The position numbers and the translations under genes were made by a program. From Macrosoma leucophasiata (Eukaryota; Arthropoda; Insecta; Lepidoptera; Hedylidae): a DNA stretch of 64,000 nucleotides. The DNA lies in contig JAWQUS010000001.1 in NCBI GenBank assembly GCA_036365455.1, positions 25,451,046-25,515,045 on the forward strand, read 5' to 3'. Numbering within the stretch: position 1 is the first letter of the stretch; each line of letters opens with the position of its first letter. Below the pieces are notes generated by a model, which saw only the letters and a list, made by a program, of their open reading frames with translations, ran no database searches and was not told the origin of the DNA. Below are positions 1-64,000 of the stretch, in pieces.

Positions 1-85
1 CACCAGTAACAAACGAAAGTCTACGAATTTATACTGATAAAGCTACCTTAAACCTGGAAGCATGTTCTGATGACTATACTGCTGT

Positions 86-540
86 TTGATTTTGGGCGAC
101 TATAACATGAGTAGCATAACTTGGCCCATCAATCCATACGATGACACTGAGAACTGTATGAAACCTTCTGAATACGAAAACTGTGAACTACTTCGTAAAT
201 TCGTAGATTTTTATACATTTAACAACCTTAAGCAATTTAATAATGTAACATATTTACAAGATAAAATACTGGATTTGGTACTTTATAATGGAGGTAAATT
301 ACAAGTTTTTTAATGTTCTCATCCTATAAGAAATATTGATAAATTTCATCCCCCCTTGAAGTCACATTAAAATCTAAAATTACTATAAATAACAACACTC
401 CATCAACCCGCCGACATAACTTCTATACAGCTGATAACAAATTAATCAATGATTATTTAGAGAATATCGCATGGGACGAAGAGGTTAGTTCATGCATTAG
501 TATAAATGAGATGGTGAAGAGATTCTACAATATATTATAC
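86..540 (+). pseudogene. Non-LTR retrotransposon endonuclease fragment
   Basis: The translation contains GDYNMSSITW followed about 50 residues later by LDLVL, the pattern of an apurinic-type (EEP) endonuclease of Jockey/R1-like LINEs, where GD.N carries catalytic residues. The frame stops near 312; further LINE-like peptide (YTADNKLINDYLENI around 420-460) continues in other frames. No start or complete domain is present. It is a truncated, frameshifted relic; the clade is not certain. Confidence 0.6.
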
Positions 541-1050
541 TGTGCTAATCTAAAATATGTTCGGTAACTACACTTTCCATAGTCATCAATTTTTGCCAGA
601 AATATATCAACAATATTTTATTTTACGTCGCATTTGTACGATTCATTGAACGCCATGTTTATTGTGTTGCCAGTTTTTGATTTAATATCTGCCCAGTGAA
701 ATATGAAGTTACAAAATAAAATCTGTATAAAATATATGTTTAAAAGATATTAATAAGTACATTATTTTAATAACCCCCAATGGAATAAGAGGGGAGTTCT
801 AAGTTTGACGTGTGTATCTGTTTGTGGGTTTATAAATTCCTAACTAGTGGATCAATTCCAGATTTTGATTTTGTTCTTAAAAATGTAACGATAAAATTAA
901 TTTACACTAAGAACAAATAACTAAAAACGAATAACTATAGCCACTGTGAGACGACCCGACGAATATCGTAATATTATGATGTGCAGCTATATGTCAATCT
1001 GCTCTGGAATATGTACCTTATTTAAAAATATACTACAAATGTAGCATGGA
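541..1050. other. AT-rich spacer, no gene recognised
   Basis: AT-rich sequence with only short open frames. Probably decayed transposon sequence between two LINE fragments; nothing is diagnostic. Confidence 0.4.
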
Positions 1051-1272
1051 CACCACTGCGGTATTATCGGCAATGAGATGGCTGACCAGTGTGCTAAACT
1101 AGCCACTGAACAAGGCTGCAGCAATCATAACAGAATATTCTGTTAGGACCTCAATACATTGGCTCACTCAAATCTTACTAAAGATTGGCAAAAAGAATGC
1201 GACCGCACTAAACTGCTTAAGGGGAAACATTATGCAGCAATACAACTTGGTTCTGTAACTTCCGCAATCTAG
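1051..1272 (+). pseudogene. LINE ORF2 C-terminal fragment with RNase H motif
   Basis: Codons from 1051 read HHCGIIGNEMADQCAKLA, the HxGxxGNExAD signature of the end of a LINE-encoded RNase H domain, followed by NLTKDWQKECDRTKLL up to a TAG near 1270. Only this tail of the protein is present. Together with the fragment at 86-540 it may be debris of one element, but their junction is not visible. Confidence 0.6.
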
Positions 1273-1454
1273 ACAAGAGATCTTGTTCTGTTTTTTTATT
1301 TATTTATTTATTGACAAAACATTTTACATTCAATTGACATATTGACTCCATAGATTCCCGAACTAGTATTCACTGTATTTCGGGAATCAGTGGCTTCCCC
1401 TAATATTAGCCTACATTTGTCAAATAAATTCAACATACAGCAAGTAGGATCTAA

Positions 1455-1456
<2 letters not shown>

Positions 1457-1494
<38 letters not shown>
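1457..1494. repeat. (TG)n microsatellite
   Basis: About 19 uninterrupted TG dinucleotides. The sequence downstream to about 2219 is AT-rich with short direct repeats (CAGAAT from about 1569) and no recognisable gene. Confidence 0.95.
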
Positions 1495-1500
<6 letters not shown>

Positions 1501-2219
1501 CATACGTTTTACACACAGACCAATCAGCCTTTCTATAGACTGAGAATGTTCAATTTATTGCATACGATTCAGAATCAGAATCAGAATCAGAAACTCATTT
1601 ATTCATTTAGGGTGACAGGCACCTCTTATGACACGTCAAAAACAAACAAAATAAATTAAAGTGAATAACCATTTGTGTTATTTTCAGATACAGTTAAATT
1701 TGTAACGCTGTTAATTTTTTTCGTATCGCTGTATATTTTCTTGAATTCAGACGTGATGCTGGCAGGTATGCCTCCTGGCGGTTGCCATTAAGGAAAAAAA
1801 AAAGTGAATAACAATTGATATACATGTCAAACAAGATAATAAATATATGTAAAGTCAAGAATATCACTAAGATAAAACTAAATGTCATAAACTAATGTAA
1901 AAAAGTATGATATATCGGTATATCGGTTTAAATTCGTTCTGTCAACTCTGCCTGAAGGCAGACGAAGTGGAACGTTGCGTTCTAATTTTAAAAATCATAA
2001 TATTTCAAAATCATAGGGATGACTAACAAACTTCGTTTATATCGAAATATGGCAAAGTTTTATGAACTGCTGAGGAAAAGTGACTATATTGTTAACAGAT
2101 TTTCGTAATAATACAAGGAAAAAATAAAGAAAATGTTTTTATTTTGGATTAGTATCTACATTTTTTTTAAACCTACTTATGAGAAGTCATTAAAATTTAA
2201 AAATACATACAGCGAATAA

Positions 2220-2420
2220 TCTATACTAATATTATAAAGCTGAATAGTTTATTGGTGTGTTTGTTTGTTTGAACGCGCTAATCTCAGGAACTTCTGGTCC
2301 AATTTGAAAAGTTTTTTCAGTGTTAGATAGCCCATTTATCGAGGAAGGCTACAGGCTATATCATCACGCTATGACTAATAGGAACGGAGCAACGCGGGCG
2401 AAGCCGGGGCGGGCCGCTAG
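2220..2420 (+). mobile_element. Short non-autonomous Helitron-like element
   Basis: Starts with TC directly after A and ends with CTAG directly before T, the Helitron rule (insertion between A and T, 5' TC, 3' CTRR). The 5' end resembles the ACTAATATTATAAAG start common in lepidopteran Helitrons, and the 3' end is GC-rich just before CTAG. It is 201 bp with no coding capacity. The end assignments are seen directly; family membership is by resemblance. Confidence 0.6.
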
Positions 2421-2927
2421 TATAAAATATAAACAGATAGGTAGTAAATTAAAATCATAATATTAAAATTTCACATTTTATTTTTTATTATAAAATACGC
2501 TTACACTCACAACTTTACAGTAGGTATAAACCTGTGTCGGAATTTTGGCGGGAACCTTGAAAGAGGCGTATGGTACTCTTATTTTATTTCATTTTCTTGG
2601 TGTATTTTTAAGTTATATTGAATAAAGTTGGTGGCATTTTGTTTAATATAAGTTTATTACAGTGCCCGTGTATAGTGAAATAGAATAACAGTGCGAAAAC
2701 ACGACCTTTCAGGTTGCCTCCAAAACTTCATTGTAAATGTTCTGGTAAAGTAGCCATCGCCTTACTCGAATAACTTGACTGTAACTCACTTGACTGACAT
2801 ATTATACTTGATAACTTATATACTTGATACTTACATATTATACTTGATATTATACTAACTTTGACGCTGCTTAAATAAATACGAAATATCGTTTTACTTG
2901 ATACTGGCAATATGCGTAATAGCGATG
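2421..2927. other. AT-rich spacer
   Basis: No gene or delimited transposon recognised. Short open frames here have no family resemblance. Confidence 0.4.
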
Positions 2928-3116
2928 CCATAACAACAACAAAAAAAAAAAAAACCTGTGTCGTGGGTGCCGTTGCACACATACAACACATACACAAACA
3001 CCCAGACTCGAAACAAATATCTGTAGGCCATACAAATATTTGTCCCGGTGCAGGGATCGAACCCGCGACCCTTCGAATCAAACGGTCATCTCACACCGCT
3101 GGACTAACCGGGTCGT
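2928..3116 (-). mobile_element. tRNA-derived SINE
   Basis: Read on the minus strand, 3116 to about 3040 is tRNA-like: GGTTAGTCCAGCGGTGTGAG resembles a pol III A box and GGGTTCGATCCCTG is a B box. A unique tail follows, ending in an A-rich/TTG run at 2938-2952. This layout (tRNA head, body, A-rich or TTG tail) is typical of lepidopteran SINEs. Confidence 0.7.
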
Positions 3117-3637
3117 CAATATTTTAGTTGTAAATTTTGTAAATATATTAACACATTTACTTCACACGTCATTTTATGTCTCAAATAATTTTTTACATTT
3201 AAGTTGTACATTTTGTGAGTAAGTAGCCAAGGTTGCACACGACATTTGTTAAAGTTAAGGTTATTGTAACATTTCACATCCTTCTCTAACTTAAAGAAAT
3301 CTGTTTATGTTAGTATTTAACAAATCCTTACTAGTAACTCCAATCCTACTTAGTAAATCGACATTCCTAGAATTTATTAGGTTTTTTTTTTATTGGCTAG
3401 TTAGCCAATAGTTTTTGCGCTCAACCGCGGACGGACAGACAGGCAGACGGCCATGGCGAAACTATAAGGGTTCCTTGTTTACTACAGAACCATAAAATGT
3501 ATTAAAACTGAAAAAAAAACTTAATAAATTCTAGCTGCCCCGACGACCTTCTATCCTTATGGCCGAATACTCAAACGTCACTCAATTTTAAGCAACGCTC
3601 AAATGTGCGCTATCTCTATCGTTTAAACGCGTTTTAT

Positions 3638-3679
3638 ACTTAAATCTAATGGGACTTTTAAGTCCCATTAGATTTAAGT
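3638..3679. repeat. Near-perfect 42-bp palindrome
   Basis: Arms of about 20 bases (ACTTAAATCTAATGGGACTT and its complement) with almost no spacer. Looks like a transposon tip or inverted duplication. Confidence 0.85.
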
Positions 3680-4500
3680 GACATTTGAATATTTGGCCGT
3701 TATATTACCTTATAAGATAGGATATAAAAAAAATAAGTAAGTATGTCCAAGAAATCGAAAAAAATCTATATGCCGAGAATCACTCTTATTACTCAGGGGT
3801 GTTAAAAAATTGATGTTGGCCCATTCTCAGACTTACCAATAGGTACACAAAAGTTCATGAGAATCGGTAAAGCCGTTACAGAGGAGTATGTTAACTAATA
3901 TTGTAATAGAAATTATCCCATAATCCTTCCTTGCTCCATCAATTTACCGCACTTTCCCTAATTATAGACTAATAGACTATATGACTATAAGACTTCAAGA
4001 GCCTCCCTAGAGTTCCATCGGTCTGTAATGTCAATAATTGACAATGCTCATGATGTCTATGAAAAAACGAAATAGAAAAGTACATGCATACGAAGAAAAG
4101 AGATATCATTTTTTTTAATACATCAAAGAACAAATCATGTCCAGCGTAATTTGAGCTACCATGAATATTATTCTGTATTATTTATTGATTTATTATGTGT
4201 ATTATAATACTGAATGGTGAAAAGAAATGCCATCCTTTTTTAAATTAGAAGTGTTAGTGATTTTACTGCACCATCTCACACTACAACTCGGCATTTTATG
4301 TTTTTTTTATTTGTTTGATTTTTGAATATTTTATGTACTCTCAGATCACGAAGTGGTTGGTATTAAATGAACATTTTAAGATGGTGGATAATATCAGCTA
4401 GATTTAGCGTATGCATTGACAGAAACCGTTCGCCATACATAAGGTGTCTATTGGTTCCATAGTCGATGGTTTTACATAATAATATCTAATTTATACATAT
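3680..4500. other. Non-coding repeat-derived sequence
   Basis: AT-rich with no open frame of note and no defined mobile-element ends. Confidence 0.35.
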
Positions 4501-5560
4501 TTTTTTTTTCTCCTTTTGAATCTGCGATCAGTCTCATTAAACTATAAGCAGATAGGTTGAAGGATGAAGATGGTTGGGCGAGATAGGACCAGTGTCCCAG
4601 CTCACCATATTAAGTCAGCACTTTGGCTAGTTTCAGTCTACTAATTCTTGGCTGGAGCAGTGGTGCAGAGAGTGGGTTTGGGTGAGATTTGAGACGGTCT
4701 CTGTACTTTAATGAGTAGTGTTTTGCTTGTTCAGAGATGGTTGGCATTTCCAAGTATTCATGGATTTCTGAGTTGCGAATAAACCATGGTGCTGATGATA
4801 TGACCCTGAGGATATAATTTTGGGCTCTCTAGAGGCACATTATGTTCGATTTGCTGGCTGTGGCCCACAACTGAATCCCATATGTCCAGATTGATTTATT
4901 ATTAAGCAATAAACTTTCAGCTTGTTACTCAGGGATAAGGTAGACTGTCGCCCCATCATCCATAGCAGATTTTTGAATCGGATGTTGATTTGATTGCGTT
5001 TGTTTCTTATGTGGTCTTTTCATGTCATCCTCCGGTCTAGGTGGAATAAGTATTTGACACAGTTAGATTGTGGAAGGTTGCTGTGGCCCAGGTGGACAGG
5101 TGGACAAGTTTCTCTTCTTAATGTAAAAGTAATATGGTGAGCTTCGGGGCACTAGCTTTTATTCGCCATTAATTCAACCAGGTATTGGTAGCGTCAAGTT
5201 AGACCTGCAGCATTTTATTCGCCTCTTCTGGACCGCAATTGCAGGATAAGAAAGCTGCGTCGTCAGCGAAGGATGCCATGGTCACCTTAGATGTCTGAGG
5301 TAGGTCGCTAGTGAAAATATTGTAGAGGATCGGCCCAAGCAGAGCCCTGTGGTACCCCCGCTCGACAGTTATAGAGGGAAGATCCCTAAGCTTCACTTGA
5401 GACAATCTATCTGTGAGGTAAGGGCATATGAAAAGGTAGAAGGAATGGGGCAGGTATTTTTTAATTTTGCACATGAGCCCCATATGCCAGACACGGTCAA
5501 AAGCTTGTTGGACATCCAAGAATACAGCAGAGCAGTACTGCCTTTTCTCCAGGCATCTAA
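4501..5560 (-). pseudogene. Jockey-type LINE reverse-transcriptase relic
   Basis: The minus strand from about 5519 to 5199 encodes MDVQQAFDRVWHMGLM, LLGPILYNIFTSDLP and SFADDAAFLSC. These are the RT motifs around the first catalytic Asp, the (Q)G.ILGP motif and the F/YADD box. The sequence to the left continues into a decayed C-terminal part and 3' region. The 3' part resembles 13051-13330. It is 5'-truncated and the Q of QGS is replaced, so it is inactive. Confidence 0.75.
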
Positions 5561-5689
5561 TTTATATACTTATATTTTATTTTATCAAGAATTATAGAAG
5601 ATTTTGCAACATATTTTAAATTCCATCGTAATCAAATATTTTAAGCCATGTTAGTTATCTTTTTAAATTCATTGTTATTAATTTTATTT

Positions 5690-6133
5690 TTCAGTTTTTC
5701 GTCTGGGTGAAAATAAATTTGTGGGACAACTACGTCATATTGCTTCTAAGCAAATCTCGTCTTTGCCTATGGAACTGGAACTCTATCTACTCTTTTTGAT
5801 GACACAGGTAAAATTGGTACTGCATGGCTGTGGAAACGTCGTAGACTTTCATATATAAATGTTATTTGTCGACTTCGCTTAGGTCACGTCTGCTCACCAG
5901 TTTTCTTACACAAATTGAGGATCAGGGATAGTTTCATTTGTGAGTGTGGATTAGACGAAGGCACCCTAGATCACATTTTCTTTAACTGTCCCTTAAACCA
6001 AGTTTCCTCGTACTCCCTTCTCCCTCCGACAGTCCCTCGTCCTACTAATCTAAATTCTCTGTTAATGTTGGGCAACTCCGCCTTTATATATATATTATGT
6101 AAATTTATCACTGTAAATAATATTAGATTGTAA
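5690..6133 (+). pseudogene. LINE ORF2 C-terminus (zinc-finger tail)
   Basis: From 5915 the frame reads FICECGLDEGTLDHIFFNC, the CxC...H....C finger that ends ORF2 of Jockey/R1-like LINEs, and stops at 6133. Upstream (about 5820) AWLWKRRRLSYINVICRLRL resembles the preceding ORF2 tail. The domain is otherwise missing. Downstream to 6580 no gene is seen. Confidence 0.65.
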
Positions 6134-6630
6134 CTGTATATAATTAACATTACTAACATTAGGATTGTTATGTGAAATGAACATAATAACAAATTGTGAT
6201 TAATTTTTTCTTTTGTTTTAGGTATTCATAGAACGCTGAGTAAATTTATTAAGACTTGAAATTCTAAATTACTGAAAATTTATTGATTCACTGGGCATCC
6301 ATATTCGTCTAGTTTCCTTTCCAATCACCAAATTCTGGCAGAATTACCTATAGTTGGTAATTGCCATTATAAAAAAAATATTATTATTATTATAATGCTA
6401 AGCTAAAAAAGTTTATGACTTAGTCTTAGTAAGGGTTAGTCTTCTCTTGCCCCGATATTACACTTACATAAGTGTAATTGTATAGCTCTATAGCAACACG
6501 TAAATATTGATGGAAGCAAGACACAAAGAAGATATTCTGAGACATCATAAATAAGGTACCTACTAAATAGTAAGAGGGCACTTTCAACTAGGATAGAAAG
6601 TAAAGATAAAAGAAAAGGTAGGATACTGAC

Positions 6631-6778
6631 CAGGTCCTTCGATGAGCGCCGTGACGTCGGTGAGGTCGTCCTCGCGCAGCAGCACCTTGATGCCGGCGGG
6701 CGGCGCCGCGGCCAGCCGCCGCAGCTCGCGCGTCACCCCGCGCAGCGCCTGCGGGCACACGTTCTCTACGTTCGACAT
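6631..6778 (-). CDS. UBE2S: UBE2S-like ubiquitin-conjugating enzyme E2, first coding exon
   Basis: The minus strand starts at ATG 6778 and encodes MSNVENVCPQALRGVT, then GIKVLLREDDLTDVTALIEG, which matches the N-terminal helix and first strands of UBE2S/E2-EPF (SNVEN at the start, GIKV....EDLTD, then IEGP). UBE2S extends K11-linked ubiquitin chains with the anaphase-promoting complex. The exon ends at 6631 in phase 1 before GTCAGT (donor at 6630), exactly where the family continues with the EGTPYAGG segment. GC-rich, unlike the surroundings, with no internal stop. The catalytic-Cys exon should lie further left but I could not find it in 1-6600, so either the intron runs past the window or the gene is broken. 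Confidence 0.75.
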
Positions 6779-7369
6779 TCTCCTGCCTCCTGTCGCGCCT
6801 CGCGCCGCTACACCATCACCCCACTGCCCGCCGTAGCTCCGCTTCCTCACCACTTCAATAGGCCAGTAACTCGACTCTTCTCGATTACCTCTGAGACGAC
6901 CCTCTACCTGTAATATTCTGGCTCCGGGCGCGAATCCAATGTTTGTTGAGAAATTACAAACTTTTAGGACGTGACGTGACCGTTGAAGACTCAGGAAGAG
7001 GAAGAAGATAGTAGATAACAAAACAAAATGCAGATTCTAGAGAGATATCACAATACACAATTGTCAGCAAGCACAGCAATCGCAAATTCAAAATTGTCTC
7101 AAATTGACAGTTATGACACAAACAAACGTCACAAACCGAAACCAAACGTCCATCGGTTTCAAATCCAGCGTTGCACATACTTGTTTTCTTAATTCCTCAA
7201 AATATGAGACGAAATTCCCCAATTTTTTTTCCATACGAAGAAAAGAAATATGAAGCTATTCAAGGAGAACAGTAATAAGTAAAACAACTTTTTTGCTTTT
7301 CGTTTTTACTGTAAATATTAATTTATAATAAAATAATATTCAATGTTTTTAGCATAAATTAATCGAAGT
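6779..7369. other. Upstream region of the UBE2S-like exon
   Basis: Directly upstream of the UBE2S-like start; it should contain the promoter and 5' UTR, but no TATA box or other element can be assigned with confidence. Beyond about 7200 it is plain AT-rich DNA. Confidence 0.35.
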
Positions 7370-8030
7370 GACTATTCTGTTGACAGCACCAGTAACCGAA
7401 TGGATAATATGTAATTATTTGTCCAGCTAGAATCTTTTGTTAGTACGTGAAAACGATCTCAACTGCAGGGTGTCACCTCAGATCGTTTTCACATAAGTAC
7501 TAACAAAAGACTTACGAAAGACTACCATGGCGTCTCCTACAAAAAAATGTTAGGTTAGGTTAGCGAAGCGAGCCGAGCGAGTGAAGCGAGCATGCCGCGA
7601 TAGCGGCCGGCAAAGCGCTAAAGCCGAACTTTTGTTTATTAAATAGTTAAATACTAGCTACTTCTAATTTTTGTCATGTATAAAATTATCTAGAATTATG
7701 AAAATATTTGACTGATCCAGTTATTGGCACAATAGACTCAGTCATTAAAATATTTAATTCATCCGGTAACTGGCAGAATAAACTCAGCCTTTCTATTATT
7801 AAATAATTATCGGAATAACAATAATATGTAACTACGTATACAACCTAACCTAACTATTTTTTCTGTAGGAGACTCCATGGTAGTCGCTTCATAAATCTTT
7901 TGTTAGTACGTGAAATTGATCTGTGGTGACATCTTGCAGTTGAGGTCGTCTTCGAATAACAACAAAAGATTTTAACTCTTTATATAATTTTTAAATTATT
8001 AATTCGGTCACTGACAGAATAGACTGATTA
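7370..8030. mobile_element. Palindromic MITE-like element with TTAGG-containing arms
   Basis: The outer arms carry CAGTAACCGAAT (left) and ATTCGGTCACTG (right) next to CTATTCTGT-type ends. Inner arms repeat inverted: ATCTTTTGTTAGTACGTGAA occurs near 7432 and 7898, and three TTAGG-like units at 7550 are mirrored by CCTAACCTAA at 7841. No coding capacity. A half copy lies at 16605-16745, showing it is a repeat family. Exact ends and target duplication are uncertain. Confidence 0.6.
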
Positions 8031-9171
8031 TATGATTTTTTTTTTATGTAATGGAAGTGGTAAACAAGCATGCAGTTCACATTGATGTTAAGTGATGACT
8101 GCAGCCTATAGACACCCACACAAAGACCAAGGTCAAAATGCAGATGCGTTACCACTCCTGAGGCCTATGGTCTTATGCCTCTGTGCCGGAAATTACAGGG
8201 CCGTACATTACCACCTGACCGGAACACGATAGTGTTGAACACTACCATTTAGCGGCAAGTATATTAGGTAATGCGGTGGTGCCTACGCCCGCGAGCTCTG
8301 TCACTGGAGCTCTACCACCAGTAAAATTGTATGCATAGTTACTCACTGACTTAGTCACAATATAAACTAGTATCTGTCTGTATGACAAAGTATGTCCCCA
8401 GTCCCGCTTTTATTATGAGTTGAAGTTCAGTATAAGTTGAATGTAATAATACTCATTTGCGTTCAAAATCCTTGTAACTCGGGAATTCATAATAGATTGG
8501 CAGCACAGGACATTGGCGTAACAGCCACAGATTATCTATGCCGCAGAGACAGTAGACAAAAAAAAATGCATAGATTACTTTCAAAAATAAATGGAATAAA
8601 GGTTTTTATGAACTAATTGGAATGCTCATGAAATAATGTTACCTACCTACTCATTGTAAACTAATATTATATACTATTATTACTACATATTTAGGACTAA
8701 CAAAGCTTTATTGATTTTATTTTAACAAAAGGGAAAAAAATGTTCCGAGTTTCCGAGTAGGACAACGACATGTCCCTTTCATATAGTTGCCAGAATTAAT
8801 AAAAAAAAATACAGTTGGTACTTTTTAAATTGTTTCGGTAAATGTTGAATGGTAATGGCACAAATGGTAAACAAACATCCCTCGGTCACAAATTACGATA
8901 TTCCAGAACAAGTACACACTGTAATTGATTAATGTCAGTAGTTTATAACACATTATTATATTACACATTGATTTCCATATAAAAACAATGCAAAGTCACT
9001 TAGTAAATAACAGTAATTTACAATTTTGTAAAATTACGACGCAACTACTTTCAGCAGATTATGCAAACTGTGTTTGAGTTTGACGTTCAGTTTTAATCAT
9101 GCTATAATTAGGTTGATGTTTGCGGATGCACGAACTGACGATTTCTTTGCAATAATTAGGAAAAAGACCGC
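8031..9171. other. Repeat-derived spacer
   Basis: Contains a sequence at 8020-8330 that looks like a lepidopteran dispersed repeat, and a segment at 8867-9030 repeated at 12707-12880. No gene is recognised. Confidence 0.4.
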
Positions 9172-9339
9172 ATCCATACTAGGGTTGTTGAGGAAGTGAT
9201 TATGAGGAAGAGGAGGAGGAAGAGGAATTGGGACACGCAAATTTAGAGGATGCGGATTAGGAAGAGGATATTTTATGAGGAAGAGGATGCGGATGAGGCT
9301 CTTCCTCATCCGCATCCTCTTCTCAAGAGGAAGAACGTA

Positions 9340-9655
9340 CATTACTTCACGCCTGTAATCCCCGAAGGGGTAGGCAGAGGTAAATGCATGCATTCAAGCA
9401 TACATGCAAACACCCACGACTCGCCGGTTATGTTTTGGCCCATGTAACAGGTGGAGAACCTGTTGCCATCTCCGGGCACATTGCCAAACTCCGAGGTACC
9501 TACTGGGAAACTTCCAGAAAATGGAAAAATCCTTATAGAACCAGAGATAAAGGATTTTTAACCGTTATCTATGATAGTCCCCGATCCGGAAATCGAACCC
9601 AGGACCCCCAGCGTAGTATTAGTGGCCTGCTACCACTACGCTACTGAGGCAGTTA
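9340..9655 (-). mobile_element. tRNA-derived SINE nested in the hAT element
   Basis: Minus strand 9652-9580 reads AGTAGCGTAGTGGTAGCAGG (A-box region) and later TGGGTTCGATTTCC (B box), a tRNA-like head. The remaining body runs leftwards. The adjacent 9660-10075 (CGTCCCACTGCTGGGC and following) resembles another dispersed lepidopteran repeat. Confidence 0.6.
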
Positions 9656-10779
9656 ATGATATAATAATAATAATAATAATAGCAACCGTTGAAACGTCCC
9701 ACTGCTGGGCACGAGTCTATCCTCTTCTTGAGGGGAGGCCTGGAACTTACTCCACCACGCTGCTCCAATGCGGGTTGGTAGAGATAAGGGTTAGTGGCCA
9801 ACCCGCTGTCGGATGTTTTCAAACCGGCCATACATATGGCCTGCGACAAGGTTTAACGACTGCTATTTATCTACAGCAACCGAGACCGTCGGCTTAACTT
9901 GCTCTCCGAAGCATGACAACGCGCATTTTAATTTGACACTAGTAGTCACCCGTCACATACCCGACCGCACCCATATCGCTTAATCGAGTAGATCGCTTGC
10001 GTTCTACACCAGCCGCGAGGACTTGCGCGCTCCAAAAAGATGAAAAGAGGATGATACGAAATTATAAATACTAGCGGACCCAACCCAAAATCCGCTGTCC
10101 TGTAACTAAGTACATAAATACAAAAAAAAAATAATTAAAAGGGCATGGACTAAACTATGTATCTAAACCATTCTCAAAACACACACAATAATTAATTATC
10201 AAAATCGGTCCAGCAGTTAAGGACGAGTTCAGTAACATATCTACACAACATACGCACACAAAAAAAATGAGTGAATGATACAATTTAATTTAGAAATTGA
10301 AATGAAAATAAGAATGCGGTCTTTATTTCTTTGTTAATTGAGTACTTAAGTCGAATATTATTAATCAAAATAAAAGAATTGAATACTATTATAGAGCAAC
10401 ACCCATCGACTATGGCAACACCGGAGGGGAGTAGCCATATGCAGGCCTAGGCCTATACCTGTCGCTTATATGTTTATGTGTGCGTGAAATTGTTTCTATA
10501 TTTTGTTAAAGTCAAGGTGTGAGTTTCGTAGTAATAGACGATTTTTGTTGTGTGCGTGTGTGTTGTACGCATTTCCCGCCGCAAAACAATGGCAGACTGT
10601 TTAGCATCGGTAATAAACGCTATGGCTATTCCCCTCCAGTCCGCCGCGGCCGGTGGTCCGTGTTGCTCTATGAATACTATTAATCAAAATTAATTACAGA
10701 GAGGTTAATTTTTTTTATAATTTAATTTGGAAGCTGTTTCCCCTGACAACCGGTTTTTTAGCTTATCATATTAATATAC

Positions 10780-11007
10780 CTATCCAGCATTGCTAAAAAG
10801 TCGTTCGCTGGGACATTTGATGGAAGAGAAGATAGGTATTGCCACAGATACAGTTCCGTAAAACCCCGAACATTTCGAATTTTTTAGAGGCGTACGCGTA
10901 TAAACATAGTTTTTTATGTAATGTATGTCAATAAAATTAAAACAAACAACCAAGGAACAGCGCCGGTGGCGGGAGGGGAGGTCTCGCTCGCTTGTTCGGC
11001 CCGGCAT
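10780..11007 (-). pseudogene. hAT transposase C-terminal fragment
   Basis: The frame contains VAIPIFSSIKCPSERLFSNAG, the conserved tail of the hAT dimerisation domain (P.S...SERLFS.AG). An in-frame stop follows immediately, after which the family signature seems to continue in another frame (10735-10785). Only the last part of the transposase is left, inside the hAT element 9180-11205. Confidence 0.75.
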
Positions 11008-11213
11008 CGCGCTGCGGCGTGTGTGTGCGTTGCCAGGGATACTCGTCCTTAATTCCTCATATATTCCTCTTAAATTTTGAGAAAGCGATAGCGGAAGAGG
11101 ATTTTTTATTTTTATTTATGAGGATGCGGTAACGGATGAGGAACCCAAAATATTTCGGAACTTTCTCATTATGAGGAAGAGGAAGAGGAATCCTCAACAA
11201 CCCTAATCCATAC

Positions 11214-12304
11214 TGACAGATTGCGTTTTAGCTCTTACGGCATTCTGATTACGTTATATATTTTTCGATTTCTATATAGTGTGGGATATTGTTGTATAAG
11301 TAGGTCTTTCAAAAATAATAGGGATTTTATAATATCATTTTCCAATTTAGTTAATTGTTCGTGACTTACTAAGCTTTAAAGTGCCAATTTTCGTGAGTCA
11401 AGTGTCTCCCTACCTAACCCGTTGTTGTTAGAAATTCAAACGTTACGGCAATTGTAGCTACATATAACGAAATTAAATGGAAAACTATCACAATTAAGTT
11501 GGCTTTACAAGTTTGTGAGTAATAAAATTAAAACAGAAATTTAATTTTATTTGAAAATTTTGAACAACTCCACAGAAAATACATATACTTTTTTTATTAT
11601 ATTATTCAAACTTACACAATATGGAACCCCACATTCCGCGTGGCCTGACATGCACTTGACCGTTTTTAATTTGGAAGTGTAGGGCGAAAGGTGACCATTT
11701 GACATTTCTTGTTTTATTTTAGTAATGCGCTCAGAATAAATAGACAAAAAAGCGTTTTGCGTTTCATTCCAACACATGAAACGCTGATTGACAAAAATGA
11801 ATAAAAATATAGGTGGATCAGTTTGTACTCTAGTTCCATGCTTTTGCCGAGGTCATATTCCACAATTTTTTTTTTATTTATTTATCTCAGGCAACAGTAG
11901 CCCATAATATAAATACATATCTTATAGACTAACATATATTTTCTATTAACTACATAATATATTGTATAACTATTAATCTTTATTACATAGATTATACACT
12001 AATGTGGCAACATTGAGTTTTGCTTGTCAATTTTGACGTTTTGTTTGTATGTTGTGTTTATCTGTTTGGTGTTTTTTGGTTAGAAAAAGTTATACTTTCG
12101 AAATTTGAGAAACGGTTTATTTTATACATAAAAGTAAAAGAGTAATTTCATTAATTGACTTTTTTTTACGTGCAAATTAAAAAAAGTACGTACTGCTTCT
12201 CATGCTTAAATTAAATACCTGCCGATGAACCGTCCACTCTCGACAAATTATTGGATTCTTCTTACCTTACTTATGTGAATAAATACGTGACAAAGAAGTG
12301 TACG
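11214..12304. other. Spacer upstream of the coilin-like gene
   Basis: AT-rich, with no coding family recognised. The last few hundred bases should hold the promoter and 5' UTR of the coilin-like gene; no core element can be assigned confidently. Confidence 0.35.
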
Positions 12305-12648
12305 ATGAGTAGCGGCGGTGACGTGTCCGTATCGTCCGAGGACTCGATGGAGTGGTCGGCGAGCTCGGCGGAGTCGGCCGCGTCGGCGGCGTCGGCGACG
12401 GCGGCGGAGGCGGGCGTCGGGGGCGAGCGCGGGTTCCGCGTGAGCGTGTGCCTGAAGCGATACTTCTCGGACCGGCGCGCGCGCTGCTACGTGTGGTGCG
12501 AGGCGCGGCGCGGGCGGCGCGTGCGCTGGCTGGAGCGGCGCCTGCGGCGGCTGTTCGCGCTGCGCGGGCCGCTGTGCCTGGCCGTGCGCGGCCACCTGCT
12601 GCCCGCCGCCGAGCCGCTCGCGCTGCTGCGGCCCCGGGACTTGCTCCG
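12305..12648 (+). CDS. Coilin-like protein, exon 1
   Basis: Starts at ATG 12305 (MSSGGDVSVSS) and, after a Ser/Ala-rich leader, encodes FRVSVCLKRYFSDRRARCYV, WLERRLRRLFAL and HLLPAAEPLALLRPRDLL. The order and spacing match the N-terminal self-association domain of coilin, scaffold of nuclear Cajal bodies (a ubiquitin-like fold ending ...LLPPAES..L.R..D.LRV). The exon ends with CG before GTTGGT at 12649. Joining to the A that opens exon 2 restores an Arg codon followed by Val, the LRV expected at this point. Strong GC contrast with the flanks. The identification rests on pattern, not a database hit. Confidence 0.7.
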
Positions 12649-14698
12649 GTTGGTGTTCCCCCCGTCTTTCACTATTATCTCCATTCAGATAAACTTGGTG
12701 CAGATGGTAAACAAACATCCCTCGGTCACAAACTATGATATTCCAGAACAATTACACACTGCAATTGATGGAGCACACTAGTTAATAACACATTATTAAT
12801 CAATGTGTAATACATTGATTTTCATTAAAAAACAGTGTAAATTCACTTAGTAAATTACATTAATTTACAATTTTCGTAATTGACATCATTTCAACTTTGA
12901 CATGTTTCTTTATTTTTATTTTCTGAGTTCAAATATATATTTTTTGTATTTTTTATTCCTTAATTTCTGTGAAAAAAAAAATAAAACGGAAAAACATGTG
13001 ATGACGTCACTTATATGGTGGAATGAAGTAGTTACCATTGCCTATCTTTAGATTTTTTTTTTTTCTTCCTCGTTGTATTTGCAATCAGTTTGGTAAAACT
13101 TTAAGCAAATTTGTTGTGAGGCGTAGGATGTGAAGCGTGCCCTCCAGTGAGAGCATCTACTTATAATGTTGCCTCCAATTGGCTGTCAGGGGGATGTTGA
13201 CAATATGTCCTTTCTTTTGAGTCGCTTACGGTAGGATAGTGTGGTCAGCCTAGTGGCCAGCTTGTTAGAATGCATTTCAAGCCTATCCCGATATCTCCGA
13301 GTGGTATTGTGTATTTCCTCCTTATAACATTGTATTTTGTGTAGTCTGGTCTGAAAATGGTCATAACGCCATCTAGTTCATCACAGACATACTAAGACAA
13401 CATTATCAATGTATTCCATACCACGCATATTTGGATTACATAATTTATTAAAAGTTTTAATTTGTATAAAAACAAAATTTAAATAATTACAAATTAAATA
13501 TTAAAAATATTAATTAAATATAACCAGAAAACATAATTAAAATATTATTTGGTGAATTTCATTAGCATTGTTGCTGACAGTCTAAAAGACGTGGATCAGG
13601 GGCCGGTAAAGAGGAAGGTCTGAGAGGTTATTAAGACGTCATCTGTGACATCTGTCATTTGTTTTTTTCTCGGCCGGAGCTGATAGTGGCGACGAGCTCA
13701 AAATAATGAAGAGGCGAAAAGCCTTAAATATTTTAGCCATCATGGCCTAAATGTCTATTAAATAGGTTTTTTTATCATCAATTGAGGTAAGATCTTCAAT
13801 AATCTTTGGATATTTTCTCGTTCACATGTCGATTTGAGAAATGATGATTTCATTTTGGGTTGTTTGTTGCAGCCAGTTTCCCTAATGTCGGGAGGAGTTG
13901 GGATGCAGAGGCTTTATTCTGTTATGAGATATTAGCGAAAAGTCCTCATAAGTAATTATTTCCACTTCCACAAGTTTTGTATAGGGAGGCTGTTTGATTC
14001 ATGTTGAGTTTGGTACTAGATTCTTCATGAACCAAACAGAGATAATGCGGATTGTCACCAGTGTGATTTTGTTTCAGATGCGGGTTTTATTTATCTAAAT
14101 TATTTTTATTTCTTTAAATATTTCCTACATTTCTTATTCCTTTTGGTTAGGTTTCATAATTTAGCATAGGGGTATATTTAACATGGGGAATTCTCACCTT
14201 ACATTTTAGGTACGGATCATTCTTGGAATATTTTTTCCTTCCCCAATTATGGTGTTAGATAGATTTTAGGCATGCTTAAATTAGGAGGATTCTGACTGAC
14301 CTCTGGATGCGGGGTGTGACCGGTTACCCTGAAACCTAGTGGAGTAGATAATACTGGATCCCTCCGTAAGCTGTCTACTAAGGTACCATCTTAAGGATTT
14401 GTAGAAAGGATTAGGGTTACCGGCATTACCATGCCCGGGGACAGGTAATTAAGTAAAGTATAAATTAAATTAAAAAAGGAGCAGTAATCGTCACCACTCG
14501 AACCCATTTGATATTCACAACCCTGTTTTCTTGACAGTTTGGTACTGCATCACATTGGTAAAAAACATGTAATAATAATTTGTAAGTTACAATTTAAAAA
14601 CATATAGATTAAATAACAATAATAAATAAATATCAGTGTACCAAACAAACAGCTTTTTATTCATTCTTCATTAACAAAACCGTGTATTACCAAGTAAT
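12649..14698. other. First part of the coilin-like intron (transposon debris)
   Basis: Holds a repeat shared with 8867-9030, a segment at 12890-13050 that recurs inverted at 22940-23090, and at 13051-13330 a Jockey-type 3' region like 4501-4800. The rest is AT-rich with no coding family seen. Confidence 0.5.
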
Positions 14699-15915
14699 TC
14701 ATAAATATTCTGCGAGCCCGGTTACCAGCCGGCTTTCATCCTTTACAGTAGTCATTTCAGGATGATCGTGAATTTCATTATTGGTGGCAAACCAGGGTGC
14801 ATTACATATAGTTCGCAGGATGGTATTTTGCATCCTTTGCAGTATGGAGATGTTAGAGGTACTACAGCTTCCCCATAATTGTATTCCATATGTCCAGATA
14901 GGTCTGAGGATAGACCTGTATATTAACAACTTGTTGTCAGTTGACAATTTGCTGTTTCGGCCTAGTAACCAGTGTAGGCACTTGTAGCGAATCTTAAGTT
15001 CTTCCCTTTTCATTTTTATGTGGTGTTGCCAAGTGAGCCGGCGATCTAGATGCAGACCTAGATATCTGACGCAGTCTTTTTGGGGTAATACATTATTCTG
15101 TAGAGACACGGGTGGACAATTGCCTTTTCTTAGTGTGAATGTTATTTGCACTGACTTAGAGGCACTGACTTTTTTTCTCCATTTCTGTAGCCATGCAGAT
15201 ATCTGGTCAAGTCCTGTTTGTAGGTGTGATGTGGCGGTATGGGGATTTTCATGACTAGCCATAATGGCGGTGTCGTCGGCAAATGTTGCAGTCGTAACCT
15301 CATCCGTGACTGGTAGGTCAGATGTGTATATTGAGCAAAGTACTGGACCCAGTATAGAGCCCTGTGGAACTCCAGCTTCTAGGTTGTAAAATTTTGAGGT
15401 GGTGTCATTCTGTTTAACTTGGAACAATTTTTCCGTCAGATAGGATTTCAGGAGAAGATAGTAGCTGTGAGGTAGACAATTTTTAATTTTCAGCAATAGG
15501 TCATTGTGCCAGACACGGTCAAAGGCATGTTGCACATCCAAAAACACTGAGGCACAGTATTTTTTTCCTCTAACGTTTTCCTTATTTTGTCACAAACTCT
15601 GTGTACTTGTTCAACAGTAGAATGTTGCTGTCTAAACCCAAACTGGTGGTCTGGTATAGTCTTATTAGCTACTAGATGAGGCTGTAATCTGCGGAGTAAG
15701 AGCCTCTCAAAGACTTTTGATAGAATAGGCAACAAGCTGATAGGTCTGTACGATGTTATTTCATCTGCTGGTTTACCAGTTTTGTGTGTCATCAAAATTT
15801 GTGAAACCTTCCATAACAGTGGAAAGTGTTGTACTCTCAGGTACGCCATATTACGCCGTACGCCATATTTGATTACCTTTTGTGCCAAGTTTATCTGAAT
15901 GGGGTCAATCTTCAC
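14699..15915 (-). pseudogene. Jockey-type LINE reverse transcriptase, frameshifted
   Basis: Two overlapping minus-strand frames, 15915-15490 then 15547-14699, together cover most of an RT domain. ITSYRPISLLPILSKVFERL and DHQFGFRQQHST lie in the first; DVQHAFDRVWHND, GVPQGSILGPVLCSIYTSDL and TFADDTAIMASHEN (catalytic FADD) in the second. A single shift around 15540 separates them. The thumb and start of the C-terminal region follow (YLGLHLDRRLTW). The 5' part (endonuclease, ORF1) is missing, so this is a 5'-truncated dead copy in the coilin-like intron. Confidence 0.85.
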
Positions 15916-16432
15916 ACAAGAGTTTCATCCCAAACTGCATCCTAAGAAATCCGTCGATATATTGTTTTCGAGTTACCCGAGACCAATGATAAAGTACTAG
16001 ATTGGCAATTTACGGCAACGACGCGTAGCCACTTCGAAGATGCCCACAGGCATATCTGACCTCAGTTCGCTGCTTGACATGAAGTGCGACAGACGCGTCA
16101 CGCTCGTCCGTCAAACTTACCTATAATTCCGAAATGTGTTGTTAAAAATGTGTATCATGATCCGAAAAGAATGATAATGCAAGTGGCATTACTTTTCACG
16201 AATAAGTTCGCATAATTTTAATCACATTGCCTAAATTACATTAGAAAACAAAATAAATAAATACATCGTGCATATTTTTTTCCATCGGTGTTGCTAGTAA
16301 AACAATTTGAATTTTTCCCCTCTTTTTAGGGAGTAAAGTTAATGAAAGAAGACTAATTCTTGTACTTTTTGGACAATAACACACGCGAGTGAACTTAGGA
16401 AATTAAAGAAAAATAAACGGAAAGAGAAATTT
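15916..16432. other. Intronic spacer
   Basis: No coding or repeat family recognised. Confidence 0.35.
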
Positions 16433-16562
16433 GACTTCGGGCAGGAATCGAACCTGCGACCTCAGGATAACCAGCCGCTTTACCACTAAGCTTGTGGGAC
16501 TTCGGTAGCTTAGTGGTAGTCTGGTAATCCTGAGGTCGCAGGTTCGATTCCTGCCCGGAGTC
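16433..16562. mobile_element. Head-to-head pair of tRNA-derived SINE heads (palindrome)
   Basis: The plus strand 16498-16562 reads TTCGGTAGCTTAGTGGTAG (A box) and later GCAGGTTCGATTCCTGC (B box). The minus strand 16497-16433 carries nearly the same tRNA-like head. The two meet at a short centre (about TGTGGGAC), and the mirrored similarity extends outward into AAATTT...TTTCTTTCCGTTT on both sides. Confidence 0.8.
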
Positions 16563-16604
16563 AAATTTTTCTTTCCGTTTCTTTCTTTAATTTCTAAAGA
16601 CTGA

Positions 16605-16745
16605 TTCTATTCTGCCAGTGACCGAATGAATAATACATAATTATTTGTCCAGCTAAAATCTTTTGTTAGTACGTGTAAAGGATCTCAACTGCAAGTTGTC
16701 ACCTCAGATCGTGTTCACGCACTAACAAAAGATTTACGAGTGACT
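16605..16745. mobile_element. Half copy of the palindromic MITE
   Basis: Shares the end CAGTGACCGAAT, TTATTTGTCCAGCTA and ATCTTTTGTTAGTACGTG with 7370-7510, including the short internal inverted repeat (GATCTCAACTGCA...TGTCACCTCAGATC). The second half of the palindrome is absent. Confidence 0.65.
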
Positions 16746-17138
16746 ACCCTCGTATTACTTTCACACCGTTTGCACGGCTTCGAGCTCTATCATTGGAGCT
16801 CTACCTTCCCACCAATGCCACTAACGACACCAACACCGCCAATATCACCAACGCCACAAACGCGATCAACGCCACCAGTGCCGCCAACGACACCATGCCA
16901 CCAACGCTTCAAAGCCACCAATGCCACTAACAACATCAACGCCATAAATGCCGCGTTTTTTTGGTATCTGTTACTCTTGTATCAGTTTTTTGAAAAAAAA
17001 AATATGTACAGACACTCGATTTTTACTGTTTTATTATATTATTATTATTATAGTAAAGAATGAATATGATCATCGAATTTTACCGTCGTTCACCTTTATA
17101 CGATTTTTCTACTAACATAAGTACGTTAACGTTTAATT

Positions 17139-18550
17139 TTACGACAGTAAAAGTTCGTTCGAAATCGGCCACACTCCAATTCTATTTATTTGTATGTAGG
17201 TTTGTATGTATGTATAAATGTATGGATTAAAGTAGCCGAGTTGGATTCGGCGAATGACTTCTTTCTCGAAGTTCGACCTGCCTAGTGCTATGGTTTGTTC
17301 TAAATAGACATTCGGCGACAACTTCGAGGATCGACTTCCCAACGGACACTGGAGTGGGCGATACAAGGTTATTGAACATGACCTTGATCTTATCAATGTT
17401 CATTTTAAGGCCCACTCTCCGGGACACTCGATTGAGGTCTTCGAGCATTGTGCTGAGATCTTCCAGCGACTCTGCCATGACTATGATATCGTCGGCAAGC
17501 CGAACGTGAGTGATGTATTCGCCGTTGACATTGATGCCTAGTCCTTGCCATTCCAGGAGCTTGAAGGCGTCTTCCGTTGCTTTGGTGAGGAGCAGAGGAG
17601 AAATTACATCCTCACTGTCTTACTCCCCTCTGCAAAGGAATCGCCTTTCGGCGCTTGCAGAAGCTCTGTCGTGATTCTGTCCTATCCAGGCGTCTTGTTG
17701 TTCTTAAGTTGTTTGAGGGCCATCCTAATTTCTTACAGGCTGATATCTTCGGTATAGTGTCGGGTTAATTTGGCCCTCGGGTCTCTGACTAAATCAGAGG
17801 CAGGTTGTGCGACCGAGGTATATAACTGCACATAGAACCTCTCCATCTCCCGCAATACCTCAGGCTTAGCCGACGCTAAACTGCCATTCTCTGTCTTCAG
17901 CTGCATCAGCCGACTCTGTCCAATAGACAGATCCCTTGCAAACACTTTGGAGCCTTTGTTTCGCTCTATCGTTTCCTCAATACATTTTGTGTTGAAGGAT
18001 CTGATTTCGTGCCCCAATGATTGTTGATTCTGTCTATTCTGTTAAAGAAGAAAGGAGAAACAAAAGAACAAAGAACCCTCCCGGTAGAAGAACAAGTTGC
18101 CAAAATTCAGGGTTATCGTGTCCTCTCCCTCTTTACGGACTTCAGATAAACCTAAGATATCCCAGTGCAACTTGTTCAATTCTTCTTCCAGCTCAGCAAT
18201 TTTCTCGTCTGTCCTTAACGTGCTTGTATTGTATGTTACCAGTGATAACCTACGTCGGTTTTCCGTTGTGCATGCCGAAGTCGTTTGACGGAAGCGACTC
18301 ACCCGGAGATTCTTAGCACCTCTGTCCAGTGCTCGACTAGCGCCTATCTACGCCGATTTTATTGCTGGAGCCGCCGGGCACTTGGGACCTTTCCTTCGTC
18401 TGCATTTCCATCTTGGGGGGTTTACACCATAACCCGCTACGCTGGTCCAGTGCGTGTTGGCAGGTCGCCAGAGCCTCGTTTGTTGTGCAGCATGGTGCAC
18501 CACGTACATGTGAGGTTGGCTGGAGACTCCATGGTGTTGTTTGAGTGAGA
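17139..18550 (-). pseudogene. RTE-clade LINE relic
   Basis: Reading the minus strand: 18302-18042 encodes RRLSLVTYNTSTLRTDEKI and WDILGLSEVRKEG (start of an RTE-type endonuclease). 18017-17733 encodes linker sequence (HYTEDISL). 17620-17230 encodes VISPLLLTKATEDAFKLLEW, GEYITHVRLADDIIVMAESL (catalytic LADD) and VGLKMNIDKIKVM. Parts of the endonuclease and RT are deleted and the frame shifts several times. The sequence up to about 18550 looks like its 5' leader. It sits in the intron of the coilin-like gene. Confidence 0.8.
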
Positions 18551-18734
18551 CCTCTTACACCCCCTTTATTTGTTCGTCTTATGTAAATGTTTACAATGCC
18601 AATGTTTACTTATATGTCTCGAAGCGATGTTACTTAGTCTACTTTTGTAACTGAAATAAAAAATATTTGATGGTCAAACAAAACATGATCCGTTAACAAA
18701 CTGAAACATTCATTTAGTATTTTTCTTTTTTCAG

Positions 18735-19404
18735 AGTCATCCCACTACCCGACGACGGCGGTTCGGAAAAGGAAGATATCGTTCGTGGGCAACACTCGAA
18801 GACGGCACATCCCCTCTCTCGGTCACAGAAACGGAACGAGAACACGGAGGTTTCGGCTCCGTCGAGGGAACCCAGCGACCCCGGTCGCGACAACGACACG
18901 ATCGACTTCGCATCCCCTTCCACCGGACCCATCGACGCGTCCTTCGCGACGCACACGGCGGACCCCGCCCAGAGTTTCGGCAAAAAAGAGGCATCGAACG
19001 GAAGGAGCCGGACCGCCCCCGAAGAGGGCGATGATCACCTGACTCAAGTGAAGAGGCGAGCTTTGGCCATGCTGGACGAGCGGTACGCGGCGGACGAGTG
19101 GGGGGAGGCGGAGGCGGTGGACGACGCGGAGGCGCCGCCCGCGGCGAAGCGCGCGCGCCGCCGAGGGAGGCGCCGCCGCCGCCGTAGTGCCTCGCCCGAG
19201 CCTTCATCCGCACAACCACCCGCGCCCGCGCCCGCGCCCGCGCCCGCACCCGCGCCCGCACCCGCGCCCGCGCCCTCCCCCGCGCCCGCACCCGCACCAG
19301 TCCCTGCGGACGACGTCGGCAACGAGGCGCCGGTACTTCGGAACGGATCCGTCAGTCCGCGTCCGCCTCGCATCATTCGCCCTCTCCTCTCGTCTAATGT
19401 TTGA
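18735..19404 (+). CDS. Coilin-like protein, exon 2 (terminal as seen)
   Basis: A pyrimidine-rich acceptor ending TTTTTTCAG (18734) opens an exon that stays in frame with exon 1 for 222 codons to TGA at 19404. It begins VIPLPDDGGSEKEDIVRG, continues with charged, Ser-rich, disordered sequence, then KRRALAMLDERYAADEW and a very basic run (AKRARRRGRRRRRRSASPE, a likely nuclear signal), a Pro-Ala repeat (about 19219-19300) and a short tail. The predicted protein is 337 residues. Animal coilins end in a Tudor-like domain; none is seen here, so a further exon, a divergent form or a truncated gene are possible. Confidence 0.65.
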
Positions 19405-20126
19405 TTTATCTCTTTTATTTTTCAACTGATATAATAAAATTTTAATGTCAAAATAAAAAAAACCGGTCAAATGCGAGTCGGACTCGCGCACGAAGAGTTC
19501 CCGTACCGTCTTCTATAAAAGAAAATAATATTAAAAATATGAAAATAAAAACACTGTTATTCTATCTACCCTTAACATTTTTATTTTTAGTAAGTATTTG
19601 TTGTTATAGAGGTAACAGAAATACTTAATTTGTAAACATTTCAGCTTTCCAGCTATCACTGTTTATGAGATACAGCCTGATGACACACAGACAAACAGCG
19701 GAGGCTTAATTATTGGGTCCCGTTTTTACCTTTTAAAGGTACGGAATCCTAACTAGCGGACCATGCGAGTTGAGTCGGTCGGTTAGTTTCCTTCCCTAGT
19801 CAAATAAAAAATGATACAAATAAACGAGAAATTGTATTTGATCCTATTATTGAGAAGAGAATACAAATATTACGGGAAAATATTATGCCTAAACCTTTAT
19901 ACAACATGTAACGGGAATAATGCACACTATCGAATACCTCCATTAGAAAATCGTGTTATAATCATAATACATGAACTGAAATTAAATGATTATGTATTTA
20001 ACATTTTTTATTTAAGTCTTTAATTTGCACGAACAGTATGCACACAATTTATTTTTTTAAAATATTATTTATAGTAAATAGCACGTCTCAACGAGTTCTG
20101 ACAAACTTGTTGAGACTAGCATTTTA
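19405..20126. other. Spacer with a dispersed insect repeat
   Basis: Directly after the coilin-like stop, AACCGGTCAAATGCGAGTC (19463) and a terminal region near 19740 resemble a dispersed repeat common in insect genomes. Otherwise AT-rich and non-coding. Polyadenylation-type AATAAA occurs at about 19433. Confidence 0.45.
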
Positions 20127-21727
20127 TTTTGGATTAGAGCTGAGTCGATCGCGAGCGATAGAATCACTTTGATTGAATCACGATCCAAACACAAGTAATC
20201 GAGTCGTGACGTACAAAAAAAGTCGATCATTTGGATCCTTTGGGTCATTGGGTACTTTGTTTCTCGTGAACTCTATTATAATACTCATAAAGTACACTTC
20301 AGTTTGTTTACAGTTTCATCGATCATGCTCCCCTGCACCATGTCATCTAACTGTAAAATTTATGCGCTACCAAAATTTTGTTTCATTTTGTCGTGTATGA
20401 TACCGCGTATGACAAAACGAGACAAAGGTAAAAGCGATGCAGTTTATGGTGACAAAGAAAGGTCATGGTACAGGCGTTGATCATATTTTATTTCTTTCTT
20501 TCACATGGTTCCACGTAAGTGTGTCACTTTCCAACGGAGAAGGATACTAAAACGAATTGTAATGTTCTGTTTCACTCTAATACGGGCGATTAAAGTGAAA
20601 TAGAACATTACTTCGTTGTCCAATGGCGATCGCGAACCAATGGCAGCCAGCGCAGCGCGATGATCTTTTGCGATCGATATTTGTAAAATAGCGCCATCTA
20701 ATATAAAATGATAGAGTCGTTGGAAAGACTAGAATGATAGTTGATGAAATCCTTCACACATAATTCATTAGATGTCGTTAACAAATTCAAAATTAAAGAC
20801 ATCGAGCGTGTAGGCGATATTTATTTTGTAGAATAGCGCCATCTTACGTAAAATATTGATCATAATAAAGTTGTTAGAAAGACTAGAATGATAATTGATG
20901 AAATACTTTACACAAAAACCCATTACATATCGTTTTGATGTTTATTAAATTTCGGCAATAAAATAAATGCTTCGAATGTTGTGTGTGTTTGGTTGATTCC
21001 ACATTCTCTAAGTTTCCTACCACGTGAAGCATTTGGCCTGAAGACACATGCATAAAAACACTTCTATCATACTATTATAGTTAACATAGTTATGAAGTGG
21101 ATTAGGATTTTAAATTTTTAGCTAGTTTGATCTAAATTGCATGAATATTACACCATTCACAATAATTATGTTCATTTCATGAACATAATTAGGAACATTT
21201 CATATTTTTAACCTACATGTTTTATTACATTATTCAAAAGTTAATCCGACTAGGGTTTTCTAGTGTTAAACTAGTGTTTAACCATTTTTCGAAATTTTGT
21301 ACTTTTCATTCATAATTTCTACTTTGAAAGTAAGTGTATTCTAAAAAGACGTTTGCGCCATTTGACGTCACACATAGGGTGGAATGGCGATAGAACCATG
21401 GCCTTGTGCCGTGACCCTTTAAAAAAAATTGTAGATGTCACTGTCTTGTCGTTGTCAGCTTGTCAAACTCGATGTAGGGCTGTGATCTTTTTATTTTAAA
21501 AATATCAGTACCAGTCGATATATCGAAAAAAATATCGATATATCAATATAATTTAAAAAAAAAAATTGACCCTGCATGACGTCGATTAATCTCTTCCTTG
21601 ATCCAACTTCAAATAAAAAATATCAATATTATATCAACAGCCTAAGGGCTACGTCGTTGTTGAAGACTTTTAAACTTGTTTTTTTTTAAATAAATAAGTT
21701 CGTGGCAGCATTTCATAGACTTAGTAG

Positions 21728-22163
21728 TAGGGATGGCGATTCTTTCTGAAATCAATCAATGTTCGAATCGAAGTGTCCAAAATCCTTTGACAATTAAATC
21801 GACATTGAAAAAATCGATCTTCGATTATCGATCTATTTTTGATTTGGGATATGTAATACTAAACAAGGAAAACAGACGACCAAAAAAAAGCAACTCAACA
21901 GTGTTCTATGCTGGTATAACGCTTCCTATACTCACGTTTAAACGTTAAATCTTATGATCTGTATGTTTCAATGTCCCTATGTGAATTAACCAAAAAGATC
22001 GATCTTCGATTTTCCAGGGTATAGTATCGATTCACTAGATCAATCCGGTACTGTAGATCGATGTAAATAAATTATTATAATTATTTAAATAAGAACCGTA
22101 TTTTTGGTTCCTAAAGATCGCTTTTCCGATTAATCGATCTCAGGTCTCGGATCACCATCCCTA
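21728..22163. mobile_element. hAT-like MITE nested in the larger hAT element
   Basis: Ends TAGGGATGGCGATTC and GGATCACCATCCCTA are inverted copies with two mismatches. Flanks CTTAGTAG and CTTCCTAG are a plausible decayed 8-bp duplication (6/8). The interior has repeated ATCGATCTTCGAT motifs and no coding family. Confidence 0.65.
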
Positions 22164-22370
22164 CTTCCTAGTTTTATACTTTGACATTGACGTATCCGTA
22201 TCAATTTGACACATCTTGTCACAGAGTATGTAACAATAATGTTTTCATATTTTTATATTGTAAACGGGACTTAATCGCGTACTATTTTAATCGAAGTATT
22301 TACCTCGACACTCGACGTTTCGGCCGTAATGCAACGGCCGTGGTCACGAGTAGACTGCTGCTCCATGGTG

Positions 22371-22913
22371 TCATCGTCTCGTACCCGCGCCAGTTCTTCG
22401 AACTACCCGCGGTTGGTCGTCATTATTTCGATTCAATACATTAAGGTCCCGACACACAACACTCACAACATCCGATGATTTATCCGACGATACATCCCGA
22501 CGTCTACATTGCCCGATAACCGGATTCCACGAAACTGACAACCTATATCCATCCTCCCGGTTGAAATTTTTGTATTTTCTGATTTCAACCGCTTCACGTA
22601 CCATCCTATTATAGTAGTGACGTTCAGTGGAGAGGATTTTCGGGTTGTGAAGTTCGATCCAGTGGTTTGGTCCCGACTCCAGTAGATGCTCCGCGATCGC
22701 TGACTTGTTCACCTGGCGATTCTTAACTGCTGCTATGTGCTCCTTAATTCGCTCAGCTATCGTGCGCTTAGTTTGACCGATATAGGAACTACCGCAACTG
22801 CAGTCGACCTTATAAACACCAGGTGTTTGAAACGGTATCACATCCTTAGCCGTTCTCACAAAACCCGCGATCTTAGACGGTGGCATGAAAACGGTCTTGA
22901 TGGAAAAAAACAA
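22371..22913 (-). pseudogene. Penelope-like element GIY-YIG endonuclease
   Basis: The frame contains GVYKVDCSCGSSYIGQTKR followed by IAERIKEH, the GIY-YIG nuclease with the Cys-rich variant typical of Penelope-like retroelements. Downstream residues (SAIAEHLLESGPNHW, LSTERHYYNRMVREAVEI) fit the rest of that domain. The RT part is missing and no start is evident. It lies inside the hAT element 20135-23863. The direct flank 22290-22370, with ACGTTTCGGCCGTAATGCAA, may belong to the same retroelement. Confidence 0.8.
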
Positions 22914-22939
22914 ATTAATAATGTTTTCATATAAAAATA

Positions 22940-23090
22940 AGCAATGGTAACTACTTCATTCCACCATATAAGTGACGTCATCACATGTTTTTCCGTTTTA
23001 TTTTTTTTTCACAGAAATTAAGATATAAAAAAATACAAAAAATATATATTTGAACTCAGAAAAGAAAAACTAAGAAACGGTGTTTTTCTT
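22940..23090. repeat. Inverted copy of the 12890-13050 repeat
   Basis: Contains CTTCATTCCACCATATAAGT, TGACGTCATCACATGTTTTT and TATATATTTGAACTCAGAAA, each of which appears reverse-complemented around 12900-13030. A dispersed repeat; class unknown. Confidence 0.8.
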
Positions 23091-23957
23091 TTAGGGTCGT
23101 GTCTGAAATGTTGTCAATTTATTTTGATTGCTCGGGATGCTTGTATAACTCCGTAAAGAAAATTAAACCTATTACCTCCCACTCCGCTTACCATGTAGAT
23201 ACTTGTATTGCGAGTAGAATACCTACGTGAACTAGAATTTTGCATACATACAAATAAAAATAAACTGTAAAAAAAAATATCTGGGCGAATTGAGAACCAC
23301 CTCCTTTTTTTGGAGTCGGTTGAAAAATGAAACAATTTATACATATATAATATTTGTTGTGTCAAAAAACAGACAAATGGCATAATAGTGTGACCGGTAG
23401 GCTCGGGTTCAAATCCCAGCAAGTAATCTAAACACATTTTTTTTATATATTCGTTTTTATAAATCGTCAATTTGTAAATGTTGTTTATTCTATATCATTC
23501 GCATTGCATTCTTTGCAATAGCTTTACCGGTGCAGTTCCTGAATGCCGATTTTTTCCCTATAAATTAATCCTATTTACCAATAAAGTTTCAGAATGAAAT
23601 TAAAGTGAAATAATTGAATAATTAATTGAATTGTATTAAAATGAAAAATAGCCAGCGACATAATGTGTGGATCGCGGTCTCGAGTCTTGAATCCTTATCA
23701 GATGGGTCTCGAATCACGAGAATCATGAGCTACAGTATACGTTTGAGCGAAATCGAGTCGCGACCCAAATGACCCAAACGATCGAGTCATTTAGACTCGA
23801 TCACCTTGTCAATGGGTCGCGATCGACCCGAATCCCGACGAAGGAGTGATCGACTCAGGTCTATTTTGGATAGACGTTAGTCTCGTTTTTGTTTGTGTTT
23901 ACTATTCACCAAATGGGTGACCATAATTTTCTTAATTTTAATTAACTTTGGGACAAA

Positions 23958-24980
23958 ATGTTACCTATACCAAAAATTTCTGAAATCGATTTGTTTATCG
24001 ATTCTGAACTAACTAGTTTCGCATTGTACATTCAATCCTGTTACACGTTGTATATAAAGCACCATGACAATCCAAATTCATTGTACAATGATTTCTTTAA
24101 CATTATTATAAGGGCGTATAATTTAGTCTTTACAAAAAAGACGACAAATGTGAGAAGTCATAAGTCGTTTAATGAATGGGCGACTGTTGGAATACACAAG
24201 AGTAAACAGAGATTATATTGATATTGAACTGAATGGGGACTAGAAGACCTTTGTCTTTTAATAACAAATTATCCTTTAAAAATTATGTTAAAATGTGTTC
24301 GAAAATATTTAGGAGAGTGTGTTTTGCAGCCAAGGCATTACACATTAAAAATAAAATTAAAAACTTAAGTAACAAAATTAAAGCGACATGGAACGTAATC
24401 AATAGTGAATGTGGAAAAAACGTTAAATGCAATTCTGATTTTAAATTAATTAATGACAATAAACAAGTTACTACTGACGAGGAAGTTGCGTCAGCATTTG
24501 AAACATTTTTTGCAAATATTCCAGTTTCTACAACTAAACACCTGATTTCTTGTCCTACCGTCGAATCATTATTGAAACAAAGTGTACATGAAAGTAGCAC
24601 GAGATTTAGTTTTAAATTAGTAAACACTTAGATGTAATGAATGCTTTTAAATCTATTAACATTAAGAATACAACTGATTTCTGGGGCTTATCTATTGAAG
24701 TTGCATCTAGAATATTGGACATAATCGCACCTTACATAGCGGCAATGTCAATAATAGTGTTGTAAGTGGTATATTTCCTGACTTAATGAAACATAGTAAA
24801 GTGATTCCCCTTTTTATATCAGTTAGTACAATTAGTGACCCCACAAAGAACAATGGCGAAAATGTATGTGTAAAAAGTTGGAGCGTATTTATAAACCATT
24901 TGCACAGATCGTATTTAAATATTTTTCTACGTTGTTTGAACAAATTATGTAATTTCATAAAGGCTAGGTTAAAAAACAAA
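23958..24980 (+). pseudogene. LINE ORF2 linker and RT-start relic
   Basis: Frames at 23958-24221 and 24233-24631 encode SHKSFNEWATVGIHKSKQRL, KNYVKMCSKIFRRVCFAAK and KIKATWNVINSECGKN, then TDEEVASAFETFF. This resembles the region between endonuclease and RT in CR1/Jockey-like LINEs. It continues from 24634 with VMNAFKSINIKNTTD, near the start of RT. Later RT motifs are decayed. Stops and frame changes make it inactive. Confidence 0.55.
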
Positions 24981-25074
24981 AATTAAAAGAAGAAAAAGAA
25001 ATTAATTGAACATTATTTATGCGAAATATCGATTCCAAAATCGATGTTGTATATGAACATATTACTATATATTG

Positions 25075-25125
25075 TGTATACCATAGATTTATTATCTACT
25101 TCGATAAATCTATGGTGTATACTAT
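25075..25125. repeat. Short palindrome
   Basis: ATACCATAGATTTAT and ATAAATCTATGGTGTAT face each other across about 11 bases. Surroundings (24981-25616) are AT-rich and non-coding. Confidence 0.7.
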
Positions 25126-25616
25126 AACAGATGCCAAGAAAGTAATTTTATTTCTTTATACTATTACTACTCGTCCGATATTACTAGATTAAATCAATCA
25201 TTATCATTCCTGAATATGAAGTCTCCAGTTTGACATTCAATTCAATTTAATCAATGTGATTGATATATAATCGATATCGATTCATTTGTAATCTGTCCGC
25301 TGTCTCATTCAGTGCTAGTGTTATCTGTCACTTCTGTCAGATTCTGTAAATTTTTGCGGTGTATTGTTTTGTATGTGGTGTTTTCTTCGACTATTTAGGA
25401 TATTTTTGAATTTTAGGACTGTTTGTGGACTAATAGATATTGCTCTTCTTGTGTATGATTGTCGGCAGCAGCCGATATTTCCGAATGATTCCGATTTTGC
25501 TTCACAACTTGATATCAGTAACAAAACATAAAACTTTAAACCTATTTATCATTTTTTCCTCAGCGTTTTGACGAAAAAACTGTATATCACGCAACTCAGG
25601 AATTGATGTTGAATAA

Positions 25617-25900
25617 TTAGCAATATATATAGCTCACCGAATAGCGAGACTCAAGTGGCAGTGGGCAGGGCACATAGCTCGACGAACTGACGGCCGTTGG
25701 GGCAGAGCAGTTCTCGAGTAGCGACAGCGTACCGGAAAGCGAAGCGTAGGCAGGCCTCCCACAAGATGGACCGACGACCTGGTGAAGGTCGCGGGCAATC
25801 GCTGGATGAGGGCGGCCCAGGACCGTTCGTTGTGGCATTCTTTGGGGGAGGCCTTTGTTCAGCAGTGGACGTATTTTGGCTGAAATGATGGTGATGATGA
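25617..25900 (+). mobile_element. 3' end of an RTE-type LINE
   Basis: The plus strand encodes in shifting frames RLKWQWAGHIARR, RWTDDLVKVAGNRWMRAAQD and FVQQWTYFG before a stop, the usual C-terminal tail of RTE ORFs. It ends in short ATGATGGTGATGATGA repeats, which replace poly(A) in this clade. It is 5'-truncated, as most RTE copies are. Confidence 0.7.
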
Positions 25901-26449
25901 ATTAGCAATATTTTTGAGCGGAAGACAGTGAGTATTTCACTTCCTCTTCTTCTCGTGTCAGCGGTTTGACTTAAATTCATTTAAATTTTATCGGCCCAGT
26001 ATTTTGCCACAGTAATTGCTGCATTATTAGCGGTCCTTAGGTCCTCCAACGTGCAAGAACTGGGGCAGAGCGGGCATTGGAGCAAGTGTTGCATTGTTTG
26101 AGCGATCGCTCCACAGTCACAACGCTCATACAACGCGCAACATAGGCGGAGAGATAAACCCCCACTTACTTACAAAATGTGTCTGCAACGGCCTACCTGA
26201 GTGCGGGGTCGGTTAAGTGATCTCCAGATCGGCCATTGCAGATCATGTCCGGGAGCCCTTCTCGGCAGTTTTCGTGTGGAGGTTGAGGGTTTTTCATCTT
26301 CCAACGTATCACTCTTTCAGCAGGACTTTGTGGAGGCTTTCGTGCTACGCATGAAACTTTTCCGACTTTTGCGTCTTGCTGGGGGGAGAGAGTAATTGTA
26401 CAAGGGGTGTCGATGATCTGACTCCTGTTTTCGTTTCTCGACGCAACAA

Positions 26450-26782
26450 GTGACGTCTCTTCTAACATCAGGAGGAGCGATTCCAGCCAGAGGGAAGAGT
26501 TTATCAAGTGGGGTGGGTTTGAGGCAGCCTGTAATTATGCGGCATGTCTCGTTGGTAACAAGATGTTACAAATGTCATCAATATGGCCATGCAGCCAAAT
26601 CCTGCAAAGCCGTGGCTTCTACGTGTGGACATTGCGGTGAAGAGGGTCATTCGATCCAAGAATGCCAGAAGAAAGCGGAGCGGAAAAAACCAAGCAATCA
26701 CAAGACCGGAGACCTAGAATGTCCTGCTAAAAAAGCAGCCGAGTACAGGTATATAAACTCTGTAAATTATGAAGGCGCCTAA
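26450..26782 (+). pseudogene. LINE ORF1 (gag-like) with two zinc knuckles, N-terminally incomplete
   Basis: Encodes CYKCHQYGHAAKSC and CGHCGEEGHSIQEC, two CCHC knuckles that bind element RNA, then a Lys-rich tail and a stop at 26782. The N-terminal portion appears decayed in 26200-26450. ORF2 of the same element begins 67 bases downstream, so the pair is one CR1/Jockey-like LINE on the plus strand. Confidence 0.7.
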
Positions 26783-27223
26783 GAGCGCCACATACTAGTT
26801 TGTATTTTAGATCTAATTATTATTAAATTAACCTTACTTAGTTTTAAAAATGGATATCAATTTAATTGCTGACATAGATGATTCATTTCTACCAGAAGCA
26901 AGGTCATGTGAGGTTGAGGAGTGCAGGCAATATCTTTCAATTTACAAAAAATCATTATCTGTACTAACCCAAAACATCCGCAGTATTTATAAAAATATAG
27001 ATAGCTTCAGCGTCTTTCTTCATAGACTAAATTATAATTGCGATATAATGATATTAACGGAATGTTGGTTACCTAATCGTCATGATAATCTACCAGTAAT
27101 TCCAGGGTACAATATATTTTACAGTTCACACAATCACAATCAAAATGATGGAGTCGTAGTCTATGTCAAGGAGTGCTTTAACGTATCCGTCGAAAATCCA
27201 AATTTACAGTACTGTAACTGTTT

Positions 27224-28182
27224 AATTGTTTGATATTATTTCGCATTAACACATGCTTGTGAAATATATTTTATTTTTAAAGAAAAATGGAAAGAAAAAT
27301 TTGACTTCAGGCGAGGCTCGAACTCGCGACCTACTGGGAATCTAGTCCAGCCGCTCTTCCAATTGAGCTACTGAAGCCCTGCCCGATTTGTCGAATCTTT
27401 CCTTCACATCTATTGCATTGCTTTATGGTAGCAGTAGCGCCATCTATTACCAACTATGCTAGTTAGGCAACCGATATAATAGACTTTTCAGTTTATTGAA
27501 TATCGTAAAGAAGTCGCTTTTACCCTTAATAATTGTTTGATATTATTTCGCATTAACACATGCTTGTGAAATATATTTTATTTTTAAAGAAAAATGGAAA
27601 GAAAAATTTGACTTCAGGCGAGGCTCGAACTCGCGACCTACTGGGAATCTAGTCCAGCCGCTCTTCCAATTGAGCTACTGAAGCCCTGCCCGATTTGTCG
27701 AATCTTTCCTTCACATCTATTGCATTGCTTTATGGTAGCAGTAGCGCCATCTATTACCAACTATGCTAGTTAGGCAACCGATATAATAGACTTTTCAGTT
27801 TATTGAATATCGTAAAGAAGTCGCTTTTACCCTTAATAATTGTTTGATATTATTTCGCATTAACACATGCTTGTGAAATATATTTTATTTTTAAAGAAAA
27901 ATGGAAAGAAAAATTTGACTTCAGGCGAGGCTCGAACTCGCGACCTACTGGGAATCTAGTCCAGCCGCTCTTCCAATTGAGCTACTGAAGCCCTGCCCGA
28001 TTTGTCGAATCTTTCCTTCACATCTATTGCATTGCTTTATGGTAGCAGTAGCGCCATCTATTACCAACTATGCTAGTTAGGCAACCGATATAATAGACTT
28101 TTCAGTTTATTGAATATCGTAAAGAAGTCGCTTTTACCCTTAATAATTGTTTGATATTATTTCGCATTAACACATGCTTGTG
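27224..28182 (-). repeat. Three identical 307-bp tandem units, each with a tRNA-like SINE
   Basis: The motif AATTGTTTGATATTATTTCG starts at 27224, 27531, 27838 and 28145, a strict 307-base period; the three full units look identical and a partial fourth closes the block. Each unit holds, on the minus strand (27378-27303, 27685-27610, 27992-27917), a tRNA-like sequence. Its acceptor arms pair (GGCTTCA with TGAAGTC), the D arm is TAGCTCAATTGGAAGAGC, and the T stem is perfect (GCGAG TTCGAGC CTCGC). A diverged single copy lies at 32484-32830. Confidence 0.9.
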
Positions 28183-29483
28183 AAAGTGCAGTTTACAATA
28201 TCGCTGACGCCAATGTGTCTTTATCGTACGTAATAAAAAATGTCCAACAAGCAATATTACGCAACACTGAAACTATAGCAGTGAATAAAAAACATTTTAA
28301 TATTAAACCATGGATTACTCCTGGACTTATTCGTTGTATTAGACATAGAGACAAATTACATCAGAGAGCTAAAAAATATCCCGACAATCTTATAATTCAA
28401 ACGACGTATAAGAGATACAGGAATCATTGCAATAACCTCTTAAAGAATTTGAAACATAATTACGATAAAAACGAACTGAACAAAGCCGCCAAAAATAGTA
28501 AACAGCTCTGGAATCATATTAAGAATATTTCTTATGCAACAAATCGCCGTGAATCAAATTCGAATTTGTTGCATATTAATTCTTCGCCACTTTTATCAGT
28601 CAATGATGTAAATAACTATTTTATAAATGTGGGTAAAAATCTAGCCGAACAGATTAAAATCAAACCGTGGGGTTCTCCTACAAGCCGCCAGAAGTTCAAC
28701 ATAAATTGCAGTTTAAAATCATTTGTTATGTTAGACACTGATGAGTATGAAATAACCAGGATAATCTCAGGACTGAAGGATAATTGTGCAGTTGGATGGG
28801 ATAATATAAGCAACAAGATTCTTAAACGATACAAACACATTCTTGTACCTCCACTAACCAATATTTTTCGATTCATCCCGGATGTTTAAAAAAGGCAGTA
28901 GTTATCCCTGTATATAAATCTGGTAATAAATATCAAGTTATTAATTACAGACCTATTTCGATACTGCCTTCAATATCAAAAATATTAGAAAAAGTCATTA
29001 ATAGTAGATTAATTAAATATCTCGAAACGAATAATTATGTTTAGCCGATGCAATTCGGTTTTAGATCAAAATTATCCACAGCCGATGCGGTACATAATCT
29101 GACCGAATATGTGACACAAGAACTTGGGAAAGGGCACCAGACCTTAGGTTTTTTCGTTGATTTATCTAAAGCCTTTGAAACAATATCTGTTAGTTTACTT
29201 TTAAACAAACTGGAGGCTCTAGGTATAAGAGGCACACAGCTTAATCTGTTTGCTGACTACCTACATGATCGATGCCAATGTGTTAAAATAGATAATATCA
29301 CTAGCAATGATCAAAAAAACACATGTTTCGGTTTTCCACAAGGTTCCATATTGGGTCCTACCCTGTTTTTGATTTATATTAACGACCTCTGCAATTTAAC
29401 TTTAAAACAGGGCAAAATTATATCGTATGCCGATGACACTGTATTAATATTTACGGCCAAAACGAGCAACGAATTATTTGAAA

Positions 29484-30646
29484 CTAGCTTTTGCCCGCGA
29501 CTTCGTTCGCGTGGACTTCAGGTTCGTCCCGTCTAGTCTAGTAATAAGTAAGAAATACGGTAACTAAGCACTGCAGAGCCCTAATCATAGGCCTATAGGT
29601 AGCTACTGCAGTATGCTCCTATAAACTACATTTAACGATCTTTTTCCTTCAGCATAAACATGCAGATTCTTCGCTTTGGAAACACGTGAGCAAGCCACAT
29701 AGAGCTGACCGTGAGAAAAACATGGCGTGCCCAAATGTAGGCTGTACCTTCAAGGTTTGACCCTGCGATTTGTTGATCGTCATTGAAAATGCGACTTTTA
29801 ATGGGAACTGCAGGCGTTTAAAATTGAATGGCAAGTTGTTGGGTATGATTGGGATGCGCGGAGGCGACCATACGTTTTTATCAAATCGCTAGTGCCTTGA
29901 AAATTCGCAAAACGGACACAACCGTCAACGACGTCTGCTCTACCCGCGTTCGGGTCGCGCACTCAGCGATGAGCCACTTCTTCCCCACCGCACCTACCCC
30001 GCTCCCCCCACGCCCCGTTCGCCTGGCGCCGCTGCCGGTATTTATCACCGAAACGGTATTTATCGCCGAAATTGCTATGTATCACAGATTTAAAATGCAG
30101 AGTGCATTTTAAATCTGTGATATCTTCGAAAATATTTATTTAATTTACATGCTGTAAAAAGCAATATTGATCCTTATTAAATGCACAATGTATTTAAGAT
30201 ACTTAATTGGATAAGGATTAATACTGTATTGCTTAAAATCGCTTCGTAAATAAGCCATTATTTCTCATACAAAGTAAAGGATAAAAAATGGTTATTGTGG
30301 GTTATTCCTAAGAGATAAACATATACCATCACGGACTTTTTTGTAGACCTTTTTAAGTTGTACAATACTGTAGTAAATTGTTTTGATCTATCTTGTAGGA
30401 TTCAGTCAGCGTTTGCAATGTAAGCGCAAAAAATGTGTTTTTTCTACGACCTCACATTAAAAACCTCAAAAATTGTAGCCTATGTGTTATTCTGATGTAT
30501 AAGCTATAGCCTATGTGTTATTCTGATGTATAAGCTATATTGTGGTAAAGTTTCATTCAAATCCATTCAGTAGTTTTTACGTGAAAGAGTAACAAACATC
30601 CATACATCCATACTTACAAACTTTCGCCTTTATAATAGTAGTAGGA
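29484..30646 (-). mobile_element. Helitron with exact ends and helicase fragment
   Basis: On the minus strand it starts TCCTACTACTATTATAAAGG after a host A and ends with the hairpin CGCGAACGAAGTCGCG plus GGCAAAAGCTAG before a host T. This fits Helitron rules (A/T insertion, 5' TC, 3' hairpin and CTAG). Inside, 29834-29649 encodes FSMTINKSQGQTLKVQ, a Pif1-type Helitron helicase motif. At 1163 bp it is a deleted, non-autonomous copy. It splits the LINE frame at 29484/30647 without loss of host sequence. Confidence 0.88.
30079..30121. repeat. Perfect 19-bp inverted repeat
   Basis: ATCACAGATTTAAAATGCA and its exact complement separated by GAG. It lies inside the Helitron, probably from an older insertion. 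Confidence 0.9.
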
Positions 30647-31679
30647 TTGCCCAATCAGGTATAAATACAGTGACCCATTGGCTTCAAGAAAATTTGCTTA
30701 CACTAAATGCGGACAAAACTAAATATATCCACTTCTCCATGCGCAAGCTTTCACCTAATACTGATAACCATCGTCTTTACGCTCACCAATGTGATAACCC
30801 TCTCAGTAGTATTTGCAATTGTCCTGTTATCGCACAAACGTGCGAAATTAAATATCTGGGAATTATAATTGATGACACACTCTCCTTCAAATTGCATATC
30901 GAGAGCTTGGTAAAAAGGTTGCGTAAATTAATCTATGTTTTTAAGAAATTACGAACGATTGCAGATTCTAAATTACTAACCCAAATTTATCTAGCCTTAG
31001 GGCAATCCATTATTCAATACTGCATTACTTCATGGGGAGGTGCTTTGAAAACCATTATACTACCTCTAGAACGAGCGCAAAGATCAATTCTAAAAGTCGC
31101 TCATTATTACCCTTTTTTCTTTCCTACTACTTTATTGTATAAATACTGTAATGTATTAACTGTTAGACAGATTTTTATAATGCACACCATTTTGAAACAG
31201 CACACCATGCTTACGTACAACGAGGACATTACTAACAAGCGACGGAACGATATCGTCTGCATTACAAATTCAACGTCAAAACATGCCTTTACAAAAAGAT
31301 TCTTTTCATTTCTTGGCCCTTTTTTGTACAATAGATTAAATAGAAACCTTTTATTTTATAAATTAGAATATTTTAGCTGTAAAAAAGTTTTATATAATTA
31401 CTTACAAAATATTAATTATGAATATACTGAAGAATTACTTGCTATATGTAAATAATAATCTTAAAAATAATCACTCACTGTTATAGTTTACTTTAATGAA
31501 TTTACCTAATATAGTTTTACTCTAATGTTAATTAATCTCACAATATAGTGAAGTACTCTACCGCCTGAAACACAGGTTCAACCTAGTTCAGGTACGAATA
31601 CAAACCATCCCTTATTTTATATAGTTAAGAAATTTCATGTATATCTTCTTTGTGATCTATTTTATAAATAAACAATTTT

Positions 31680-32289
31680 GTTTTTGTTTTTTTTTTTTTT
31701 TTTTTGCCGTCTTCAAACATTCGTTGAATAAAGTCAGGAGCCATGAGACTGACAAAGGGCTGAGGTGCTTGATTTGTTCAACGGTGACGTCATCGATACC
31801 AGCTGCTTTTCCAATCTTGAGCGATCTGATACCCAGGACCATTTCATCCACTGTAAAAGGTATTGTCAGGTCGCAAGAGTCATGGATAGGATGTGGTTGG
31901 CAATTGGATCCTTTGGTTTTGTGCAGCGTTTTCCCATTCAGTAGAAGCTGATGAGCCACTTGATTAGCAGTGACTTTGCCTAAGTTAGCAGGAGAGGGTG
32001 GATTGCCAGTAAGCTTTTTAAAAGTGGCTTATGCTCTTTTGCTGTTGTGGGTCATATCCAAACCAGTAACTGTTTTCATCCAGCGCTCTTTTTGTGCGTT
32101 GGAGATGGATAGCATCAGTTCCTCGCCGGCAACTAGTGTCTCGTCTGAAAAGGGATCTCTTTGATAGGAAGATTCATAATGGGATAGTAATTCAGAGGTA
32201 TCAGTACTTAGTCCTGGTATGTACGATGTGCGACAACCTCGGGATGGATTTTCGGGATGCGTCACATAAGATGTTAACAAACTCTCCAT
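31680..32289 (-). pseudogene. LINE RT-start fragment with an internal poly(A)
   Basis: Minus-strand frames encode LSHYESSYQRDPFSDE, then FTVDEMVLGIRSLKIGKAAG and DDVTVEQIKHLS, the region entering the RT domain of a Jockey/CR1-like LINE. The coding sequence (LLTLFNECLKTA) runs straight into about 20 A residues (T run at 31683-31704). This looks like a copy retrotransposed from a prematurely polyadenylated transcript. Confidence 0.65.
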
Positions 32290-32295
32290 AGTTGG

Positions 32296-32483
32296 ATGGT
32301 ACCGGATCTAGGCTCCGTATGGATTTGTCTACATTCAGTATCTCAGTATTTCACTGACATAATAACATGTATGGGAATTCGCCATTGTTCTTTTAAACAT
32401 ATTTCAATACTACCCACATTTAGTAATTTTTTTGAAAAATTAATGTTAAACCAGTTACTAGCCTATTTTAATCACAATAAACT
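32296..32483 (+). pseudogene. LINE RT fragment
   Basis: FKHISILPTFSNFFEKLMLN followed by QLLAYFNHNKLLH is the fingers region of a LINE RT (usual form: RPISILP...K.FEKL...L). It is interrupted on the right by the SINE-bearing repeat at 32484. Confidence 0.65.
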
Positions 32484-32830
32484 TTTACACTTAATAATTG
32501 TTTATCATATTATTTCGTATTAACACATGCTTGTTTAATATATTTTAAAGAAAAATTGAAAGAAAAAAATTGATTTCAGGCGAGACTCGAACTTGCAGCC
32601 ACTGGGAATCCAGTCCAGCCGCTCTTCCAACTGAGCTACCGAAGTCCTGCCCGATTTGTCAAATCTTTCCTTCACATTTATTGCGTTGCCTTATGGTGAC
32701 AGTAGCGCCATCTATTGCCATACTATGCTAGTTAGGCAACCGATACTATAAACTTTGCAGTTTACTAAATATCGTAAAGAAGTCGCTTTAATCCTTAATA
32801 ATTGTTTATCATATTATTTCGCATTAACCT
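32484..32830 (-). mobile_element. Diverged single copy of the 307-bp SINE unit
   Basis: Same order of sequence as the tandem units at 27224-28182, with substitutions. The tRNA-like head on the minus strand (about 32648-32573) reads GGTAGCTCAGTTGGAAGAGC and AAGTTCGAGTCTCGCC. It again interrupts a LINE fragment. Confidence 0.8.
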
Positions 32831-33001
32831 ATTGGATTATTATTATAAGTAATTATCTCTAGGTAGCTTATAACCCGACAATGCAAAAGTGTCCTTGTAG
32901 ACCAATTTGAATTTTGCATTTTGTTTTTGAAGTCCGACTGAAACTGGTATTCTGACCGAAACCGAATATTCGGCCGTAGCTTGTGTCGGCTTAAATCGAA
33001 A

Positions 33002-33104
33002 CCAAATGTAAGTGTTTTATGGTATTTTATAAAATATCATAAAACACTTACATTTGGTGCATTTTATCCATTATTGCGCATAATTAATGCGCAATAATGG
33101 ATAG
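33002..33104. repeat. Two adjacent long palindromes
   Basis: 33002-33058 is a near-perfect palindrome (CCAAATGTAAGTGTTTTATG and its complement). 33065-33104 is a second one (ATCCATTATTGCGCAT / ATGCGCAATAATGGAT around AATTA). They form two strong potential hairpins. Confidence 0.9.
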
Positions 33105-33750
33105 GTACTTACATGAAATGAAATACACTGTAGGTATATTTATTTTGTTGTAATCATTTATTAATCATTTTTTAAAAATATTTATAATATTAGTGGGACA
33201 TTAGTGGGACTTATATGCACTTGGCATTACCATTCATGGGGTAGGCAGAGAGTGTAAAGCGCCAGAAATTCCGGTCCTGACATACCTCTCGTGCTTCTTC
33301 CACAATCATCATTCTCTTTATACATACACGCTGGTTCCTAAGACTCCCCACCCTCAGACATTCTCGAACCAGAGGCGGCTCTTCCTTAAGAGTTCTGGTG
33401 CAGTGCACTCCCACGAAAAATTATATACATAGTTATGTAATAATAAAACATTGTAATTTTTATTTCTTTTTATAATAAACTATCCTTACATTACACTCTT
33501 TCTATTCTACAATTCCTAAATTATCTTTATTACGCGTACATTTACCGTCAAGTTGTAATGAGTGGAGCGCTAGCGATTGCGCTCCTATGAGGCGAAGTTT
33601 AGTACAATTCCTAGCTCTGTATTCAATGAGTACGAAAGGGAATCATCTACACAGGCCGACGCGTGAAACAGAACAATTTGTATGAGAAATTAGCCTAATG
33701 CGGAGCGCCGCTAACACATGATCACGTGACATCGCGGAACCGCGGCGCCC
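33105..33750. other. Last unique sequence before the telomeric repeats
   Basis: Contains a segment at 33211-33410 that resembles a dispersed lepidopteran repeat (GCATTACCATTCATGGGGTA). No gene is recognised. Confidence 0.4.
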
Positions 33751-33751
33751 G

Positions 33752-33836
33752 TAAGTACTTAGCTCGAGTTAGGAGCGCCCGCAAGTACTAAGCTCGAGTA
33801 AGGAGCGCCCGCAAGTACTTAGCTCGAGTTAGTTAG
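33752..33836. repeat. 30-bp tandem repeat at the subtelomere edge
   Basis: About three imperfect copies of a unit containing GGAGCGCCCGCAAGTACTTA followed by GCTCGAGTTA. The last half of this unit supplies the GCTCGAGTTA that becomes part of the 15-bp repeat to the right. Confidence 0.85.
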
Positions 33837-34117
33837 GTTAGCTCGAGTTAGGTTAGCTCGAGTTAGGTTAGCTCGAGTTAGGTTAGCTCGAGTTAGGTTA
33901 GCTCGAGTTAGGTTAGCTCGAGTTAGGTTAGCTCGAGTTAGGTTAGCTCGAGTTAGGTTAGCTCGAGTTAGGTTAGCTCGAGTTAGGTTAGCTCGAGTTA
34001 GGTTAGCTCGAGTTAGGTTAGCTCGAGTTAGGTTAGCTCGAGTTAGGTTAGCTCGAGTTAGGTTAGCTCGAGTTAGGTTAGCTCGAGTTAGGTTAGCTCG
34101 AGTTAGGTTAGCTCGAG
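33833..34117. repeat. 15-bp higher-order telomeric satellite
   Basis: About 19 essentially identical copies of GCTCGAGTTAGGTTA. Rotated, the unit is TTAGG-TTAGC-TCGAG, three pentamers of which the first is the telomere repeat. The array stays in register with the pure TTAGG that follows. Each copy contains CTCGAG. Confidence 0.95.
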
Positions 34118-34209
34118 TTAGGTTAGGTTAGGTTAGGTTAGGTTAGGTTAGGTTAGGTTAGGTTAGGTAAGGTTAGGTTAGGTTAGGTTAGGTAAGGTTA
34201 GGTTAGGTT

Positions 34210-34212
<3 letters not shown>
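34107..34212 (+). repeat. (TTAGG)n telomeric repeat
   Basis: About 20 units, with two GGTAAGG variants. G-rich on the plus strand, so the chromosome end lies to the right. It ends GGTTAGG directly at the poly(T) of element A. Confidence 0.97.
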
Positions 34213-34245
<33 letters not shown>

Positions 34246-34801
34246 CTTACCTCTGACATTATCAGAGAAGTTGCTATGCTAGTGTACTCTTCCATACAAG
34301 TTCTCGCTTTTATGCCTCTCGTACTTTTATTCCTCATACTATTTCTTATCTTTCATTCATCCATTCTTGCTTTTTATGGGTGGGATTCCCATCTTTCTTT
34401 GTTTATTCTATTCTAGTCTATCTTCTTTTCCATTTCTTTATTATCTTAAGCCAGGGGTAAATAACTGTTGAGGCCTTGATTTATTACTTATAGCTTTTTA
34501 CAATTTTCATAATCCTATTTCTTATTTTAAATTACATTTTGAGCTTATGGTTCTAGTTTAACTAATTTTATATATCTTATACTAATAACACATTTTTTGG
34601 GAAGGTTGTGGTGAGCTTAGTCTAGTATTTTTCTTTGTTCTTATATTCTATATTTTTATTGCTATAATTTTCCTTAATCACTATGTTATGCTATTACAGT
34701 ATTATTATTTAAACTATTGCTTATATCTATATACATTTTTAATATACCTGTTTTGGTTTATCCTTAATATATATAAAACTTCTTTTATTATAAAAGGATT
34801 C

Positions 34802-37800
34802 TTATATATCTACCCTATTTCTTTTTATTACTAATTCCATAATTTTTGTGCAATAGTGGACAAAGTCATTACGTGTGTCCTTATGTTTTAATAGTATATG
34901 TATGTTACTTTCTGTTATTTTAGTTCCAAGCTTTTGTTCAGTGTCGTGTCTTAGTAAGGAGTGGACGGGACAGTTGACAATAATATGGGGGATCGTCTCC
35001 TCTTGATCTGGATCGCAGACGCATGATGGACTCTCCTTACACTTAAATCGATGTAAGTATTGGGAGAGTCCACCATGTCCAGTCATCAGTTGTGTAATGA
35101 CTCCCGCTGGCTGGAGCTGCCGCACGATTTTATAGGCGCCACGCACTTCCGGGAGGAAAAGCTTCGTTACGGAAGCGGTAGACCCCGAGGTATACCTCTG
35201 GTTCCACTCGTCAAGGGATTCAGAGCGAATCCGTCCCTTGACGAATGACACCGGGCACAGGTCGTAGTCGGGCTTCCTCCGCGACCGCAACGCCGCCTCC
35301 TTCGCGAGTTCATCCGCTCGCTCGTTGCCCGGCAATCCCGCATGAGCCCTGACCCAGAAGAAAGATACATCTTTCCCTAGTTTCAGAGCCCCCGCGAGAT
35401 TGCGACGGGCCTCCACAGCAAGGGGGTGGGGGGAGGCCTGGTTTACTACAGTTTGCAGTGCTGCTTTCGAGTCGCTGTAGATACCAAAGCTCCCCGCCCC
35501 CATTTGGAGGACTTCACTCGTGGCTCGACATATGGCCAACAATTCCGCCTGGTAAACCGTGCAGTACGACGGCAGGCAAAGTTTGATGGCTTTGGTCTCC
35601 GCTTCGCTATTCCATAAGGATAGCGCTGCTCCGACCTTGCCCTCAATTTTGCTGCCGTCCGTGAAGAGTCTCACTGTCTGCGCGTTTCGGCTATCAACCT
35701 GTTCCTGGTTTTCCAGACATTCGAATTTGATGTCCATATGTTCTGCCGGGTGCGGATGCTCCGCAAACCTCACCGGCCGCTCCACCTCCCGATCTCCTAG
35801 CCCGTGCCGGGGTGACCCTTTCTTGGCCTCATACAATGATGCTGCCTCCTGTATCCGCAGGTCGAGAGGAAGTATCCCGGCTAGGGCCAGTGCCGAGTTC
35901 AGGGAGACAGTACGGTAAGCCTTGCAGAGCTTCTGAGCAAAGCCTCGCTGCACTGCGTTGAGTTGCTTCTGAATCCCGATTTTCCGAGTTGCTGGCGCCC
36001 ATACACTCGCCGCGTAAGTAATCACCGGTTCGACTGTTGCTATATAGATAGTCCGGATTATATCCGAATGCAAGCCCCAGCTGGCTTTGGCAGCTTTCGA
36101 GAGCTGTTTGTAGAAGTTTACTGCTTTACGACATACGTTTGCTACGTGGGGGTTAAACGTTAGTTTGCTATCTATGGTCAGCCCCAGCAGCTTAACTTCC
36201 TGCGACATGTTAATGTCGGTTCCCGCCATGTGCAGTCGTGGAGTGTCATACTTAAGTTTCTTAGTAAGTACCATTGCAGTTGTTTTGTGCGGTGCAAACC
36301 GGAGTTTGTTTTTGACACCCCACGCATGCACATGGGCGAGAGCGGTATTTGCCTCCAGCTCAATTTCCAGCGCTGTTTCGGCTGCGAATATCAGCACGAC
36401 GTCGTCCGCGAATGCCTGGCAATGGTGTCCTTTGTTCTCCATTTGCTTGAGTAACGGGTCCAGCAAGAGGTTCCATAATATTGGCCCCGCTATGGATCCC
36501 TGGACACATCCTTTTGTTGTGTCTCTGGTAACCTCCTCACCAGCGTACCTTAACCTCACTTTTCTGCTGACTAGGTAGCTGTCAATCAGTCTCCTTATGT
36601 TCCCTGGGATCTTTTCCTCAGCCAGTCGTACCTTTATGGCGGGCCACCAGGCGCTGTCGAAGGCTCCCTCTATGTCCAGAGATATCAGTGTAACTATTTT
36701 TCTTGCTTTTATCTCCGCTCGTATATGATTTACCAGAGCATAGAGGGAGTCCTCGGTGCTGCGCTGGGGCATAAAGCCATACTGGCGAGTACTCGTCCGG
36801 GGAACTAGGTACCATTTCAATCTTGCTACAAGCATTTTCTCCAGGATCTTACCCAGGATAGGTAATAGGCCGATTGGCCTATAGGATTTGGGATCTTGGT
36901 AGGTTTCCTTGCCGGGTTTCCTCAGGATTATTATTGTGGCTATTTTCCACAAGTCGGGAAAATGGGATAACTGGAGGGATTTGTTGGTGAGGGCAAGGAA
37001 GGTCTCAGGATCCTGGAGAATAGCCTGTTTACATATGTCAGCAGTGAGACCATCCGCCCCGGGAGCTTTTTTCGGATTAAAACCTTCCACCGCAGTCTTC
37101 AGCTCCAGCATGGTAAATGGTGGGTCATGATCAACATTATAACACCACTCATTTACCCTGCTTGCAGCTTCTCGCGTCTGCTGGTGGTCGGCGTTATCCG
37201 TGCTCTCCGAGTCTACCGGGTAGAATGTCTCTGCGAGTAAGGCAGCTGATTGTGAGGGGTTCAGGGTTTTACCATTTACAGCGAGCGGCAGGTCCTCTTC
37301 CCGTTTCTTCGTCCGTCCTATGACTCGGTATATGCCTTCCCACACCCCTTCCCTGTCCTGTTTCTCACAGAAGCTCTTCCAGCTGCAGGTCGAGGCATTT
37401 TTGGCCTTGCACTCATATTCCGTCTTCATTTTCAGGTACTCTGCGACTACCTTTGCTCTACGGATGGGCGCCGCGCACCGGATTCTGCGCTTCCTGGTAG
37501 CGACTGCACTCTTTAGCTCCGCCAACTCCTCGGACCACCATGGGATGGTAAGTGTGTTTTTGTTTTTACTTAATGCTATATTTTCCTGACTACTCTGAAT
37601 TATATTGTCTGTGTATTTAATTATGTTTTCTTCTAGTTCTATTTTATTATTAATTTTGTTTATTTCAGATCCATTTATTCCACTTTCATTGTTTAACTGG
37701 GTCAGTTTCTCACGAAACTGACCCCAGTTAGCCTTTTTTGTGTTATAGATCCTTGTGGTTCTATTTATGTTAATCCCTTTACTTTTTTGCAGGTTAATTT

Positions 37801-38455
37801 TGAAAATGATCCCATTATGGTCCGAGCTGGTGAGCCCCTGCTCCACGTGCCAGTCCTCCACCAGGTCGAGCAAGTCCCGCGAACACGCCGTCACATCCAC
37901 AAAGCTGCTGTACGCTTTGCCGCCCCGTATCGTGTCGAAGGTGGGCGTTTCTCCCACGTTGAGTACCTGAAGGTCAGACTCTTCCAGGATCCCTGACAAT
38001 TCGTCTCCCCTGAGGTCGACCTTAGTGCTGCCCCACCAGGTACTCTTTGCATTGGCGTCGCCTCCGAAGATGATCTTGCAGTGGCCCAGCTTCCTCAATA
38101 TGCTTTTCACCTGCTCCAGGTAAGGCTCTATTGGGCGGTCTGGCTCAAAGTAGAAGGAAACTACTGCGATTTCCCAGGCACTGGTGCGGATCCTCACGAC
38201 TACGATGTTGTTAGTGGTGAGTTCTGGGTGCTGTAAGACATCAAGGTCGGTGTCGTATACTACGATGGCCGCCTTGACGCACCCCCCTCCTTGATCAGTG
38301 CTCTGGTACACTCTAGCCCCTCGGTAGTCCTTCATTCTTTTTGCCCCGCCCACATAAGGCTCCTGGAGCAGTGCAACAGAGAACTTACGTTGGTTGGCTT
38401 CTAGCATTAGCTCGGTGGTGGCGAGTTCTTTTCTTTGAAGATTGGCTTGGGCCAC
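34802..38455 (-). CDS. Element A ORF2: endonuclease, reverse transcriptase, RNase H
   Basis: 1217 residues from a GTG at 38455, open without stops. Endonuclease about 1-220 (QANLQ with motif-I Asn, LLQEPY, GGDANAKSTWWG, SSDHNG). RT about 460-740 (KAPGADGLTADI, SLDIEGAFDSAWW, CVQGSIAGPILWN, catalytic FADD). RNase H about 925-1055 (FTDGSK, IYSDSKAAL, HAGLPGNERADELA). C-terminal finger CVCDPDQEETIPHIIVNC. It nicks telomeric DNA and copies element RNA there. The first in-frame ATG (38407) lies downstream of the motif-I Asn, so translation probably starts at a non-AUG codon or after ORF1 by coupling. Confidence 0.92.
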   Translation of the reverse strand: MAQANLQRKELATTELMLEANQRKFSVALLQEPYVGGAKRMKDYRGARVYQSTDQGGGCVKAAIVVYDTDLDVLQHPELTTNNIVVVRIRTSAWEIAVVSFYFEPDRPIEPYLEQVKSILRKLGHCKIIFGGDANAKSTWWGSTKVDLRGDELSGILEESDLQVLNVGETPTFDTIRGGKAYSSFVDVTACSRDLLDLVEDWHVEQGLTSSDHNGIIFKINLQKSKGININRTTRIYNTKKANWGQFREKLTQLNNESGINGSEINKINNKIELEENIIKYTDNIIQSSQENIALSKNKNTLTIPWWSEELAELKSAVATRKRRIRCAAPIRRAKVVAEYLKMKTEYECKAKNASTCSWKSFCEKQDREGVWEGIYRVIGRTKKREEDLPLAVNGKTLNPSQSAALLAETFYPVDSESTDNADHQQTREAASRVNEWCYNVDHDPPFTMLELKTAVEGFNPKKAPGADGLTADICKQAILQDPETFLALTNKSLQLSHFPDLWKIATIIILRKPGKETYQDPKSYRPIGLLPILGKILEKMLVARLKWYLVPRTSTRQYGFMPQRSTEDSLYALVNHIRAEIKARKIVTLISLDIEGAFDSAWWPAIKVRLAEEKIPGNIRRLIDSYLVSRKVRLRYAGEEVTRDTTKGCVQGSIAGPILWNLLLDPLLKQMENKGHHCQAFADDVVLIFAAETALEIELEANTALAHVHAWGVKNKLRFAPHKTTAMVLTKKLKYDTPRLHMAGTDINMSQEVKLLGLTIDSKLTFNPHVANVCRKAVNFYKQLSKAAKASWGLHSDIIRTIYIATVEPVITYAASVWAPATRKIGIQKQLNAVQRGFAQKLCKAYRTVSLNSALALAGILPLDLRIQEAASLYEAKKGSPRHGLGDREVERPVRFAEHPHPAEHMDIKFECLENQEQVDSRNAQTVRLFTDGSKIEGKVGAALSLWNSEAETKAIKLCLPSYCTVYQAELLAICRATSEVLQMGAGSFGIYSDSKAALQTVVNQASPHPLAVEARRNLAGALKLGKDVSFFWVRAHAGLPGNERADELAKEAALRSRRKPDYDLCPVSFVKGRIRSESLDEWNQRYTSGSTASVTKLFLPEVRGAYKIVRQLQPAGVITQLMTGHGGLSQYLHRFKCKESPSCVCDPDQEETIPHIIVNCPVHSLLRHDTEQKLGTKITESNIHILLKHKDTRNDFVHYCTKIMELVIKRNRVDI

Positions 38456-38510
38456 TGTGTACGACGTCCTTCTGGTTGGGGTGCCTGCCCTTTCGCCATG
38501 TGTGGGAACC

Positions 38511-39999
38511 TTAGCAGTATGCGATCTTCGCTCTTGCTAAAGTGTCCCACCTTCTACGTACTGCACAGTCACTACTGAATGCGCTATGTTCGACATTGTC
38601 GATCTTAGCGCTCACGCAGTTGCAGCACGTAGCGGGTGTCCCCGCCAGCCAGTCTGCGCAATCGGTCCTCACATGGGGGCCTCCGCAGTGACTGCATTTT
38701 TCCTGTCGCTCCGTACAGAATCGTCGACCGTGTCCATAGCCTAGGCACATGGAGCACTGGACTAGGGGCGACTGGTCTGCTACCTTGACCTTCTGGATAT
38801 CGATATGGAGCTCTCCCCTATCCAGAATGCGGTTATATAGTGTCGGGGACACCCTTATCACGACATGGCTAGTGTGGGGGTTCCGACCTTTTTTACGGAA
38901 TCGTACTTCGATTCGATCCTCCTCCCCGCTGAGGTCGCGGAATATTTCCCGGTTTTGCTTGCGTACAGCTTCAAGGATGTCATCGTTGCTGATGAACAAC
39001 ATGACACCCTTGAGGATCAAGAGTGGGTCTTTATTCCGCACCTCTTCTACGGAGAGGTGGTCCCCCGCTTGCTTTAGCCTTTCTTGGACCCTTTGCTGGT
39101 CCATTTTCGTCCTGCAGCCGAGAATGACTTTCCTATTCTTGGCCTTACGAACTTGGTCAACGGTAACCCAGCCATCCGTTGCCTTGACGGCTTGCCTCAC
39201 TCGATTTAGGACCTCGTCCCCAGTTTCCGTTTCGTCTTTCGACGTTATCACGACCGAATGCAGGGCTGTCCTTTCTGGTTGTGGTCGTCCTGGTTGGCTG
39301 GTCACCGCGTTGGCGTAGGTCTTTCTGTACGCGATGTCTTCAACTGATTTTTTCAGGGATTCGTTGAGGCCTTCCATTTGTGTCGTGTTTTCTTGTATTA
39401 TTTTTTTTGTGTTCTTCTATCATTATCGTCAGCTCTTTTATTGCTTTGTTTTCGTCTCTCTTCTCTTCCGTTTCTGTCTCTACCCTACTCTCTGTCCTTT
39501 TCTCTCTCCTCTCCGCCTCTGCCTCTTTGACGAGCTGATACATTCTCTCTATTGCGCTCATCACTTCGTTTTTTATTTCAGTTTTTGTATTTCTAGAGGC
39601 GTTGAGGTGTATTTTTGCCTTTTGTAGGCAGTCCCGTGCCTCTTGTACCCTGTCTTTTTTGATTGGCCTGGTTTTTTCCAGGGTGCTAGGACTCTGTACA
39701 GTTTCCACAGGGGTGGTAGAGTCAGTGGTTTTTTGGGAAAGTCGCGCGGTGGGTACAGGTGCTGGTGGCTTTTTCCTAGGGGTTGTGGGGGAGGCGAGTT
39801 TCGGCTTCGATGTGGGTGGGGTCTTATTGGGAGGGGGTCCGGTGTTAATTTTCCCTGTCTCCCATTCTCCTATGCTCCGTCTGACGTTCGGGTTGGATGG
39901 TCCTGCCATCGTCGTCGTGTTTAAGCTTACGTCAACCGGAGATTTCTCTTGGGCATTAGCTTGCTCCATTTTCTTGGCTGGCGTGCGTATGCCAAACAT
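38511..39999 (-). pseudogene. Element A ORF1 (gag), broken by one frameshift
   Basis: Starts at ATG 39999 (MFGIRTPAKK) and shares the layout of element B ORF1: Pro/Thr-rich N-terminus, Lys/Glu-rich coiled coil, an RRM-like middle part and three C-terminal zinc knuckles (CSMCLGYGHGRRFC, CSHCGGPHVRTDC, and a third CxxC...H...C). The frame is lost in an A8 run (plus-strand T8 at about 39401-39408) inside the coiled coil. The second half runs on to TAA at 38511. Apart from this shift no stop is seen, so the break is recent or an assembly error. Confidence 0.88.
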
Positions 40000-40065
40000 T
40001 TTGCCGGCTGTTACTAATCTAGTAATCCGAACAATCTATATATAAATGCACGAATATAGGATAGA

Positions 40066-40145
<80 letters not shown>

Positions 40146-40653
40146 CTTTTCCCCTGACATGATCAGAGACTTTGTTTATCTGGTTACTCTTCCATACTAG
40201 TTCTCGCGTTTATTCCTCTCGTACTTTCATTCTTCATACTAGATCTTTCTTTCATTCTACCTTTCTTTCTTTTTATGGGTGGGATTCCCATCTATCCATT
40301 TTTCTTTTTCTTTCTATTTCTTTATTAAAAGCATAGGGAAATGAATGGTACGTTTCTATAATTCTGTTCATTTTTACAATTTATACTTATATCTATTTTT
40401 CTTATGTTTTACATATTTTATAGTTATAATTTATACATATATTACTGTTTACATTTTCGTGTGGTTAGTGGGTGACATTTTCTGTTTTACATTAATAATA
40501 AAGTCTACGGTTTTCCTTACTTGCTAGGTTTTGTTATGCTTAATCTATTACATTGGTCTTATAACTCTATTGCTTATGTCTATTTTCATTTTTAATACAT
40601 TTATATGGTTGATCCTTAATATATATAAAACAATTTTTATTATAAAAGAATCC

Positions 40654-43600
40654 TTATATATCTATTCTATTTCTTTGTATTACTGTTTCCATTATTTTTG
40701 TACAATAGTGGACAAAGTCGTTACGGGTGTCCTTGTGGCGTAAAAGTATATTTAAATTGCTGTCTATTATTTTTAATCCTGTTTTTTGTTCAAGGTTAAA
40801 TCTTAATAAGGAGTGGACGGGACAGTTTACCAGGATATGGGGGATTGTTTCTTCCTGCTCTGGATCGCAGACACATGATGGGCTCTCCTTACGCTTAAAT
40901 CTATGTAAGTATTGGGAGAGTCCACCATGTCCGGTCATCAACTGCGTGACTATGCCCGTTGGCTGGAGCTGCCGCACTATCTTGTACGCGCCTCGTACGT
41001 CCGGGAAAAAGAGCTTCGTCACGGCGGCGGTGGTTCCCGAGGTATACCTCCGATTCCATTCGTCAAGCGTTTCAGAGCGTATCTGTCGCTTGACGAATGA
41101 GACCGGGCATCGGTCATAGTCGGGTTTCCTCCGCGTCCGCAGCGCCGCCTCTTTCGCGAGTTCATCCGCTCGCTCATTTCCCGGCAATCCCGCGTGAGCC
41201 CTGACCCAGAAGAAGGATACATCTTTCCCTAGTGCCAAGGCCCCCGCGAGATTGCGGCGGGCCTCCACAGCGAGAGGGTGCGGGGAGGTTTGGTTTGCGA
41301 CCGTCTGCAGCGCTGCTCTGGAGTCGCTATATATACCAAAACTCCCCGCCCCCATCCGGAGGACTTCACTCGTGGCTCTGCATATGGCCAGCAATTCCGC
41401 CTGGTAAACCGTGCAGTATGACGGCAGGCAAAGTTTGATAGCTCTGGTCTCCGCTTCGCTATTCCACAAGGATAGCGCCGCGCCGACTTTGCCCTCTATT
41501 TTGCTGCCGTCCGTGAAGAATCTCACTGTCTGCTCGTTTCGGCTGTCAACCTGTTCTTGGTTTTCCAGGCATTCGAATTCGATGGTCATATGCTGCGCCG
41601 GATGCGGATGTTCTGCAAATCCTACCGGCCGTTCCATCTCCCGATCTCCCAGCCCATGGGGGGGTGACCCTCTCTTGGCCTCATACAACGATGCTGCCTC
41701 CTGTATTCGCAGGTCGAGAGGAAGTATACCGGCCAGGGCTAGTGCCGAGTTCAGAGAGACAGTGCGATATGATTTACAGAGCTTCTGAGCGAAACCTCGT
41801 TGCACTGTGTTGAGCTGCTTCTGAACCCCGATTTTCCGCGCTGCTGGTGCCCAAACACTTGCCGCGTAGGTGATCACTGGTTCGACAGTAGCTACGTAAA
41901 TTGTACGGATTATGTCTGGGTGTAGGCCCCAGCTTACTTTGGCAGCTTTTGAGAGCTGCTTGTAGAAGTTAATTGCCTTGCGACATACATTTGCTACATG
42001 TGTGTTAAAAGTTAGTTTGCTGTCGATTGTCAACCCTAGCAGCCTAACAGACTGTGACATTTTAATGTTGATGCCCGCCATGTGCAGGCGCGGAGTATCA
42101 AATTTAAGCTTTTTGGTTAGCACCATTGCACATGTTTTGTGCGGTGCAAACCGAAGCTTGTTCTTGACGCCCCATGCATGCACATGTGCGAGTGCGACAT
42201 TCGCCTCGAGCTCTATTTCAAGCGCGGTATCTGCTGAAAACACTAGAACGACGTCATCCGCGAACGCTTGGCAATAATGTCCTTTGCTCTCAAGTTGTTT
42301 AAGCAGTGGATCCAGCAAGAGATTCCATAAGATAGGTCCGCCTATGGAGCCTTGGACACATCCCTTTGTTGTGTCTTTTGTCACCTGTTCACCTGCATAC
42401 CTTAAGCTCACCTTCCTGCTGACTAGGTAGCTGTCGATTAGTCTCCTTATGTTCACTGGACACTTTTCCTCAGCCAGCCGTACTTTTATAGCGGGCCACC
42501 AGGCGCTATCGAAGGCTCCCTCTATATCGAGAGATACCAGTGTGACAATTTTCTTTGCTTTTATCTCCGATTTTATGTGGTTAACTAATGTATAGAGGGA
42601 GTCTTCGGTGCTCCGCTGGGGCATAAAGCCGTACTGGCGAGTACTTGTCCGGGGAACTAGGTGCCATTTCAACCTTGCTACAAGCATTTTCTCCAGGATC
42701 TTGCCCAGGATAGGTAATAGGCCGATTGGCCTATAGGATTTGGGATCTTGGTAATTGTCTTTGCCAGGTTTCCTCAGGATGATGACTGTGGCCATTTTCC
42801 ACAGGTCGGGAAAATGGGATAACTGGAGGGATTTGTTGGTGAGGGCAAGGAAGGTCTCGGGATCCTGGAGAACAGCTTGTCTACATATATCAGCAGTAAG
42901 GCCATCCGCCCCGGGAGCTTTTTTCGGATTAAAACCTTCCACCGCAGTCTTCAGCTCCAGCATAGTAAATGGTGGGTCATGATCTTCATGATAACGCCAC
43001 TCATTTACCCTGCTTGCAGCTTCGCGTGTCTGCTGGTGGTCGGCGTTATCCGTTCTCTCCGAGTCTACCGGATAGAATGTCTCAGCGAGTAAGGCAGCTG
43101 ATTGTGCAGGGTTTAGGGTTGTTCCGTTTTTAGAAAGCGGCATGTCCTCTTCCCTTTTCCTAGTCCGTCCTATGACTCGATATATGCCTTCCCACATCCC
43201 CTCCTTTTCCTGTTTTTCGCAAAAGTTCTTCCAGCTGCAGGTCTGGGCATTTCTGGCCTTGCACTCATATTCTGTCTTCATTTTCAGGTACTCATCGACG
43301 ACCTTCGCTCTTCGGACGGGTGCCGCGCATCGGATTCGACGCTTCCTGGTGGCGACTGCCTTCTTCAGCTCCGCCAACTCATCGGACCACCATGGGACGG
43401 TAAGTATGTTTTTATTTTTAATTAACGGTATGTTTTCCTGACTGCTTTTTACTATGTTATCTGTGTATTTTATTATTTTTAATTCCAGTTCTATTTTATT
43501 ATTTATTCTATTTATTTCTGTTGTGTTTATTTCACTATCATTGTTTAACTGGGCCAGTTTCTCACGAAACTGACCCCAGTTAGCCTTTTTAGTGTTATAA

Positions 43601-44307
43601 ATCCTTGTCGTCCTATTGATGTTTATTCCTTTACTCTTTTGAATATTAATTTTGAAAATTATCCCATTGTGGTCCGAGCTGGTGAGCCCCTGCTCCACGC
43701 GCCAGTCCTCCACCAGGTCGAGCAAGTCCTTCGAGCAGGCCGTCACATCCACAAAGCTGCTGTACGCTTTTCCGCCCCGTATCGTGTCGAAGGTGGGCGT
43801 TTCTCCCACGTTGAGTACCTGAAGGTCGGACTCTTCCAGGATCCCTGATAGTTCGTCTCCCCTGAGGTCGACCTTCGTGCTGCCCCACCAGGTACTCTTG
43901 GCGTTCGCGTCGCCTCCAAAGATAATCTTGCAGTGGCCTAGCGTCCTCAATACCTTTTTCAGCTGCTCCAAGTATGGCTCTATTGGGTGGTCTGGCTCAA
44001 AGTAGAAGGACACTACTGCGATTTCCCAGGCGCTGGTTCGGATCCTCACCACTACGATATTGTTAGTGGTGAGTTCTGGGTGCTGTAGGACGTCAAGGTC
44101 GGTATCGTATACCACGATAGCCGCCTTTACGCACCCTTCTCCTTGGTCAGCACACTGGTACACTCTAGCCCCTCGGTAGTCCTTCATCCTTTTAGCCCCG
44201 CCCACATACGGCTCCTGGAGCAGTGAGAGTGAAATATTACGTTGACTGGCTTCTATCATAAGCTCGCTGGTTGCGAGTTGTTTTCTTTGGAGGTTTGCTT
44301 GGGCCAC
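40654..44307 (-). CDS. Element B ORF2: endonuclease, reverse transcriptase, RNase H
   Basis: 1217 residues counted from GTG at 44307. Endonuclease: Asn5, Glu32 in QEPY, GGDANA 131-136, SDH 211-213. RT: SLDIEGAFD 592-600, CVQGSIGGP from 650, FADD 682-685. RNase H: FTDGSK from 931 with Asp933, Glu971, Asp995, then HAGLPGNERAD with His1038 and Asp1048. Finger: Cys1145/Cys1147, His1157, Cys1162. All catalytic residues are present and no stop occurs. The reading frame opens after a TAG inside the end of ORF1 and contains no ATG until residue 17, as in element A. Confidence 0.95.
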   Translation of the reverse strand: MAQANLQRKQLATSELMIEASQRNISLSLLQEPYVGGAKRMKDYRGARVYQCADQGEGCVKAAIVVYDTDLDVLQHPELTTNNIVVVRIRTSAWEIAVVSFYFEPDHPIEPYLEQLKKVLRTLGHCKIIFGGDANAKSTWWGSTKVDLRGDELSGILEESDLQVLNVGETPTFDTIRGGKAYSSFVDVTACSKDLLDLVEDWRVEQGLTSSDHNGIIFKINIQKSKGININRTTRIYNTKKANWGQFREKLAQLNNDSEINTTEINRINNKIELELKIIKYTDNIVKSSQENIPLIKNKNILTVPWWSDELAELKKAVATRKRRIRCAAPVRRAKVVDEYLKMKTEYECKARNAQTCSWKNFCEKQEKEGMWEGIYRVIGRTRKREEDMPLSKNGTTLNPAQSAALLAETFYPVDSERTDNADHQQTREAASRVNEWRYHEDHDPPFTMLELKTAVEGFNPKKAPGADGLTADICRQAVLQDPETFLALTNKSLQLSHFPDLWKMATVIILRKPGKDNYQDPKSYRPIGLLPILGKILEKMLVARLKWHLVPRTSTRQYGFMPQRSTEDSLYTLVNHIKSEIKAKKIVTLVSLDIEGAFDSAWWPAIKVRLAEEKCPVNIRRLIDSYLVSRKVSLRYAGEQVTKDTTKGCVQGSIGGPILWNLLLDPLLKQLESKGHYCQAFADDVVLVFSADTALEIELEANVALAHVHAWGVKNKLRFAPHKTCAMVLTKKLKFDTPRLHMAGINIKMSQSVRLLGLTIDSKLTFNTHVANVCRKAINFYKQLSKAAKVSWGLHPDIIRTIYVATVEPVITYAASVWAPAARKIGVQKQLNTVQRGFAQKLCKSYRTVSLNSALALAGILPLDLRIQEAASLYEAKRGSPPHGLGDREMERPVGFAEHPHPAQHMTIEFECLENQEQVDSRNEQTVRFFTDGSKIEGKVGAALSLWNSEAETRAIKLCLPSYCTVYQAELLAICRATSEVLRMGAGSFGIYSDSRAALQTVANQTSPHPLAVEARRNLAGALALGKDVSFFWVRAHAGLPGNERADELAKEAALRTRRKPDYDRCPVSFVKRQIRSETLDEWNRRYTSGTTAAVTKLFFPDVRGAYKIVRQLQPTGIVTQLMTGHGGLSQYLHRFKRKESPSCVCDPEQEETIPHILVNCPVHSLLRFNLEQKTGLKIIDSNLNILLRHKDTRNDFVHYCTKIMETVIQRNRIDI

Positions 44308-44362
44308 TGTGTACGACGTCCTTCTGGTTGGGGTGCCTGCCCTGTCGCCGTGTGTGGGGCCC

Positions 44363-45871
44363 TTAGCAATATGCGATCTTTGCTCTCGCTAAAGTCTCCC
44401 ACCGTCTTCGTATTGCACAGTCACTGCTGAAGGCGCTGTGTTCGACATTGTCAAGCTTGGCGCCCACGCAGTTGCAACACGTGGGGGGTGTCTCCGCCAG
44501 CCACTCTGCACAGTTAGTCCTCACATGGGGGCCTCCGCAGTGGCTGCATTTTTCCTGTTGCTCCTTACAGAAACGTCTACCGTGTCCATAGCCTAGACAC
44601 ATGGAGCACTGGACTAGAGGTGATTGGTCTGCTACCTTGACCTTCTGGATGTCTATATGGAGCTCCCCCCTGTCCAGGATTCTGTTGTATAGGGTCGGAG
44701 ACACCCTTATCACGACGTGGCTAGTGTGGGGGTTTCGGGTTCTCTTTCGGAATCGCACCTCGATTCTATCCTCCTCTCCACTGAGGTCGCGGAATATGTC
44801 CCGGTTCTGTTTCCGTACCGCTTCGAGGATGTCTTCATTGCTGACGAACTGCATGACACCCTTCAGAATCAGAAGTGGGTCCTTGTTCCGCACCTCTTCT
44901 ACGGAGAGGTGGTCCCCCGCTTGTTTCAGCCTTTCCTGGACCTTTTGCTGATCTGTTTTCGTCCTACAGCCGAGAATCACTTTTCTGTTCTTGGCCTTGC
45001 GCACCTGATCCACAGTAACCCAGCCGTCTGTTGCCTTCACGGCCTGCCTCACTCGGTTTAGGACGTCATCCCCGGTCTCGGTTTCGTCTTTTGACGTAAT
45101 CACGACCGAGTGTAGAGCCGTCCTTTCTGGTTGCGGTCTTACTGGTTGGCTGGCTACTGCGTTGGCGTATGTCATTCTGTGCGCCATGTTTTCGTCTGCT
45201 TTTTTCAGCGATTCATTGAGGCCTTCAATCTTTTGTGTGTTGTCCTGTATAAGTCTCTTATGTTCTTTTATTATTCCCGTTAACTCTTTTAGTAATTTGT
45301 TTTCCTCCACTACTTTTTCTTCCACTAGTGTCTCTATCTTTTCCTCTCTGTCTGTTATTTTCATTTTCCTGTCTGCCTCTGCCTCCTTCACTAGTTGATA
45401 GAGTCTATCTACTGCACCTAGAACCTCGTTTTTTATTTCTGTTTTAGTGTTTCTCGAGGCATTGAGGTGGGCTTTAGCCTTTTGTAGGCAGTCTCGCGCT
45501 TCTCGTAACCTATCTTTTTTGTCGCCGATTTGCTTGGTTCTTTCCATCGCACCAGGGCTCTGTATTGACTCCACTGGAGTACTGTTGTCAGTGGTAGAGA
45601 TGATGGTGCCTTTCTGTGGCTGTCGCGCTGTAGAGATGGAGGCCGATTGTTTCTTAGGAGTGGTGGGGGGGGCCGGTTTCGATTTGGTTGTTGGTGGAGT
45701 TTTGTAGGGAGCCGGTCCCGCGTTTACCTTCCCTATCTCCCATTCCCCTATACTCCGTCTGACATTCGGATTCGATGGTCCTGCCATCGTCGTCTCTACT
45801 GAAGGTGTGTCAGCGGGGAATTTCCCTGTCGTCTCATCGGTTTTCTTGGCTGGCGTACGGAAACCGAACAT
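44363..45871 (-). CDS. Element B ORF1 (gag-like nucleic-acid-binding protein)
   Basis: 502 residues from ATG 45871 (MFGFRTPAKK) to TAA. N-terminal Pro/Ser/Thr-rich region, about 120-250 coiled-coil-like Lys/Glu-rich stretch (DRLYQLVKEAEADRKMK), then an RRM-like globular part (HSVVITSKDETETGDDVLNR) and three zinc knuckles from residue 422: CSMCLGYGHGRRFC, CSHCGGPHVRTNC and CCNC...H...C. Such ORF1 proteins coat the element RNA and deliver it to telomeres. ORF2 follows overlapping in another frame. Confidence 0.93.
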   Translation of the reverse strand: MFGFRTPAKKTDETTGKFPADTPSVETTMAGPSNPNVRRSIGEWEIGKVNAGPAPYKTPPTTKSKPAPPTTPKKQSASISTARQPQKGTIISTTDNSTPVESIQSPGAMERTKQIGDKKDRLREARDCLQKAKAHLNASRNTKTEIKNEVLGAVDRLYQLVKEAEADRKMKITDREEKIETLVEEKVVEENKLLKELTGIIKEHKRLIQDNTQKIEGLNESLKKADENMAHRMTYANAVASQPVRPQPERTALHSVVITSKDETETGDDVLNRVRQAVKATDGWVTVDQVRKAKNRKVILGCRTKTDQQKVQERLKQAGDHLSVEEVRNKDPLLILKGVMQFVSNEDILEAVRKQNRDIFRDLSGEEDRIEVRFRKRTRNPHTSHVVIRVSPTLYNRILDRGELHIDIQKVKVADQSPLVQCSMCLGYGHGRRFCKEQQEKCSHCGGPHVRTNCAEWLAETPPTCCNCVGAKLDNVEHSAFSSDCAIRRRWETLARAKIAYC

Positions 45872-47142
45872 TTTGCCAGGGGATGCGTCAAGTCAGCCGC
45901 AGGTCGTAAATTTGTAAAAGTTGTAAACTACCTTCGGTTGACAATCGACAGTGTAGAATAAAACAAATAAAACAAGTTAATACACAGATAGAATTTTACA
46001 CAATTTGTAAACAATACTATTATACCGATTAATATATTTCCTTGTAGGATCCGGTCGTTCTAATTTCTAATGTGCTTTTTGTTTACAGGTCGGCGTGCAG
46101 CTCCAGTCACCGGCGTCAACGGGGTCTCGAGGTCAACGGGGTCAACGAGGTCATCAGGTTGGAGGGAAGAAGGAAGGAGACTGCACACGGAGCCGTTTCG
46201 CTGGGATCTCAGGTAAGTATTTTGTGTATTTTTATTATTTATGAAGTCAAGTTGACCCTACCTAGAGCTTGTCTGATTTAAGCTTATTAAGTTACCCTTT
46301 TTTGGGGCTTGCCCAAGTCACACTACGTGCTAAAATGTCCTACACTAGGAAACATCAAGAATTTACTAAAATTTATTTTTGACTCTACCTAGAGTCAAAC
46401 TCTATGTTCCGATGAATAGCTCTCGTCGAGCCCTATCAATCGATACCAAACTCGGGTAACCCAGCTATAGTAGTTTCCGAGTTATCAGTACTCCGATTCT
46501 CGGACTAATTTCGTGCAAAGTGTCCGAATCTCGGAAAATTCGTGTATCTCGGGAACCACGGGGCGTAGAGTACCCGACCCTGGGCTTTCCTGAATGGGGC
46601 CGCCGAGAGCTATCCGATGGTGTGGTTTTCAGCACTACAAATTTGTTGGGCCTGAATTTGGCTGAAATTTGGCTAAAAACAAAGTAGAAGTCCTATTAAG
46701 TCGACAAGAGGAAACCCCAGTGCTCTACGACCTCTGGTTGGGAAGATATAGAGGTTTGAAAATTTTCAAAATGGCGGCTGAGCTGTCAAGTGCTCTGTTT
46801 GCCGGCGTCTATCTACCTTTCCAGATGCCGCAGGACACCCGAGTTTGGGTTCGCTGAACCCGTCTCAGTCTGCTCTCCACGGTGGTACCACTTTCAGGAG
46901 GCAAGTTATTCAGGACGCTGAAATTACCTGAAATTGGGTGCGATAGAAAGAATGAAGTCCCCTGGTACCAAATCTGAAGTCGGCGACTCCGTGCGACCTC
47001 CGGTTTCAGAGATATGTAAGTTTAAGTAAAACCAAGATGGCGGCCCAACTGTCAAAGTGTAACTTTGAAGGGTGATATCTCCGGAACTATGAGGCGCAGG
47101 AAGTTCCGGTTTTCAGGGGGGATGATGCGCAGGATAGACAGG
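45872..47142 (-). promoter_or_regulatory. Element B 5' leader with two YY1/Pho-like motifs
   Basis: Untranslated leader, where R1-type elements carry an internal promoter (family knowledge). Two copies of a motif, CAAAATGGCGGCTGAGCTGT (46767) and CAAGATGGCGGCCCAACTGT (47033), lie 266 bases apart within two loose repeats. AAGATGGCGGC is the classical YY1/Pleiohomeotic binding core. The distal copy lies about 90-110 bases from the element's 5' end. Confidence 0.5.
46089..46212 (+). other. Exon-like segment antisense to element B
   Basis: On the plus strand, a candidate branch site (TTCTAAT) and pyrimidine-rich TTTTTGTTTACAG precede 46089, and CTCAG|GTAAGTAT follows 46212. Both splice signals are near consensus. 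The 124-bp segment is GC-rich with GTCAACGGGGTC repeats. No protein family recognised. It may be a chance or captured exon of an antisense transcript. Confidence 0.35.
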
Positions 47143-47158
47143 TTAGGTTAGGTTAGGT
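47141..47158 (+). repeat. Short TTAGG stretch between B and C
   Basis: GGTTAGGTTAGGTTAGG: about three telomeric units left between B's 5' end and the next T run. Confidence 0.95.
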
Positions 47159-47172
47159 TTTTTTTTTTTTTT

Positions 47173-47514
47173 GAATCCACCAAGAATAACTCTTGGTGGG
47201 AAGTTACAAAAGCCGTCGAGGCCCTCGCTTAGGGATACGGGCGACCTCGGGACTATAAAGAACACTAGCTAAATGAATGATTCTATTATTGGAAGGATTT
47301 TTAACGGGAAGGAGATATATAGGGAAATCAAATACATAATGATATAATATGCAACTTTTTACAAAATTGATGCATGACTAAGGGTTTACAATTTCTTAGG
47401 TAACAATTACTATCTAGGGTATAAGATTTTTTTTTTTTTTTTTTTAATTATTATTATTTATTTATTTTTTTTATTATTATTAGGTTCTTCTTTTTTTTTT
47501 CCTTTACTATTATT

Positions 47515-47517
<3 letters not shown>
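47173..47517 (-). mobile_element. Inward terminal segment of element C (or a separate truncated element)
   Basis: Next to the T run is a 9-bp hairpin (47177-47185 / 47191-47199, CCACCAAGA...TCTTGGTGG). A 26-base motif at 47221-47246 (core CCTCGCTTAGGGATACGGGC) matches 61619-61644 of element D at 21 of 26 positions. T-rich sequence follows, as in D. On the right it meets TTATTAGG and a pure run of 47 T (47518-47564), which could be internal to C's 3' UTR or the tail of C itself. Confidence 0.6.
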
Positions 47518-47567
<50 letters not shown>

Positions 47568-48169
47568 GAGTCCCCTTTTTCATCTTATTATTAAGTGTAA
47601 ACAAAACAGAAGCTCATTTCCTATGAGAAGAACATAAATTTTCAAGGTTATTGAATGTAAAGGTAAAAAGAAAGTTGCATGTTAGTGTTAGGTACAATGT
47701 GACTTATGCGATATGTTACAAATGATCATTTTATCACTAATTACGAGCAGATTAGCAAGTACTTGATTTACAAACTTTGAAGAAAAGGTTAAGATCAAAA
47801 TATTAAGAATACAGTGGTAAGCTATAAGAAGGAGTTAAGGGAGAGTTGCTTATTTAAACTTAGCTAATATGACTTATGTGGTATAAAATTAATAATAATA
47901 CTAATCAGCCTATGATTACATTCAGAGCAGAAAATACAGTCTCCTTCTTCTATTCAATAATTTATGTACAGAGAATAATCAGATAGTTAATCATTTTGAG
48001 GATACTCATCTAGAGGAAACAAGCGCATCAATCATTTGATCAAAATATTCCTGCTACAAACTGAAAATCTGCATTAATAACAATAAATTTAATTTAGCAA
48101 CAAACAGTTTTATTAATAGTCTAAATCGAATATATACATGAGTGATATCAGTTACTGATTGTTTTAATA

Positions 48170-51100
48170 TGGGTTGCGTAGAAAAAGAAACAAAAGTAAA
48201 CTTCTAAAGTATGAGTTATATTTACGTAATGAGTGAAGTAGTGATAGTGAGCTCATAAGGAGTGAAATGAAAGGATGTGAAATGAATATTTATTGTGTAT
48301 TTACAGTGTGCCATATCGATGTATGAGTTTAATTAAATAGGTCAGCGGCAGCGCCCCCCAGTGGGACGCCGCTGTAACAGAGTCATTACCTTAATTCAGA
48401 AAGGGCTATGGCTCAGTCAGGCGACGAGGCAACTCGATGAGGCCTCAAACTAATACCCATGCTAGGTATAAGAACCATGTAGGTCACCAGACGTAGCCAT
48501 GTAGCCAAGTTTAATATTTTAATGTTAATTCTTTTATATTGTGGCACTCCGAATTAAAGGGTGATAATTCATTGGTCCGGCTAGGCAAAGTTACTCTAAT
48601 AATGTCATGTTAGGTGTTTGATAGGTGCCTGTGAGACAATACACATGGGATAATGTAAAGGAAAAAGTGATTTTTATATTGGCATATTTATGTTATATAT
48701 GTAATGTCATGGGTAGGTAGTGTTTGTGTGAGTGTGTAGGTAGAAGATTGCAAATTGTAGGTATAATGTAAGGAATGTGTGTAACGACTTGGGTTAATTT
48801 TGTATATGTAGGTATGTGGGTGGGAGATATGAGTTATAGGTATTATATATGTTGTGTAAATGATGACATAGATAATTTATATGCATATAGGTGTTTGAGT
48901 GGAAAATGTAAGTTGTAGGTACTATGTATGGTGCGTATTTAAAGGCATGGTTGGGTATTCTACATAAAGATGTGTAAGTAAAAAATGTTAGTTGTAGGTA
49001 TTGTGTATGTATTGTCGTGGGTGAGAAATGAGTGTATAAATAGGTGGGTGGAGGGTACAGGTTGTAGGTATTATGTATAATATATATATTCATGTATATA
49101 TACTGACATGATTGAGTATTATCTATAAAAATGTGATGGTAGAAATTATTGGCTCTAGGTGTTTTGAATGTAATGTCGTGAGTGAGTAATATGTATATAG
49201 ATGTGTGGGTGGAGGGTAGTTTAGGTGTTATGTATATGTATGTGATGACATGGATTAGTAGTTGAATGTAGTTATGTGTGGGTGGGGAATATAAGTAGTA
49301 GGTATTATGTTGCTTGTTTGCAGATTACGTATTAAAAGAAAACAAAGGTAAACTTCTAAAGTATGAGTGGTATTTACATATTGAATAAATCTTTAATAGT
49401 TATCTCATATATAATTGTAATAAATGTTATCTGATGATGTATTTGGTGTGAGATGAGCATTTAAAGTGCAATGAAGTGAGTTGGATGTTTATTATATATT
49501 AACAGTGTGCCATATGGATGTGTGAGTTTAATTTAATAAGTCAGCGGCAGCGCCCCCTAGTGGGACGCCGCAGTAACAGAGTCATTACATTGATTCAGAA
49601 AGGGCTATGGCTCAGTCAGGTGACGAGGCAACTCGATGAGGCCTCAAACTAATACCCATACTAGGTATTAGAACCGTGTTGGTCACCAGACATAGCCATA
49701 TGGTCAATGTTAATGTTTTAATATTAAATCATTCAAAGTGTTGCACTCCGAATTTAAGGGTGATAATTCATTAGTCTGACTAGATGAAATTGCACCGATA
49801 TAGTATGTTAGGTATTTGGTAGGTGAATGCGAGGTGATGAAATACATGGGGTTATGTATAGGAGAAAGTGGTTTTTACATTGGCATATTTATATTACATA
49901 TGTAATGTCGTGGGTAATAAGTGTTTGTGTGAGTGTGTAGGTGGAAATTTGCGAATTGTAGGTATCTTGTAGGATATGTGTGTAACGACATGGATTAATG
50001 GTGCATATATAGGTATATGGGTGGGAGATATGACTTATAGATATTGTATGTAATATGTATGCGGTGACATGATTGAGTTTTGTATATAGAAGTGTGTAGG
50101 TAGAAATAATTGGTTACCAGGTGTTATGTATGTAATGTCATGAGTGAGTGGTATGTATATAGTTGTGTGGATGGAAGGTAGTTTTAGGTGTTATGCATGG
50201 TATGTGTGTGGTGACATGGATTAGTGGTATAATATAGGTATGTGTGAGTGGGGAGTGTAGGTAGTAGGTATTATGTTGCTTATTTGCAGGTTATATAATA
50301 AAAGGAAACAAAAGTAAACTTCTAAAGTATAAGTGATATTTACATAATTAATATTATATAATAAAAGAAAACAAAAGTAAATTTCTAAAGTATAAGTGAT
50401 ATTTACATAATTAATAAATCACTGATATTAGACTCATATATAGTAGTAATAAGATTGTATGATGATGTATATGGTGTAGGATGGACATTTATTGTGTAAT
50501 GAAGTATGTGCAGTATTGAGGATATTATGTTAGATTTATTAAATCATAGGCAGCGCCCCCAGGGGGGGCGCCGCAGTACCAAAGTCTTTACCTCGATTAA
50601 GGGTAGGCTGTGGCGCAGTCAGGCGACGAGGCAACTCATCGAGGCCCCAAACTAGGACCCATACTAGGTATTAAGATTACCATATTGGTCACCGGACATA
50701 GCCACGTAGCCGAATTTAATATTTTATTATCTATACATTTCCCATGTGGGCGCTCGTTCGGAGCGCCACATGTAAAATGTATCTAGCATCTAGCATCGAA
50801 CAGGGTCACAGGGCTTAGGTGAAGTTATGGTGGGAATACACTTATCACGTGAGTGATAGCGCGTCCACAGTGCCGCTTGAAAATGTGTTTTAGCAGTTTT
50901 AATAAATTAAGACAAAATGATCAAAGTAGGTTATAGGTATGACGTGGCGGCTAATACAATTTTATTAATAAGCTGAAACTTAAAATTGAATGATAATTAA
51001 TGTAATGGTAACTGGGTGTAATGAGGATTGACCCTGATGTAGATTGCGATTTAATTTCTGTATCCCGCCATCTATGGGCGAGCATTTAGTATCAGAATCA

Positions 51101-53170
51101 GATTGTATGATATGGGTGGTAATTTGTTAGTCAATCTAGATCAAATTACGCCAATAATGTCTTGTTAGGTATTTGGTGGGTAAATAGGTAATGAAGTACA
51201 TGGGGTTATGTATAGGAAAAAGTGATTTTCATATTGACATATATATGATGTATGTAATATCATGGGTAGGTAGTGTTAATGTAAGTGTGTATAGGAAAAT
51301 ACAAATTGTAGGTATTATGTATGATATGTACGTATTGGCATAGGTAAGTAATATATATGTATATAGGAGTGTGAGTGGAATACGTGAGTAGTAGGTAATA
51401 TAGTAGAATGTATTTCGTATTAGTGACATGTTTGAGTATTATATGTAAAGATGTGTAGGAAAATATTGCTGTAGGTGTTATGTATATGATGTCGTGGATG
51501 AGAAATATGTATATAGATAGGTGAGTGAAAGGTATAGGTTGCAGGTATTATGTATAATATATATATGTAATGTAATGATTAAGTATTCAATATAAATATG
51601 TGTAGGTAAGAGATATTAATTATAGGTATTATGTGTGTAGTATCATGGTTAGTGATGTGTATATAGACGTGTGAATGGAAGGTAATTTTAGGTATTGTGT
51701 ATAGTATGTACCTATGTGATGACATAGATGAGTAGTATAAATATAGGTATGTGTGGGTGGGGAATATAATTTATAGGTATTATGTTGCTTATTTGCAGGT
51801 TACATAGTAAAAGAAAACAAAAGTAAACTTCTAAAGTATGAATAGTATTTACATTATGAGTTGATCACTGATAGTGAACTCATATAGAGTAATAGTAAAT
51901 TTATGTGATAATATATATGGTGTGAGATACACATTTATTGTGTAAAGATATTTGGGCAACATTAATGCTGTAGTTAAGTTTATTAAGTCAGCATCAGCGC
52001 CCCCAATCGGAGCGCCGCTGTACCGAAGTCGTTACCCTAGTTAAGTAAAGGCTATGGCCAAGTCAGGCGACGAGGCAACTCAACGAGGCCTCAAATTAAG
52101 ACCCCTACTAGGTTACAAACCATGTTGGTCACCAGACATAGCCATATAGCCAAATTTAATGTTTCAATATCAATTCATTTATAATGTGGCACTCCGAATG
52201 AGTGCCATCTAGCATCGAGCAGGGTGACCGGGCTAAGACGAGGTTATGGTAGTCGCCCACTTACCACGTGAGTGATATCTCGTCCGGGGTGCCGCTTGAG
52301 AATGTGTTATGATATTATTGATAGGTTAGAGAGAGTTGGTTAAAGTAAGTTATTCGTAGGACGTGTCTTCTAATGAAAATTTATTAGTGTGCTGGAATTT
52401 AATATTGATTTATAATTGGTGTAATGGTCGTTGTGTGTAATGAGAGTTGACCTTAATGTGGGAGCATTATCCAGTTAAAGATTGCGTTTTAATATCTGTG
52501 TCCCGCCATCTATGCGCGAGAGGTTAGTATCAGAGTCGGATTTGTTCTATCTCAAAGGTGGTAATACATTAGTCTGGCTAGGTCAAGTTAAATAGGTACG
52601 GTCATGTTGGATATTTAATAGGTATTTGCAAGATAATGTGGCGCGTAGGTTGATGTATAGGCAAAAGCGATTTGTGTGTTGGTTTATTTATGATATGTAT
52701 GTAGTGGCATGGGTAGGTAGTGTTTAAATAAGTGTGTAAGTGGAAATTACGATTTATAGGTATTATGTTTGGTATATATGAAAAGGCATGGATGAATGGT
52801 ATATATTTAGGTATTTGAATAGAAGATATGTATTATATGTATTATGTGAAATATATATATAATGTCATGGATGGGTAATATTTATATATATGTGTGTGGG
52901 TGAGAGATACATGTTGTAGGTATGATGTGTGGTATGTATTTATTGACGTGTTTTAGTGTGATTTACAGAGATGTGTAAATAGAAGATATTAGTTGTAGGT
53001 ATAATGTGTATGGTGACATTAATGGATAATATATGTGGATGGAAGGTATAAGTAGTAGGTATTATGTGTGGTATGTAAGTGATGACATAGATGAGTAGTG
53101 TAGGTGAGGTTATGTGTGGGTAGAAAACATAAATTGTAGGTATGATGTTGCTTGGGTGTTGGGTGGGATA
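48170..53170. repeat. Tandem array I: four 1.0-1.5 kb degenerate units with GC islands
   Basis: A marker ACAAAAGTAAACTTCTAAAG starts units near 48190, 49340 (one change), 50305 (partly duplicated at 50365) and 51815. Each unit carries a conserved GC-rich island of about 175 bp (48341-48520, 49540-49720, 50545-50730, 51986-52170). The island contains GCGCCCCC, CGCCGC and AGGCGACGAGGCAACTC. Units 3 and 4 carry an extra segment with CACGTGAGTGATA and TCCCGCCATCTATG that units 1 and 2 lack. Between islands the sequence is full of TAGGTATTATGT-like motifs. No coding capacity. Confidence 0.85.
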
Positions 53171-56100
53171 GGTATTATCAGTAGGTGTAAATTAGTATTG
53201 CTATATTGCAAGTTCTGCAAATATTTGTATAGGTAGGTAAATATTGTGTTATGTTAAAGGTAATATATTTAAAGTTACATTTTAAGTCACAAAGCAACAT
53301 GAGTTACTTAGCCGTACCCACATGGCAATAAATGTATGTCAACCTTAATATAATATGGGCTTGTTTGTACAAGTGCCGTGCCGCGCAGCCCGGCAGCGCG
53401 GTGCGCCGCCGGATGGCGCCACCGTGGCGGCGTCGCATTAATATGAAAAAGTTATCGTTGTGATAACATCGACTGGTGGTAGGAATGCGCAACTCAATCC
53501 AATATTGCAAATTGAAGTGGCTCGAGTGACGGACTGGTAAAGCATGGGGCTGTATAAGGCCGGTGTACACTGGGTGTGGAGACATCCTTGTAATACTTTT
53601 ATTAGTAGTTAAGTAGTTCGTAATTTAGGAGTTGTTATAAGCAGAGGGTCAGATTGTTTTTGGTATATTATTATTATCTGGGTATGTTGTTATTATTACG
53701 ATCATGATGATAACAGGTAGATGAAAGTTTGTTTGTAAGTATATGGTGGTTTGTTTATATAGGTGTGGGTGTGTAAATAAATAACGTAGATGCCCATAGT
53801 TAAATAAGTATGATGTTGTGTCTTATGTATTATGTTGTAGGTATATATAACGTAGGTTTAATAATAAGGAATTCTTATAAGTGCGCATATACGTATATAT
53901 GTTTAAGGTGTCTATCATGATATAGTTAGGTATGTTGAGATAAGGTATGGGTATAATAATGCGATAACGTAATATATAATAGAGAATCCCTTCAATATAA
54001 GCGTTAGTTAGGTATAAGGGAGTAAAGCTTACTATACCTATATAGTGTATGCTGGTAATATGAGTATGTGTGATGAGGTATGTGTCTATTCAACAGAAAC
54101 AAGTGTAATAGGGTATCAGTATGACAGTGTGAGGATGGTGTGTGGAATTTGATGAATTTTGGTGTGTCACCGGCTTTATGTACTTTGTTGTCATGCACGG
54201 CGAGCGTGAGACGCGAGGTGGTGAATGTAATCTATTTTTTTTAGAGGGCGACGTTGCCGTCATTGTTGGTGGCTTGTGCAGGGAATTTTATACAAGCAGA
54301 GAATTTATGTTTCTTGTTAGAACCGAAATAATTGTCTAAGGGTAACTGCACAGTCTATACACGGTAAACTTTTACAAAAATGAAGTTGATTTGTTGAGTG
54401 GGGTATGACTGTCGGACTGATTAATTAATGGAATAGTATGGTTTAAATACATTAGTACCGGATATATGTGAATTATATATATAACTACGGTTTACGTATA
54501 TGTGTGAATGTATATAAGGGGTATAGTATATAGTATACATATTAGTTAAGTCAAAGGTATATATGGTTTATACGCTAGGCTGTATTAGTTAAAGGGCGAG
54601 TATCTATATAGGTGTATGTTTAGGAGAAACATTGTTCTATATACTAATATATGGTTAATCTAGTGTGTTAGTGTGGTGATGGGGCCGACCGCTTGTGTGC
54701 GAGTAAATCTAAGTTGAATGTTATTTATTTGTACATAGTTACGTATTATGTGAGTTGTTGCGATTTTAGTGTGCAATCGGCCTTATGCAGGTGTGCATTT
54801 GTTTACTCCGTCGAGCGGCGGCCGGGCTCAGGAATGTGGTCAAGTTCGAGCGGCAGGTTATGCATTTGAATAAAATAGTGTAGCTATATGGGTCTATTGT
54901 AACTATGCGATATTGTGTTTAAACTGGATAGTGTAGCTATATGTAGCGGTTTTATGTGTACGATACGAGAATATCGTATGTGTTTATACGATTCATAGGA
55001 ATGCGAGGTTGCCGCTCGAGCTGCGGACAGACCTTGAACGCCGAGCTAGGTCAACAAGATGATGAGAGCACTCATATGATTACGTAGGTGTGTATATAAA
55101 GATGTCGAGCAGATTTGTTATATGCAAAATCAATCTGAGCTGTTGTATTGTGGAGGTTTAGTGCCTATGTATGTAGTAAGATATTGCATGCCAGTTGGTC
55201 CAGAGCTATAGTGTCACCGATAGTCTAGATTACTTAGCATGCAGATATGTGAGTTTTCTGGTTTTTAGTAGATTGGACAGAAGCTCACTAGGTGCAGCAT
55301 TAGGTGCGTCACGTATCCCCCCGGATCCATGCGTTAATTGATAGGGAGATATCAATTGAGTACATAGGTTCGGGGGGGGTCGGGACCCAGGCAATGCACC
55401 CTGCGGTGTCCACAACCAGTAGCACGATTCATCCGTGATCTCATCAGGGATGAAAGGTGCGCAAGCTGTGGTCACGCAATCATGAGTTACTGTCTGTACC
55501 TAGTGTTAATTGTAAGTCGAAGAGCTATCTCATCATAGATACTGTTAGAATAAATAATGAAGTATTAGGTGCGTCAATTCTATGTTCGTAGATTGTTTTG
55601 CCTTGTCAGTATAAGTGAAAAGCTTTCAAAGAGAGCAGTACAGCTGGTAATGGTAGGTACCTATTGGTGTAGTGAGAGTAATAGTACGGTATTAGTTAGT
55701 TATTTGAGTTCCGTGTGTACGTGTATGTTGAACACGTTATATTATGGAGTGTAATTCTATGAATGTTGAAAATTGTATTATAAATAGATAAGTATTAGTG
55801 TAAATACGTTATAAAGAAATGGGTAAGTGCCTAGGTAGGTATATACAAGTAAATAGTAGGTGGTAAGTAGTAATATCGATGTTACCTTGTATGAACGATT
55901 TTAGTTGTTTCATATATAGTAAAAAGGTTAGGTTATGTAAGGGATAGATAGACGGAGCAAGATCGCTTTACGGTCAAAGCGTCTTGGTCCGCCTCTAGCA
56001 ATTCCACTGCGATCAAGTTATAGTGAGTTGTATATGACGTCAGTGCACCAGTAGGTCCAGTTCAGAGATGAGAACCGGGGCACGTGGCGCATCGATGTGC

Positions 56101-56480
56101 CAATTTATAGGTATAGTTATCTGTACTAAGAGTCCCCTACTTGCATTGGACTTTGGTGCCTCGGCGCTCTCCGGGCCCATTCATTTATTGATATATCATA
56201 TATCAATTAGATAAATGGGGCCGGCAGGGGTCAAGGCACACACAGTGCAAGAATGTTGCCACCACCTAGTCAGTCCGCTGTCGTAAGCATGGCCCGCGGC
56301 AGCCGGCGTACTGGTGGTGGTGTCATATGAATAGGAGGGACATTGTGAGGCCAATTATTATATTATATATTAGCCATTGCTCACCTGCTTAATCGCAAAA
56401 GCGGATGAGAGGATCTATGAGTAAGTTCATACTGTTGTGTGGCATCAATGGGTAATTGAGGTGTTGCGTATGCTACCAAT
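53171..56480. other. Non-coding middle of element C with structured GC patches
   Basis: C-poor plus strand broken by GC-rich patches (53373-53440, 54800-54840, 55290-55450, 56100-56330). Two long hairpins: 55317-55379 (C6 against G8, apex AATTGATA/TATCAATT) and 56174-56222 (GGGCCC...GGGGCC base, ATTTAT and TTGATATAT stems). Open frames here are short and resemble no family. Confidence 0.6.
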
Positions 56481-56489
56481 AGCTAAGGT

Positions 56490-59390
56490 AAGTATTTGAA
56501 AACAAGTGTGAGTTAAAAGAGGTATGTGTAGGTGTATGTAGGTATGTTATTATGTAGTTGAGGCAGTAAATATATGGTTAATTTGTTTAAGTTTTGTATA
56601 AGGTCTATTATGTGTTAGATTAGATAATAGTTGTGGTGAGCAAGTAGGTTATTAAGGTAAATATGTACGTATTGTAGGTGATAGGTGAATGACTGGTTAA
56701 CCGGAGTTGATGATGTACTTTGTGTACGGTACATAAATTACATTGTTTTGTATATTAATTATGTGGTATAGGTATAAATATATATGTATACGCGGTGTAA
56801 GATCATTTATTTATGAGATAGGTAATAATATGGGCGAATGTGACCGGTGATTGGTTAGGTATATATATATAGTAGGTAGAAGGAAAAAGTAGATCACGCC
56901 ATAGGATTTACATTGAGTAGTACAGTAAAATATGTGTCAAGTTGTGTGGTTATACTGTACTGGTATATAAGGGGTATATTTATTAAGTGTTACTATACAG
57001 TTGGATAAACAAAATTATATGTATACTTTCCGACAAAAGTATGAGTGAATCTAGGGTGATTATGCTAGGCTGGTATATACGGATTGTGTATCTGTATGTA
57101 TGTAATGGATTCATAAGTAGGTATAGGTTCCTAGATAACGTTACTCATTTGTATGGGCTGGTGTGTAAGGTGGGTAATTAAGTATGCGGGTTATTATAAA
57201 TTATAAATCGATAGAATATAATATAGTTGTTTGTGAGTGTGTTGTGGAGTATATAAGGGAGTTAGTTAGTAGTACTAGGCATAAGTTTGGGGAGTATGTA
57301 AGTATATGCAGATATGTTGTATATTATTTATACCATCATAGGTAATTACATTATTCACGTATGTCGTAAGTGGGTAAATGTTTAGCCGATGTTGATAACG
57401 TAATATTTTCACCCGTTGGAAAATTGATTATGTTGTTTAATATTTATTATTTGTACATATGCATTGTATACAGATTTAGATATGTTTGTATACGTGGTGT
57501 TAGATTAAGTTTAACGTGTGTGATAAGTAGATGTATATAGGATGTAAGTAATGGTGTATAGGACGCGTGTAGATTTACGTTGAGTAAGTGAGGTATGTGT
57601 TGGATTATATAGTTGTACAGTACTAATATATACGGTATGTACGTAGAGTACTAGATGTATATAAGTAAATAAGGCTTTTGATGTGGGTTGATAAATATTT
57701 GGATGAGTAAGGATGTGTGTAGTATATTAGTATGTATAGGTTATCTGCCTATAGGTATGTAGTGTTACGTTTACTACTAATGGGTTGGGTATGTATATAA
57801 GTATAGGAATTTGTTAGTGTAGGTATGTATGAGTATAGGTAGGTATATTATTATACTGTTGGGGCAGTGGTTTATATGGTTAATATGTGCGGTAGTCTTA
57901 TATGTCATACGTATAAAATCGGTTATATGTTAGCTTGTATACCAGTTTTAGTGAGTTGGAAGGTTTTATATTACATATATGGGTTATGTTATATTCAGGT
58001 GATTGTGGTGAACATGTTCGTATGTGAGTGGTGTGAGTAATAGGTAGATATCTGGTTGACCTATACTGATTTCGTACTAAGGGTACGGTGCGAGGATTAA
58101 TATATATATATGTGAGCAAGGTGTAAAATAATTCATTACGGTGTAGGTGAGAATATGGGCAAATATGACTGGTGATTGTTTAGTTATGTATGGGGTAGGT
58201 AAGAGTATATATAGATCGAGAAGATTTTAATTTGAGTAGTATAGTGGGTTATGTGTCAGGTTGTGTGGTTATGCAGTACAAGCATATAAGGGGTATGTGA
58301 CCGTGTACATGATATGTGTCTACAGCGATAAATAGGCAAGACTATATGTATACGAGACAAACAGTATATGAGTGGGTCTGTGTTTATTTTATTGAACTTT
58401 TATATAAGGGTTGTGTGTCTGTAGGTATGTGGTAGATGCATGAGTAGGTATAAGTAGGTAATGTTTCTTATTATATGGATTGATAGGTATATGTGGTGAG
58501 TGTAACGTAAGTATACAGGTTAATATGAGTTACAAATAGATAGCGTATGCTATACATAGTTACTTGTAGGTGTGTTGTAGAATAGATAAGGGGGTTGGTC
58601 AGTAGTGCTAAGCATAAGTATGGAGTATGATCATATGTGTTAATGTTGATGTACGTGATAAGAATAACATTTATACTGTTATAGGTGGTTATAGTGAACA
58701 AGTAGATTGTAGACTAGGAACTAGTTTAGTTATATTGATGACGTAAGTTGTCAAACCATTTGGAGATTGGTTATATTGTACGATTATTTGGATTCATGCG
58801 TTGTATGCACATATAAATATGTTTGTATTCATGGTATTGAGTTAAATTTAGCCTGTACATGGGTAGTTTTATATAGAGTAAGTATTAGTGTATAGGATGC
58901 ATATTTGTTTACATATAGTAGTACAGTAAGGTATATAATAAGTTATGCAGTTGTACTGTACTGATATATATGGGGTATGTACGCAGAGTAATAGATGTGC
59001 ATAGGTAATTATTGCTTCTAATGTGGGTTGGTTGGTATGTGTAGGTCGGAGGTGAATGTACTAGGTATATTAATATGTAGAAATAATTTGCCGGTAAATA
59101 TGTAATGAGTGTAAAGGCAGATATACTTAATTAGAGTTACTTATATGTATGAATTAGTACATATAGTGGGTATAAGGTAAGTATACAGATATTTTAGATA
59201 AATCGGTTAAATATTATAAATGTACTTATATAGTTGTGTTGTAGAATAGATAGGCAGATAGATTGGTAATATTGAGCATAGGTGTGGATGGAAGTATGTG
59301 TATATAAATTAATGTAATTATATAAGATATGGTAATTATGTATGGATATTATATATATTAGTGTGTATGGGGTGAGGACATTCGGGATAG
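56490..59390. repeat. Tandem array II: about 1.3-kb degenerate units
   Basis: TGTGTCAAGTTGTGTGGTTA at 56932 recurs at about 58252 (TGTGTCAGGTTGTGTGGTTA). TGGGGTATGTACG-type segments recur at about 57620 and 58970. GTGTTGTGGAGTATATAAGG at 57240 recurs at 58572 and again, shorter, near 59230. Spacing is 1.32-1.33 kb with a last partial unit. The plus strand is almost free of C: 57781-57840 has no C and 20 G. Confidence 0.75.
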
Positions 59391-59392
59391 AA

Positions 59393-60724
59393 TTATGTAG
59401 TGTAGGAGATAGTGGCGCGGGACATACGGTCCCACTTTTGATGTTCGGGGCAGCCCGGGCTGTACGCCGGATGGCATGCGTCAGCGCCCGTGCGGCCCGC
59501 CGCAGTGCAGTTCCTGCAGCGAGGGTCTCGGCCCCGTGCAGGACAGGCTCGGGTGTCGTGACCCTCGCCGCAGTAGCCGCATGCGGCGTCCCGCCGGCAG
59601 TCCCTGGCGAGGTGGCCGAAGCCACAGCATGTGAAACACTGTGTTACAGGTGATTGATCCGATGCAAAGGCGACCTGGTAGCCCACCCGAACACGTTGGT
59701 CAACCAGTAGGCGCCAAACCCCAGGCGGGACCTCCAAGATCGCACTGTGTGTGGAGCTGTTAGGGCGCCGTATACGGCGGAGGACTCTGATCTCCTCTGG
59801 TTCGACAGGTGTTTTGCCGAGGAGAAACTTATTTTGCCCACATAGGGCCTTGACCAGCTCCGAGTCCGTCAGATCTGGGGTGAAGCCCGAAAGGCGGATC
59901 AGAGGCCTCCGCGTACGAGCCGGGCTGACCCGAAGGTGTGTGCATGCCTGTTTGATCTGGTCCGTTAGTATCTGTCTGTCGTCATCAGAGTCACAGCTTA
60001 TGACTACGCGTTGATCACGCAGCTTCGCGACTCTGTTGACGCCAATTCCTAGATTTATAACATTGACATCCGTCTTAACCTGCGTGAGTATGTGGTCACT
60101 GGAATGGGCGGAGTCTTCGGAGGAGACCACCACCGCGTATCGTGGGGTCGCCACCGCCTGGGCGTAGGACGTCGGCGCCTGGGGACGATGCGGAGGCACC
60201 GTTCCCATTGTAGTAACCGACGTCCCACCCCCAGTCGGCGGGGAGGGTCCGGGCTCAGGATGGTCCACCTTCAGCGACCGAATCTCCTTCTGCATATCAG
60301 TAAGTAGGGAAACTATCTCCGGGGTGTCCGGTATATTATAGGTTCTTGCGATTTCCAGGAGGAGATTCTGCCGGTCCTGGTAGAGCTCAACAACCATATC
60401 ATACATTGAACGGAGAACATTTGTAACACCCTGCTTAATACTAGTCTTAAGATTCCCTGACTGGTCGAGAAATGCCATGGCTTCTCGCATGAGCCTTTTA
60501 GCCTGAAGGGCCTGATGGTCCTTGGTGATGGTCGCGACTTCGGGGAGCTCCGGGGCCGATGAGCGTCTCGAGGGCGGAGTAGTCAGTTCAGGGCGAGCAA
60601 TGACTATTGGGGCAGAGGTGGTGGGTGCCGGAGATAAGAAGGAGTCAGATTCTGACTCAGATGTAGGGTCCGGCTTAGGTTTGACGGATGTTGCCCGCTT
60701 CTTTGTCTTAGGAGTGTGAAACAT
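59393..60724 (-). CDS. Element C ORF1: TRAS/R1-type Gag, the element's only protein
   Basis: 443 residues from ATG 60724 (MFHTPKTKKRATS, aligned with MFGFRTPAKK of B) to TAA at 59393; an in-frame GTG/other upstream extension is less likely. Layout as in B ORF1: Pro/Ser-rich N-terminus; helical segment GNLKTSIKQGVTNVLRSMYD, matching TKTEIKNEVLGAVDRLYQ of B; RRM-like middle starting YAVVVSSEDSAHSSDHIL; three zinc knuckles from residue 363 (CFTCCGFGHLARDC, CGYCGEGHDTRAC, CRNC...H...C). The knuckle region to the stop is 81 residues, as in B. No frameshift. GC-rich against AC-rich surroundings. Right after the stop coding capacity ends; no ORF2 follows. Confidence 0.92.
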   Translation of the reverse strand: MFHTPKTKKRATSVKPKPDPTSESESDSFLSPAPTTSAPIVIARPELTTPPSRRSSAPELPEVATITKDHQALQAKRLMREAMAFLDQSGNLKTSIKQGVTNVLRSMYDMVVELYQDRQNLLLEIARTYNIPDTPEIVSLLTDMQKEIRSLKVDHPEPGPSPPTGGGTSVTTMGTVPPHRPQAPTSYAQAVATPRYAVVVSSEDSAHSSDHILTQVKTDVNVINLGIGVNRVAKLRDQRVVISCDSDDDRQILTDQIKQACTHLRVSPARTRRPLIRLSGFTPDLTDSELVKALCGQNKFLLGKTPVEPEEIRVLRRIRRPNSSTHSAILEVPPGVWRLLVDQRVRVGYQVAFASDQSPVTQCFTCCGFGHLARDCRRDAACGYCGEGHDTRACPARGRDPRCRNCTAAGRTGADACHPAYSPGCPEHQKWDRMSRATISYTT

Positions 60725-61472
60725 GGTGACACCGCCAAATAGTACAGACGGACAAAACACACCGTATATGTTCCTGGTATCAATATGAGGATACTCAAAC
60801 GCTTCAGTATCCGCGAAAACACAAAGCACAAAATGTTGTTTATGCAAACAAAAGGTCACGCAATGTCAGACTCAGCCGAGATTACAAGCTATGTATTGAC
60901 TCACCAACAATGACGATACTTCACTACAGAATTGGAAAATTCAATTTCACGAAAACGGCAGGTCCGATTTCGGTGAAAATTTTTGTACGTATGTAAGATG
61001 CGTACTTATGCGTGACGATGTATAAAAATTTGGGGGTCAAGGCGACTAATCGACCGCCGCACGCACAAGTTTAATCGTATAACTCTCAGGTCAAAGTTCA
61101 AGCACTGGTTTTAAACACTGAAAGCGCTGAGGCTACACAAAAGTATATGATTAGGAGCACTATTTAATGGGGAGTTCACTGGTATATAGTATATAATTTT
61201 AGGGCAACTGTAAATAGGAAAAAAACACTGTATGAAGCGCACAAGTCGCGCACTTAGTACGTTCAGAACTAAAAATTGAGTTTTTTACACCTGGTTTTTT
61301 TGTTTTAAGTCCGATTTCCGTGATTTTGGTGTCTTTGGATAGACAATCGCAGCGCGCATCCGGAGATATATTGCACTTTACACTTTTTGCACTTTTGAGA
61401 TTTTTTGCGGTTTTTAGGGTCGGAGCGATGTAAAATCGGTGCGCTCGCGTTCGCGGACGGTTTAGGACTCCC
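60725..61472 (-). other. Element C 5' leader
   Basis: About 750 bases between the gag start and the next telomeric repeat, with no open frame. The outer 100 bases are GC-rich (GCGCTCGCGTTCGCGGACGG) and would include the transcription start if C is transcribed like other R1-type elements. It does not share the AGGATAGACAGG end of A and B. Confidence 0.55.
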
Positions 61473-61534
61473 GGTTAGGTTAGGTTAGGTTAGGTTAGGT
61501 TAGGTTAGGTTAGGTTAGGTTAGGTTAGGTTAGG
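61473..61534 (+). repeat. (TTAGG)12 between elements C and D
   Basis: Twelve uninterrupted units, G-rich on the plus strand, ending GGTTAGG at D's poly(T). Confidence 0.97.
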
Positions 61535-64000
61535 TTTTTTTTTTTTTTTTTTTTTTTTTTTATCCTGGTGTAGTTATGTTACACCAGGGTTTTAATGTTA
61601 TAGAAGGGAATGACAAAGGTCCTCGCTAAGTAATACGGGCGGCCAGAGTCAGACTAAATGAGATCGTGGAGAGTGTTGATTGCGAAGCGATCTGGTAGTT
61701 TAAATTCGTGATTGAATCAACTTATTAACAATAATTTTCTTTCTCTCTTCTTTTTTTTTTTTTTTACTTATGTATTTTGTGTTATTTTTATTTTTATGTA
61801 TTTTAATTTTATTATTATATAGGTATAATATATATATATATATAATTGGTATTTATTTACATTATATATTTTATCTTAATAATTAATTAATATATATATA
61901 TATTTTTTTTTTTAGGTTCTATTTACACCTCAGGAGCATGGATCGGACATTCTAAGGTATGTGGTCATAATTTTTTTTGTTTGTTATGCAATTGTATATA
62001 TTTTTAATTTAATCTTTTATTTCTTTTACAGGAATGAATTTATACAACGTTTTTATTGAATTCTTTTAATGTGTTGATTATTGTTTTTATGTGGCTTATG
62101 TAAGTAAGTTTGCTACTTTCTTTTTTTACTATTTCTGTTAGTGAATATGGGTCGATTATATCGTACATGCTGCAGGTAAGTTCATGTTTATTTCTAGTTT
62201 GATTATATTTAGGACATTCTTGGAGTAGGTGCTGGATATTCTGAACGGAAGTGTTATCACAGGGGCATAAGCAGTTATTTTTTATTTTAAATCTGTGTAG
62301 GTATTGAAGATGATACCCATGGCCTGTCAGAATCTGAGTAAGTTCGAATGAGCGCGAGTAGTGATCAAACAAATTTTTAATAGAATCTAGATTTGGGCAT
62401 AATTGTTTAGTGTGTAATCCGGTCGTGGAATTGATATACTTTTCATCACTGTTTATGTACGATTCTTTTTGTATTAGGCGTTTTGGATAGCTTAATGGAA
62501 ATTTGCTGAAGGCTGGGGATTTATGTAGACCGGCAGCGGATTTGGCTGCCAGATCGGCCAACTCGTTGCCGGCTAGGCCGACGTGAGATCTTATCCATAT
62601 TATTTTCAGCGTTCCTGTGCGCATTATGTAGTGGATGGTTTGATGAATAGAGGTTACTGTTGAGTTATGGCTGTTAGGATTATTGAGTTCCTGGATGGCG
62701 GACATGGAGTCTGTGAATATAGCTGCATCCCTTATATTTGCTTTCAGGCACCATTCGCATGCCATCAGAATTGCGAAAGTTTCTGCCTGGAACACTGAGC
62801 AGCAGGAATGCAGCTTATATTTCCTTGTAATATTATTTCCATCGGGTGATATAGCGACATAAGCTGCGCCCACCAGATCGTCATGTTTGCTACCATCAGT
62901 GAAGATTCTAGTGGTAAATGCTGAGCAAAAGCTGTCGACTTCATCCTGGGTGGTGGCAGTATAGTGGCCAATTCGAATGCGTTGCGATGGGTGGAGGAGC
63001 TGTGACGGGTGAGCTGGTTTGTCTAGGGTGACATCACTTGGTAGGTGTGGTGTCGTTCCATTGATTTTGGTTTGTTGGATCTTGGCTATTTCAGTAACTT
63101 TAATGTCTAGAGGAGTGAGTTCGGCTAAGGCAATTGCCGAGATGGTGGGTATTGTTCTGAACCCCCGCAAGATTTTTATCGCAAAGCCCCTTTGTAATGA
63201 TAGGAGGCGGTGTCTAACGATCTGATACTTCGTTGCGCCATGCCATATCACGGCAGCGTACGTCACTATAGGTTCTATAACCTGTCTATATATAGTGTTG
63301 ACATTGTCAGACTGCACTCCCCATGTCGGTCGGATGAATGTACATAATTTTCTGTAAATTTTTTGGACTTTATTTATGATGTAATTGACATGACTAATGA
63401 ACTTTAAGTTTTTATCTATAATAACTCCTAGTATTTTTATTTCATTATTGAATTTTATTGGCTTAGAATCCATGAAGAGTTTTACATTTTTAGATTTTTG
63501 GGTGAAGTAAATAGCCCGTGTTTTGTCAGGACCGAAGGTAAGTTTAACGCTCTGTCCCCAGTTAAATATTGCTTGTAGTACTTGATTTGCTTTATTCTCT
63601 AATTCTTGTATTTTGTTCGCAGAGACAATGAGGAGCACGTCGTCAGCATAAGCCTGCAGGTGGCACTCATCAGGGAGGTTGAAGAACAGAAGCTCGTCCA
63701 TGATTAAGTTCCAGAATAGGGGCCCCAGAACGGAACCCTGGATACAACCCCTGGTAAGTGTTTTACTGGCCTGTGCCTCTCCGTAGAATAAGGTAGCAGT
63801 TCTGTCATCCATGTAATTTTTTATTAAATTGTAATAATTTTGTGGGCATTCGATCACACGTAGCCTATGCAGAAGTGCCGGCCACCACGCGTGATCAAAT
63901 GCTCCCCTGATATCTAATGAAATTGCGATGACCTGTTTTTTATTTTGTTTTGCTGTGCGGATGGTATTTATTGCAGTATTTAGCGCATCAACAGTGGAAG
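61535..64000 (-). mobile_element. Element D: second TRAS/R1-type family, partial
   Basis: Poly(A) tail of 27 (T run 61535-61561) against TTAGG, then a 9-bp hairpin (61564-61572 / 61580-61588), the 26-base motif at 61619-61644 shared with C, a T-rich 3' UTR to 62039 and ORF2 running out of the window. Same orientation and target as A-C. Confidence 0.9.
62040..64000 (-). CDS. Element D ORF2: reverse transcriptase and RNase H (5' part outside the window)
   Basis: Open from the window edge to the stop at 62040. RT: STVDALNTAINTIRTAKQ and SLDIRGAFDHAWW at the edge, CIQGSVLGPLFWN, catalytic YADD. RNase H: FTDGSKHDDLVGAAYVAI, IFTDSMSAIQEL, HVGLAGNELADLAAKSA. C-terminal finger CLCPCDNTSVQNIQHLLQEC. 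Same order as ORF2 of A and B, but clearly a different family. The GTG at 63857 is not the start; the frame continues upstream. It is the only RT family in the window whose 3' end matches element C. Confidence 0.92.
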   Translation of the reverse strand, partial: STVDALNTAINTIRTAKQNKKQVIAISLDIRGAFDHAWWPALLHRLRVIECPQNYYNLIKNYMDDRTATLFYGEAQASKTLTRGCIQGSVLGPLFWNLIMDELLFFNLPDECHLQAYADDVLLIVSANKIQELENKANQVLQAIFNWGQSVKLTFGPDKTRAIYFTQKSKNVKLFMDSKPIKFNNEIKILGVIIDKNLKFISHVNYIINKVQKIYRKLCTFIRPTWGVQSDNVNTIYRQVIEPIVTYAAVIWHGATKYQIVRHRLLSLQRGFAIKILRGFRTIPTISAIALAELTPLDIKVTEIAKIQQTKINGTTPHLPSDVTLDKPAHPSQLLHPSQRIRIGHYTATTQDEVDSFCSAFTTRIFTDGSKHDDLVGAAYVAISPDGNNITRKYKLHSCCSVFQAETFAILMACEWCLKANIRDAAIFTDSMSAIQELNNPNSHNSTVTSIHQTIHYIMRTGTLKIIWIRSHVGLAGNELADLAAKSAAGLHKSPAFSKFPLSYPKRLIQKESYINSDEKYINSTTGLHTKQLCPNLDSIKNLFDHYSRSFELTQILTGHGYHLQYLHRFKIKNNCLCPCDNTSVQNIQHLLQECPKYNQTRNKHELTCSMYDIIDPYSLTEIVKKESSKLTYISHIKTIINTLKEFNKNVV

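Follow-up and report, generated by a model that had tools for sequence, protein, structure and literature searches.

The 14.3-kb element at 47158-61472 on the minus strand of the window (the whole 64-kb stretch of DNA analysed here) is, with a probability that we put at roughly 80%, a TRAS-type non-LTR retrotransposon, specific to telomeres and non-autonomous, that has retained Gag alone and that would be supplied with reverse transcriptase (RT) by autonomous elements of another clade, E, through a 3' RNA structure. It is a member of one of at least three gag-only families (A, to which the window copy belongs, B, and C), and many chromosome ends of this genome carry gag-only elements with about 10-13 kb of G-poor DNA. 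A first, sequence-only reading of the window had proposed a non-autonomous telomere element that converged on the strategy of HeT-A, and the analysis bears this proposal out: the element lacks an RT, is telomere-targeted, points its poly(A) toward the centromere and has a G-poor sense strand. It works like HeT-A and looks like an independent invention of the telomere strategy known from fruit flies.

The window is the terminal stretch of C1, a contig of 25,515,045 bases in an assembly of 616 Mb and 61 contigs, and its right edge is thus the assembled contig end. From 34 kb rightward it holds a stack of minus-strand retrotransposons with their poly(A) ends toward the centromere, in the order T1, T2, the gag-only element, and E4. 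TTAGG separates the stacked elements except T1 and T2, where the poly(A) of T2 abuts the 5' end of T1. T1 (34213-40069) and T2 (40070-47139; the ends of both are approximate) are of TRAS type, T2 being so called by its orientation and domains rather than by comparison with a named TRAS protein. T1 has an open ORF2 (34802-38455) and a gag in two frames; T2 has a gag at 44363-45871 and an ORF2 at 40654-44307. Both ORF2s contain EN, RT and RNase H domains, and T1 is 89% identical to T2. E4 (61535-64000, minus strand) is an element of autonomous type with an ORF at 62040-63998 that runs off the contig end, matches Pfam RVT_1 and RNase_H, and is 36% identical to T1; its best-scoring named protein matches are lepidopteran, and a 3' core, described below, lies at 61621-61640. 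Near-identical copies of E4 elsewhere in the genome have 1250-aa ORF2 frames, with a gag frame in front on C11, and E-clade ORF2 frames read on C13, C5 and C2 span 1240-1261 aa; other open frames above about 800 aa in the genome searches may extend across N and carry no weight here. (Note that the genome contains 27,748 and 24,445 matches to a TTAGG 20-mer. The junction between the chromosome arm and the telomere, at 33745-34156, is a 15-bp array, AGTTAGGTTAGCTCG, in 21.7 copies, in which the telomere repeat is mixed with GCTCGA, and a 30-bp repeat with the same GCTCGA motif adjoins it.)

The gag-only element is flanked by TTAGG/CCTAA at both ends and is multicopy in its own genome. Its 5' end at 61472 abuts a (GGTTA)n array that starts at 61473, and its 748-bp 5' UTR (60725-61472) is sharply bounded, with 13 genomic copies of which all but one begin at base 1-3 of this UTR, the exception beginning at base 15. 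The gag ORF at 59393-60724 is intact and encodes 443 aa from the ATG (488 aa as an open frame). Behind it lie about 12.2 kb that hold no sense ORF longer than 99 aa wholly inside, which we divided into blocks nc3 (56450-59392; 6.6% G on the sense strand, with a 1.33-kb imperfect tandem pair at 56.8-59.1 kb), nc2 (53300-56449; 13.9% G) and nc1 (48180-53299; four block copies spaced 1.0-1.45 kb apart, with sub-repeats of about 79 bp, the repeats spanning 48.2-53.2 kb). The element ends in a 3' RNA signature at 47173-47272, with a predicted covarying stem-loop (core at 47223-47242) and a predicted 10-bp terminal hairpin 4 nt before a poly(A) tail of A15 (47158-47172) that faces the centromere and is flush with TTAGG; all of these features are on the minus strand. 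Thus the one intact TRAS-type gag ORF, the roughly 12 kb of non-coding strand-biased repeats (nested, with 6.6-14% sense G per block) and the poly(A) end against TTAGG that had been noticed at first sight are all present. Separately, about 350 bp short of the true 3' end, an internal tract of about 48 A on the sense strand (47513-47564) follows TTAGG-like sequence; it might be the mark of an old 3' transduction that supplied an E-type 3' end.

We searched this single genome with the Gag protein and obtained 120 matches from the 95 of 569 first-look candidates that were scored. (Excluded from the counts that follow were rows short of the gag C-terminus, second rows of one gag, and the interstitial fragments C26:3574568 and C12:5303947.) Among the scored candidates, family A has at least 13 full-length gag copies that are 97-100% identical, all 2.2-54 kb from a contig end, and three partial copies at 96-99%, and the matches listed include the related gag-only families B (at least three gags) and C (at least 22). 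A search with the 5' UTR, for which 18 of 18 candidates were scored, returned the same 13 A copies, three B copies at 71%, and two interstitial fragments. From the contig starts, 20 stretches of 10 kb were read, eight of which were partly or wholly N. The copies on C20 and C14 are colinear with the window copy through the 5' UTR, gag and nc3, and the C20 copy also includes nc2 and the beginning of nc1; its nc3 and nc2 are 98.7% and 97.7% identical to those of the window. The copy on C17 is 5'-truncated and starts inside nc2 directly behind CCTAA. Ten expected 3' ends were read: two, on C5 and C32, have poly(A) against CCTAA, five were partly or wholly N, and three (C28 twice, and C27) had no end, with the core there about 0.9-1.0 kb past the place predicted from the window copy. 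The C5 copy has the same gag, followed after 12.3 kb by a 3' end that is identical over the last 100 bases, terminates in A12 directly at CCTAA, and matches at 89.6% over 757 columns, the poly(A)-rich stretch included. The C32 3' end matches at 80% over 577 columns and has the same hairpin and a core with a single difference, at a free position. A second copy with the same gag and non-coding layout was thus found on C5, with further ones on C20 and C14 as far as these were read and a truncated one on C17. Telomeric arrays are hard to assemble, and the gag could have been joined to satellite DNA as an assembly artefact; the colinear copies, the pairing of gag with 3' end on C5 and the truncated copy rule such misassembly out and make this explanation extremely improbable.

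Consistent with the initial observation that ORF2 is missing, tblastn of 47158-59392 with the RT proteins and gags of the window gave a best ORF2 match of E 0.29 and a best match overall of E 0.089, which was to a gag. (We also considered a decayed TRAS with remnants of ORF2 and rejected it, as no remnant was detected in the non-coding stretch.) In the genome, we looked for ORF2 on the same strand downstream of gags that reach the C-terminus, using E, T and U queries (68, 38 and 39 rows, respectively) in searches that score a limited candidate set. None of the 41 A, B and C gags had an ORF2 match within 9.5 kb downstream (0/13 for A, 0/3 for partial A, 0/3 for B, and 0/22 for C), whereas an ORF2 was found within 2.5 kb of 8 of the 10 gags at 40-51% identity to A and of 35 of the 41 gags at 27-36%. 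Note that a missing match is no proof for any one copy, because two of these ten gags (C31:15089576, at 51%, and C26:18023356, at 47%) and 6 of 41 T-type gags were also without an ORF2 match within 2.5 kb; the former two are possibly further gag-only lineages, or else missed matches. Moreover, the ORF2 of U elements was detected only when the U query was included, which, together with the limited candidate set, means that single absences say little and that the contrast is the evidence. Reading onward from one B and one C gag, for 1.7 and 1.3 kb, we found that G made up 4.7-4.8% of the bases and that no match to ORF2 had an E-value below 0.06; past these stretches, the absence of ORF2 in B and C rests on the genome searches.

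The nearest relatives found for the A Gag are TRAS-type gags; it is 26% identical to the T2 gag over 481 columns (E 4e-46). CCHC zinc knuckles are visible in its sequence; a Pfam search of Gag gave no match. An AlphaFold model (mean pLDDT 61, mostly 73-90 in the RRM part) predicts that Gag holds two RRM-like units, at 195-268 and 275-356, and Foldseek with this model retrieved tandem-RRM proteins with low TM-scores, the best at E 6.6e-6. In protein searches of other species only P0001, P0002 and P0124 (43-45%) and P0003 (20%) were recovered, proteins that were seen without their genomic context, and searches of viral contigs and plasmids gave no match. In a tree, the gags of A, B and C group together (100/100), separately from the E-clade gags (98/100), the relation to T, U and database gags not being settled by the tree. 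Within family A, the gag is open in 12 of 13 copies, the exception being C5:23296554, which has an in-frame stop (this codon was skipped in the dN/dS calculation). The dN/dS of the gag across the A copies of this genome is 0.32 (mean dS 0.026, dN 0.0085), and the protein is altered at 22 of the 52 variable codons, as against about 75% without constraint (p 6.7e-7, an approximate value because the A copies are related by descent). Between families dS is 1.4-2.6, near saturation, and dN is 0.20-0.34 for the whole gag and 0.08-0.22 for its C-terminal part. The gag is thus under purifying selection. The protein may serve to target the telomere, as had been suggested at the outset.

What the gag-only elements have in common with the E clade lies at the 3' end. 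Within their final 150 bases, A and E4 share a 28-base stretch in which 23 bases are identical; none of 2000 shuffles scored as high (best shuffle 29, versus 31). A 20-base core pattern was derived from this stretch and, with one mismatch allowed, matched at 79 sites in the 616 Mb, whereas its reversed control matched at none. The core follows the gag at a distance of 9.8-13.9 kb in 23 of the 41 gag-only copies (7 of A, including one partial copy, 2 of the 3 B gags, and 14 of the 22 C gags), with no ORF2 match between gag and core in any of the 23, and was not found within 15 kb of the gag in the other 18. (Behind the gags of C20 and C5:23296554 the next core is 19.4 kb on, beyond an ORF2, and was taken to belong to the next element.) The core also lies within 1.2 kb downstream of 20 of 28 telomeric E-clade ORF2 matches at 54% identity or more: in 4 of 5 cases for the E4 family (at 403-434 bases), 5 of 5 for the family at 76% (409-441), 8 of 8 at 70% (562-678), 3 of 7 at 60-61% (138, 1076 and 1142), 0 of 2 at 63%, and 0 of 1 at 54%. 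One of the eight core-less cases, on C2, has a core that is one base shorter.

Seven distinct 3' ends, a small set, are predicted to fold alike, two of A, four of the E clade, and one on C10 that lies behind 4 kb of G-poor DNA; two of these seven sequences are near kin, and B and C are represented only by the 20-base core. In the common fold a stem encloses the core, and a terminal hairpin of 6-10 bp sits 0-8 nt before the poly(A). In the first stem 89% of cells are paired, compared with 32-44% in slid controls, and its covariation score was reached by 1 of 500 shuffles. Two of five measures for this stem were unremarkable against shuffles (157 of 500 shuffles reached the number of pairs with two-sided changes, and 50 of 500 that of pair types), and six of its 16 pairs never vary. 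RNAalifold gave 24 pairs, 14 of them with two-sided changes. As judged by these folding comparisons, the 3' ends of A and E have in common an RNA structure of two hairpins, in which compensatory changes occur.

Because the 3' structure is common to A and E, the E clade is the likely source of the RT for A, with E4 as the candidate donor in the window. SART1 proteins mobilise a reporter RNA in trans if the SART1 3' UTR is present, according to the portion of PMC7265360 available to us, and for such elements an RT that acts on foreign RNA via its 3' end is therefore an established step. The 5' ends give no comparable link: none shared by A and E was seen (two E-clade copies differ by inspection), and beyond A the 5' UTR search returned only B and two fragments, with no E. 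Alternatively, the gag-only element might be mobilised by another telomeric RT, of the TRAS type of T1 and T2 or of the U type. T and U elements occupy the same kind of arrays, and the U gag is closer to the A gag (42% identical, and 44% to the B gag) than are the E-clade gags (24-28%; E4, 28% over 180 aa). However, the 3' ends of T1 and T2 lack the core, none of the listed core matches falls within 15 kb downstream of the U ORF2s on C10 and C12, and the autonomous bearers of the core that were read belong to the E clade. We therefore consider a donor other than the E clade unlikely.

With E as the probable donor, we envisage the following cycle. Transcription from the 5' UTR would give an RNA of about 14 kb, from which Gag would be translated; Gag would package this RNA. 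The RT/endonuclease of autonomous E-clade elements would recognise the two-hairpin 3' structure in trans, nick TTAGG and, starting at the poly(A), copy the RNA into the array. Every insertion would add 10-14 kb with the G-rich strand running toward the end of the chromosome, the same arrangement as in telomerase repeats and HeT-A. Of the insertion products, we observed poly(A) junctions with CCTAA, 13 copies with sharp 5' ends and one 5'-truncated copy. We also weighed whether a subtelomeric segment that is no longer, or never was, mobile could have been spread by ectopic recombination or conversion. The two copies on C28 have no silent difference and one protein difference in their gags, as expected from unequal exchange; the poly(A)/CCTAA junctions, the matching 5' ends, the truncation at CCTAA and the constraint on gag argue against such spread, which we regard as very unlikely.

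HeT-A of Drosophila, which belongs with TAHRE and TART, is a Jockey-clade element that has its promoter in the 3' end of its neighbour, and to our knowledge it is the one well-studied Gag-only telomere element to date. With one well-studied case, it has been difficult to say which of its peculiarities (no RT, a long 3' region, a G-poor strand) are important. A second, TRAS-based case beside telomerase-type repeats would separate the features forced by the lifestyle from accidents of Drosophila, and it makes three questions testable: whether the strand bias recurs under selection, how elements come to share an RT, and why an element would keep a private Gag with an outside RT. Among titles and the beginnings of abstracts, from a literature whose subscription papers lay largely outside the search, we found no gag-only telomere element in Lepidoptera. 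The excerpt of PMC5537684 at hand describes HeT-A as encoding only Gag, taking its RT from elsewhere, and having its poly(A) toward the centromere, a G-poor strand in the centromere-ward 5'-3' direction and a long 3' region. The A elements likewise encode Gag and no RT, lie head to tail at chromosome ends with their poly(A) toward the centromere, and have a G-poor sense strand and a long 3' region. Unlike HeT-A, they sit inside TTAGG arrays beside telomerase-type repeats, which they have not replaced, and are for this reason not filed as HeT-A; they also have a TRAS-type gag and 10-13 kb of non-coding DNA, and their partner E shares the 3' structure and not the gag, whereas the gag of TAHRE closely resembles that of HeT-A (PMC5537684, same excerpt). 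TRAS elements insert in the CCTAA strand of TTAGG in a fixed orientation (PMC7265360, in the portion available), and A inserts in TTAGG/CCTAA in that orientation with a gag of TRAS type. A is nevertheless not an autonomous TRAS, because it lacks ORF2, with its endonuclease and RT, and it is roughly twice as long as the window's TRAS-type elements.

Two other elements invite comparison. MoTeR2 of Magnaporthe oryzae is telomeric and RT-less and shares its 3' end with an RT-bearing partner, as A shares a predicted 3' structure with E; the accessible sections of PMC7367193 add that MoTeR2 also shares 860 bp at its 5' end with the partner and has an unrelated 786-bp insert, whereas the 5' end of A is its own and its gag is intact and under selection. 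The mammalian HAL1 (half-L1) is a LINE derivative with ORF1 only, as A has only gag; it is derived from L1 itself, in contrast to A, whose gag does not come from its likely partner E, and the part of PMC5753468 available to us does not describe a telomeric location for it.

The composition of the sense strand (A 35, T 30, C 25 and G 10%) modified one earlier statement: the strand is G-poor rather than simply A/C-rich. By block, the non-coding DNA has 6.6-14% sense G, compared with 19% in the chromosome arm; four A non-coding stretches have 6-11% G, and those of B and C about 5% where read. Four-fold sites of the A, B and C gags have 25-27% G, and hence a simple mutation bias across the entire element fails to explain the G-poverty. 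The three families share a plan, with non-coding DNA that is largely unrelated (only short matches are shared) and equally G-poor where read. The element could be real and its non-coding DNA nevertheless be neutral satellite growth without a telomere role, as the internal tandem repeats and the paucity of long matches among A, B and C might indicate. Against this stands the G-poverty of all three families beside the G content of the gag four-fold sites, which speaks against a plain strand-wide mutation bias, and we regard neutral growth as possible, at rather less than even odds. The non-coding RNA may instead serve as telomere filler. The fuller proposal of a long-lived clade in Lepidoptera that arose independently of HeT-A, replicates in trans with E-type machinery through the 3' structure and keeps its RNA for a telomere-like strand bias is a tentative one, to which we give almost an even chance; if it is true, DNA that is G-rich toward the end is added in 10-kb steps inside a telomere of telomerase type.

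The motif TAGGTA occurs 43, 7 and 19 times in nc1, nc2 and nc3, against 6.8, 3.1 and 7.0 expected, an excess that arises partly because the repeats multiply it, and exact TTAGG is not enriched in these blocks (8, 7 and 1 seen; 8.8, 5.2 and 7.3 expected). A rationale based on G-quadruplexes was rejected: neither strand of the non-coding DNA has a G3-type motif (motifs of the two-G type number 9 against 0), and classical quadruplexes thus do not explain the strand bias. As separate observations, four-fold sites of ORF2 have 15% G in E4 (window 62040-64000) and 9% in E70 (L021 5011-8730), versus 28-31% in T-type elements; an interstitial cluster of TRAS-like gags with 442-aa frames lies far from contig ends at C12:8.47-8.57 Mb and C10:14.04 Mb, most of them with an adjoining ORF2; and at 27223-28185 the window holds a 307-bp unit in 3.1 tandem copies with 100% matches.
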